A DNA stretch of 41,083 bases from Lachnospiraceae bacterium. GTDB taxonomy: Bacteria > Bacillota > Clostridia > Lachnospirales > Lachnospiraceae. The translations under genes and the position numbers were made by a program. This document shows, in pieces, positions 1 through 41,083 of the stretch (position 1 is the first letter of the stretch; every line of letters begins with the position of its first letter). The stretch lies in NCBI GenBank assembly GCA_015057835.1, contig SVDL01000005.1, positions 26,076 to 67,158 on the forward strand, written 5' to 3'. Below the pieces are notes generated by a model. The model saw nothing but the letters and a program-made list of their open reading frames with translations. It ran no database searches and was not told the origin of the DNA.

Positions 1-1740
1 TTTACGCTTGCTGTGAGCCCTTCAACAGTAAACTTCTGGCCGTTGACCGTGAACTCCAGCGTCTTGAAACCTTCCGCTGTCTTCTCACTGCCGTCATACG
101 TCTCGGTCGCGCTGTTCGCTTCCACCGTGATCTCGTACTTCTGCGTGCGGTCCGTTACTTTCAGCGTTCCGTTCACTGTGCCGATCTCGTAGTTGTCCGC
201 TTTCGTATTGCTGTTCAGCGTGTACGTGAACGTGTTCTCGCTCTCGCCGACCAGCGTCCTCGTTCCGGTGATGCTGTATGTCGCGCCTTCGCCGGCCGCG
301 AAGCCGTCGCCGCCTACCGTTACATCCGTCTGCTTGTTCTTCGTCAGCGGCGTGCCGTCGTATTCTTTTTCTCCGTCTGCGGAGGTCAGCGTTATGCTTC
401 TCTTCGTGATCTTCAGCTCGCCGTTCTCCGTGCTTACCGCGAACTGCGCCGTTACGTCGTTGCCGGCCGCGTCTTTCACGACCGCCGTTCCGGTGATGTT
501 ATTCGGATAGTTCCCGGCATCCGTCTTCTTTACGCTTGCTGTGAGCCCTTCAACAGTAAACTTCTGGCCGTTGACCGTGAACTCCAGCGTCTTGAAACCT
601 TCCGCCGTCTTTTCACTGCCGTCATATTTCGCTTCCGCACTGTTCGCCTCGACCTCGATCTTGTACTTCGCGTTCCGGTTCTTGACCGTCAGCGTTCCGT
701 TTGACGGGGTGATCGTGTAGTTGTCTGCTTTCGTGCCTTCGTTCAGCGTATAGGTGAACGTATTCTCGCTGCTTCCGACCAGGGTCTGGCTGCCGGTCAC
801 GTCGTAACTCGCGCCTTCGCCGTCCGCGAAGCCGTCGCCGCCTACCGTTACATTACCGTTCGTCAGCGGCGTGCCGTCGTATTCCTTCTCAGCCGTTGCG
901 GATGTAAGGCTCACTGCTCTCTTATTGATGATCAGCTGGCCGTTCGTCTTGTTCACCGTGAACTGGGACGTTACATCGTTTCCGGCCGCATCTTTCACGA
1001 CCGCCGTTCCGGTGATCTCGTTCGTGTACGTTCCTGCGTCGGTCTTCGCTACGCTTGCGCTCAGGCCTTCGACTGTAAATGTCTGGCCGTTTTCTGTGAA
1101 CGTCAGCGTTTCAAACCCTTCTGCTTTCTTCTCTTTGCCGTCATACTTCTCGGTCGCGCTGTTCGCCTTGACCGTGATCTCGAACTTCGTTGTGCGGTCA
1201 GTTACAGTCAGCGTTCCGTTCACTGTGCCGATCTCATAGTTGTCCGCTTTCGTGCCTTCGTTCAGCGTATAGGTGAACGTATTCTCGCTGCTTCCGGCCG
1301 TCAGCTGGCTGCCGGTCACGTCGTAGCTCGCGCCTTCACCATCCGCAAAGCCGTCGCCGCCTACCGTTACACCATTGTTCGTCAGCGGCGTGCCGTCGTA
1401 TTCCTTGCTGTCCGTTGCGGACGTAAGCGTTACTTTGCGCTTGTTGATCTGCAGCTCGCCGGCTGTCGTCTTTACGATGAACTGGGACGTTACGTCGTTC
1501 CCGTCCGCATCTTTCACCACTGCCGTTCCGCTGACCGCGTTCGGATACTTGCCCGCATCCGTCTTCTTTACGCTTGCTGTGAGCCCTTCAACAGTAAACT
1601 TCTGGCCGTTGACCGTGAACTCCAGCGTCTTGAAACCTTCCGCTGTCTTCTCACTGCCGTCATACGTCTCGGTCGCGCTGTTCGCTTCCACCGTGATCTC
1701 GTACTTCGCATCACGATTCGTAATGATCAGCTTACCAACA
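1..1740 (-). repeat. Long tandem coding repeats (period 528/519/519 bp)
   Basis: The phrase beginning TTTACGCTTG recurs at 1, 529, 1048 (as GCTACGCTTG) and 1567, so the periods are 528, 519 and 519 bp, all multiples of three (176 and 173 codons). The 9-bp difference is a three-codon insertion (KQT-like) after the YDGTPLT motif. The copies at 1 and 1567 are identical over roughly the first 140 bases, and the copy at 529 is nearly so, which points to recent duplication or gene conversion. The copy at 1048 is more diverged. The array continues past the left edge. Confidence 0.92.
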
Positions 1741-4700
1741 GTTTTTGTCTTAAGATTGTAATTTTCGGTAACATCGTTACCTTCACCATCAACAATCTTA
1801 AGCTCTTCTCCATAAGATCCATTATTATAAGTATTTACTAATTTACCCTTTGAAGGCGTATAAGTTATCGTCCCTGTATGGCCATCTAACAATCCTTCAA
1901 ATATATATTCCGTATTACCTGACTGTTCCGCACCATTATACTCTACTGTCTTGTCTTCTACAGAAACAGTAATATCCCGGGCAGTTATCGTTAGAGTTCC
2001 GTCTACATATTTAAATGTATAGTTTCCATCCGACTGCGGTCCGGCAGGCGTAATTTTGTATTCTCCGACATTTTCCCCTTCTTCTCTGGAAAATGTAACC
2101 GAAATATCCGGCGCAGCCTGTCCTTCCGGCATACCAGTAATAGTATAGGTAAATTCCGGATCTGCATCTCCATAGGATTTTGTTTTATCGTCCGCCGTAA
2201 CGGTCAGTTCTTTTGGTGTGATCTTCAGCCAGCCATCAGTGTAAGTATTGTCTGTCGTATTACTTGCATCATAATAGTAGCTGCCCGGATTAATATCAAA
2301 ATTATCCAGTGTAAGCCCCATCATGTAACCAGGATCTGTATTGACATCCGTTCCCTTTGCAACAGCTTCTTTGCCTTCTTTCAAAGTAACGCTGACACCA
2401 TCCGGAGCAGTATCTGCTTTTACTCCGGCGACGTAATACTCTACTTTGAATCCGGTGACACTCTGCTCTGCTCCGTTATACGGAAGCGTATCAGTTTCAC
2501 TGATAATTTTTATATTCAATTCTGGCTGCCATACTGCAAATATTGCGTGATATGGAGTGTTTTCATCTGCAGCTACTTTCGTTGCCTCATTAGTGTAGCT
2601 GCTCTCTTTATAGTACTTTCCGTTATCTTTATTATAGAAAAGGAAATCAGGGGCGCTCAGGTTTTGTGTCCAGTTTGAACTGGTTGCTTCCCAGCTCCGA
2701 GCATCTTCAAGCTTATTTCCAATATCAATGCGTGACCATCCAAGGAAACGATATCCGTTTCTTGTCGGTGCAGCAGGAATAGTTACAGCCTGATTTATTT
2801 CCAGTTCCTCGTTTTTCTGGAAAGCATCCGTGCCGTCGTTTTTATACCAATAAATATGTGTCGGCGTTGGCTTTTCCGAATCAATATAAACAGCTTTCAG
2901 CCTCACCGTATATTTCTTGGTATCACCGCCCGGCTGCGGATTTGCAATATCCTCTACTTTAGCGTTGGCAGCAAGGACTTTAAAAGTATCACCGGGGAAT
3001 ACCGTAACTCCGCTGTCTTCATAAGCCGTTCCATTCCATTTCTGGACTGCCCAATATGCAAATTTCTTCTCTGCAGGAGGCGTTGATGCTGCTCCGGCAG
3101 GGGCAAGTGCTCCATCAACATAGGTATTTGTATCTGTCGGCGCTTTTGTTCCCCCATTGGCATCGTACTCAACTACGATACCGGATGCGCCGTCGAGCGT
3201 AGAACGCCATTTTGCATAAATGTCAAGCTTTTTCGTGATCCAGAAACGACCTGTATCTGAATTTGATTTCGGATTAATCAGATTACCATTTGCGTCATAG
3301 GTATCTGTCATATCGACGGCCGTATCATAATCCGCTGTCACATTAGATTCATTAATGACGTACGCATCACCATTAAAGACCTGTGTGCACTCTTCATTTA
3401 AATACCAGCCGATAAACTCGTACCCAGTCAGTTTTCCTGTCGGTTCACTGATATGTCCGCCTTCGCTTACACGGAAGTTCAGTGCTTGATTTGAAGTACC
3501 CCAATCAATATAACCCGTTGCATTTGACGGAAAGTTCGGATGCAGGAAAACGCGATACTGTTTTTGACGCCATTTTGCGTAAACTGTCACGCCGCCTTCC
3601 GGCATTGTGGTAAATGTATATGGCTGTGTGCAAGCATCATCAATGAACCATCCTTCAAATACAAATCCGGATGGAGTAGCTGACGGTTTATAATTATTGT
3701 ATGAAGAAATGTCTTTACCGTATTCAATATTGGATTCGATACCTAACGGCGCCTGACTAGTTTCACTTAGTGGTTTATCGTCACCGTCCACATATTTACC
3801 ATCCATAAAGTTGATGGCATAGTTCTTTCGCGTGTAATAGAATTTGATAGTATAGTTATTAGTGTAGTCAAGGCTTACTCTTCCATCGCTGCCATATGCA
3901 GGGTCACTTCCAAACTGTTCAAATCCTGCAATAGGCACAAAGTCCTCATTTTTAGTGGATGTAATTCCTCCATTGGAATTAATCATAACATGTTGATGCT
4001 CATCAAATTTCTTGCCATTAAAGCTTACTGATCCTGAGCCATCAACTGATTCCAAGTAAAAATACATATGAATCGTTGTTCCTGATCCATATTCTTTTGC
4101 ATGGAATGTTGTATTCTCATCCGGCATCGTTTCTAACGAAGGAACATCACCACCAGTAAATACCTGACTGTTCTGCGGTTCCCAAACAGATCCGCTGAAA
4201 CCTTCTATTGGGAAATACGAAGAAATATCTTGTTCGTAAAGAGCCTTGATTTCTTTTATAGCCACAAATGCATTATATTTATATCTTGTTCCTGTATATA
4301 AATCTCGGTCCCTATAATGTGGAGATAATAAATGCCAGTCTGTGTACCATTTGCCATCATTAAAGTATAACCTATAATATCTGTTTCCACTCTTGTAGTA
4401 CTGCTCACCTTCATTGTCAGTTGCAACTGACCATCCCTCTTGTTGTGCTTTGAATGTTAACGTATGTTCATTTCGGTCATAATAAACATTAAGAACAGCA
4501 TTCCCTTCTGTCGCAATACTTACATCCTGATCAAATTCCTTCAGATGAAATCCAGTGTATGTTTTTGCAGTTCCATTAATACTGGCATAGGCATCGTTTC
4601 CGGTTCCGCTTGACGTAACCGCATTAATTGTCGTCCCTACATTTCCTGTCCCGGAAATAGACTCTTCAAAATCATACCCATTTCCCGCCAGATTTTGTCT

Positions 4701-6602
4701 CCAGATGATAATAGTATATGGTGCAGTTGTATTCGGAATCCAACGTGCCCAGACTTCCGTTTTATCTGTGAGTGTTTGATCGAAGTTATACTGTGCTTCT
4801 CCAGAACTCGTATCATTTGCAATAGCTTCTGACGCGTACCAGCCTCCAAAGGTATATCCGTTACGGGTCATTCTATCGTCGTTCGGTCTGGTCGGCTTAT
4901 CTGCTGAATAGACAAACTGCGGTGCATTATAAGTTGCGCCTTTTCCGTTTTCATGGAAAATAAACCAATGTCCTTCCGGAGCATTGACGGCGAACTTCAC
5001 ATCACCTGTAATCTGAATTACAGCGTTATTATCATAGGTTTTGCCTTCTGTATGGTCAGCGATATTGGAACCGCCTTCTTTTACATTCCACCCTTCAAAA
5101 TGATGTGTATCATCCTGTACGGTGTATGCCATATTAACCGTGTAAGATTGAGTTGCATTTGTTGAATCAGCACGGAAAGTTACTTCTTCCTGGCCAAGGG
5201 AAATATCATTTTCATCGAAATATGTGATCCTGTAATCTTTGAAGAGCATGGCGTAATAAGTAACGGTCTCGCCATTCTCATATTCCCCATCCGTAATTTG
5301 ATTGTCCAGAATATCTGTGACAGCGTCCCTTACTTCTTTAATAGTGAGCGGCGTTGTTGCACGTGTATAAGAAGCATCTGTAGTCCAGCCACGGAAATAA
5401 ATACTCTCATCCGTGTTGCCATCGCCCGGATCATAAAGGACCTGTTCCATATTGTCATTTTTCTTGACGTACATGGAAGCGATCTCCTGATCGTTAAGAC
5501 CGACAAACTTCACCAGCACTCTGGCTTCCGTACCTGTCTCAACAATTACATAAACAGAGAAGTCCTTCGTCTCGAACTGAGCCTTCTCTGTCGCCATCTC
5601 GTCCTTCTCAAGAACGACGTCAGCATTTCCATTATCATCGATGTGGAGAACTGTGTGGTCCTGCTCTTCATCCATGCCGAACGGCTTCATGGTAACTCTG
5701 ACAGGCTTCAGGGGCTGGACCTCTTCTTCCTTGCCTGTCTCTTCGTTAATGATATAGAAAGTAATGTCTGCAGCGCGGACATTGAGGACTTCCACGTCAT
5801 CGCCGACAGCTTCTTTGACGGCGTCCATGACGTCTTTTTCTTTGACCGGAGTCACTCTCATTTTGGTGCCTTCCGGGAAGGTGCCTTCATCCGCGTAAAC
5901 AACAACATTTAACCTGTCAGCGCGCTCGGAGAAAAATGCCTTCGGCATTTCGACTGCTTTGGGCTCTTCTTCTTTTTTCTCCTCTTCCTGTGCCGCAGGA
6001 TCGGCAGCATTTTCCGCCTCTTCTTTTGTGCTTTCCTCGGCAGGAGCAGCAGCGGATTCGTCCTTCTTTTCCTCTTCCGCTTTTACTTCTTCGGATTCTG
6101 CTTTCGCATTTTCCTCATCGGAAGCAGCCGGGGCGGATTCTTCAGCGTCATTGGTTTCTTCCTTATTTTCTTCGGAATTTTCAGCATCAGAAGCGGCCTC
6201 GGTCTCTGCCGGGGCATTTTCCTCTTTTACCTCTTCCGTTTTCTCAGCTTCCGGTTCAGCAGCTGCTTCTTCGGCAGGCTTCTCGGAGTTCTCCTCCGGT
6301 GCCTTCTCCGTTGTCTCCTGAACGGCTTCTTTTTCTTCCGCCTTGGGTTCCGCAGGCGGTTCCGCTTCCTCACTCTTTTCGGAGGCCGCTTCCAGCAAAG
6401 CAGGTGCTTCCGCCTCCTGTTTTGCTTCCTCTGCCGGTGCAGACGCTTCCGCAGGCGCAGTCTTTTCTTCCTGCGTCTCCGTCGGGGCTGTCTGTTCCGA
6501 CGCAAATGCCGTCACCGCAAACTGTGGAGAGATCGCGACGGACTGCACGAGCAGCATTGCGGACAACACAAGCGCCATGAGTCGTTTTGCTGAGTACTTC
6601 AT
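1..6602 (-). CDS. Large secreted repeat surface protein (adhesin-like), C-terminus beyond window
   Basis: About 2200 codons are open from ATG at 6602, preceded by AAGGAG, to the left edge, so the C-terminus and any sortase motif are not visible. The N-terminus is a signal peptide (Lys/Arg, hydrophobic core, likely cleavage after AFA near residue 34). Residues about 36-220 are a Glu/Ala/Pro/Lys-rich stalk. Residues about 220-370 resemble the N-terminal module of clostridial surface proteins (FPEGTKM, FSVYVIVETG). Several InlB B-repeat (Flg_new) units follow, for example GYTFGGWY near residue 581, FEGWF near 980, YEFIGWY near 1060 and YRFLGWS near 1280. An MBG-like unit (KSYGDADPEF) lies near 1465. 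From about residue 1620 onward there are long tandem YDG-type repeats (KEYDGTPLT, ETYDGSEKT). Likely wall-anchored or secreted and adhesive. The ligand is unknown. Confidence 0.88.
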   Translation of the reverse strand, partial: MKYSAKRLMALVLSAMLLVQSVAISPQFAVTAFASEQTAPTETQEEKTAPAEASAPAEEAKQEAEAPALLEAASEKSEEAEPPAEPKAEEKEAVQETTEKAPEENSEKPAEEAAAEPEAEKTEEVKEENAPAETEAASDAENSEENKEETNDAEESAPAASDEENAKAESEEVKAEEEKKDESAAAPAEESTKEEAENAADPAAQEEEKKEEEPKAVEMPKAFFSERADRLNVVVYADEGTFPEGTKMRVTPVKEKDVMDAVKEAVGDDVEVLNVRAADITFYIINEETGKEEEVQPLKPVRVTMKPFGMDEEQDHTVLHIDDNGNADVVLEKDEMATEKAQFETKDFSVYVIVETGTEARVLVKFVGLNDQEIASMYVKKNDNMEQVLYDPGDGNTDESIYFRGWTTDASYTRATTPLTIKEVRDAVTDILDNQITDGEYENGETVTYYAMLFKDYRITYFDENDISLGQEEVTFRADSTNATQSYTVNMAYTVQDDTHHFEGWNVKEGGSNIADHTEGKTYDNNAVIQITGDVKFAVNAPEGHWFIFHENGKGATYNAPQFVYSADKPTRPNDDRMTRNGYTFGGWYASEAIANDTSSGEAQYNFDQTLTDKTEVWARWIPNTTAPYTIIIWRQNLAGNGYDFEESISGTGNVGTTINAVTSSGTGNDAYASINGTAKTYTGFHLKEFDQDVSIATEGNAVLNVYYDRNEHTLTFKAQQEGWSVATDNEGEQYYKSGNRYYRLYFNDGKWYTDWHLLSPHYRDRDLYTGTRYKYNAFVAIKEIKALYEQDISSYFPIEGFSGSVWEPQNSQVFTGGDVPSLETMPDENTTFHAKEYGSGTTIHMYFYLESVDGSGSVSFNGKKFDEHQHVMINSNGGITSTKNEDFVPIAGFEQFGSDPAYGSDGRVSLDYTNNYTIKFYYTRKNYAINFMDGKYVDGDDKPLSETSQAPLGIESNIEYGKDISSYNNYKPSATPSGFVFEGWFIDDACTQPYTFTTMPEGGVTVYAKWRQKQYRVFLHPNFPSNATGYIDWGTSNQALNFRVSEGGHISEPTGKLTGYEFIGWYLNEECTQVFNGDAYVINESNVTADYDTAVDMTDTYDANGNLINPKSNSDTGRFWITKKLDIYAKWRSTLDGASGIVVEYDANGGTKAPTDTNTYVDGALAPAGAASTPPAEKKFAYWAVQKWNGTAYEDSGVTVFPGDTFKVLAANAKVEDIANPQPGGDTKKYTVRLKAVYIDSEKPTPTHIYWYKNDGTDAFQKNEELEINQAVTIPAAPTRNGYRFLGWSRIDIGNKLEDARSWEATSSNWTQNLSAPDFLFYNKDNGKYYKESSYTNEATKVAADENTPYHAIFAVWQPELNIKIISETDTLPYNGAEQSVTGFKVEYYVAGVKADTAPDGVSVTLKEGKEAVAKGTDVNTDPGYMMGLTLDNFDINPGSYYYDASNTTDNTYTDGWLKITPKELTVTADDKTKSYGDADPEFTYTITGMPEGQAAPDISVTFSREEGENVGEYKITPAGPQSDGNYTFKYVDGTLTITARDITVSVEDKTVEYNGAEQSGNTEYIFEGLLDGHTGTITYTPSKGKLVNTYNNGSYGEELKIVDGEGNDVTENYNLKTKTVGKLIITNRDAKYEITVEANSATETYDGSEKTAEGFKTLEFTVNGQKFTVEGLTASVKKTDAGKYPNAVSGTAVVKDADGNDVTSQFIVKTTAGELQINKRKVTLTSATDSKEYDGTPLTNNGVTVGGDGFADGEGASYDVTGSQLTAGSSENTFTYTLNEGTKADNYEIGTVNGTLTVTDRTTKFEITVKANSATEKYDGKEKKAEGFETLTFTENGQTFTVEGLSASVAKTDAGTYTNEITGTAVVKDAAGNDVTSQFTVNKTNGQLIINKRAVSLTSATAEKEYDGTPLTNGNVTVGGDGFADGEGASYDVTGSQTLVGSSENTFTYTLNEGTKADNYTITPSNGTLTVKNRNAKYKIEVEANSAEAKYDGSEKTAEGFKTLEFTVNGQKFTVEGLTASVKKTDAGNYPNNITGTAVVKDAAGNDVTAQFAVSTENGELKITKRSITLTSADGEKEYDGTPLTKNKQTDVTVGGDGFAAGEGATYSITGTRTLVGESENTFTYTLNSNTKADNYEIGTVNGTLKVTDRTQKYEITVEANSATETYDGSEKTAEGFKTLEFTVNGQKFTVEGLTASV

Positions 6603-6904
6603 AATGTTCTCCTTCATCGCTGTATTTCTGGGTTGATGACAGTTATTGCATGTTACTGTTCTGCAGCAATAATATCTTTTACTGTATCAATAAAAACATC
6701 AATTTTAGACTGTTATTTCAGCCAAATAGACAAATCCTGTCCTTTTGACCAAAGTCGCATATTCTACTGCAAATCCAATCATTTTTTGATAAATAGTTAA
6801 AAAAGTACACTCTACTCTACTATATAAAATTTTTGTGCAAAATGCAAATACTCTCGTGCCCAAAAACAGTTTCCTTTACTATTTTTTTATACTTTTATAC
6901 GCAA
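6603..6904. other. AT-rich upstream region of the surface protein gene
   Basis: This stretch of about 300 bp is markedly AT-rich compared with its flanks and contains the 5' leader of the surface protein gene, ending in GAAGGAGAACATT before the ATG. I see several A/T-rich -10-like hexamers but no pair of -35 and -10 boxes at good spacing, so I do not call a promoter. No convincing small gene is present. Confidence 0.5.
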
Positions 6905-6935
6905 AAAAACTCCGGGATCCTCTCCCGGAGTTTTT
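6905..6935 (-). terminator. Intrinsic terminator of the partner-switch operon (possibly bidirectional)
   Basis: The perfect inverted repeat AAAAACTCCGGGA / TCCCGGAGTTTTT has a 5-base loop. On the minus strand the GC-rich stem is followed by a run of seven T, so it should stop transcription coming from 7083. On the plus strand it is followed by five T. It separates the STAS-kinase gene from the surface protein gene. Confidence 0.88.
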
Positions 6936-6965
6936 CAGAAATCATTCTTTGTTTTTCTCAACCGA

Positions 6966-7073
6966 AAGCCCAAAAAGAACCTTCTTCTGCGGCTCCTCAC
7001 TTGTCAGCCGGCGCCACAGAGAATCGTCCCTGTGAACCCTCATCTCTCAGCCGGTGCCAAAGAGAACCGTCCT
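6966..7073. repeat. Short direct repeats with AAAGAGAACCGTCC core
   Basis: TCAGCCGGCGCCA... at 7004 and TCAGCCGGTGCCA... at 7047 share the core GCCA(C/A)AGAGAA(T/C)CGTCC at a 43-bp offset. A degenerate third copy (GCCCAAAAAGAACC) starts near 6968. The same core recurs at 29412-29427 inside a long hairpin. These lie just beyond the 3' end of the STAS-kinase gene and look like REP-type intergenic repeats. Confidence 0.65.
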
Positions 7074-7082
7074 CCCGTCCCC

Positions 7083-8267
7083 TCAGAACACCAGCGTATC
7101 GACCTGCGGCAGCAACTCCTCGAGGTGTTTTTTGTAGCACTCGATCTGCTTCCGGCCGGTCTCGGTCTCAAAGCCGTTCCTGCGGATGAGGCGGCGCATG
7201 AGGCGCGTGTAGCCGATGATCATGGCTTTTTTCTCGATTTCACGGATCGCTGTGTCATCGACGCCATCGAAGTAGAGGCGGAGGCTCTTTTCCCAGATCT
7301 CGCCCTCTGTATTGTAATCAATGCCGAGGAATTCGGCTGCATTTTCGGGATCCAGCTCGTGGAAGCCGCGGTAGGCGTTGAACATGCTGGCGAACTCAAA
7401 AACGGGGTGGCCGTGGCAGAGCGTATCCATGTCGATGAGAATGCTTTCACCATTGACGTACATGACGTTTTTGAGGTGATAATCCCCGTGGAGCATGCGG
7501 TTGTCCTCCGGGACAGCCGCCACGAGGTCATGGAGCTTTTTGGCGTGCTCTTCCGGCAGATAGTCTTTCAGGAAATCCGCCCAGTTCAGAGCGACCGCTT
7601 TCATGTCCGGCATGGAATCGGGCTTCACGATCGTGGAGTGGATGGTCTTCAGCAGGGAAACACTGCATTCCACTATCTGGTCGACACTCATTTTGCCCGA
7701 GATCAGCTGCTTGGCGAGGCTGCCCGCGTCGAGCAGTTCGAAGACGGAGCCGAATCCGCCGCCCTTGATCTTGACGACGTCATAGGAGATCGCCGTCGGC
7801 ACGCCGAGGATAAATGCGGTCCTTGCCAGCTCCCGCTCTTTGCGGATATCTTCAAGCGCCTCGGGATTGAGGTACTGCTTGACGATAGTGTCGCGGTCAA
7901 TGCGGAAGACTTTGCCGTTGGCGCCCTGACCGATGACCTCGCAGCCTTCCACATTGATGACGCGGAATGCTTTGTGGATCTCGATCATTTCCGTAAATCC
8001 GGTCATGGAAAATATCTCATAGACTGCCGAGTTGACCTCGGTAATGACCGTATTGCTCTTCTTTTTCTTGATCCGGAGAATGACGCGGAGCCCGGCGCTG
8101 GAGATATACTGCAGGTCTTTGCAGTCAATAACCACCGAAGAAAATGCATTTTCCGCAAAAACTTTCTCCAGTACTTTGTCCACCTCACCGGAATTGGCGG
8201 AGTCGATCCGGCCTTTCAGCTGGAGGTTCAGTGTGTCATTTGATACGCTGTAAGCTATATTTTCCAT
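7083..8267 (-). CDS. STAS domain fused to APH/choline-kinase-like phosphotransferase
   Basis: 394 residues. Residues 1-100 are a STAS anti-anti-sigma domain with the phosphoacceptor signature ISSAGLR (Ser56/Ser57). Residues about 108-394 form a kinase of the aminoglycoside phosphotransferase fold: glycine-rich GQGANGKVFR (113-122), Lys130, catalytic loop HGDYHLKN (260-267, Asp262, Asn267) and metal-binding DMD (279-281). All key residues are present, so it is probably active. Its substrate is unknown. Similar kinases occur as clostridial and Fibrobacter paralogous families. The start overlaps the stop of the upstream HD gene in TAATG, indicating translational coupling. I infer that the STAS part places a kinase under control of, or in competition with, the RsbW-like protein encoded two genes upstream. 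Confidence 0.87.
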   Translation of the reverse strand: MENIAYSVSNDTLNLQLKGRIDSANSGEVDKVLEKVFAENAFSSVVIDCKDLQYISSAGLRVILRIKKKKSNTVITEVNSAVYEIFSMTGFTEMIEIHKAFRVINVEGCEVIGQGANGKVFRIDRDTIVKQYLNPEALEDIRKERELARTAFILGVPTAISYDVVKIKGGGFGSVFELLDAGSLAKQLISGKMSVDQIVECSVSLLKTIHSTIVKPDSMPDMKAVALNWADFLKDYLPEEHAKKLHDLVAAVPEDNRMLHGDYHLKNVMYVNGESILIDMDTLCHGHPVFEFASMFNAYRGFHELDPENAAEFLGIDYNTEGEIWEKSLRLYFDGVDDTAIREIEKKAMIIGYTRLMRRLIRRNGFETETGRKQIECYKKHLEELLPQVDTLVF

Positions 8268-8833
8268 TAATCTATCCCTTTAAAAATTGTGCTTACGTAT
8301 TGATGGTACTCCTGCCATACGCTGGTATTTCTCAGCTCGTCCGTCAGTTCATCAATGGTGCGGTAATACCAGGCCTGCTCTGCGGGATCTTTCTGGTGAA
8401 AGCTTTCCCAGATCTTATTTCCGATAATGCGCCAGCCGCGGTAGAACGAGCGCATGTTCGAGAGCTTGTCCGCGAGCCACAGGATCCGGACGCCGGGGTC
8501 CTCCGCATTCCGGAGCATCTGCAGCGATTCTGATTTGCGGATCTTCCAGCTCTCTTCCGGCGGCATTTCCGGGCGCTTGTCCTCGGTCTCGAAAGCGACC
8601 AGCAGCGCGACGCGCTCCCCGAACTGCTCCCGGATCTGCTCGATCGTCGCGTCCGTGTCCTCTACCGTATCGTGGAGAATGGCCGCTGCGAGGACCTCTT
8701 CGTCGGAGGTAATGGTTCCCACGATGGTCGCCACCTCAAACGGGTGCAGGATGTAAGGCGTGCTCTCTCTTTTGCGGTACATGCCGCTGTGCGCTTTTAC
8801 GGCAAATGCAATAGCTTCATCAAAGTTTGTCAT
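8267..8833 (-). CDS. HD-domain alarmone hydrolase (SpoT/Mesh1-like small alarmone hydrolase)
   Basis: 188 residues, the length of single-domain (p)ppGpp hydrolases. The SpoT/Mesh1 HD signature is intact: His30 in ILHPFEVA, His54-Asp55 with Glu58-Asp59 in AAILHDTVEDT, and Asp122 in WLADKLSNMR. Synthetase, TGS and ACT domains of full-length Rel proteins are absent. The expected reaction is removal of the 3'-pyrophosphate from ppGpp or a related nucleotide; other nucleotide substrates are possible. It has a GAGGAA ribosome site and lies 21 bp after the RsbW-like gene and directly before the STAS-kinase gene. The context links alarmone turnover to a partner-switch regulator. Confidence 0.87.
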   Translation of the reverse strand: MTNFDEAIAFAVKAHSGMYRKRESTPYILHPFEVATIVGTITSDEEVLAAAILHDTVEDTDATIEQIREQFGERVALLVAFETEDKRPEMPPEESWKIRKSESLQMLRNAEDPGVRILWLADKLSNMRSFYRGWRIIGNKIWESFHQKDPAEQAWYYRTIDELTDELRNTSVWQEYHQYVSTIFKGID

Positions 8834-8854
8834 ATATTCCTCAGTTATTTCAAG

Positions 8855-9265
8855 TTATATCAGTCTCTTTCGGATGTGCAGGATATTTTTCCCGTCTTTG
8901 TACTCGTAGGAAATATCATCCATCGTCTTCTTCACAAGGAAAATGCCGAGGCCCCCGATCTCCCGCTCCTCCGCGGAGAGCGTCGTGTCCGGCTCCTCCG
9001 CCGTCAGCGGATCATAGGGCTTCCCGCTGTCGATAAATGTGATCACCGCGGTCCTCTGTTCTTCCTCAAAGCCGAACTGCACCGTTGCGCTCCCTGTTTC
9101 GGGCGCGTAGGCGTAGTGGGCGATATTTCCGAACAGCTCGTCGATCGCGATCTCGATCTGCATCTGGACTCTCATGGGGCAGTCCAGTGCCTCCAGCTCC
9201 CTGTCGACAAATTCCGTCACAGCCTGAATATTTTCCGTTGTTGCTTGGACGGTCAGTTCTTTCAC
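8855..9265 (-). CDS. RsbW/SpoIIAB-like anti-sigma factor serine kinase
   Basis: 136 residues, GTG start behind AGAAGGAATAAAACC. It is a GHKL (HATPase_c) domain with the N-box EIAIDELFGNIAHYAY (Glu43, Asn47), the G1 box FIDSGKPYDP (Asp79, Gly81) and the G2 box GGLGIFLVKK (104-113). Family members bind ATP, phosphorylate the serine of a cognate STAS protein and often sequester a sigma factor. Here the likely partners are the STAS protein just upstream (9365-9661) and perhaps the STAS domain of the fusion downstream. No sigma factor gene or PP2C phosphatase is in the window, so the output is unknown. Confidence 0.92.
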   Translation of the reverse strand: MKELTVQATTENIQAVTEFVDRELEALDCPMRVQMQIEIAIDELFGNIAHYAYAPETGSATVQFGFEEEQRTAVITFIDSGKPYDPLTAEEPDTTLSAEEREIGGLGIFLVKKTMDDISYEYKDGKNILHIRKRLI

Positions 9266-9296
9266 GGTTTTATTCCTTCTAAATGTTTATTGAAAA

Positions 9297-9324
9297 CAGG
9301 GTGGCTTCTGTCTGCGCCACCCTG
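9297..9324 (-). terminator. Hairpin between STAS and RsbW-like genes (weak terminator or processing site)
   Basis: Perfect 9-bp stem CAGGGTGGC / GCCACCCTG with a 10-base loop, followed on the minus strand by TTTTCAATAAAC. The T run is only four, so partial termination is more likely than complete. It sits between two genes that should act together and could make the STAS protein more abundant than its kinase. Confidence 0.6.
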
Positions 9325-9364
9325 TAAATGTCTTCGTCCCGGCACAGGCCGGCCTGTCTCTATC

Positions 9365-9661
9365 TTATTCGATCGTCAGGATATCCGAGAATCCCGTTAC
9401 TTCGAAGATCTCCATAATGATATCGTTGACATTGACGATTTTCATCTCGCCCTGTTTAGCCATGACCTTCTGAGCGGAAAGCAGTACGCGGAGTCCGGCG
9501 GATGAAATGTACTCCAGCTTCTCAAAATCAAGAATAAGAGAAGTGGTACCCTCGTAGGAATCCTTAAGAGCCGCTTCCAGTTCCGGCGCAGTAACGGTAT
9601 CAAGACGGCCTTCCAGCGCAAATTTGACTTCGTTGTTGTCTGCAAATTTCTGAATCGTCAT
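9365..9661 (-). CDS. STAS-domain anti-anti-sigma factor (RsbV/SpoIIAA-like)
   Basis: 98 residues from ATG 9661, chosen because AAGGAGCG lies 8 bases upstream; the frame is open further upstream without a ribosome site. It is a single STAS domain with the phosphorylation signature YISSAGLRVLL (Ser53/Ser54). In the unphosphorylated form such proteins bind an RsbW-type kinase and free its target. It is the first gene of the operon behind the extended -10 promoter at 9749-9777, with a leader of about 80 nt. Its STAS domain resembles that of the STAS-kinase fusion at 7083-8267, with ISSAGLRV in both, suggesting duplication within the locus. Confidence 0.92.
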   Translation of the reverse strand: MTIQKFADNNEVKFALEGRLDTVTAPELEAALKDSYEGTTSLILDFEKLEYISSAGLRVLLSAQKVMAKQGEMKIVNVNDIIMEIFEVTGFSDILTIE

Positions 9662-9748
9662 ATCAGATCGCTCCTTTTCTATACAATTCTTCCTTCCCGC
9701 ACACATTGCCGGGCGCTGCGGTAGGATTCGGATACCAAATTCTTTGTT

Positions 9749-9777
9749 ATTATAGCATAGCAGAATTTATGCAACAA
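9749..9777 (-). promoter_or_regulatory. Extended -10 promoter of the partner-switch operon
   Basis: Minus-strand TGCTATAAT at 9757-9749 is a perfect extended -10 box. TTGTTG at 9777-9772 sits 17 bases upstream as a weak -35. It is a housekeeping-type promoter about 90 bases before the STAS start codon. Confidence 0.75.
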
Positions 9778-9892
9778 GTGCAACTGTGTCATCAGATCCG
9801 CTCTGTTTTTTTCAACGGATCAGGCGGCTTTCCGATGTGGGCGGCGGTCCCGGCCGGCTCAGTCATCCATCGTTCAACGGCCTGGCGCCCGC

Positions 9893-11278
9893 TCAGTCAT
9901 CTGCCTTCCAGAGTCCCAGTGCCGGCGTGTGCACAAAATAGATCTCCTCCCCGTCCGGCATGATGTTCCAGCCTTCTTCGAGCCTGTCCGGATCGTAGCG
10001 CGCGGCGGTCTCTTCGTAGTCCGCCCATCTGAGGTGCACGGATTCAATATCTTCTTTCGACAGCAGCTCCGGCCGCGTCGCGTAGGTGATGGAAAACCGA
10101 CCGTCAGGACTGCTGATGATAATGTGGGAAGCCCCGAGAATATTGCTGTCAAATTCCCCCTGCCGGTACAGCTTCAGGATCTCCTCCGTCGTCCGGTAGC
10201 CGTATTTCCGCAGGAACTGCTCCATCTCTTCATTTTCCCCGAATCCTGCGACGCCCGGCGCGAGAATGAGCAGCTCCCCGCCGTCAGCGATCATCATGCG
10301 GGTCCGGTAAATGCCTTTGTTTCCGACCCAGGTCGTCTTAAGCTCGTTCGGGTCGAGATAGGTGACGACTTTATTTGCCCGGCGCTCGACATGGGTGATA
10401 TTGCATTTCTGCGATAATGCGCAGGCTTCTTCAAATGGTTTCCTGGAAGTGCCCATGAAAAGCCCGCGAAGGGAGAGATCCAGCTCCTTCTGGCCATTTT
10501 CGAGCTCGATCTCATTCTGGACGACGACGGTCATCATGTAAGCGATGGGGCATTTTCCATCCAGAAAATGCTCCTGCGCGTAATCATACACTTTCCTGCC
10601 GGAGGTGTCGCGGATGCCCATGGTATTTTCCACGCCGCAGATCGACGTCATCATGTGAATTTTATTGATCATCGCCCGGCCGCCGACGCCGATGAAAATA
10701 TTCTTGGAATAGTTGGACATACCGACCGCCTCATGCGGCACGACCTGCCCTACGGACAGAATCAGATCATACCCGCCGTCGAACAGCCGGTGATTGACTT
10801 CCACCTCGATCTCCTCGTCGAACAGCCCGCCGGACGCCTCTTTGCAGACCTCCGCGGGGACCGCGCCGAGCTTGACGGTGTCCGTCGCCCAGTGATGCAC
10901 AAGAAATGCTTCCTCCGGAATCTCATCCCCGAAGAACGCCAGCTTCTCTTCCGCCGTCAGCTCCATGTGCGTCCCAAGCGCCGGCATGATGTCCACATGG
11001 ACGCCCTTCGGCACCAGCTCCTTCCACAGCACTTTCGTGATCTCGCCGGCAAAGGAGTAGCAGCGGGTGAGATCCGGCGGGAGGATCAGGACTTTTTTGA
11101 TGGCCGGCCCTGCGGGTTCGTCGACAGCTGCTTTTTCAGGTAGATTCGCTGATTCGCCGGCAGCTGTTTTTTCTGGCAGATTTGCGGGATATTCATACTG
11201 GCGGAGCCATTCCCGCACACCTGCCGCCATCTTTTCCGGGGAGATGCCGTTTTCGTCGGTTAAGAAGATTTCTTTCAT
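9893..11278 (-). CDS. LarA-family nickel-pincer racemase/epimerase (DUF2088)
   Basis: 461 residues from ATG 11278, chosen for GGAG seven bases upstream; a GTG at 11305 is an alternative. LarA interconverts D- and L-2-hydroxyacids using the nickel pincer cofactor. LarA-like features are ILPPDLTR (65-72), ALGTH with His104, and VVPHEAVGMSNYSKN, where His182 and Lys192 are ten residues apart, as are His174 and the cofactor-anchoring Lys184 of lactate racemase. It is therefore probably active. The substrate is unknown, as the family includes racemases for several hydroxyacids. The cofactor genes larB, larC and larE are not in the window. Residues 30-58 carry a tandem ANLPEKAA-type insertion (12-residue, 36-bp period) unusual for the family. 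It starts 34 bp after the CcdA-TlpA gene and may be cotranscribed. Confidence 0.85.
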   Translation of the reverse strand: MKEIFLTDENGISPEKMAAGVREWLRQYEYPANLPEKTAAGESANLPEKAAVDEPAGPAIKKVLILPPDLTRCYSFAGEITKVLWKELVPKGVHVDIMPALGTHMELTAEEKLAFFGDEIPEEAFLVHHWATDTVKLGAVPAEVCKEASGGLFDEEIEVEVNHRLFDGGYDLILSVGQVVPHEAVGMSNYSKNIFIGVGGRAMINKIHMMTSICGVENTMGIRDTSGRKVYDYAQEHFLDGKCPIAYMMTVVVQNEIELENGQKELDLSLRGLFMGTSRKPFEEACALSQKCNITHVERRANKVVTYLDPNELKTTWVGNKGIYRTRMMIADGGELLILAPGVAGFGENEEMEQFLRKYGYRTTEEILKLYRQGEFDSNILGASHIIISSPDGRFSITYATRPELLSKEDIESVHLRWADYEETAARYDPDRLEEGWNIMPDGEEIYFVHTPALGLWKADD

Positions 11279-11312
11279 GTTTTTTCTCCATGCTGCTTTC
11301 TTCACTGTGTTT

Positions 11313-12806
11313 TCACGATTCCCTGACTCCGCTCAGTGTCTGCTGAATAATGGATTCCATGAATTCCTCCGGAATCGCGCCGGGAACATACCCAAAGATA
11401 TTGCCTTCTTTGTCGATCATGAAAGTCGTAGGATACGCCGTAATGCCATACTGCATGAGAAGTTCCGCTTCCGTATCCATCATGACAGGATATGTGTAGC
11501 CGTTCTCTTCCAGAAAAGCTTTTACGCCGGCTTCGTCCTGTTCATTTCCGTAACCGGGAAATGCGACCGCTATGACCGCCACGTCCCCGCTGTCCTTATA
11601 CTTCTCGTAGATCTTCTGAATGTCCGGCATTTCCGAGCGGCAGGGCGGGCACCAGGTGGCCCAGAAATTGAGAAATACGGCTTTTCCCTTGTAATCCGAG
11701 AGAGAATGGATCTCTCCGTACTGATCCATCAGAGTGAAATCCGGGGCGGGGAAAACTTGTTCATCTGCGGCGTTTTCCGAAGTATTGTGTTCTACGTCGC
11801 TTTCCGAAGCATTTTGTTCTAAGTCGCTTTCCGAAGCATTTTGTTCTGTGTCACTTTCCGAAGCATTCTCTTCAACATCTTCGATTACCGGACTTGAATC
11901 GGATTTTTCATCTTCCTCTGCTGCGGACTGTGCCGGGGTTTCAGAGTCTTCCGCCTCAGCAGCCGCTTCCTTCTCCTCAATCTCCGATTCCGCAGCCGCA
12001 GGCTGTACCTGGACTTCAGAGTCTTCCGCCCCGGCACCGGTTTCCTGCACCTCATTCTCCGCAGCCGCCGGCTGCGCCTGATTCCCGGCCAGCACGCCCG
12101 TCACTTTGTTCATCGTACCTGTCAGCATCAGGATTCCCATGACCACGAGCAGCGCGCCGCCGATCTTTGCGGTGTAGCGCACGACTCCCCGGTGCTTCCG
12201 GAACAGGCGGAGCAATCCGTCCGCAAAGATTCCGACTGCAATGAAGGGAATGACAAACCCGAGCGTGTAAACTCCAATCAGAAGAAATCCCGCAGCTTTA
12301 GAAGAGGAAGAGGCCGCCATGAGCAGGACGCTTGTCAGCGTCGGCCCGACGCAGGGCGTCCAGGCGAAGCTGAAGACAAATCCCATAAGAAGCGCCGTGA
12401 CCGGCGACATCGCCATTTTTTCAAGCGGCAGATGGATACGTTTTTCTTTATTGAGCGTTTTTGACGTCCCGAAAAGACCGAGCTGATACAGTCCGAAAAG
12501 GATGACGATCACGCCGCCGATGCGGGCGAGGAGGTATTTCCGGGTGCCGAAAAAGGAGCCGACCGCAGTCATTCCCAGCGCGAGAACAAAGAAGGCAAAT
12601 CCGATCCCGATCACAAAGAAAAGTGTGTTGATGAGCGTCCGCACCCGTTCTTTCGGGGTGAAATTTTCTCCCTCATCCGTATAGCCGCCCGACAGGTACC
12701 CGAGGTAAAGCGGGATCAGAGGAAGAACGCAGGGTGAGAAAAAGCTCAGCAGTCCCTGCGCAAATACAGTCAGTATGGAGATGTTGAAATCAGGCTGGAA
12801 TCCCAT
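11313..12806 (-). CDS. CcdA/DsbD-like membrane thiol transporter fused to TlpA/ResA thioredoxin
   Basis: 497 residues. Residues 1-235 are a CcdA-type six-helix domain with Cys26 (FFSPCVLPL) and Cys152 (AWTPCVGPT), the pair that carries electrons across the membrane. Residues about 240-350 are a Glu/Ser/Ala-rich linker with four 9-residue repeats (QNASESDLE type). Residues 350-497 are a TlpA/ResA-like thioredoxin with the active site WATWCPPC (Cys386, Cys389) and cis-proline in AYPTTF. Predicted role: bring reducing power outside and reduce disulfides in surface proteins, or help cytochrome maturation. Such fusions are known in Firmicutes. It starts 44 bp after the kinase-nuclease gene with GGGAGAG before the ATG, and no terminator is visible in between, so it may be read through from the TIR/kinase operon. 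Confidence 0.9.
   Translation of the reverse strand: MGFQPDFNISILTVFAQGLLSFFSPCVLPLIPLYLGYLSGGYTDEGENFTPKERVRTLINTLFFVIGIGFAFFVLALGMTAVGSFFGTRKYLLARIGGVIVILFGLYQLGLFGTSKTLNKEKRIHLPLEKMAMSPVTALLMGFVFSFAWTPCVGPTLTSVLLMAASSSSKAAGFLLIGVYTLGFVIPFIAVGIFADGLLRLFRKHRGVVRYTAKIGGALLVVMGILMLTGTMNKVTGVLAGNQAQPAAAENEVQETGAGAEDSEVQVQPAAAESEIEEKEAAAEAEDSETPAQSAAEEDEKSDSSPVIEDVEENASESDTEQNASESDLEQNASESDVEHNTSENAADEQVFPAPDFTLMDQYGEIHSLSDYKGKAVFLNFWATWCPPCRSEMPDIQKIYEKYKDSGDVAVIAVAFPGYGNEQDEAGVKAFLEENGYTYPVMMDTEAELLMQYGITAYPTTFMIDKEGNIFGYVPGAIPEEFMESIIQQTLSGVRES
11774..11876 (-). repeat. 27-bp tandem repeats in the linker of the CcdA-TlpA gene
   Basis: Four copies of a unit containing TTTCCGAAG begin at 11774, 11801, 11828 and 11855, with an exact 27-bp period. 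They encode the NASESD-type 9-residue repeats of the hydrophilic linker. Confidence 0.9.
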
Positions 12807-12850
12807 TGGAAATCTCTCCCTGTTCTCCCTTCTGTCAGCAGTTTATCCGT

Positions 12851-15800
12851 TTACTCCCCGGCAAGAATCTCCGTGAGGTACCCCGCGAGATCCTCGTCGA
12901 TCATGCTTCTGTCGATAAAGCGGACGTTCATGCCGCGGCTCCGCTGCAGCAGCGCCGCCGGCCGCTTTTTGCTGGATTCATCAAAGGCGTTGTTGCTGCA
13001 AACGATGACTGCGGTGCCCTCGATCCCGAAATAGTCCGCGAAGAACCGGATCTCTTCCAGGTATTCGTTCTTCGGCATGCTCTGCTTGCAGGAAATGAAG
13101 TAAGTCTTCATGTTCTTTGTGCAGACAATATCGATCTCATTGTTGATGGCGCCGCCGAGGACGGATTCCTCCTCCGTCTTGGCGTTCCAGGTAAATGTCA
13201 CATTACTCCGCACATCGTCGACCGGCACATGCTGGAAAATCGTGTGGTAGACATAGGCTTCAAGGACATTGCCTTCCTTGAGAAGACACTTCCTTACGGA
13301 AATATCGTCGACCTCGAACCGCACAAAACACTCCCCGGTCTTGTAATCCTGCGTGATCATCGGCTCTCCGCCGGATGCTGCTGAAAATGCCCCATCGCCG
13401 GTGCTGCCGGTTCCACCGGGCATCGGCTGCGAGTCTCCGCCCACCGGGCGGACCGCATTTCCCGCCTGATCCAGGGCTTCCAGAACGCAGCGAATCGCCT
13501 CGCTCTTCAGAACGCTCCTTCCGCTGAGATCCTTCACGGCTTCATCCCGGAAGGAGAACTGCACGAGGCAGGTCCGGTCATAGACAAAATGCTGCATGGA
13601 GTCCACAGGTCTGCCGGTGACCGGCTCCCGGAAGGACTGCATGGCCTCATATTCATGCTGATAAGGTTCTTTCTCCGCCCGAAGAAGCAGTTCTTCAAGA
13701 ATTGTCCCGGTCTCCGGGTAATCCGTATCAAAGCGGACGGTTCCGCGGCGGTTCTCCGCCGGCTCCGTGTATCCCGGCCGGATCAGGCCGTTCTGCTTCC
13801 ATTCGCGCAGCACTCTCCGGATCCCCGTATCGGTCAGAAGTCTGCCCGGGACCGTCACGGTCTCCATGGTGTACAGCGCTTTTTGATCCGCATCCGGCGC
13901 TTTTCCGGCTCCGTCTTCTTTCCCTTGCGACGAGCCTCCGGTTCCTCCGTTTTTCCCCTGCGTCGCGCCTCCGGCTCCGCCGACCTTAATAAACAGCCCG
14001 CGCTCCGCCTGCTCCATCTCTTTGATGAAAATTCTCCAGTAGAACGGCTTCACGCTGCTGTACGCCTGCCAGAGCTGTTTATAATACGGCCGCAGATCCG
14101 CCATTGTGCCGATGCTGTCAGGATCCTCGCTGAACGGATTGGAGCCGAACAGCCGCAGAGTCTCCTCGACAGTGAGATGTCGTTTCAGGGTATAGAGCGG
14201 AATCTCCGCCCCGTATCCGAAATCCGTGAGCTTTCCGCCGTCGAACCGGGTGACGGGCATTGTCTGGAACACGCTGCGCCGCGCGTACCGGAATGCCTCC
14301 GCCTCGTCGATTCCCGTGATATCGAGGACCGCCCGCTTGCTTCTCGCGTCCGTACGCACCTCGTCCGTCCGGAAAATGACAGAGACCTTTGTCCGAAGAT
14401 GCCTCTCCTCCCGCAGGAAACGCTCTATTTCTTCCGCCTGTCTCAAAACACGTTTCTGTGCAGATTCCGCCGTTTCCCTGTCCTCTGCAAAAATCCTGCC
14501 GCCCGCAGCCATACCGCCGCCCCGCGGCGCACCCGGCCTCTCCTCCGCTATAAGGATCAGCTCCTCGGGCTCAATGAGGATGCTGCTCACGACGTTCTGC
14601 CACATTTTCACGGCGAGTGGTTTGTAGATCCGCCTGAGAGGCGGAATGATCAGCATCGGAAGTCCGCGGACCATCGCCTCGTCGGACATTTTATAGTCGA
14701 CGTACCGGTTCCGGAAAATGACAGGGCGCATCTCCTCCCCGATCTTATCGAGATCTTCGGTGAGCTCCAGCCGGCACGCCGTTCTGCGGTGATCCAGCTC
14801 CTCCACTCTTTCCCGGAACGAGCGCATTTCGTCGGCAAATACCACATTGATATTTGCCTCCCCGCTCAGCATCCGGACGATCACGGCGCGCAGCCGTTCC
14901 GCCGCGCGGACCCATTCGCCCCGCAGCTCGAATTTGGAAATATCCGCGAGCAGCTCCTCCGTGAGGTAATCCGCGTCCAGCCGCTTCGCCTTCCGGTCGC
15001 ACAGCGCGTGGATGCGCAGCGACTGCCGGTCCAGCTCGTCCAGATCGGCGCTGACCTTCTTCCGGATCCAGTTTTTGTGCGGCAGATCCCGCAGCACGAT
15101 CCCCGTATCCGGCGAGGAAGAGCAGATCAGCGGGTGGAGTTTTCTCTTGCCGTCCCGGTGATCATTTCCCCCGTTGTAAGCGTATTCGGCAAATTCCTCC
15201 TCCGTCGGCACCCGGTACCCCGCCGTGATCATATAGGAGCTCCAGCGGCGATGCTCAAGATAGAGAAGTTTTTTCAGCAGTTTCTCCGCCTCCGGCGTGC
15301 CGGAGAGCACGCGGCGGTAATACTGAAATGCCGCATTCGGCGCCTTCGGATCGATCCCCGCCGAGACAAGCTTCGCGTCGACGGAGAGCGCCGCGTGGAC
15401 CGAAGATTCCATGTTGTATTTGAGATCTCTTTGGAAGGACTGCCGGATCTCCTGCGCGGACGCCCTCTCGTTCCGGTCCTTTACGTAGAACCGGTGGATC
15501 TTCTCCGCCCGCTCGCGGATCTCCCGGCCGTAGGTTTTTCCTCCCTCGCCGGTGCCGGGGCTCGATCCCACTGAGGCAAAAACGACCCATCGCGCGAGGT
15601 GTTCGAGGGCATTTTCCGCCTCTCTCTCATCGGTGCCGGCGCCTTCCAGCGCGGCGCGGATCCCCTTCGTGATGCGCGCGCGGGTATCTTCGGTGAAACC
15701 GGCATTTCTCGTGCCCGGCGCCTCGTCCGGGTCGGCGTATCCGACAAAAACAGGATAAAACCGCCCGTTTCCGCAGTCCGGCGTCAGCGCGTTGTTGGCC

Positions 15801-17593
15801 GCTACCGCCTGCAGGAAACTGACTGCCAGTTCTTTATTTCTTGAAAATGCGCCGGCTCTTCCGTCTGCCTTCACCGCTTCCGCGGAAAATGCGCCGGCCC
15901 GCTCATTTTTCTTCCCCGTCTCCGCGGAAAATGCGGCCGCCTCTTCCCCCTCCTCATCCGCAAATACGATCCAGGAAGGAAGAAGCGTGTAGTCCTCCTC
16001 CTTCGACCAGCGCATGAAAAGGTCTTCCGCGTCGGAAGCAGGTTTCCACTCTTCGAGGAAAATATACGCGAGCGGCTCCGTCACGATCTCCGGATCCGAA
16101 CCGACGGGACGGCCGTCCCATTCCCGGACCTCTTCGCCGTTCAGGATAAATTCCGCCGCGGCCATAAGCTGCGGCATGACGCGGAACAGTTCCGTCAGTT
16201 TTCTTTCCGGATCGGGGACCGCCCACCGGATGACCATGGTGGTGTCCGCCATCTGTGTCGTCAGGAAATACCGGAAAAACCGCATGGCGGTATCCCCATC
16301 GCCGGCAAGACCTAGGTCGAGCATGTAGTGCTTTTCCCGGCGGCCGGCTGCGCCTGCGGCGCTGTTTTCCGCCTGAGGATCTGCGTCCTGACCGGCCGCG
16401 GCACCGGCGGCATTTCCGCCGTTCTCCGCGTGTCTCTCCTCCCGGCGGTACTGCCAGAGCGGATACCGGTCGAGAACGTACGCGATCTCAAGAATGCGGT
16501 CCACTTCCTGTTTCGCGCGGCGGGCGACCTTTTTCGGGCGGAGCATCTCCTCCCGGAGCGCCTTCAGGTCCTCCAGCAGTTCGTGTGCATTTCTGTAGCG
16601 GCTGCGCAGATCGGGAGCGACGCATTTAGCCAGAATTCCGAGCAGGATCTTCTGCTCTCCTTCGTCGATCTGACCGCGGAATTCGTTGTTCAGCACTTCC
16701 GCGAACGCAGTCCGCCAGTCTGCACTGCCCGCCGCCTTTGACCCGGGTTCTGCCCGTTCTTCCCTGTCCGCCATATGTTCTCCGTCTGCAGAGCGGGACC
16801 CGTCTCCGGATTCCGCGGACGGCCAGCACCCCGTGAGGGACGCGATCAGCATGGATCCGAAAGAATAGATATCCGCCGCCGGGGTCAGGAACAGGTATTT
16901 GTTTCTCTGAAAATCCTGCATTTCCCGCAATTCCGGAGCGAGGATCCGCGGCGTCGCGCGGAGTTCTTTTACATTTTCGAGCTGTGACATGTCCACCGCC
17001 GCGTCGAAGTCAAAGAGCATGGCGCGGGCGCCGTCCGCCCAGAGGACATTTTCCGGCTTGAAATCCATATAAAGAATGCCGCGGTCATGGAGAGCGGCCA
17101 TCGCGCCTGCCGCGGAGACCGCGATATCAAGAAATTCTCTGGCGCTCTGCGGGAAATACCGGTCCAGCGTGTCGCCGTTCTCCCTCTGATAGAGAACGTA
17201 CATCGTGCTTCCGGAAAAATACCGCCGGTACGGCGTCACGACATGGCTACGCAGCGCGTCTTCATTGGAAAGCGTGCGCTGCAGCTCGTACGCCCGGGCG
17301 AAATGCTCCGCCATCGCGCGCAGCTGCCGGCTCTCCTCAAATCCGTCGATCGCAAGCTCCAGTCCGTCCATCGTGACGGATCCCTCCGGGACGTCCGCCG
17401 GATAAAACTGCTTGAGGAGCATGCGGTGGGACTCATTCTCCGACATTTCCACGGAGACGAGATAACACATGCACGAGGCTCCCTCCCCGGACAGGAGTTC
17501 CGCATTTGAGATCCGGTATATATTTTCCCTTCCCGAGCGGTCCAGGAGCTTCATCGGAAATTCCGACGGAAGAATTTTACGTCTGTTATTCAT
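12851..17593 (-). CDS. Protein kinase - Rossmann/RyR-like - CARF-like - Card1/DUF1887-like nuclease fusion
   Basis: 1580 residues. (1) 30-345: Hanks-type protein kinase: Lys61 in LLKQF, catalytic loop YMDFKPEN (Asp177, Asn182), DFD 195-197 in place of DFG, APE 219-221, DIYSFG 241-246. (2) 421-620: Rossmann-like LGLAGDGDTAMRFF, then WIVFA and RFYPVFVG strands. (3) 775-825: RyR-like LEHRRWSSYMITAGY and KLHPL. (4) About 1005-1100: possible CARF-like fold ending in LDITG, an inference. (5) 1240-1290: possible winged helix. (6) 1438-1575: PD-(D/E)xK nuclease of Card1/Can2/DUF1887 type, with GNVLEAYVY (Glu1445), NEID (Asp1488) and YFISCK (Lys1503). Linkers at 553-585 and 1205-1230 are tandem repeats. 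The start overlaps the upstream stop by 8 bp. I infer a ligand-gated nuclease effector with a kinase switch. Confidence 0.8.
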   Translation of the reverse strand: MNNRRKILPSEFPMKLLDRSGRENIYRISNAELLSGEGASCMCYLVSVEMSENESHRMLLKQFYPADVPEGSVTMDGLELAIDGFEESRQLRAMAEHFARAYELQRTLSNEDALRSHVVTPYRRYFSGSTMYVLYQRENGDTLDRYFPQSAREFLDIAVSAAGAMAALHDRGILYMDFKPENVLWADGARAMLFDFDAAVDMSQLENVKELRATPRILAPELREMQDFQRNKYLFLTPAADIYSFGSMLIASLTGCWPSAESGDGSRSADGEHMADREERAEPGSKAAGSADWRTAFAEVLNNEFRGQIDEGEQKILLGILAKCVAPDLRSRYRNAHELLEDLKALREEMLRPKKVARRAKQEVDRILEIAYVLDRYPLWQYRREERHAENGGNAAGAAAGQDADPQAENSAAGAAGRREKHYMLDLGLAGDGDTAMRFFRYFLTTQMADTTMVIRWAVPDPERKLTELFRVMPQLMAAAEFILNGEEVREWDGRPVGSDPEIVTEPLAYIFLEEWKPASDAEDLFMRWSKEEDYTLLPSWIVFADEEGEEAAAFSAETGKKNERAGAFSAEAVKADGRAGAFSRNKELAVSFLQAVAANNALTPDCGNGRFYPVFVGYADPDEAPGTRNAGFTEDTRARITKGIRAALEGAGTDEREAENALEHLARWVVFASVGSSPGTGEGGKTYGREIRERAEKIHRFYVKDRNERASAQEIRQSFQRDLKYNMESSVHAALSVDAKLVSAGIDPKAPNAAFQYYRRVLSGTPEAEKLLKKLLYLEHRRWSSYMITAGYRVPTEEEFAEYAYNGGNDHRDGKRKLHPLICSSSPDTGIVLRDLPHKNWIRKKVSADLDELDRQSLRIHALCDRKAKRLDADYLTEELLADISKFELRGEWVRAAERLRAVIVRMLSGEANINVVFADEMRSFRERVEELDHRRTACRLELTEDLDKIGEEMRPVIFRNRYVDYKMSDEAMVRGLPMLIIPPLRRIYKPLAVKMWQNVVSSILIEPEELILIAEERPGAPRGGGMAAGGRIFAEDRETAESAQKRVLRQAEEIERFLREERHLRTKVSVIFRTDEVRTDARSKRAVLDITGIDEAEAFRYARRSVFQTMPVTRFDGGKLTDFGYGAEIPLYTLKRHLTVEETLRLFGSNPFSEDPDSIGTMADLRPYYKQLWQAYSSVKPFYWRIFIKEMEQAERGLFIKVGGAGGATQGKNGGTGGSSQGKEDGAGKAPDADQKALYTMETVTVPGRLLTDTGIRRVLREWKQNGLIRPGYTEPAENRRGTVRFDTDYPETGTILEELLLRAEKEPYQHEYEAMQSFREPVTGRPVDSMQHFVYDRTCLVQFSFRDEAVKDLSGRSVLKSEAIRCVLEALDQAGNAVRPVGGDSQPMPGGTGSTGDGAFSAASGGEPMITQDYKTGECFVRFEVDDISVRKCLLKEGNVLEAYVYHTIFQHVPVDDVRSNVTFTWNAKTEEESVLGGAINNEIDIVCTKNMKTYFISCKQSMPKNEYLEEIRFFADYFGIEGTAVIVCSNNAFDESSKKRPAALLQRSRGMNVRFIDRSMIDEDLAGYLTEILAGE
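13921..13985 (-). repeat. 33-bp repeat encoding a Gly-rich linker in the kinase-nuclease gene
   Basis: Two imperfect copies begin at 13921 (TCCCTTGCGAC) and 13954 (TCCCCTGCGTC), a 33-bp period. They encode Gly/Ser/Gln-rich linker residues about 1207-1230, just before the winged-helix and nuclease part. Confidence 0.7.
15843..15934 (-). repeat. 42-bp tandem repeats in the kinase-nuclease gene
   Basis: GAAAATGC recurs at 15843, 15885 and 15927, an exact 42-bp period (14 residues). The units encode an RAGAFSAE-type linker (residues 553-585) inserted in the Rossmann-like module, between the WIVFA strand and the following helix. Confidence 0.85.
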
Positions 17594-19733
17594 GAAGAAT
17601 CATCCCCCACAGATTCCGGAAGGCGTTGAGCGGCTCATCGGTGGAAGCCGCGAGATAGCAGAGCATCGCGTCATACGGATCCGCGCGGTAGATCCCGTAG
17701 AATCCGCATTCGCCGAGGATCCTGTCCGCGGTCGCGATGAAAGCGCCGAGCCACTGCCGGGCGGTCGCGTCGTACGCCGCCTCGCCGATGTCCTCGAATT
17801 GCCGCTGCGCCGCGAAGTTCAGGAATACGAGCGTCAGGATATCCTCGCGGGTCACCTCGATCCGGCGCCGCTTTTCCAGCGCGTAGATCCGGGAGGCCGA
17901 GAGCTTGGTCTCCGGGCGGAAAATGCGCTCGCGCAGCAGTCTCACATGCTCCGGATCGAGCATCATATCGCCGGACAGCTCCTCTTTCGCGTGCGAATAG
18001 TAGAGATATTTCACAGTAATGCCCTGTTCGCCGGATTCCTCCGCCTCCGGATCCGCGCTCTTTTCGATCCTTGCGGTCTCCCGCTCGAATTTGCCGAAGC
18101 CGATCTTCTTGTTTCCGACGGAGATCTCGACCGGGCAGATCCACGCCTCGCCCTCCGCCGTCAGAAATACGCCTTTTTTCAGCTCGTCCTTCGTGACCTC
18201 AAAATCGGACACCGCGGTGAGTTCCGCCGGGCAGTCCGCCGCCTTCACCGTGCGGTACGCGTCGCCGGTCTCCTCCTGCAGGAAAATGCTCCCCTCCGCG
18301 ACGGACGTCCCGTAAAAGACGGGAAGCTCCAGATTCCCCTCAAGGAATGTTTTTTTGCCGACTTTTTTCGGTTTAAAACTGCTGCTCGGGCGGATCCCGT
18401 GGAACCGCATGTCCGCGGAGTTAAATACCGCCGCTTTCGTCACCGCGGCATCTCCCGCCTCCGTCTCGCGCTCGCAGCGCACGGCGATTTTGAGGGTCGT
18501 TTCCTGATCCCCCGGGAGAATATAATCGCTGTTCTCATTTTCCCTGAAAATGAAATCGTGCTCTTTATACCGGATCTTCACGCCCTTCGGCAGCACAAAG
18601 GTCTGCCCCGGCAGATATCGGATCTGCACGCTTCCGGAGGCTGTTTTTCCGGAAGATGCGCCGCTCTCTCCGGCGCTTTCCCGGCCCGCTTTCCCGGAAG
18701 TCTTCTTCTTCGCCGTCCGGTCGGATCCGTCTCCGTCGTCTGCGCCGAAGTCTTCCTCGCCGTACGGATCATCCTCATACGGTGCCTCAAGCCGCTTCTT
18801 CTCAAGGACCGCTTCTTTCTCCATGGCGCCGCCCTCGGCGAAGGACTCGATATCCTCCTCCGCCACCTCGCGGAAACTCTTCCACAGCTCGAAGGCCTTC
18901 TGGGTCGCGGTGCGGACGTGGTCGCCCTTCGCGTTCTGGGTCCTTCTGTATTCGCGGAGCAGTGCCCGCAGCGCTTCCGGCGCTTCCTCCTCCGGGTGGA
19001 CGAGCCATGCGCGGATCGATTCCTCGCCGCCCTGCGCCGCCGTCATCATCCGGTCCGTATAGGTGCGGATGCTCTCCGTCGCGCTGCTCTCCGAGAGTGT
19101 TTTCTTTTCTTTGGTATTTTCCTTTTTATAGGCGTCCGCGATGGCGAGGAAGGCCTGCTGGCGGACGGCGGCATTTTCCGCTCCCGTAAAGCGGAAGACG
19201 ATATAAGTGAACAGTTCTCTCTCGTTCCAGAGATTGAGACCGGCCCTGCGGCAGACTTTCCGCAGGAAATCATTCAGAACGCCGAAGCTCATGCCGAGGC
19301 CGAAGGCCAGATGGATCAGATCCGTGCTCTTCGCGCGGTCCGCCGCGAGGATCTCTTCCAGTTCCTCTCTGGTCATCCAGCGCCCGCTGTACGGGAACAG
19401 CATCCCGGGCACTTTCTTTTTCATTTTCGGGACGCATCCGTTCGCCGGGAGATCCTGCCAGGCAAGTTCCGCTGCTCTCGCAGGATCCTCTCCCTTCTCC
19501 CCGTGTTTTTCGAGGATATATTTCACGATATAAACACGAAAAGGAACCGACCGCATACTGTCGATCAGTTCCGTTGCACTCATTTCCTCACTGAGGTCCG
19601 TCCAGTCGAGATACGGCTCCTCGAAGCCCTCGTCGGCGTCCTCTCCCGGGAGGAACGCGTCGATCCCCTTCTCGATAAACCCGGTCATCCCGGACCGCAC
19701 TTCATCATAACCCCTGCGCGTGATTTTTCTCAT
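17586..19733 (-). CDS. Conserved-looking protein of unknown function, 715 residues, in the TIR/kinase operon
   Basis: I do not recognise this protein. Residues 1-295 appear helical, with a motif-like RWMTREELEEIL (about 127-138). Residues about 300-365 are an acidic and Ser/Gly-rich linker. Residues about 365-575 look beta-rich, with many short Val/Ile/Phe strands. Residues 600-715 are helical again, with SASRIYALEKRRRIEVTRE followed by DRILGECGFYGIYRADPYDAML near the C-terminus. No catalytic motif, membrane segment or signal peptide is visible. The helical end domains around a beta core suggest an adaptor or scaffold. It starts 39 bp after the RyR membrane protein and overlaps the kinase gene in ATGAATAA, so it is likely translated with both and may bind the kinase fusion. 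Confidence 0.82.
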   Translation of the reverse strand: MRKITRRGYDEVRSGMTGFIEKGIDAFLPGEDADEGFEEPYLDWTDLSEEMSATELIDSMRSVPFRVYIVKYILEKHGEKGEDPARAAELAWQDLPANGCVPKMKKKVPGMLFPYSGRWMTREELEEILAADRAKSTDLIHLAFGLGMSFGVLNDFLRKVCRRAGLNLWNERELFTYIVFRFTGAENAAVRQQAFLAIADAYKKENTKEKKTLSESSATESIRTYTDRMMTAAQGGEESIRAWLVHPEEEAPEALRALLREYRRTQNAKGDHVRTATQKAFELWKSFREVAEEDIESFAEGGAMEKEAVLEKKRLEAPYEDDPYGEEDFGADDGDGSDRTAKKKTSGKAGRESAGESGASSGKTASGSVQIRYLPGQTFVLPKGVKIRYKEHDFIFRENENSDYILPGDQETTLKIAVRCERETEAGDAAVTKAAVFNSADMRFHGIRPSSSFKPKKVGKKTFLEGNLELPVFYGTSVAEGSIFLQEETGDAYRTVKAADCPAELTAVSDFEVTKDELKKGVFLTAEGEAWICPVEISVGNKKIGFGKFERETARIEKSADPEAEESGEQGITVKYLYYSHAKEELSGDMMLDPEHVRLLRERIFRPETKLSASRIYALEKRRRIEVTREDILTLVFLNFAAQRQFEDIGEAAYDATARQWLGAFIATADRILGECGFYGIYRADPYDAMLCYLAASTDEPLNAFRNLWGMILHE

Positions 19734-19772
19734 ACCGGCACCTCACTTTGGCGTAAATTTCCGCGTTCCGCC

Positions 19773-21782
19773 TCAATGTCCCGCGTTTTTCTTCATCTGC
19801 TCCTCGTCCTTCGCCTCAAAGCGGCGCAGCTCCTTATGCAGCTTTGCCCGGCTGTCGGAGCGGTCGCCGTGGAGATATCCGTTGGTCCTCATATAGGCGT
19901 TCCAGCGCATCTGCTCGAGCTCAAGCTCCTGCTCCGTGCTGATCGCCGGATTCGCGTGCACCGCGATCTTGTGCAGTGATTTCGCGATGGAGGAATCCCG
20001 GAAATAGGAGAAGCGCTCGTATTTGATGTAATTTTCTCTCCTCTGACGGTCGAACTGCTCCTCGATCGCCGCGCGCTTCGCGGCGTCATTTCCGGCGCTC
20101 CGGAGCTGTTTTTCGCGCTCCGCTTCATCCCATTCCACGTGGTAGCGGAACGCGTCATCCTCTGTCTGCTTCGGGTAGACAGCGTCATACCCGTACCGCT
20201 CGGACAGCTTGCCGATCGCCCGGACATGATACGGGATCTCTTTGTAATTGATGAGGCCTTTTCCGCTGTTGAGCTTTTCCGCCTTCTCATTGTCGAGAAC
20301 GATGGCGAAGATCCTCGGCAGCTCCGTCCCCTCCGGCTTCCCGGACGCCGTGTTGACGTCGTTCAGCTGGTCGAAGATCCGGCGCATCGCCAGCGCCTGC
20401 CCGATGTTGGCGTTGTCGTCGCCCATCGAAGTCAGGATCCAGGTCGTCCGGCGGAGCCTCCGGCCGGTCTCATCGTCTTTGGGCGTGCCGTCCGCGTTCA
20501 GGAACATGTCGCGGAACGCCCCGCTGCCGGCGTTGATGCCGGAAAAAGTGCGCACGCTGTAGAAATCCTCCCCCGGAACGCGTTCGTCGTTGTGCAGAAG
20601 GACCCCCGGCATTTTCCAGGAGATCAGGGATTCCGCGTCCGGCTTCTCCGGATCGCTCCCGTCGGCAATATCGACGATATTGATCTCGAGACGGCACCCG
20701 GCCATCTGCCCGAACCAGAGCAGCGTCTTAAAGAATTCCGTGCCGTACCGGCCGAAGCCGATGATGAGCGCCGAGAGGACATTTTCCCCGTTCTCATCCT
20801 TCCGGATGCACTCAAACAGCTCTTTCTGCGCCACAATGGACCAGGCGAGCTGCTTCTGCACATTGACAAGACGGAGTTTCATGATCTGTTTGTTAAATTC
20901 CACCTCGCTGAGCTTCGTCCTCTCCGCTTCTTTTCTCGCCAGGGAGATCTGCGGCGTCCAGTCGACGGACTCGATAATGCTCTCGTCCTCCTCGCTGTCA
21001 GAGAAGACGAAGATCTTTTTGTTGAACAGGCCCATGGAGGCCTCGGCGATGGTGACCGCCTGGCTCATGTTCTCTCCCTGTTCCTCGCCGATCAGGAAAT
21101 ATTCGACCTGCCGGTCGTTCTTTCTGGATATGAGGTCTTCAACATCGTCCCGGACGCAGAACGCGCGGATCCGCTCGGCTTCCTTGCGCATTTCGTAACT
21201 GTCCTCCCCGTCCTCCGGGTAGACGTCGGCAAATACGATCAGGGCGTCCGGATTTTTCTCACGGACGTCCGCCGCCAGCGTGAGAGCGGTGTGATTGAGT
21301 TCGGAAAAATAAAAGACCGGTTTGCGGGACTGCCATGCGATCCGCATTTTCGTGGTGAAATTCCGGAAGAAGGAAAGAATAAATCCGACGGTCATGACCG
21401 GCGCGAGTACGTACAGCACAGCGCCGTAGAAGGTGTACCAGAGGCGGAACGCCTGCGGCAGATGGACCGTGGCCGCGTTCATCATGTCCAGTTCGCCGTC
21501 GAGAATGAAGCACCGCATCGCGGTGTGAATGGAAAGGAACAGCGCGCGGATCCCCCAGAAGTTGAAATCTTCCGCATAGGACTGCGCGGAGACCGGGAAA
21601 AGGATGATGGTCAGCGCGAGAAAAACTCCCGCTGCAAAGCAATAAAACCCCGACAGATATTTGCCGAGGAAATCCGATCGTTTTCTCCAGATATTGAGTC
21701 CCAGCGCGACGGCCAGGAAAACAAGGGGAGATAGGATCGCACAGGTAATAAAGATGCGGAGGCTGTCCGGCATGATCGTCAC
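19773..21782 (-). CDS. Membrane protein with TrkA-N/RCK-like Rossmann domains and C-terminal RyR-like domain
   Basis: 669 residues from a GTG; ATG at 21773 is an alternative. Membrane helices lie at about 9-30, 42-64 and 118-139, perhaps also 74-92. A degenerate Rossmann domain follows (155-275: VFYFSELNHTALTLAADV, ALIVFADVY). A second has the nucleotide-binding loop IIGFGRYGTEFF (341-351) and the strands WILTSMGDDNAN (448-459) and RIFAIVLDN (490-498), as in TrkA-N/RCK domains that gate K+ transport with NAD(H) or nucleotides. Residues 592-605 carry YFRDSSIAKSLHK. Residues 620-655 resemble the RyR domain (ELEQMRWNAYMRTNGY, AKLHKEL). No pore motif is seen. Probably a ligand-sensing membrane component. 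It lies 47 bp after the small GDY gene. The same Rossmann-RyR arrangement is in the kinase fusion. Confidence 0.78.
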   Translation of the reverse strand: MTIMPDSLRIFITCAILSPLVFLAVALGLNIWRKRSDFLGKYLSGFYCFAAGVFLALTIILFPVSAQSYAEDFNFWGIRALFLSIHTAMRCFILDGELDMMNAATVHLPQAFRLWYTFYGAVLYVLAPVMTVGFILSFFRNFTTKMRIAWQSRKPVFYFSELNHTALTLAADVREKNPDALIVFADVYPEDGEDSYEMRKEAERIRAFCVRDDVEDLISRKNDRQVEYFLIGEEQGENMSQAVTIAEASMGLFNKKIFVFSDSEEDESIIESVDWTPQISLARKEAERTKLSEVEFNKQIMKLRLVNVQKQLAWSIVAQKELFECIRKDENGENVLSALIIGFGRYGTEFFKTLLWFGQMAGCRLEINIVDIADGSDPEKPDAESLISWKMPGVLLHNDERVPGEDFYSVRTFSGINAGSGAFRDMFLNADGTPKDDETGRRLRRTTWILTSMGDDNANIGQALAMRRIFDQLNDVNTASGKPEGTELPRIFAIVLDNEKAEKLNSGKGLINYKEIPYHVRAIGKLSERYGYDAVYPKQTEDDAFRYHVEWDEAEREKQLRSAGNDAAKRAAIEEQFDRQRRENYIKYERFSYFRDSSIAKSLHKIAVHANPAISTEQELELEQMRWNAYMRTNGYLHGDRSDSRAKLHKELRRFEAKDEEQMKKNAGH

Positions 21783-21829
21783 ACTTTCCTGTCGGGCCCG
21801 GCCCCGGGCAGCTTACCCGGGAGGTATCC

Positions 21830-22369
21830 CTATGTCTGTTTATTCTGTTGTTTTTTTACTATTTCATAAGTATTGTCAAATATTCTTCTGGCAACGAAAT
21901 TGAACTCTCTTTTGGAGTAATCGTAAATGACCAGCACGGCGTCCTTCGGAGCGGACAGCTTCGTGCCCCACATATTCGCCTGGAAGAAATGTTCCGGATC
22001 CGTCCCGCAAAGGCTCAGCCGTCCTTCGTCGATCAGCGTCCGGACCGGTCCGTCGTCGGGGTCGCCCGCCTGCCAGGCGGTCAGCGTAATGGGCAGCTGT
22101 TCGTAGAGGTCGCCTTCTATATGGCGGTGATTTTTCTCAAACCATTCTTTACTATTGGGATAGGGCATGCCGCCCTCATCGATCTTGAAATAATCACCCG
22201 CTTTTACGATCTCTCCGGTACCGGAGCAGCTCTCTCTCGAAAAGATCTCGTATTCGCTTCCGCGCTTTACGATCAGTCCTCTCCGGATCATTTCCTGCTC
22301 CTGTCCCGACCCTTCCCCGAGACGGTACGCTCTGACGGTGCTCCCCTTTTTTTTCATAACTGTGATCAT
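21830..22369 (-). CDS. Small GDY-motif protein (possibly PGDYG-like), unknown function
   Basis: 179 residues, with GGGGAGGAAA before the ATG. The core reads VKAGDYFKIDEGGMPYPNSKEWFEKNH, split here into KAGDYFKIDEGG and PYPNSKEWFEKNH at about residues 56-81. It resembles the small PGDYG family (a Gly-Asp-Tyr turn followed by a proline-bearing strand and an aromatic-rich helix); the match is from memory and uncertain. Later segments are QLPITLTAWQAGD, a possible ligand loop, and DAVLVIYDYSKREFNFV. The N-terminus has a short KRGSEYEIFSRESC strand pair. No membrane segment or catalytic motif is seen. It lies between the TIR-LRR gene (118 bp gap) and the RyR membrane protein gene. Perhaps a small sensor or regulator for the system. 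Confidence 0.75.
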   Translation of the reverse strand: MITVMKKKGSTVRAYRLGEGSGQEQEMIRRGLIVKRGSEYEIFSRESCSGTGEIVKAGDYFKIDEGGMPYPNSKEWFEKNHRHIEGDLYEQLPITLTAWQAGDPDDGPVRTLIDEGRLSLCGTDPEHFFQANMWGTKLSAPKDAVLVIYDYSKREFNFVARRIFDNTYEIVKKQQNKQT

Positions 22370-22487
22370 AGGATTATTTCCTCCCCGCAGTGTCTCCCTT
22401 TTCTGCCGCGGCCGCCTTCCCGGCAGTTCCGCTTATACGGAGCGGATCTCCTGTCCGGAAACCCTTTTCCTTTTCTCACAGTATACC

Positions 22488-24668
22488 TTATTCAGATTCT
22501 TCGTTTTTTGACTCATATTCTTCCGTTGTCATGTGCGTCAGCTTCGAGCCGACCCCGTCCTCAAAGGCGACCTGCTGATCGAGAGGCATATCAAGGATCG
22601 TGACATAGTCGTACTGCAGCGCCTTGACAGCTTCGGGGGTCATGCTGTCGACCCAGTCGAGGACGATCGTGCGTCCGCTCGTTTTTGCGACAGATTCCGG
22701 AACATCATGAAATGCGTTTCCATGGAGATCAAGATAGTGGTAGTTCAGTTCGGCATTGATCGCCACGGACGAAATGATCCCGCAGTTGCTGAGATCATAA
22801 TCGATCTGTTTATCCCTCGGCCAGTTCGTGCCGGCGACATCCGCAGCGCCGTTAATGGGATTATCGGAAAAATCGATCCATGTAAGATGGGTCAGTTCTT
22901 TGAGTCCCGAGATACCGTTCAGGAGGTTCTCCGAGGCATCCAGCGTTTCCAGCGCCTCCATTCCTGACAGCTCCCGGAGCGTTTCCACGGCGTTGTTTCG
23001 GATCAGCAGCACTTTCACGGAGGCACATTTCTTAAGAGGCGTCAGACTGGAAACCAGATTCGAAGTAAGATCGATCTCCTCCAGTGTCTCCGCCGATTTT
23101 CCCAGAATATCGATGGTCGTGATCTCATTTTCCCCGAGATAGACCCTCTTAAGGACGGTCATATTTGCGAGAGGATCGATCTCCGAAATGCCGCAGCCCG
23201 ACGCGTTCAGCGTCTCCATCCGGAGACACGCCTCGATACCCTCCAGGGATTCCAGCGGATTGTTCGAGACATTCAGATTGGACAGCCCCGTGCAGTTTTT
23301 CAGCGCTTCGAGCGACGTGACCTCATTGTCCGCGATATTCAGCGTGCCGAGCTTCACAAGATCGGCAACCGGCGTCAGGTCGGAAATGCCGTTGCCCGCA
23401 GCCTCGAGGATCGTGATCTTTTCCTTTCCGGCAAACGCGGCGAGATCGCTGATCCCCGTGTTATTGATCCTGATGCTGTAAAGACTGTCCGGAATGGCCG
23501 GAAACACGTCTTTCGATCCCACGCCGGTTCCTGCCTGCGGATTATCGCTGAGATCCAGCGTCGAGAAAGAGGTCAGCTCCGAAATATTTGTCGTAATGGA
23601 CTTCATCTGCTCCGTAGTAAGTCCGCAGCCGATAATGATAAGGCGCGTCAGGTTTTCATTCAGGACCGGCGACAGATCCGCCGCGGAGATCGTGCAGTTT
23701 TCCATCGTGACCGAAGTCAGCTTTTCAAAAATCGCGAACCGCTGCAGGTCTTCTTCCGTGACCTCGGCATCCTTCAGGTAAATGCTGCTGTCCGTCTTCA
23801 GGACCTCTTTCCCGGAGATGATAAATGTATTGGCGATGCGCTCTTTTTCCTTCTGCGCGGATCTTATGGCGTTCACTGCAAAGAACCCGATCACAAGAGC
23901 TGCGATGACCGCCCCCGCGATCAGCAGAATGCGGCCGGCAGAGCCCTTTTTCTTTTTTCCGGCTGTCGCTGCTCCGGCCTTTGCGCCGGGGATGTTCTGC
24001 TGTGCACCTGGGTTCTGCTGTACTCCGCCGCCCGGCACGCCATATCCCGGCGTCCCATTTCCCGGTACTCCATATCCCGGTGTTCCATTTCCCGGCACAC
24101 CGGCATATCCCTGAGGCACTGCGCCTGCATTTGCCGGAATAGTCCCGGCCGGTGCTCCGGTATTGGCCGCGGGTGCATTTCCCGCAGCGGCTGCCGCTTT
24201 GGCGGCATTTTCCAGCTCCGCGCGAAGCTGTGCTGCTCTGGCTTCCTCGGCGAGCGCGTCGTCTCTCTCTTTGATCAGCGTCTTGATGACACGGACCATG
24301 GAGGCAAATGCCTTATCCCGGTTCTTCCACGCCTCATAACGCTGCACATTGGAGAGATAGAAGCTGAATTCATCTTTCAGAGCACAGTTTTCGATGGAGA
24401 AAGGAAGAATGACCTTGTTCGCGTTGATCGCCTGATCAAGCTCTCTCGGCACCCACTTCGAAGCCTGCGCATTATTGGACAGGATCAGGACAAAAGCGAC
24501 ACATTCCCGGATCGCCTTCGGGATCTGGACGGCGTAGCTCGAGCCGCCCGGAATCGAGCCCGGCGCAAGCCAGCAGGAGATTCCCTGCTCTTCCAGCCGG
24601 TCCCGTACCCACATCGCTTCATTCAGTTCTTCTGCTTTGTAGCTGATAAATACGTCTTTTTCGTTCAT
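22488..24668 (-). CDS. TIR-transmembrane-LRR protein (Toll-like architecture in reverse order)
   Basis: 726 residues from ATG 24668, chosen for AGGCGG close upstream. Residues 1-135 are a TIR domain: KDVFISYKAEE, ISCWLAPGSIPGGSSY, VAFVLILSNNAQASKWVPREL. Glu76 in WVPRELDQA matches the position of the catalytic glutamate of NAD-cleaving TIR domains. A Glu/Ala coiled segment (136-165) and an Ala/Pro/Gly linker with VPGNGTPGYG repeats follow. KKKKGSAGR then precedes one membrane helix (about 247-266). Residues 300-690 hold SDS22/internalin-like leucine-rich repeats such as LTRLIIIGCGL, LGTLNIADNEV and LSNLNVSNNPL. By the positive-inside rule TIR is cytoplasmic and the LRRs are outside. No secretion signal other than the helix. 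First gene of the operon. Expected output on activation: NAD+ cleavage or a TIR-made signal. Confidence 0.88.
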   Translation of the reverse strand: MNEKDVFISYKAEELNEAMWVRDRLEEQGISCWLAPGSIPGGSSYAVQIPKAIRECVAFVLILSNNAQASKWVPRELDQAINANKVILPFSIENCALKDEFSFYLSNVQRYEAWKNRDKAFASMVRVIKTLIKERDDALAEEARAAQLRAELENAAKAAAAAGNAPAANTGAPAGTIPANAGAVPQGYAGVPGNGTPGYGVPGNGTPGYGVPGGGVQQNPGAQQNIPGAKAGAATAGKKKKGSAGRILLIAGAVIAALVIGFFAVNAIRSAQKEKERIANTFIISGKEVLKTDSSIYLKDAEVTEEDLQRFAIFEKLTSVTMENCTISAADLSPVLNENLTRLIIIGCGLTTEQMKSITTNISELTSFSTLDLSDNPQAGTGVGSKDVFPAIPDSLYSIRINNTGISDLAAFAGKEKITILEAAGNGISDLTPVADLVKLGTLNIADNEVTSLEALKNCTGLSNLNVSNNPLESLEGIEACLRMETLNASGCGISEIDPLANMTVLKRVYLGENEITTIDILGKSAETLEEIDLTSNLVSSLTPLKKCASVKVLLIRNNAVETLRELSGMEALETLDASENLLNGISGLKELTHLTWIDFSDNPINGAADVAGTNWPRDKQIDYDLSNCGIISSVAINAELNYHYLDLHGNAFHDVPESVAKTSGRTIVLDWVDSMTPEAVKALQYDYVTILDMPLDQQVAFEDGVGSKLTHMTTEEYESKNEESE
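24031..24111 (-). repeat. 30-bp tandem repeats in the TIR-LRR linker
   Basis: Units starting CCCGGCACGCC (24031), CCCGGTACTCC (24061) and a partial CCCGGCACACC (24091) have a 30-bp period. They encode VPGNGTPGYG decapeptides between the TIR domain and the membrane helix. Confidence 0.88.
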
Positions 24669-24773
24669 GATGCCGCCTGTCTTTCTTTGTCCGTTTCCAT
24701 TCTGTATCCGGATCACAGATCTGCTGCTGTCCGTCCGTTAAAACGTGTTTTACGACCCGGACACAGCAAATTG

Positions 24774-24782
24774 ATTATAGCA
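24774..24782 (-). promoter_or_regulatory. Extended -10 promoter of the TIR/RyR/kinase operon
   Basis: Minus-strand TGCTATAAT at 24782-24774 is a perfect extended -10 box about 105 bases before the TIR start codon. The -35 region (GTTAATC) is weak. It is the same extended -10 nonamer as at the partner-switch operon. Confidence 0.7.
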
Positions 24783-24902
24783 CAAACCCTTAACTGATTA
24801 ACAGTTTCCCTGTATTTCCGCGAAGCTGATTTTCCTTTAAAAATATTCATTTCCGCAGAGCTGAATTTCCTTTTTAAGAAAGAACCTTTCTCCGAATGCG
24901 CA

Positions 24903-26156
24903 TTATCTGTCGGAGAGCAGGAATTCCTCGAGCTCCAGCGGATCATCCGCAATGAAATCCGCTCCGCTCTCCTCCAGTTCTTTTCTTCCCCGGAATCCCC
25001 AGGAGACGCCGACGGCTGTCATGCCCGCGTTTTTGGCGGTCTGCATATCCACGTTGGAGTCACCTACATAAGCCATTTCCGTGAAGAGCTGTTTCTTTTC
25101 GCCCTCTCCTTCTTTTTTGCGGGAGAACAGGCCGGCAAGGAATCCTTTCTTCGGCTCTTCCGCCTCAAACGGGTTGGCGGCGGTGCCGGCTGCTCCGGCA
25201 TTTTCCTGCACTTTCACGGTTCTCGGCTTAAACTTCATCTGCTCCGCGATTCTTAGCGCACCCGCCGGATCCGGCTTTCTCGGAAGATCTTTTCCTCCTC
25301 CCAGAACCATCGTCCACTCAAGATCCGGGAAATTGCGGCTGATGAGGTTCTTCGTGTAATCGTCCCTCTTGTTGGAGTTGACGGCGATCCTGACCCCGGC
25401 ATCCGCAAGGTGGGAGAGCATCGCCTGCACACCCGGATAGGGAGCCGTGGAACGCTGATAGCGCCTGCTGTATTCTTCGGTAAACGCGTCGAAAACACCC
25501 TGGTGGAGAGCTGCTTTTTCCGATTCCGTCATCCTCCCCGACGGGAGCACGTCGTCATCAATGCCGGGCGTTCCCGCGCCGGCGGCTTCCGCGCTGCCTG
25601 CTGCCAAGCCGGTCATTCCCGCGCCGGCTGCTTCCCCGCTGCCTGCCGTTCCTGTGAAGGTGCTCTTCGCGAAAGCCTGTTCCATCGAGACGGCGTCCGG
25701 CGGTCCGGGCAGTTCATCGACGCCCGCGACATCCGTGAGAACCGGTTTTACTTCCTGCGCCCCGAATTTTGCGGCGTTTCCGACGGCGGCATTTGCCTGT
25801 GCATTAAGAGCCCCTGATGCGGCATCTGCCGATGCATTTAGCGCGCCGGAGGCAGTATTTGCCGGACTGCCTGCCGCATTCATGGCGGCACCGTCCGGAG
25901 CGGCTGCATTTTCCTCTGCATTTTTCTGTGCGAGGAGTGCGTCCGCGGCGGCGGAAGCCTGCATTTTCCGGATCGAAGCGGTGATGGCTCTGTCGATCAG
26001 ATTGGCGAAGCCGCCCCCGATCATCTGCCGGTACGCGTCGGTCTCATGTCCCGGCAGCCCGTACTGCTCAAGCGCATAATTCACGCTGTCCGCAAGGTCC
26101 AGGAGCGTATTCAGAAGTGTGCCGTCCAGATCGAAAATTACGCCTTTGTATCTCAT
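24903..26156 (-). CDS. Phosphoglycolate-phosphatase-like HAD hydrolase with large low-complexity inserts
   Basis: 417 residues against about 215-230 for the usual Gph family. HAD motifs are complete: FDLDGTLLNT (Asp9, Asp11), NSNKR (motif II), RKPDP (motif III lysine) and YVGDSNVDMQTA (motif IV). The expected reaction is phosphate removal from a small phosphoester such as 2-phosphoglycolate. About 130 Ala/Gly-rich residues are inserted in the cap region (about 72-205), and a second insert (about 318-350: NPFEAEEPKKGFLAG, FSRKKEGEG) lies between motifs III and IV. The inserts leave the core readable, so the enzyme is likely functional. GGGAGGTTTT precedes the ATG. It starts 95 bp after the TraX-like gene. 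Confidence 0.85.
   Translation of the reverse strand: MRYKGVIFDLDGTLLNTLLDLADSVNYALEQYGLPGHETDAYRQMIGGGFANLIDRAITASIRKMQASAAADALLAQKNAEENAAAPDGAAMNAAGSPANTASGALNASADAASGALNAQANAAVGNAAKFGAQEVKPVLTDVAGVDELPGPPDAVSMEQAFAKSTFTGTAGSGEAAGAGMTGLAAGSAEAAGAGTPGIDDDVLPSGRMTESEKAALHQGVFDAFTEEYSRRYQRSTAPYPGVQAMLSHLADAGVRIAVNSNKRDDYTKNLISRNFPDLEWTMVLGGGKDLPRKPDPAGALRIAEQMKFKPRTVKVQENAGAAGTAANPFEAEEPKKGFLAGLFSRKKEGEGEKKQLFTEMAYVGDSNVDMQTAKNAGMTAVGVSWGFRGRKELEESGADFIADDPLELEEFLLSDR
25571..25660 (-). repeat. 45-bp tandem repeat in the HAD gene insert
   Basis: TTCCCGCGCCGGCGGCTTCC at 25571 and TTCCCGCGCCGGCTGCTTCC at 25616 are two units with a 45-bp period. They encode the Gly/Ala/Glu-rich repeat (SAEAAGAG, GEAAGAG) inserted in the cap domain. 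Confidence 0.8.
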
Positions 26157-26251
26157 AAAACCTCCCTGCGGCTCGCGCCGCCTTTTTCCGCATCCGGGCC
26201 GTTCTGCCCGTTCGGCGCTTTCTCAGACCGTTTTCATGCTGTGCGTTCCCG

Positions 26252-27031
26252 TCAGCGCACAAAAATACCGTACATCAGCAGCCGTACAACAGCAATAATC
26301 AGCAGGTGCGCCGGATAGAAAATATAGTAAAAATACTTTCTCTGCCGGCCTCTGCGCCCGTTGTAAAAATGAAACGCCGCATAGTCAATGACCGAGACCA
26401 GTTCCAGCGAACTGAGAACACACAGGACGCCCAATGTTGAAAAAGCCCTCGGCATTTCCTGTTTCCGGAACAGGAAAAAGAAAAATATCACAAGGACCCC
26501 GTAAAACGAGTAATCCGTCTTCAGCAGATGAGCCGCGAAAGCACAGCCTCCGACGCACGCCAGCGCTCCGAGCCTTCTCAGAAATGAAGTCGATATGAAA
26601 TCCCCTTCCGTCAGCGTATCAAACAAAATGATTCCGAGAAGTCCCAGCGCGAGCGTAAAATACACGTTCTGGTAGTCCATATAGAAATAGGACTTATTGA
26701 AGCAGATGTCGAACGGAATCTCCGAGACCAGCCCGAACAGCGCGAGGCGCAGGAAATACTTCCATTTGTTCCTGGTATGGAAATACCCTTCGATCAGCAG
26801 AAAGCAGTATATGGGAAATGCGATCCTCCCCACACCGCGAAGGATCTTGTAAATTTTAACGCCCTGCGCCGTGACGGGGTTGCCCGCCGCCCAGTACCCG
26901 CGGTCATAGAGCCCGGCCGTAATGTGGTCGACCAGCATCGAAAGCACAGCGATCTGTTTCAGGATGCTGGCAGGGATGCCTTTCGCAGGGGCAGCATTAT
27001 GCAGTTGTGTCAGGTTCTCGTTGTTTTGCAT
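26252..27031 (-). CDS. TraX-like polytopic membrane protein
   Basis: 259 residues. The sequence matches the TraX pattern: an N-terminal ILKQIAVLSMLVDHI helix, then RGVGRIAFPIYCFLLIEGYFHTRN and ALFGLVSEIPFDICF, and about seven to eight hydrophobic segments to the C-terminus. In F plasmids TraX acetylates pilin; chromosomal homologues in Firmicutes are common, belong to the acyltransferase-like membrane group, and have no established role. There are no other conjugation genes nearby, so a transfer function is not supported. No clear ribosome site precedes the ATG; the frame and motif make this start the best choice. It starts 69 bp after the cupin gene. Confidence 0.8.
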   Translation of the reverse strand: MQNNENLTQLHNAAPAKGIPASILKQIAVLSMLVDHITAGLYDRGYWAAGNPVTAQGVKIYKILRGVGRIAFPIYCFLLIEGYFHTRNKWKYFLRLALFGLVSEIPFDICFNKSYFYMDYQNVYFTLALGLLGIILFDTLTEGDFISTSFLRRLGALACVGGCAFAAHLLKTDYSFYGVLVIFFFFLFRKQEMPRAFSTLGVLCVLSSLELVSVIDYAAFHFYNGRRGRQRKYFYYIFYPAHLLIIAVVRLLMYGIFVR

Positions 27032-27100
27032 TTACTGATTTACTTGTTTATATTAATCCGTTATTGCTGAGAAATTTTTCAAAAAAGGCGGAATGTCCGG

Positions 27101-27610
27101 TCAATAGGATACATTTCCCGTGAGCTGACAGATCTTCTCTTCTGCGTCAGGGTACTGTTTCAGCAGTTCTGCCGCATTTCCGTGGGTATAGCACGCATCG
27201 GTGTACCCCGGCCACATGGTCGTTCCGAGGAGGGCCCATTTTCCGCCCTCTTTGAGGCGGGAGCCCTGCCAGTTTCCGGCTGGAACGAGATGCTGCACCT
27301 CCTCACCGGCGAGAATATCCTGTCCGAGGACTGTCGTTTTCCAGGAGCCGTCCGGCAGAAGTTCCGTCAGTTCCACCGGGTCGCCGAGATAAAAATGATA
27401 CTGCTCGTCCCCGGTCAGCTTGTGAAGGTGAGAAAATGAGTCCCCGCGGAGCAGATAGAAAATGGATGTGCCCGCGCATTCCCCGTCGATTTTGAAGCTG
27501 CTCACATAGGTCTGGTACACGAGTCCGCCCTCCTCCGTGAGCGGGGCGAGATGGAGTTTCTCAATGATTGCTTCCGGGTCTTCCGGGATGATGATCGTGT
27601 TGCGGTTCAT
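27101..27610 (-). CDS. Cupin-fold DUF985 (Cupin_5) protein
   Basis: 169 residues from ATG 27610, chosen because AAAGGAAAG lies just upstream; the frame is open to 27748. Family features are GLVYQTYVSS near the N-terminus, TSIFYLLRGDSFSHLHKLTGDEQYHFYLGDPV split as TSIFYLLRGDSFSHLH and DEQYHFYLGDPV, and later LVPAGNWQGS. His and Glu residues in these strands are the usual metal or ligand pocket of DUF985 cupins. The biochemical role of the family is not established; sugar binding or epimerase-like activity has been suggested. It lies 122 bp after the Gfo/Idh gene. Confidence 0.85.
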   Translation of the reverse strand: MNRNTIIIPEDPEAIIEKLHLAPLTEEGGLVYQTYVSSFKIDGECAGTSIFYLLRGDSFSHLHKLTGDEQYHFYLGDPVELTELLPDGSWKTTVLGQDILAGEEVQHLVPAGNWQGSRLKEGGKWALLGTTMWPGYTDACYTHGNAAELLKQYPDAEEKICQLTGNVSY

Positions 27611-27642
27611 TTTCTTTCCTTTTTTATTTTTCCGGCCTGGTT

Positions 27643-27704
27643 CTGCATTCCGGCCTGTCTTTGAATACTTTCTGCCGGACTCTGCATTTCGGCCTGTCAT
27701 TGAA
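27643..27704 (-). repeat. 39-bp direct repeat upstream of the cupin gene
   Basis: CTGCATTCCGGCCTGTCTTT at 27643 and CTGCATTTCGGCCTGTCATT at 27682 are copies with a 39-bp period. The period is a multiple of three and in frame with the cupin gene, where it would read as TGRNAESGRKYSK repeats, but the best ribosome site lies after it. It may be untranslated or a former N-terminal extension. Confidence 0.7.
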
Positions 27705-27732
27705 ACGGTTCGGCTTATTATCCCATTAATAA

Positions 27733-28899
27733 TTATACACGGATCCATTTTCCGTCTTTTTCGGCGCTCTCTCCGATCGCGCTGCAGACAGCGGCGACCT
27801 GCAGACCTTCTTTGAAGGTCGGGAGGCCGGCTGCATTGTTCCTGCGCTTAAGTTCCTCATAGAATCTCCGCAGCAGTTCTTCAAACGTATCGCCGAATCC
27901 GTTTCCAAACGCGAAGACTTCCGAACGGATGCCTTCCCCCTTTTTCGCTGTGTGCAGAATGTTATTCTCTTCTTCATTCCACCAGAGGTTCCCGTTCTCA
28001 CAGGTGATCTCCATCGTCAGGCGGTTGCCTCTGCCCGGAGAAACTTCCGAGAGGACGACACTGCCGATGGCACCGTCTTCAAATTGCAGGTTGACCGTTG
28101 CGGCGTCTTCGGAAATAACATGAACGGTGTCTTTTTCAGATGCGGCCTCTTTTTCCCCTGTGCCCGGAGGTGTCATCACGCCATTCGAGATTTCTCTCTC
28201 CGGCCAGAAATTTGCCGTCTGAGCGGAAACCGCCGTCACTTTCTTTCCAGAGAGGTACTGGGCCAGGTCGATCCAGTGGCTGCCGATCTCGGTGATCGCG
28301 CGCATTTTCCCGCCTAATTCCGGATCATAGCGCCAGTCCCACGGGGCAGGGAGTGCATGGAACTCCTGCATATAATTGCCGTGGATGAGAATCGGCCTTC
28401 CGAAGGCACCGCTTTCGATCAGTTCTTTCGCTCTCTGGCAGGCCATGTGGTAGCGGACGTTGAATGTCAGGGCACAGAGGGGTTTTTCGTGGTTCTTTGC
28501 GGGGACATTTTCGGGGCTTTCAACTATGGTGATATTTTCGCGGCTTTCAGCTGCGGGGATATTTTCAACCGCATTTACAAGGGCCTCTGCTTCTTTAAGA
28601 TCCAGTGCGATGGGCTTTTCGCAGAGGACATTTTTTCCGTGCAGGAGCAGTTCCTTCACGATTCGGGCATGGGACGTCGGCGGCGTGCATACATGCACAG
28701 CTTCGATCTCCGGCCTAAAAGCCGCCTCATATCCGTCCTGATCTGCGCCGCTGTAATGTGGAATTCCCATTTCCTCCGCAAAGCGCTTCGCGGTCTCCGT
28801 TCTTGTCGTGATCACGAGGTACGGCTCGACGCCGATCGCCCTCAGTGCCTGTACATGAGTGCGTCCCGCGAAACCGCCTCCTATTACCGCTGCTTTCAT
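27733..28899 (-). CDS. Gfo/Idh/MocA-family NAD(P)-dependent oxidoreductase
   Basis: 388 residues, with AGGAGGCAGT before the ATG. The N-terminal Rossmann fold starts VIGGGFAGRTHVQAL (GxGxxG-type). The family signature VLCEKPIALDLKEAE follows (near residue 95, with the catalytic-region EKP). The C-terminal alpha/beta domain includes ITEIGSHWIDLAQYL, the GxHxxD active-site region with catalytic His. Substrates in the family are sugars, inositols or their derivatives; none can be assigned here. An insert of about 20 residues (about 113-137; ESRENITIVESPENVPAK) with a 9-residue repeat disrupts the usual short loop after the EKP helix. It has its own promoter at 28998-29026. Confidence 0.88.
   Translation of the reverse strand: MKAAVIGGGFAGRTHVQALRAIGVEPYLVITTRTETAKRFAEEMGIPHYSGADQDGYEAAFRPEIEAVHVCTPPTSHARIVKELLLHGKNVLCEKPIALDLKEAEALVNAVENIPAAESRENITIVESPENVPAKNHEKPLCALTFNVRYHMACQRAKELIESGAFGRPILIHGNYMQEFHALPAPWDWRYDPELGGKMRAITEIGSHWIDLAQYLSGKKVTAVSAQTANFWPEREISNGVMTPPGTGEKEAASEKDTVHVISEDAATVNLQFEDGAIGSVVLSEVSPGRGNRLTMEITCENGNLWWNEEENNILHTAKKGEGIRSEVFAFGNGFGDTFEELLRRFYEELKRRNNAAGLPTFKEGLQVAAVCSAIGESAEKDGKWIRV
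28504..28567 (-). repeat. 27-bp tandem repeat in the Gfo/Idh gene
   Basis: GACATTTTC at 28504, GATATTTTC at 28531 and GATATTTTC at 28558 mark units with a 27-bp period that encode the ENI/ENV-containing 9-residue repeat in the loop after the EKP motif. Confidence 0.8.
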
Positions 28900-28997
28900 A
28901 CTGCCTCCTGGATCTGGGAAGAGATTGTCATATGCGAGAAAAAGAACTCTTCCACATTCGATGGTTTGATTTGGAATAATCTCATTCGACGGTTTTA

Positions 28998-29026
28998 ATT
29001 ATAAATGAAACTTTCTTCTCATACAA
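28998..29026 (-). promoter_or_regulatory. Promoter of the Gfo/Idh/MocA oxidoreductase gene
   Basis: Minus-strand TATAAT at 29003-28998 with TTGTAT 17 bases upstream (29026-29021). The expected leader is about 90 nt. The -10 is perfect; the -35 matches only TTG. Confidence 0.6.
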
Positions 29027-29220
29027 CGAAAAGGCTCACCCCCGCCACGATAGATTCTTCTTTGTTTTGGTAATAAATATGAGTTTTCGTGAAACTACTC
29101 ACTATTTGAAAAAGAATTGATTTTCCAAAATGGATACATATGTAGTGAAATTAATAAATCCTCACCACCAATGATGATCGGCTTCGGAAAGATTGAACCC
29201 AAAAAATATATTATAAAGGG

Positions 29221-29258
29221 AGGCTCACCTCTTCATTCTGTGTGAAGATAGTGAGCCT
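29221..29258 (-). terminator. Probable terminator hairpin downstream of the aldo/keto reductase gene
   Basis: Outer stem AGGCTCAC / GTGAGCCT and inner stem TCTTCA / TGAAGA with small bulges and a 7-base loop. On the minus strand it is followed by CCCTTTATAATATATTTTTT, with a delayed T run. It is about 210 bp past the stop codon, so it could instead be part of an intergenic repeat. Confidence 0.5.
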
Positions 29259-29404
29259 TCTCAGATAGTCCATAATAATTGTCCATCCACCTCAGAAGGA
29301 TGCCTTCAAGCTAGTTAGCTCTGGCATATCAGATGTTTTTTTTACAAAAAACTCTTCATGTCTATTCACACCACGCTATCATAGCTATAAGGCCGGAGTA
29401 AAAG

Positions 29405-29451
29405 GGCGGGGCCAAAGAGAACCGTCCCCGTTGGTCCCCTTTAGCCCCGCC
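29405..29451. repeat. REP-like hairpin with AAAGAGAACCGTCCCC core
   Basis: Arms GGCGGGGCCAAAG (29405-29417) and CTTTAGCCCCGCC (29439-29451) pair at 12 of 13 positions around a 21-base loop holding ACCGTCCCCGTTGG. The AAAGAGAACCGTCC core matches the direct repeats at 7004-7073. It lies 16 bases past the aldo/keto reductase stop codon and could also act as a terminator. Confidence 0.75.
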
Positions 29452-29466
29452 TATACTTGCTGCTTC

Positions 29467-30486
29467 TTATTGCCTCTTACGCCCCGTTGTCATATCCGAG
29501 AGCTGATTCATTTTTACAATGTCTTCCGGTTTCAATACCACATCCAGCGCTGTCAGTGTGTCTGTCAGTGATTCCATGTGTCTTGCGCCGACAAGAAGAT
29601 TCACATTGTCGCCGAGAGACCGCATCCACGCGAGGCAGAGTGCCGGAACCGAGCAATTGTATCCTGCGGCGATCTCCTGAAGTCCTTTTGTCAGAGCGTT
29701 GATCTTCGGGATGTTGTCCGGCTGGAACCATTTGTATTTGGAACGATTGTCACCGCCCCAGGATGTCACTTCCGGGATCAGCTTCCCGGCGAGCGCTCCT
29801 TTTTCAAGAGAGCTGTGGGCCTGGAAAGTCACACCGTGCTCCCGGCAGAAAGTGGCCGTCTTTTCCGCGTATTCTCTCTTCAGAAGGCTCGAACCTTCCT
29901 GCAGAAGATCCAGTTCGCCGTAATTCAGGCAGGCTTTCAGTGATTTTTCCGCCGCTTCATAGTCCGCCGCCAGGCTTACATTGGAGAGACCGACGGCACG
30001 GATGAGGCCGCGTTCTTTCAGTTTCTGCATGGTGTCCATCACTTCTGGGAATAGTTCAGGCGCCGGCGTCCTGTGCACGATCATAAGGTCAATATAATCC
30101 AAATCCATTCTCGCAAGGCTTTCTTCCACGTCCGCTGTCATTGCAGCTGCGGAAAAGTCGTTATATACGGAATATCCGTCTCTTGTGTATGTAAATGTAC
30201 CTTCTGTGCTTCTCCAGTTCAGGGAGCATTTGGTGGAGATATAATAATTCTCTCTGCGGCCTTTCACAGCTTCGCCGACGATCTTCTCGCTGCGGCCTGT
30301 GCCGTAGACGGGAGCCGTATCCAGTCCCCAGACGCCTTTGTCGTACGCTGCGCGAATGAAATCCACCAGTTCCTGGTCGTTATCTGTTGTGTCCTGCCAG
30401 GAGGTGCCTCCGCCCATGCCGAATGTTCCGAGTACAAGCTGCGGGGCTTTCACGCCGCTTTTGCCTATATTCATTTCTTTTATCAT
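29467..30486 (-). CDS. Aldo/keto reductase
   Basis: 339 residues, (beta/alpha)8 barrel of the AKR superfamily; reduces carbonyls with NAD(P)H. The catalytic tetrad is visible: Asp in WGLDTAPVYG (about residue 56), Tyr in VYGTGRSE (about 61), Lys in YYISTKCSL (about 85) and His in DLMIVHRTP (about 138). The substrate-loop and NADP-binding C-terminus VNLLVGARHMESLTD is of the type seen in family AKR11-13 (GARxxxQL-like). A 20-residue loop (WRSTEGTFTYTRDGYS) after the lysine strand is characteristic of some bacterial members. Last gene of an apparent set with the two alpha/beta hydrolases and the short-chain dehydrogenase. Substrate unknown. Confidence 0.9.
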   Translation of the reverse strand: MIKEMNIGKSGVKAPQLVLGTFGMGGGTSWQDTTDNDQELVDFIRAAYDKGVWGLDTAPVYGTGRSEKIVGEAVKGRRENYYISTKCSLNWRSTEGTFTYTRDGYSVYNDFSAAAMTADVEESLARMDLDYIDLMIVHRTPAPELFPEVMDTMQKLKERGLIRAVGLSNVSLAADYEAAEKSLKACLNYGELDLLQEGSSLLKREYAEKTATFCREHGVTFQAHSSLEKGALAGKLIPEVTSWGGDNRSKYKWFQPDNIPKINALTKGLQEIAAGYNCSVPALCLAWMRSLGDNVNLLVGARHMESLTDTLTALDVVLKPEDIVKMNQLSDMTTGRKRQ

Positions 30487-30580
30487 AGATTATAGTTCCT
30501 TATTCATGTTTCAGTTGGAAGACTTCGTTCGCTCCATCCGATCCACTTGGAATCGAAAGCTTTCCAGACTTCCTGTTTCA

Positions 30581-31426
30581 TTATTTCATATATTCCAAAA
30601 TGACAGCCGTGATGAGCGGCACATATTTCGGATCCGTCGGAAATGCGTGATCCGCACTCGGCACGCCGAGGAGTGTCATTTCATTGGTGCTGTGCTCAAG
30701 GAAATAATCCGCAAATTTAGGCGGAACCAGCACGCCGCGGTCCGCGTAAATGTAAAGCACCGGCACATCAAATTTGGACACTTCTTCTCTCGCGTCCCAG
30801 TCGAGACCGTCCTTGTACAGTTCCACGACTTCGTCTCTGCGGAATCCTGCTACGATTGCCTCGCCCATATTTCTCGCGATCTTTTCTCCGTCCGGCTGCC
30901 CCGCAAGTCCTGCTGCGTTGTACATCCAGTCGGCAAAATACTGCACGGTATCCTTTTCCATCGCCTGCAGGTCCCGATAGCCATCTTCCTTCGAATAGGT
31001 ATTGTTATTTGTTCCGAGCGTCCAGCCTTCCGCGGAATTGTTGTTCAGCGGGGTCACATCCATGAGGATGAATTTCCGGACATGCTCCGAACCGTAATGA
31101 CGGATGTACCCGAACATATCGTTCGCGCCCATGGAATGACCGCCGAGAACCACGTCTTCGAGTCCCAGTCCTTCAATCAGTTCATGAAGGTCATCAAACA
31201 GCATTTTCATAACGACCGGACGTGTTTTGCTTTCCGATGTTTTCAGCGACCCACGCATATTCGGGGCGATAAAACGGTATCCAGCCTTTACGACCGCTTC
31301 CGAGTAGCAGTCAACAAATGCCTGATTATTGCCTGCCCAGCCGTGGACGAGAATCAGAGGCTGTCCCTCTCCTTCATCCCAGTAATTCATCACAGTTCCA
31401 TCTTTCAGCGTAAAAGTCTTATCCAT
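30581..31426 (-). CDS. Alpha/beta hydrolase
   Basis: 281 residues, with AAAGGAGATTGTAAAG before the ATG. Oxyanion region LILVHGWAGNNQAF near residue 25; nucleophile elbow GGHSMGAND (Ser about 97); acid in YIYADRGVLVPP (Asp about 229); His in SADHAFPTDP (about 260). The triad is complete. The family covers esterases, lactonases, haloperoxidase-like and carbon-carbon hydrolases; the closest style is the proline iminopeptidase/haloperoxidase group. Small soluble enzyme with no signal peptide. Located between the aldo/keto reductase and a second hydrolase, so the three may process one esterified carbonyl compound. Confidence 0.88.
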   Translation of the reverse strand: MDKTFTLKDGTVMNYWDEGEGQPLILVHGWAGNNQAFVDCYSEAVVKAGYRFIAPNMRGSLKTSESKTRPVVMKMLFDDLHELIEGLGLEDVVLGGHSMGANDMFGYIRHYGSEHVRKFILMDVTPLNNNSAEGWTLGTNNNTYSKEDGYRDLQAMEKDTVQYFADWMYNAAGLAGQPDGEKIARNMGEAIVAGFRRDEVVELYKDGLDWDAREEVSKFDVPVLYIYADRGVLVPPKFADYFLEHSTNEMTLLGVPSADHAFPTDPKYVPLITAVILEYMK

Positions 31427-31511
31427 CTTTACAATCTCCTTTTACATGCGGCAAAACTGCTGTATCGTACTCATTTTCCCACAAGCATTTTCTGTGTCAT
31501 CTGCCGTGTCA

Positions 31512-32381
31512 TTATTTGAACAGATCCGGCAACCCGTTATAAAGATACTGCGTGAAAGATTCGGGACTGTGCGTGCCGCCTTCTTCCACTTTGAGTATAA
31601 CATTGTCATCCGTAAAAATCTGGCCGAAATACTGTTTCATATACTCGACCTGCTGGGTCGTATCTTTGTAGACGGTGTCCAGCGTGCCGGTATATACCTG
31701 AATGTAAAAATCATCCGGCGCAAGACGGTTGTTCGCAACCGGGATCGTCGTCGCAATCGCCGTCGCCATTGGCTGTGTAAGGCCTCCGTGGATCTCATAG
31801 GTCCAACAGTCGCCGCTGAGCATGAAGAAATTTCTGACACGGTCGAGCGCAAACAGGAAAACATTCCACGCCGCGACAGCACCGAGAGAATATCCTCCGA
31901 AGCCCCTGTGCTTTGCGGATGCGACGGCGGCTTCTTCCGTAGGTTCTTCCAGGTATGTATTGAATTTCGATTCGACCGCGCAGATGATATCATCCATCAG
32001 TTCGTCCGCAAAAGATTCGATCTCGCCGAGGCTCTTCTGGAAAGACATCATGCGGTTTTTCGGAGAAAATGTCGGAAATACAAAGATCGCCGGCTCCATC
32101 TCGCCGCTTTCAATCATATGATCCAGCATGTTTTTCAGAGGCGTCGGCGCCTCATTGGTTCCGATCTCACTCTCTGCGTTACCGCCAAAGCCGTGAAGAT
32201 AATAGAACACGTTGTATTTCTTTTCCCTGTCATTTTCATCGTACCCATAGGGGAGGTACACACTTACGTGTTTTTTCAGCGGTTCCAGGATCCCGGCATA
32301 ATGGACGGTGTCGTAATCCGCCCGTGCGATCGTCCCCTGTTTTTCCGCAGGCTGTAAATACTCTTCAGGAACTTTTTTCAT
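31512..32381 (-). CDS. Esterase of the feruloyl/acetyl-xylan esterase type (alpha/beta hydrolase)
   Basis: 289 residues from ATG 32381, chosen for AAAGGAG at good spacing; the frame is open 21 bases further. Features: VFYYLHGFGGNAES (oxyanion region), GFGGYSLGAVAAW with nucleophile Ser in GYSLG (about residue 161), and a late EEGGTHSPESF with the catalytic His (about 272). The shape matches the putative esterase family (COG2382/COG2819-like) that contains ferulic acid and xylan acetyl esterases. No signal peptide is seen, so substrates would be oligosaccharide esters taken up by the cell. It lies about 90 bp after the short-chain dehydrogenase gene. Confidence 0.84.
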   Translation of the reverse strand: MKKVPEEYLQPAEKQGTIARADYDTVHYAGILEPLKKHVSVYLPYGYDENDREKKYNVFYYLHGFGGNAESEIGTNEAPTPLKNMLDHMIESGEMEPAIFVFPTFSPKNRMMSFQKSLGEIESFADELMDDIICAVESKFNTYLEEPTEEAAVASAKHRGFGGYSLGAVAAWNVFLFALDRVRNFFMLSGDCWTYEIHGGLTQPMATAIATTIPVANNRLAPDDFYIQVYTGTLDTVYKDTTQQVEYMKQYFGQIFTDDNVILKVEEGGTHSPESFTQYLYNGLPDLFK

Positions 32382-32472
32382 GACTGTTCTCCTTTCTGTC
32401 ACTCTGCTGCTTTTGACAGCACTCGGGCATGCAGAATTCTGGACCTTTTATTTTACAATACTTCTGTCATTC

Positions 32473-33303
32473 TTACTGATCGAACCCGGTTGTCCTGCAG
32501 ATTTCCGCCCATTCCACCGCTTCGCCGATTCTCTTCGCAAGCGTGGACATGACCGCTTTCACGGCATCCGCGCCGAGCTGCAGGCGTAGCGGATATTTGT
32601 CGCTCTCGATCGTATCGACAATAAGACGGGCACATTTCTTCGGGTCATTTGCCTGATTATAGGCCTGATCGGCAATTTCCGGACGCTTATTGGCGAGAAC
32701 GCTGTCGTAGTCTCCGATTCTCGATGATGTTCCTTTCATGCTTCCATGGAAGAATTCCGTCTTCATTGCGCCGGGTTCTACGATCATTACTTTGATGCCG
32801 AGCGCTTTGAGCTCCGCGGCACCGGCTTCACTGATCATTTCCAGAGCCGCTTTGCTGGCACCGTAGTAGCCGGAGGCAATGTTGGTGCGCACTGCCGCGA
32901 TGGAGGTGACATTGACGATGGCGCCTTCGTGTTTCTCACGCATGCCGGGAAGTACTTTCTGCATGAGGTAAACCGGTCCTAACACATTTGTGTCGAAGAG
33001 TTCGCGGATATCCGCGTCTTCGCCTTCTTCTACCGCCGCGCGGTAACCGTGTCCGGCATTATTGATCAGGACATCGACGCCGCCGAAGCGCTCTTCGATC
33101 GCGCTGATTGCATTTTCAATGCTCTCTCTCTCTGATGTATCCAGAGAGACCGCGAATGCCGTTTCCGGATAACGGGCCTCATAATCTGCGACTTTTTCCT
33201 TATTCCTTGCCGTTACGGCGACTTTCTCACCTTTGCTGAGTAGATATTCTGCTATTTCTTTTCCGAGGCCGCTCGAGCAGCCGGTCACGAGCCATGTTTT
33301 CAT
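32473..33303 (-). CDS. Short-chain dehydrogenase/reductase (SDR)
   Basis: 276 residues from ATG 33303, chosen for AAAGGAG upstream. Classical SDR: cofactor loop VTGCSSGLGKEIA (TGxxxGxG) at residues 6-18, VLINNAGHGYRA (NNAG), catalytic Tyr and Lys in SGYYGASKAALEM (YxxxK), and IMVEPGAMKTEF (PG motif). TARNKEK after the second strand suggests NADP preference (basic residue). Length and the later region fit the oxidoreductase subgroup typified by retinol-dehydrogenase-like enzymes. It is the first gene behind the promoter with palindrome at 33352-33380, and likely leads the set of two hydrolases and the aldo/keto reductase. Confidence 0.9.
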   Translation of the reverse strand: MKTWLVTGCSSGLGKEIAEYLLSKGEKVAVTARNKEKVADYEARYPETAFAVSLDTSERESIENAISAIEERFGGVDVLINNAGHGYRAAVEEGEDADIRELFDTNVLGPVYLMQKVLPGMREKHEGAIVNVTSIAAVRTNIASGYYGASKAALEMISEAGAAELKALGIKVMIVEPGAMKTEFFHGSMKGTSSRIGDYDSVLANKRPEIADQAYNQANDPKKCARLIVDTIESDKYPLRLQLGADAVKAVMSTLAKRIGEAVEWAEICRTTGFDQ

Positions 33304-33351
33304 AATACTCTCCTTTCTCATTCAAGGGCCGGGACCCCTTCTCAATCAGTT

Positions 33352-33380
33352 TTCATACGTCAATTGACACTATCTGGCAA
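33352..33380 (-). promoter_or_regulatory. Promoter with internal palindromic operator candidate
   Basis: Minus-strand TTGCCA (33380-33375, five of six matches to consensus) and TATGAA (33357-33352) are 17 bases apart. The perfect 10-bp palindrome GTCAATTGAC (33359-33368) lies in the spacer, where a repressor or MerR-type activator would bind. It precedes the short-chain dehydrogenase gene by about 50 bases. Confidence 0.6.
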
Positions 33381-33391
33381 AGATGTCATTT

Positions 33392-34717
33392 TTACATTCT
33401 TATCATGCTCTTCAGATTTTGAAAGCTGACAGGCTCAAACATTTTTTTGAGTGCCTTGACCATTTCATCTCGGTTCGCATTTTTTATATAAACATCGTAT
33501 TTTCCGGGCACACCTCCCAATGTAACGGTCCACTTCGTTCCCATGATCTCCTCCAGTTCCTTCAGCATCGCTTCTCTCGAAGCACGGCGGTCATAGATCT
33601 TCAGATACTGGTAGCCGGCTGTCTCGCACTCCGCTTTTACGACCCTGTGTTCTTCCGCCCACGGTTCTGCCTGCAAAGCCTCTATAATTTCATCGATTCT
33701 GTCGTCTTCGATCGCTGCATGGACGTAAAGAACATTGTTATAAACATACAAAGGACTTCGGATGAAATTCCTGTAGGGGGAGCGCCTTCTTGCTTCAAAT
33801 GCCTCCCTCATGGCGGGGTTTCCAAGCTCTGCGTAATGAATGACCAGAAGGTTTTCAAAGACACTTGTGCTGAAGAAATGTACCTCCCGCTCCGTGAGCC
33901 AGTCCATGACCCGTTTTGCATGATCCGGCGGCATCGGAAAGCAGCGCAGGTATTCCAGTGAATTCATGTCGTAAAGAGCCGCGCCATCCATCGTGATGAC
34001 CGGGTACCGGAGATTGACGCCGGGAAGCATCTCCCTGATCCTCGCCTGTGTCTGCACTGTAGAAACCGTGTATTTTGCGCCGTCCTCAATCAGCCGGTTC
34101 AGTTCCACCTTTGAATAGGAAGAAAGCTGGTCATTTTCCCCTAACAGACTGTTCCCGATGGAAGATACGAAAAGTGTATCGGTCTCTCTTTTACGTGGAA
34201 GCTGGATGCGGTTGACGATCTCCGCCACAAAGACGCCGATCAGAGTCTCAACCAGCCGGTTCCATGCGTAAATGTAGGGGTTCGCGTCAGCAAGGTGCGT
34301 GATGGTGACGCTCATAAATGTCACCGCTGAAAAATATGTCCAGTCCGATACCCTGAGAAGTACCGTCGTATAGATCACGATTCCAACACCAAATGCAATC
34401 AGAAAATAGTGCAGTACTTCCAGAGACACTTTATTCTGAAGCACATTGATCTCAACAAGAAGGAGCAGCAGACCCCAGAAAGCGCCGATCACGGTTCCGG
34501 CGACACGTTTCATGGCCATTGGAAGCATGTCTTTTGTGTAAGGCTGCATTCCACCCATAGCAGCTACCGCGGAGAAAATGACATAACCCGGCTTTCCCCG
34601 CAGAAGAAAGATCATAAAACAGATCCAGATCGCGATCACCGTCCGGATGATTCTCTGGCCGGGAACCGGAAACCGCTGCTGTCCATACCAGTTATTAAAT
34701 CGTTTTGCCCATCTCAT
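33392..34717 (-). CDS. FUSC/aromatic-acid-exporter-like membrane protein with degenerate HAD-like C-terminal domain
   Basis: 441 residues from ATG 34717, with AGGAAG close upstream; it overlaps the preceding gene by 23 bp. Residues about 22-165 hold about five to six membrane helices typical of FUSC/ArAE-type proteins (VFVAEIVNRIQLPRK at the end). Residues about 180-441 align in style with Cof-type HAD phosphatases: LFVSSIGNSLLGENDQLSS takes the place of motif I, YTVSTVQTQARI of motif II, and YPVITMDGAALYD is the characteristic strand. The catalytic DxDGT is replaced by SSIGN, and the GDxxND motif is absent because the protein stops before it. So the tail is probably non-catalytic and may sense a ligand. 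Efflux of organic acids is a reasonable guess. Confidence 0.8.
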   Translation of the reverse strand: MRWAKRFNNWYGQQRFPVPGQRIIRTVIAIWICFMIFLLRGKPGYVIFSAVAAMGGMQPYTKDMLPMAMKRVAGTVIGAFWGLLLLLVEINVLQNKVSLEVLHYFLIAFGVGIVIYTTVLLRVSDWTYFSAVTFMSVTITHLADANPYIYAWNRLVETLIGVFVAEIVNRIQLPRKRETDTLFVSSIGNSLLGENDQLSSYSKVELNRLIEDGAKYTVSTVQTQARIREMLPGVNLRYPVITMDGAALYDMNSLEYLRCFPMPPDHAKRVMDWLTEREVHFFSTSVFENLLVIHYAELGNPAMREAFEARRRSPYRNFIRSPLYVYNNVLYVHAAIEDDRIDEIIEALQAEPWAEEHRVVKAECETAGYQYLKIYDRRASREAMLKELEEIMGTKWTVTLGGVPGKYDVYIKNANRDEMVKALKKMFEPVSFQNLKSMIRM

Positions 34718-35231
34718 AAGCTTCCTGCATGACCGGTTTCCCAATCACTGCGCCTTTCTCCCGATTGCCGGTCCCGTAGACAACGCCTTTTTCCACGGCC
34801 CCCGGCAGGAAGTGCACAAAGCTCCGGAGATCATGCAGCGCTTCATTGACTGCATGCTCATCATCCGTGCAGGTGAGAATGAAGTACACTTCCTTATCTC
34901 TGATATCCGGCAGTCTGGCAAACGTTCTGTCGATAAAAGCCTTAGTCTGGCTGTTGACAGCGTAATAATAGACCGGACTTGCCATGACCATCACGTCGGC
35001 ATCGATCACTTTTTCCACAATTCCGGGGAGATCATCCTTAAAAACGCATACGCCGTCATTCTTTTTGCATGCCATGCATCCGATACATCCGGCGATCTTC
35101 TTCTCCGCGAGGCGTATTTTTTCAACCTCATTCCCCGCTTCCGCTGCGCCTTTTAAGAATTCATCGCATAGTAAGTCTGAATTGCCGCCTTTTCTTGCGC
35201 TGCCGGAAATAATAATGACTTTTTTTTCCAT
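34695..35231 (-). CDS. Iron-sulfur flavoprotein / NADPH-dependent FMN reductase-like protein
   Basis: 178 residues from ATG 35231, behind GAGGAGAAG; an in-frame ATG at 35252 lacks this. The flavodoxin-like fold starts IIISGSARKGGNSDLL (FMN phosphate loop). The compact cluster motif CIGCMACKKNDGVC (Cys-x2-Cys-x2-Cys-x6-Cys) is that of iron-sulfur flavoproteins of anaerobes, which bind 4Fe-4S and FMN and pass electrons to oxygen or peroxide detoxification or other acceptors. MASPVYYYAVNSQTKAFIDR is the second FMN-contact region. Its end overlaps the FUSC-like gene, so the two are probably cotranscribed. Confidence 0.9.
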   Translation of the reverse strand: MEKKVIIISGSARKGGNSDLLCDEFLKGAAEAGNEVEKIRLAEKKIAGCIGCMACKKNDGVCVFKDDLPGIVEKVIDADVMVMASPVYYYAVNSQTKAFIDRTFARLPDIRDKEVYFILTCTDDEHAVNEALHDLRSFVHFLPGAVEKGVVYGTGNREKGAVIGKPVMQEAYEMGKTI

Positions 35232-35282
35232 TTTTCTTCTCCTCACGGGCATTTCACTGAAACCACTTAAAGACTATTTCAG

Positions 35283-35308
35283 AAAACAGGCATAAAATGC
35301 CTGCCTTC
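35283..35308 (-). terminator. Intrinsic terminator of the symporter operon
   Basis: Stem CAGGCAT / ATGCCTG with a 3-base loop, flanked by AGAA/TTCT that can extend pairing, and followed on the minus strand by TTTTCTGAAAT. It lies about 25 bases after the symporter stop codon. Confidence 0.8.
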
Positions 35309-35330
35309 TGATAAATGCATTAACAGTGTG

Positions 35331-36893
35331 TCATACGGATTCATACCGCGCTGCATATTTCTCGTCATAATCCTCACCGAACCAGACTTCCGCAACGCCG
35401 TAAGGAACCTTCTTTCCCATCGGGCTGCATACCAGCATAAGGATGAAGGAAACGACCAGGGCGGGAGTCAGCGGATGCGGGTTATTGAGAACCGACTGCC
35501 AGAAACCGGCGCCGGCTCCGCGGGAGAAGAAATAGAAGAAAATATATGCCGCAACGCCGCCCGCGGAAGCAGCGATCGCGCCTGTCGCCGTCGCTTTTCT
35601 CCAGTAGAGACCGAAAAGAAGCGGAACAAGGAATGTCAGGTTCAGTCCCGAGGAAGCAAATACATTCAGGATCTGTGTGAAGTTGGACGGGAACATACCG
35701 ATGACGACCGTGATCAGAGAAACGATGATCAGCATGATGGTATTCAGTCTGGATACGGTCTTCTCATCCGCGTTCGGATTGATGACGTCATGGTAAAGAT
35801 CCTTGGCAACCGCCGCAGCGATCAGCATCAGTACCGTAGCGACCGTCGACTGGACCGCCGCGAAACAGCCCGCCACGACAAATCCGGCAATCCCCGCCGG
35901 CAGAAGCGACGTCGCGAGATAGACGACGGAATAATCCGGCTGTGTCAGATTGGGATTCAGCGCAAATGTCAGAACAGAACCGCCGGTCATGCAAAGGTGA
36001 AGAACAGTCGTGACGATCAGGCTGATAATAATACCTCGGGAGAGAACTCTCGAGCTGTTGTAAGTCAGGTTGCCCTGGATCGCGACCGGAAGTGCGAACA
36101 TGACCCAGCCATAGGCCAGTGACAGGCTTATGGAATACATCGGCGTCCAGGTATTGGCCAGCAGCATGCTGCCTTTGATCTGCGCGACGCTCTCCATGGC
36201 CGCCTGAATGGTACCGAACTGCGCGTTGATCGCACCGTGCTGGCGAACACAGAGAAGAACAACGCTCGCGAGCATAAGCACGCCCTGTACAACACAGATT
36301 CTCGCCATAGATTTCACACCGCCGGACAGCGTGTAGATAACGATCGCAACGATCGCGATCATAAGACCGATGAGATAGCTGCTGGCGCCGGTGATCGCCG
36401 TAAACAGTTTTGCCGCTACCATGAGGTTGGAAGCGGACTGTGCCGTGGCAAACAGAATGAAGGAAACCGCCAGAACGACAACCAGGACTTTCGACTGATA
36501 GCGGTGCCGCAGAAGCTGCAGCGGAGTCGTGGCATGAATTCTGTGGCCAACGATCGCCGTCTTTTTACCCACTGTGCCGAGCATCGTAATGTTCATGGCA
36601 AATCCGCAGTAAACCGCGAGAATGCTGCCATAGCCGAAGCCGTATGAGAGGCCCGGTCCGCCGACCATGGTGCCGCCCGCGAGAGCGCTTGTAACGGTGA
36701 ACATAGCCACTTCGAAAGCATTCAGTCCGCCGCCGCCCGTGAGATAGCTCGCCAGGGAATTGTCTTTGTTTTTGGTGCTGAGATACTTGATCCAGAGACC
36801 GAGCCCGACGATAACGATCGTATAAAGAATAACAATGGCAACCATGCTGTTGCGCTGACTGAAGGAAATAGAAAATCCGCCTAAATCAATCAT
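35331..36893 (-). CDS. Sodium:solute symporter family protein (SSS, PanF-like)
   Basis: 520 residues with about 13 membrane helices. LeuT-fold SSS features include the early VTSALAGGTMVGGPGLSYGFG helix 1 region, the HRIHATTPLQLLRHRYQ loop, LMIAIVAIVIYTLSGGVKSMA and the AVQSTVATVLMLIAAAVAKDLY helix-8-type Ser/Thr-rich sodium site. Imports a solute with Na+. Similarity is strongest in style to pantothenate and proline symporters (PanF/PutP), but the substrate cannot be read. Coupled to the YhdT-like gene by a TAATG overlap (one base), a pairing known for PanF and YhdT. Ends at the terminator at 35283-35308. Confidence 0.9.
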   Translation of the reverse strand: MIDLGGFSISFSQRNSMVAIVILYTIVIVGLGLWIKYLSTKNKDNSLASYLTGGGGLNAFEVAMFTVTSALAGGTMVGGPGLSYGFGYGSILAVYCGFAMNITMLGTVGKKTAIVGHRIHATTPLQLLRHRYQSKVLVVVLAVSFILFATAQSASNLMVAAKLFTAITGASSYLIGLMIAIVAIVIYTLSGGVKSMARICVVQGVLMLASVVLLCVRQHGAINAQFGTIQAAMESVAQIKGSMLLANTWTPMYSISLSLAYGWVMFALPVAIQGNLTYNSSRVLSRGIIISLIVTTVLHLCMTGGSVLTFALNPNLTQPDYSVVYLATSLLPAGIAGFVVAGCFAAVQSTVATVLMLIAAAVAKDLYHDVINPNADEKTVSRLNTIMLIIVSLITVVIGMFPSNFTQILNVFASSGLNLTFLVPLLFGLYWRKATATGAIAASAGGVAAYIFFYFFSRGAGAGFWQSVLNNPHPLTPALVVSFILMLVCSPMGKKVPYGVAEVWFGEDYDEKYAARYESV

Positions 36894-37201
36894 TATTCCC
36901 CGACCTCCTTATCATCGCCTTTTGCTTTCAGGGTGAATTTCCTGCTGCGTGCCGCCCAGACGCAGCCCCAGACGGAATATCCCACCGTAATAATCGTTCC
37001 GACCGTGTACCAGGTCGGATAGCCAAACAGATACGTAAGTTCCGAAGCGTCCTTCGGGCTGAGAGCATAAGCAATGATCCAGGTGACAATAATCACTCCC
37101 AGGTAGGATAAAAGTGTAACAAAAGCGTCCTTTCTGCACATCACGAACCGGGAATCCATCTTAATATCCTCCGGTTTGTAATCGCGTGAATCTTTGTCCA
37201 T
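36893..37201 (-). CDS. YhdT-like small membrane protein (DUF997), symporter partner
   Basis: 102 residues, with AGGAGGAACC before the ATG. Two membrane helices (about 30-48 and 65-85) with YLFGYPTWYTVGTIITVGYSVWGCVWA, the conserved second-helix region of the YhdT/DUF997 family. In enterobacteria yhdT precedes panF, and an analogous arrangement is seen here with the symporter gene directly downstream. Likely an accessory subunit needed for symporter assembly or activity; the exact role is not established. Confidence 0.85.
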   Translation of the reverse strand: MDKDSRDYKPEDIKMDSRFVMCRKDAFVTLLSYLGVIIVTWIIAYALSPKDASELTYLFGYPTWYTVGTIITVGYSVWGCVWAARSRKFTLKAKGDDKEVGE

Positions 37202-37253
37202 ACAGGTTCCTCCTCTTCATAGATGCTCTGTCAAGCCGGCCGTCAGCCGCTCT

Positions 37254-38012
37254 TCAGATCTTTTTATAATATTTCTCAAATGTATAACGATAGGCATCCT
37301 GGGATACGTTTCCGAACTCGATTGCCTCTTTCGGGCAGCGGTTGATGCACGCCGAGCAGACTTCACACCGCTCTTTGACCCAGACGGGATATCCGTCCCT
37401 GAGCTCAATCGCCTGAACCGGGCAGTTCTTCTCACACAGCCCGCAGGAAATGCATTTATCCTTCTCCACATAAAAACGGGAGGTAAAACTGCGGTAATGC
37501 CAGAAAGACGGCGGCAGTGTTCTCGAAAATTCCCCGTTTCCGGGACCTCTGACTTCTGTCTCAAACACGCCCTTTTCCCTGCTTTTGATTTTTTCAAGTA
37601 TCGGGGAGAGCCGCTCCTCCGCCGTGCGGAGGCGTTCCACCGTCGTTTCCTCTGTGTCGTACTTCGATCCGATCACCGTGGTATTATCAGGCATAATTAG
37701 TCCAAAATGGCTGTCGATCGGGATCATGGCATCTCTTGCGAAGCATTCATTTGCCAGATCACAGAAGTTGCTGTAGTTGCAGATGGAAAATGTGTACGCT
37801 CCGTTCGGGCGGATTCCACCGGCAAACTTAATCATTGTCTCCGGAGCGATGCACGAAAACACCGGCCAGACAAACCCCACCGTGTCCTTCTCCGAAAATG
37901 AATACGATCTCGGATCTTTTCCCAGAATATTGACAGCCTCGTCTCCGATCGCTTCCGCAGCCTTCTGCGCGATCCATTTGGAGTTTCCTGTCGCGGAATA
38001 ATAAAAGATCAT
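37254..38012 (-). CDS. EFR1-type flavodoxin-ferredoxin fusion
   Basis: 252 residues, with GAAAGGGATTTCAC before the ATG. Residues 1-160 are a flavodoxin-like domain (IFYYSATGNSKWIAQKAAE is the FMN phosphate loop). Residues about 180-240 carry two 4Fe-4S motifs: CISCGLCEKNCP and CEVCSACINRCP (each Cys-x2-Cys-x2-Cys-x3-Cys-Pro). This is the EFR1 family of anaerobes, which is thought to move low-potential electrons between carriers. The neighbours, an MFS carrier and a UroD-like protein upstream and a symporter pair downstream, suggest a catabolic redox step; the partner is unknown. 52 bp separate it from the YhdT start. Confidence 0.9.
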   Translation of the reverse strand: MIFYYSATGNSKWIAQKAAEAIGDEAVNILGKDPRSYSFSEKDTVGFVWPVFSCIAPETMIKFAGGIRPNGAYTFSICNYSNFCDLANECFARDAMIPIDSHFGLIMPDNTTVIGSKYDTEETTVERLRTAEERLSPILEKIKSREKGVFETEVRGPGNGEFSRTLPPSFWHYRSFTSRFYVEKDKCISCGLCEKNCPVQAIELRDGYPVWVKERCEVCSACINRCPKEAIEFGNVSQDAYRYTFEKYYKKI

Positions 38013-38064
38013 GTGAAATCCCTTTCTTTTCTGTTCTCTTATCTTTTTCAGCCAAAATCACAGA

Positions 38065-38090
38065 GGACAGGCAGACTGCGCTGCCTGTCC
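38065..38090 (-). terminator. Terminator hairpin after the MFS gene
   Basis: Perfect 10-bp stem GGACAGGCAG / CTGCCTGTCC with a 6-base loop, 15 bases after the MFS stop codon. On the minus strand it is followed by TCTGTGATTTTGG, a weak T tract, so some readthrough into the EFR1 gene is likely. Confidence 0.7.
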
Positions 38091-38105
38091 CCGGGAGTAA
38101 GAAAT

Positions 38106-39374
38106 TTATTCTTTTGCTTCTGCCGCTTCGGGAGTTTCCCACTTAGCGACTGTGTTTTTGCGCAGGCCTACGACGAACATAAGGAGGACAAGCAGTACAG
38201 CGACAAGAGCTGCGACAAACTTGAATGCGCCGCCGTATCCGATCGCGCCGATCACAAGACCCCAGATCGTCGCAGCGGAACCGCCGAAGGTGCAGAACAT
38301 AAGAACATAGAGAGCCCAGATGCGGGGCTGGTCCTTTGTGCCGAACATGTACCGGGTCAGGATCGGACCGTAGAGATTAACGCTGGAGTAAAGCGGGCCG
38401 ATCAGGAAGCAGCCAAGCATGATGAGCGCGGTGGATCCGCCGGAGAAAAGGATGAGACCAAAGCAGAGGATCGCCGTGACAGTGTAGTAAATGCCGCCCG
38501 CGCGGACGCCCATCCGGTCGCAGATCTGGCCGAGGACGATCTTATTGACGAAAACGCCGAGCTGGATCATGGCGGAAACAAAACCTGCCACCGCAACGGA
38601 CATACCAACGCTCTGGCTGTACGGGTTGATGTACGCATTGACATTTGCGCAGAAACTGCTCAGGATGAGGCAGACTGCAACGATCCAGAAGACCGGTGTC
38701 TTGATGGCGTTATTGCGCATCATGCCCGGAAGGGTTGCCGGATCAACTGCCTTCACTTCGAGTGAATCGCTGCCCGGAGCTACCTGGCCGACTTCAGACG
38801 GTTCATTTCGAATAACAAGCATGGCGATCGGTGCCGCAACAAGAGCGATGGCTGCCCATACCCAGTAGCAGGTTCTCCATCCGGCGTTCTGGATGATAAT
38901 ACCGCCGATCGCTGAGAAGAGCATGCCGCCGAGGCCCTGTGTGCTCGCCATGATACCGATTGCGGTACCCGGCTTTTTCGGATACCAGCCGTTCGCGATG
39001 ATCGGGATGGATACGTTGCAAAGAAGACCCATCGGGATCGAGATCAGCACGGAAGTGATGTAGAATACCATCATGCTGCTTGTCGTTGCGCGGACCGCGA
39101 AGCACGCAGCTTCTACAAGGAGCGCGGCGCCAATCAGCCAGCGAAGTTTGATTTTCTTGGAAAGCGGTGTTGTAACAAACGGAGCGCCGAACGCGCTGCC
39201 GAGCATCGTCAGCGTAAGTGTGAGGCCCATCGCCGCGAGCGGAATGCCGAACTCCTCTGTAACGGGTGTGTAGAAGATACTTGCCGTGTTCATGATCAGA
39301 CTCATCGGAAGCATCATCAGTGCCATGACGGCCACAACCTTTACGCCATAGTAGCCTTTACCTGATTTTTCCAT
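38106..39374 (-). CDS. Major facilitator superfamily transporter
   Basis: 422 residues, with CAGGGGGAAATT before the ATG. About 12 membrane helices in two halves, with a hydrophilic loop at about 205-230. The loop between helices 2 and 3 reads TTPLSKKIKLRWL, and the equivalent in the second half reads LGQICDRMGVRAG (the GxxxDRxG-type MFS signature). The style is that of the oxalate/formate antiporter or monocarboxylate-like group (helix 1 with NTASIFYTPVTEEFGIPLAAMG). The substrate is likely a small organic acid. Located between the 66-residue gene and the terminator at 38065-38090, and likely in one operon with the UroD-like protein. Confidence 0.88.
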   Translation of the reverse strand: MEKSGKGYYGVKVVAVMALMMLPMSLIMNTASIFYTPVTEEFGIPLAAMGLTLTLTMLGSAFGAPFVTTPLSKKIKLRWLIGAALLVEAACFAVRATTSSMMVFYITSVLISIPMGLLCNVSIPIIANGWYPKKPGTAIGIMASTQGLGGMLFSAIGGIIIQNAGWRTCYWVWAAIALVAAPIAMLVIRNEPSEVGQVAPGSDSLEVKAVDPATLPGMMRNNAIKTPVFWIVAVCLILSSFCANVNAYINPYSQSVGMSVAVAGFVSAMIQLGVFVNKIVLGQICDRMGVRAGGIYYTVTAILCFGLILFSGGSTALIMLGCFLIGPLYSSVNLYGPILTRYMFGTKDQPRIWALYVLMFCTFGGSAATIWGLVIGAIGYGGAFKFVAALVAVLLVLLMFVVGLRKNTVAKWETPEAAEAKE

Positions 39375-39433
39375 AATTTCCCCCTGCCTTTTTCAGGCTC
39401 ATTGAATAATAACAATTAGTTTTTTAAGATTTA

Positions 39434-39634
39434 TCAATCGAGCAGCATTCCTGCTACGAATCCCTTTACAGCAGCCATACGCTGCTCTTCCGGCAGGTAA
39501 GTCAGCAGCGCTGCTACCTGTTCCGGGCCTTTAACACAGTCCGGATCGATCACGGCTTCAAGCGCTGCCGGATCGTTCGACCGGATGATCTCACGGTTTT
39601 TGTTTACTGCCTCAGACATATCGAAGTAAGTCAT
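39434..39634 (-). CDS. Small 66-residue protein of unknown function
   Basis: From ATG 39634, chosen because GGGAG lies seven bases upstream; the ATG at 39640 is too close to it. The sequence is soluble and mostly helical (SEAVNKNREIIRSND, PAALEAVIDPDC, GPEQVAALLTYLPEEQR, VKGFVAGMLLD). It has a single cysteine and no membrane segment. I do not recognise the family. It lies 35 bp downstream of the UroD-like gene and 59 bp upstream of the MFS gene, so it probably works with them, perhaps as a small accessory or binding protein. Codon usage and the strong ribosome site support a real gene. Confidence 0.7.
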   Translation of the reverse strand: MTYFDMSEAVNKNREIIRSNDPAALEAVIDPDCVKGPEQVAALLTYLPEEQRMAAVKGFVAGMLLD

Positions 39635-39669
39635 ATCCATTCTCCCTGTTCTTTAACGTGCTGACGTCT

Positions 39670-40818
39670 TTATTCCCAGCGGAAATTCTGTACGAATTCA
39701 CTTACCGCGAGGAGATTTTCCCGTTTGCAGTCATTGCGGAAGGACATCATCTTGTTCTGGCCGAGCATGAAGCCGTCGCCCATTGCTTCGATGACGCGTT
39801 TTGCCTCTGCAACACATTCTTCCGGTGTTCCCTGTCCGAGCAGATCGGAAGTAATGCCGCCGACAATGGTGATGTTCGGAAGCGCTTCCCGAAGATCTGT
39901 GACCGGATCGAGCTCCGGCACCACGGTGAGGAATCCCTTCGGATAATTTTCAAAGTAATCCTTGAAACGGATCAGGCTGTTCTCGAGGTAGATCATGACA
40001 GTCTTGCCTGCCGCAAGAGCAGTATCGAGGATCTCTTTGAGATACGGCCAGTAGAAGGTCTCCCACTGTTTTCCGTTCATCATCGTGTGCGCGAGCATCG
40101 GGATCATGAGGTCGATCATGCACAGAGAAGTATCATTTGCAAGGCCTGCTTTGGTTCCCGGGATGACTTCCTCCTCCTGCAGCGCCGCGAAAGTATCAAG
40201 CAGTTCATTTTTTCTGCGGCGGAGATCCATCGATCCGGCTTTGATGCCGCGGTAGTATTTGTGAAATCTCTCATACGGCACCTGGGAAATGAAGCCGTAG
40301 CACTGCGGGCAGCCGTACTCTTCCCTGAATTTTTTGAACATCCACGGGTTATAGGCGGCATTTTCCGCATTCAGCGCGATCGCTTCCGCCATGGTTCCCT
40401 GCGTCAGTTCCGGATATTTTCTGATGAACATGCGCCAGGTCACTTCCCACCGCTTGTCTTTGTAATCCGGATATTCATTGTCTTCCATGAGGGTGTGGTC
40501 AAAGAAATTGATCGACTCCGCCTCGTCGTTGATCAGGTGATGATGTCCGCCCAGGATCGACGACGGTTTCAGAAGGTTTCTGGCGAGAAGATCGTAGTGG
40601 ACATCAAATCCGTATCTCTCCTGGAACTCGCACTGAATGCGGTCCAGCATACCGTAATCCGCCAGCGCTTCGGAGAGTTTCGGTTTCAGATCCGAATCCA
40701 GGATCTTCCATGTGAAGAAGTTGCTGAAATGAGGAACTCTGTCCGTATGCTTATAACGCACGACGTCATGCAGCATATTCAATCTGTCTTCAAAGTTCCG
40801 TTTGTACTCGATGCTCAT
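39670..40818 (-). CDS. Uroporphyrinogen decarboxylase family protein (MtaA/CmuA-like)
   Basis: 382 residues from ATG 40818, chosen for GGAGGAGC upstream. The URO-D barrel is recognisable by RLNMLHDVVRYKHTDRVP near the N-terminus, MIDLMIPMLAHTMMNG in the middle and LDPVTDLREALPNITIVGGITSDLLGQGTPEE (parts: LDPVTDLREALP, IVGGITSDLLGQGTPEE), then GDGFMLGQNKMM at the end. The family includes haem-pathway UroD and zinc-dependent corrinoid methyltransferases such as MtaA. The usual His-x-Cys zinc motif strand reads TVMIYLENSLI here, without His or Cys, so a standard methyl transfer is doubtful. It lies 52 bp after a 4Fe-4S aldo/keto reductase. A role in O-demethylation or aromatic metabolism is possible but unproven. 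Confidence 0.8.
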   Translation of the reverse strand: MSIEYKRNFEDRLNMLHDVVRYKHTDRVPHFSNFFTWKILDSDLKPKLSEALADYGMLDRIQCEFQERYGFDVHYDLLARNLLKPSSILGGHHHLINDEAESINFFDHTLMEDNEYPDYKDKRWEVTWRMFIRKYPELTQGTMAEAIALNAENAAYNPWMFKKFREEYGCPQCYGFISQVPYERFHKYYRGIKAGSMDLRRRKNELLDTFAALQEEEVIPGTKAGLANDTSLCMIDLMIPMLAHTMMNGKQWETFYWPYLKEILDTALAAGKTVMIYLENSLIRFKDYFENYPKGFLTVVPELDPVTDLREALPNITIVGGITSDLLGQGTPEECVAEAKRVIEAMGDGFMLGQNKMMSFRNDCKRENLLAVSEFVQNFRWE

Positions 40819-40870
40819 TTTGCTCCTCCGTTTTTGTCCTACAGCATGCCGCAGGGCTTTCTGCATTCGC

Positions 40871-41083
40871 TTACTTGTTTTCTGACGTGCCGTGAGATTT
40901 GTCGATGCTCCATCCGTCGAAGTTTTTGGAAACGATCTTCAGATACTCGTGGATCGGCAGCTGCTGCGGGCAGACGGATTCGCACTGTTTGCATTCGATG
41001 CAGTCACCCGCTCTCGCGCCGTGGTACATGCACAGATTCTGATATTTGCCGCCGAAGCCTCCGATATGGCCCGGCTCGAAGAG
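40871..41083 (-). CDS. C-terminal part of 4Fe-4S ferredoxin-type aldo/keto reductase (truncated at window edge)
   Basis: Seventy codons are visible, ending in TAA at 40871; the start lies beyond the right edge. The fragment carries YHGARAGDCIECKQCESVCPQQ in two parts (YHGARAGDCIECKQC, ESVCPQQLPIHEYL): one Cys-x2-Cys-x2-Cys-x3-Cys-Pro cluster motif followed by the PQ-LPI-EYL tail seen at the C-terminus of the COG1453-type aldo/keto reductases of anaerobes. These are thought to accept electrons from ferredoxin. Other ferredoxin-tailed oxidoreductases cannot be excluded. It is directly upstream of the UroD-like gene and likely in the same operon. Confidence 0.72.
   Translation of the reverse strand, partial: LFEPGHIGGFGGKYQNLCMYHGARAGDCIECKQCESVCPQQLPIHEYLKIVSKNFDGWSIDKSHGTSENK

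Follow-up and report, generated by a model that had tools for sequence, protein, structure and literature searches.

A TIR, RyR and CARF-nuclease gene set of a Lachnospiraceae bacterium suggests an undescribed signalling system

Five adjacent genes of a gut bacterium of the Lachnospiraceae, together with related sets in other bacteria, suggest by their sequences an undescribed signalling system that is probably antiviral. The genes lie on the minus strand at positions 12851–24716 of the window (the whole 41,083-nucleotide stretch of DNA analysed, part of the 2.66-Mb draft genome G000), where all five open reading frames were confirmed. They encode a TIR protein with leucine-rich repeats (gene 1), a 'GDY' protein (gene 2), a membrane protein with Rossmann and RyR domains (gene 3), a protein that goes with kinases (gene 4) and a kinase-Rossmann-RyR-CARF-nuclease protein (gene 5). 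We judge the case for a composite system that signals from TIR to RyR, with a probable role in defence, to be about evenly balanced, and an immune function of the operon appears plausible. The operon would function in the manner of TIR-based signalling systems, its effectors being a Card1-type protein and a membrane protein, with a credible chance of something more.

Operon layout and the TIR-linked proteins

As the earlier note had described, the five genes share a strand and are closely spaced: the distances from gene 1 to gene 4 are 118, 47 and 39 nt, genes 4 and 5 overlap by 8 nt, and no terminator-like stem was found on the minus strand inside the intergenic gaps. The extended -10 promoter placed ahead of them is present as the element TGCTATAAT (24774..24782, minus strand), but the window contains two occurrences of its pattern, with 0.8 expected, and we therefore regard it as weak evidence. 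The arrangement of genes nevertheless goes beyond chance, because the same set recurs in other genomes, namely in L079, L080 and, for the most part, L081; the proposal that the genes act as one unit thus holds in the sense of a unit of inheritance. A DsbD/thioredoxin-like gene (Pfam; 11313–12806) begins 44 nt past the last stop of the operon, so the transcript may continue beyond gene 5, and the upstream neighbour is a HAD phosphatase (Pfam). Phage-defence neighbours, for which a search had been proposed, did not emerge: the 12 of 22 called flank genes that were searched in Pfam, including both neighbours, carry ordinary families and none of a defence type. Elsewhere in the window, consecutive STAS-APH, HD and HATPase_c_2 genes (7083–9265) resemble a partner-switching/anti-sigma module, and a 2205-aa open frame on the minus strand (3–6617) runs off the window start.

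In Pfam, TIR_2, LRR_4 and Pkinase scored above their own cut-offs, Card1_endonuc scored below its own, and genes 2, 3 and 4 gave no match above cut-off. By profile, relatives or fold, all of the domains that had been read from the letters (TIR, LRR, kinase, Rossmann, RyR, CARF and nuclease) were confirmed. Gene 1 (22488..24716, minus strand) encodes a TIR domain, a Gly/Pro/Ala linker, a TM helix and leucine-rich repeats, as supported by Pfam, TM prediction and orthologues in L079 and L081. The protein measures 742 aa from a GTG and 726 aa from the ATG at 24668, which is the probable start and has AGGCGG ahead of it. The TIR domain (24306..24653, minus strand; TIR_2 3.4e-20) carries the catalytic-type Glu at aa 92 from the GTG, that is, Glu76 from the ATG, and 35 of the 37 TIR rows aligned have E in this column; Glu76 had been named correctly, as had D1488 and K1503 of gene 5. 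The repeats (22677..23789, minus strand; LRR_4 3.7e-22) are predicted to be extracellular: a single TM helix is predicted at aa 263–281, and with the TIR domain in the cytoplasm the LRR would therefore lie outside the cell, a topology that agrees with the one proposed before. The domains partnered with TIR differ among relatives and comprise LRR, a WD40-type propeller, MORN, Sel1 and TPR/NB-ARC.

Gene 2 (21830..22369, minus strand) encodes the 179-aa GDY protein, a TIR partner that is fused to TIR in L030 (own profile). Its predicted-structure model has a pLDDT of 84.9 and found no convincing PDB match. Against the viral predicted structures of BFVD, six rows reached E ≤ 0.001, yet with rmsd above 10 Å; many small phage proteins align across ~80 residues, and among the 50 matches listed 4 are named PGDYG, at E-values of 0.014–0.13. 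Pfam gave no PGDYG match. The two halves of the protein are weakly alike (score 33 versus a shuffle mean of 23, with 9 of 200 shuffles reaching 33), and GDY is perhaps a doubled PGDYG-like domain.

The RyR domains and the kinase-nuclease

Gene 3 (19773..21782, minus strand) encodes a 669-aa membrane protein with three TM helices, a Rossmann domain whose GxGxxG motif reads GFGRYG, and a RyR domain, on the basis of TM prediction, motif and iterated profile. Unlike the RCK/TrkA-N gating modules of CASTOR and Slo, it has no ion-channel match in Pfam that would indicate a pore domain, and it ends in a C-terminal RyR domain (19788..20021, minus strand). Gene 5 has a RyR domain of its own at 14648..15487 (minus strand), detected by iterated profile and alignment. 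PF02026 itself matched neither gene 3 nor gene 5 in Pfam, nor anything in the window's own genome at E ≤ 10. Iterated profiles join both domains to L035, which has a PF02026 match of 4.8e-5 (below cut-off), and to a 91-aa protein of L091, which Pfam matches at 5.9e-32; a profile of the gene 5 RyR region run against the PDB reached RyR1 at no better than 0.0048. The kinship of the window's domains to RyR is one that runs via sequence intermediates.

A 2026 preprint describes phage RyR domains that bind or cleave 2'/3'cADPR through the RyDEP ligand residues H75, W78, H100 and D117 (PMC13232231). Three of these positions (H75, W78 and H100) could be compared here, D117 falling outside the alignment. 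They are occupied by H781, W784 and H820 in gene 5, and by H-W-H in all 34 RyR-nuclease rows, with gene 5 and redundant rows included; of the 37 membrane-protein RyR rows, 34 have H at the first position and all have W and H at the other two. Gene 3 of the window has Q624, W627 and H649, hence Q at the catalytic H75 position, and the same holds for L079. All 21 short RyR proteins keep the H75 and W78 positions, and 20 of them carry T at the H100 position. Conservation at H75 and W78 is to some extent circular, since genomes were scanned with the pattern [LI]EH[RL][RS]W, which does not include H100.

Several further RyR proteins came to light in the same searches. The standalone short RyR protein at L091:12488–12763 (Pfam RyR 5.9e-32) matches a RyR1 construct at 2e-60, very near the animal ryanodine-receptor repeats, and other standalone short proteins (≤130 aa) occur near kinase-nuclease or membrane-protein genes in L092, L101, L103, L109, L110, L112, L123, L124 and others; it is the phosphate-contacting His that is replaced by T in 20 of 21 of the short proteins. 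At L035:7745–11191 and L037:7635–11150, tandem genes encode a Rossmann-RyR protein and then a second protein, which in L035 combines an Ion_trans_2 pore (6.5e-13) with RyR (4.8e-5), and these tandem proteins are candidate RyR-gated bacterial ion channels. A gene 3 relative (27.9%) lies at 16806–18449 of MT835673.1 (L060), an unverified 'Bacteriophage sp.' faecal contig that is unannotated and may be bacterial DNA. At L027:4866–8810, a protein starting KHIFISSTFRDM (DUF4062-like by eye) adjoins a membrane RyR protein; a 2026 paper reports that DUF4062 is a TIR-like NADase (PMC13174449).

Gene 5 (12851..17593, minus strand; Pfam, iterated profiles and fold) encodes 1580 aa arranged as kinase, Rossmann/RCK-like domain (15524..16330, minus strand), RyR, CARF and PD-(D/E)xK nuclease. 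The Hanks-type kinase domain (16811..17491, minus strand; Pkinase 3.7e-17) has K61, D177, N182, D195 and E221, columns that are each conserved in 34–41 of 42 rows. The C-terminal module (12854..14647, minus strand) is of Can2/Card1 type: the Pfam match to Card1_endonuc is below cut-off (3e-4), and a fold match gives a complete CARF plus PD-(D/E)xK fold. That fold match is independent of the 7 standalone Card1-like rows that, among the 30 of profile A5, help this profile reach Can2. What had been called 'kinase-CARF-like-nuclease' can thus be sharpened to an entire Can2/Card1 module joined to a Rossmann-RyR pair of its own. The nuclease motif NExD...(E/S)CK is present as N1485-E-I-D1488...S1501-C-K1503, and 26 of the 31 aligned rows retain both D1488 and K1503. 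Two of the four window-type members, however, have a broken motif: L080 has lost the K and L081 the D. The nuclease therefore cannot be an obligatory effector in every member. The CARF DITG motif (LDITG, 1090–1094) is retained in the window, L079 and L080, and the T-G is missing from all 12 of the other kinase-type rows in the alignment, which left out L081 and some others. Loss of the CARF T-G motif while the RyR positions stay suggests that RyR became the receptor. The Cas10-palm profile (PF22335) gave no match in the window's own genome, which is 91% complete; it scored above cut-off in 8 of 27 searched genomes and gave no match at E ≤ 0.001 in 18 of 27.

Gene 4 (17586..19733, minus strand) encodes a 715-aa protein without a TM helix that had been listed as unknown. 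From its neighbourhood it can now be described as a kinase partner, lying ≤10 kb from 17 of 18 kinase-type RyR-nuclease genes. Its relatives also adjoin kinase genes that are not RyR-nucleases, and gene 4 therefore goes with the kinase, not with RyR. Eight such kinases were searched in Pfam, and 3 have NB-ARC above cut-off, 3 more have weaker AAA/NB-ARC matches and several have TPR. The kinase-led proteins with NB-ARC/AAA matches, several with TPR in addition, adjoin gene 4 relatives in L063, L064, L067, L069, L074 and L078; NB-ARC is above cut-off in L063, L064 and L078, a separate kinase-STAND pair.

Related loci and gene association

A scan of genome contigs with the part of gene 5 behind the kinase gave 66 loci. 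Before counting we left out the duplicate loci L061, L068, L075 and L077, the fragmentary locus L120 and, for identities of ≥90%, five of the 34 anchors, which yielded 29 non-redundant RyR-CARF-nuclease proteins; L093 and L100 share a contig and L102 and L103 share a genome, so that the 29 are not fully independent. Gene maps of the relatives fall into four layouts. Layout A, the window type, comprises the window, L079, L080 and L081, with all five components in the first three and four in L081. L079 (Lachnospiraceae UBA1251) keeps the five genes in the order of the window, in line with the expectation of conserved gene order, with 89% identity for gene 3 and 74% for gene 4; its TIR-LRR reads as two overlapping ORFs, the second of which contains unknown residues. 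The order is GDY, TIR-WD40, gene 4, gene 5, gene 3 in L080 (Eubacteriaceae CHKCI004) and gene 3, TIR-LRR, gene 4, gene 5 in L081. Layout B has gene 4, PP2C and gene 5, often with a short RyR protein, and was found in Clostridia, Synergistaceae and others, and layout C has GDY with a kinase-less Rossmann-RyR-CARF-nuclease. In layout D a separate Card1-like nuclease (in L123, PADLOC CARF_PDDEXK 2.6e-31) lies beside gene-3-like proteins, often with a short RyR protein. Loci with a Card1-like CARF nuclease near one or two Rossmann-RyR genes, were seen in L117, L118, L123–L126, L129, L139, L143 and L144; several add a short RyR protein and a protein of ~1150 aa (AAA-AAA-peptidase M41 in L124), and they are possibly a second system.

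Within 10 kb, the 18 kinase-bearing RyR-nucleases have gene 4 in 17 cases, PP2C in 12, TIR in 9, a short RyR protein in 7, a gene-3-like protein in 4 and GDY in 3; the 11 kinase-less ones have TIR in 6 and GDY in 3. A TIR gene is thus found ≤10 kb from 15 of the 29 RyR-CARF-nuclease loci (0.412 Mb of flank) versus 0.67 expected from the 118 TIR_2 matches in ~72 Mb of 26 of these loci's genomes, or 0.11 expected from 79 TIR_2 in ~290 Mb of 100 family genomes. The nearby TIR is above the Pfam cut-off in 14 of these 15 loci and below it in L110. At E ≤ 0.001, a TIR_2 match occurs in 26 of 26 RyR-nuclease genomes versus 44 of 100 genomes of the family sample. No TIR lies within 10 kb of the other 14 loci, some of whose flanks are truncated by the ends of contigs. 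Fusions were also observed, both of GDY with TIR (L030) and of RyR-nuclease with and without kinase. Gene 3 is patchily distributed: at E ≤ 0.001 a match was found in 14 of the 299 genomes of the family, and none in the same-genus genome G209. Near-identical operons in L092, L096 and L097 lie on contigs labelled Anaeroplasma, Christensenella and [Clostridium] spiroforme, pointing to recent transfer or MAG mis-binning.

Proposed pathway, alternatives and significance

In Thoeris, an effector is switched on by a cyclic ADP-ribose signal that comes from the TIR protein ThsB, and the usual receptor domains are SLOG or Macro. Like Thoeris, the operon has a TIR protein (TIR_2 3.4e-20, with the catalytic-type Glu column in gene 1) beside proteins with a putative ADPR-binding domain, and its putative effectors are separate from TIR. 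Unlike Thoeris, it has RyR, together with a kinase, a partner protein and a CARF-nuclease, and its TIR is membrane-anchored with a predicted outside LRR. We do not class it as Thoeris, because no SLOG or Macro receptor domain was found among the matches listed for genes 2–5 (Pfam and PADLOC, the latter covering 25 of 46 families for gene 5), a comparison that divergent copies could escape. Gene 5 resembles Card1/Can2 (DUF1887) in its CARF plus PD-(D/E)xK fold and nuclease motif and differs from the Card1/Can2 of type III CRISPR in having kinase, Rossmann and RyR ahead in the same chain and a genome without a Cas10-palm match; because no Cas10 was found, we do not class it as a CRISPR ancillary nuclease. 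The RyR domains resemble phage RyDEP and standalone PF02026 proteins (PMC13232231) in their matching pocket positions and their link to TIR signalling; RyDEP is, however, a small phage evasion enzyme or sponge, and the RyR of the operon sits on a host membrane protein and a kinase-nuclease, as a putative receptor. A kinase gene beside PP2C, seen in 12 of 18 relatives, recalls the kinase plus PP2C conflict systems of PMC7159879, from which the fusion of the kinase to RyR-CARF-nuclease sets these proteins apart. In the searchable open literature we found nothing joining RyR with CARF, nor a description of the five-gene set.

Taken together, these features may reflect a pathway in which the sensor part of the TIR protein, a swappable repeat, would detect infection or envelope damage, and the triggered TIR would cleave NAD+, yielding ADP-ribose or one of its cyclic isomers. 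This product would be received by the RyR domains of the membrane protein and of the kinase-nuclease. Ligand binding would change the membrane protein, and with it the permeability of the membrane or signalling, and would release the kinase-nuclease, a Card1/Can2-type enzyme that RyR and phosphorylation would govern. The kinase would act on the gene 4 partner, PP2C would reverse this in relatives having one, and the response would end in growth arrest or abortive infection. Against this pathway stand the 12 searched flank genes with no defence-type family, the Q of gene 3 at the catalytic H75 position, the window's RyR domains falling short of PF02026, the broken nuclease motif in L080 and L081, and the 14 of 29 loci with no TIR nearby. 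Our inference that a nucleotide made by TIR is what RyR reads comes from PMC13232231 plus the gene association. Gene association data cannot by themselves identify the ligand, and the main prop for it is that phage RyR domains bind or cleave 2'/3'cADPR to disarm Thoeris (PMC13232231). We tentatively propose, at somewhat short of even probability, a host-side immune pathway in which RyR-type domains receive a TIR-made ADP-ribose signal and a Card1/Can2 nuclease has passed from regulation by the cyclic oligoadenylate of CRISPR to regulation by RyR and kinase/PP2C, in the company of a membrane protein with RyR and an inverted Toll-like sensor with TIR inside and LRR outside.

The same proteins could be read differently. 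RyR and Rossmann domains might respond to ordinary adenine nucleotides or to NAD(H) state, in which case the operon would regulate stress responses or homeostasis under the control of its kinase and would have no immune role. The ordinary Pfam families of the flank genes searched, the GxGxxG of the membrane protein, channel-like RyR proteins such as that of L035 (Ion_trans_2 6.5e-13) and the adenine ligands occupying the RyR3 R12 pocket (PMC13232231) all suit such a regulator, but the strong TIR linkage, the nuclease module and the patchy presence (14/299 genomes) do not, and we hold it to be unlikely while giving it real weight. Distinctly unlikely, in our view, is a TIR acting as a toxic effector by NAD+ depletion with the other four genes merely regulating it: Glu conservation in 35/37 rows, the GDY-TIR fusion in L030 and the broken nuclease motif in L080 and L081 are consistent with this, and it is at odds with the 14 of 29 RyR-nuclease loci without TIR within 10 kb and with the nuclease D and K both kept in 26/31 rows.

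Two further readings concern which domain meets the signal, and in what sense. If RyR domains served to switch the signal off, hydrolysing or soaking up the TIR product as RyDEP does, the kinase-nuclease and the short RyR proteins would be brakes. RyDEP is a 2'/3'cADPR glycosidase and 6 of 8 relatives assayed gave stable complexes with 2'/3'cADPR (PMC13232231), and the H75 and W78 positions are kept in 21/21 short RyR proteins; yet RyR is fused to the nuclease in 34 rows, gene 3 is without the catalytic His, and the H100 position is T in 20/21 short proteins, which leaves this account quite improbable. We consider it very improbable that CARF is the real sensor and gene 5 a type III CRISPR ancillary nuclease answering cyclic oligoadenylate: the full CARF plus nuclease fold, the DITG kept in the window, L079 and L080, and the Cas10-palm matches above cut-off in 8/27 genomes are set against 18/27 genomes, the window's own (91% complete) included, without Cas10-palm at E ≤ 0.001, and against the loss of the CARF T-G motif in 12/12 other kinase-type rows aligned.

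The proposal that RyR domains receive a TIR-made signal bears on recent work showing that RyR domains of phages deal with immune signals made by TIR (PMC13232231). If true, the operon would provide these signals with a receptor in the host, which would help to explain the RyR sponges of phages, and would show a rewiring of CARF nucleases outside CRISPR. It would also bear on an old question, the action of cADPR on animal ryanodine receptors, by way of the RyR domain.
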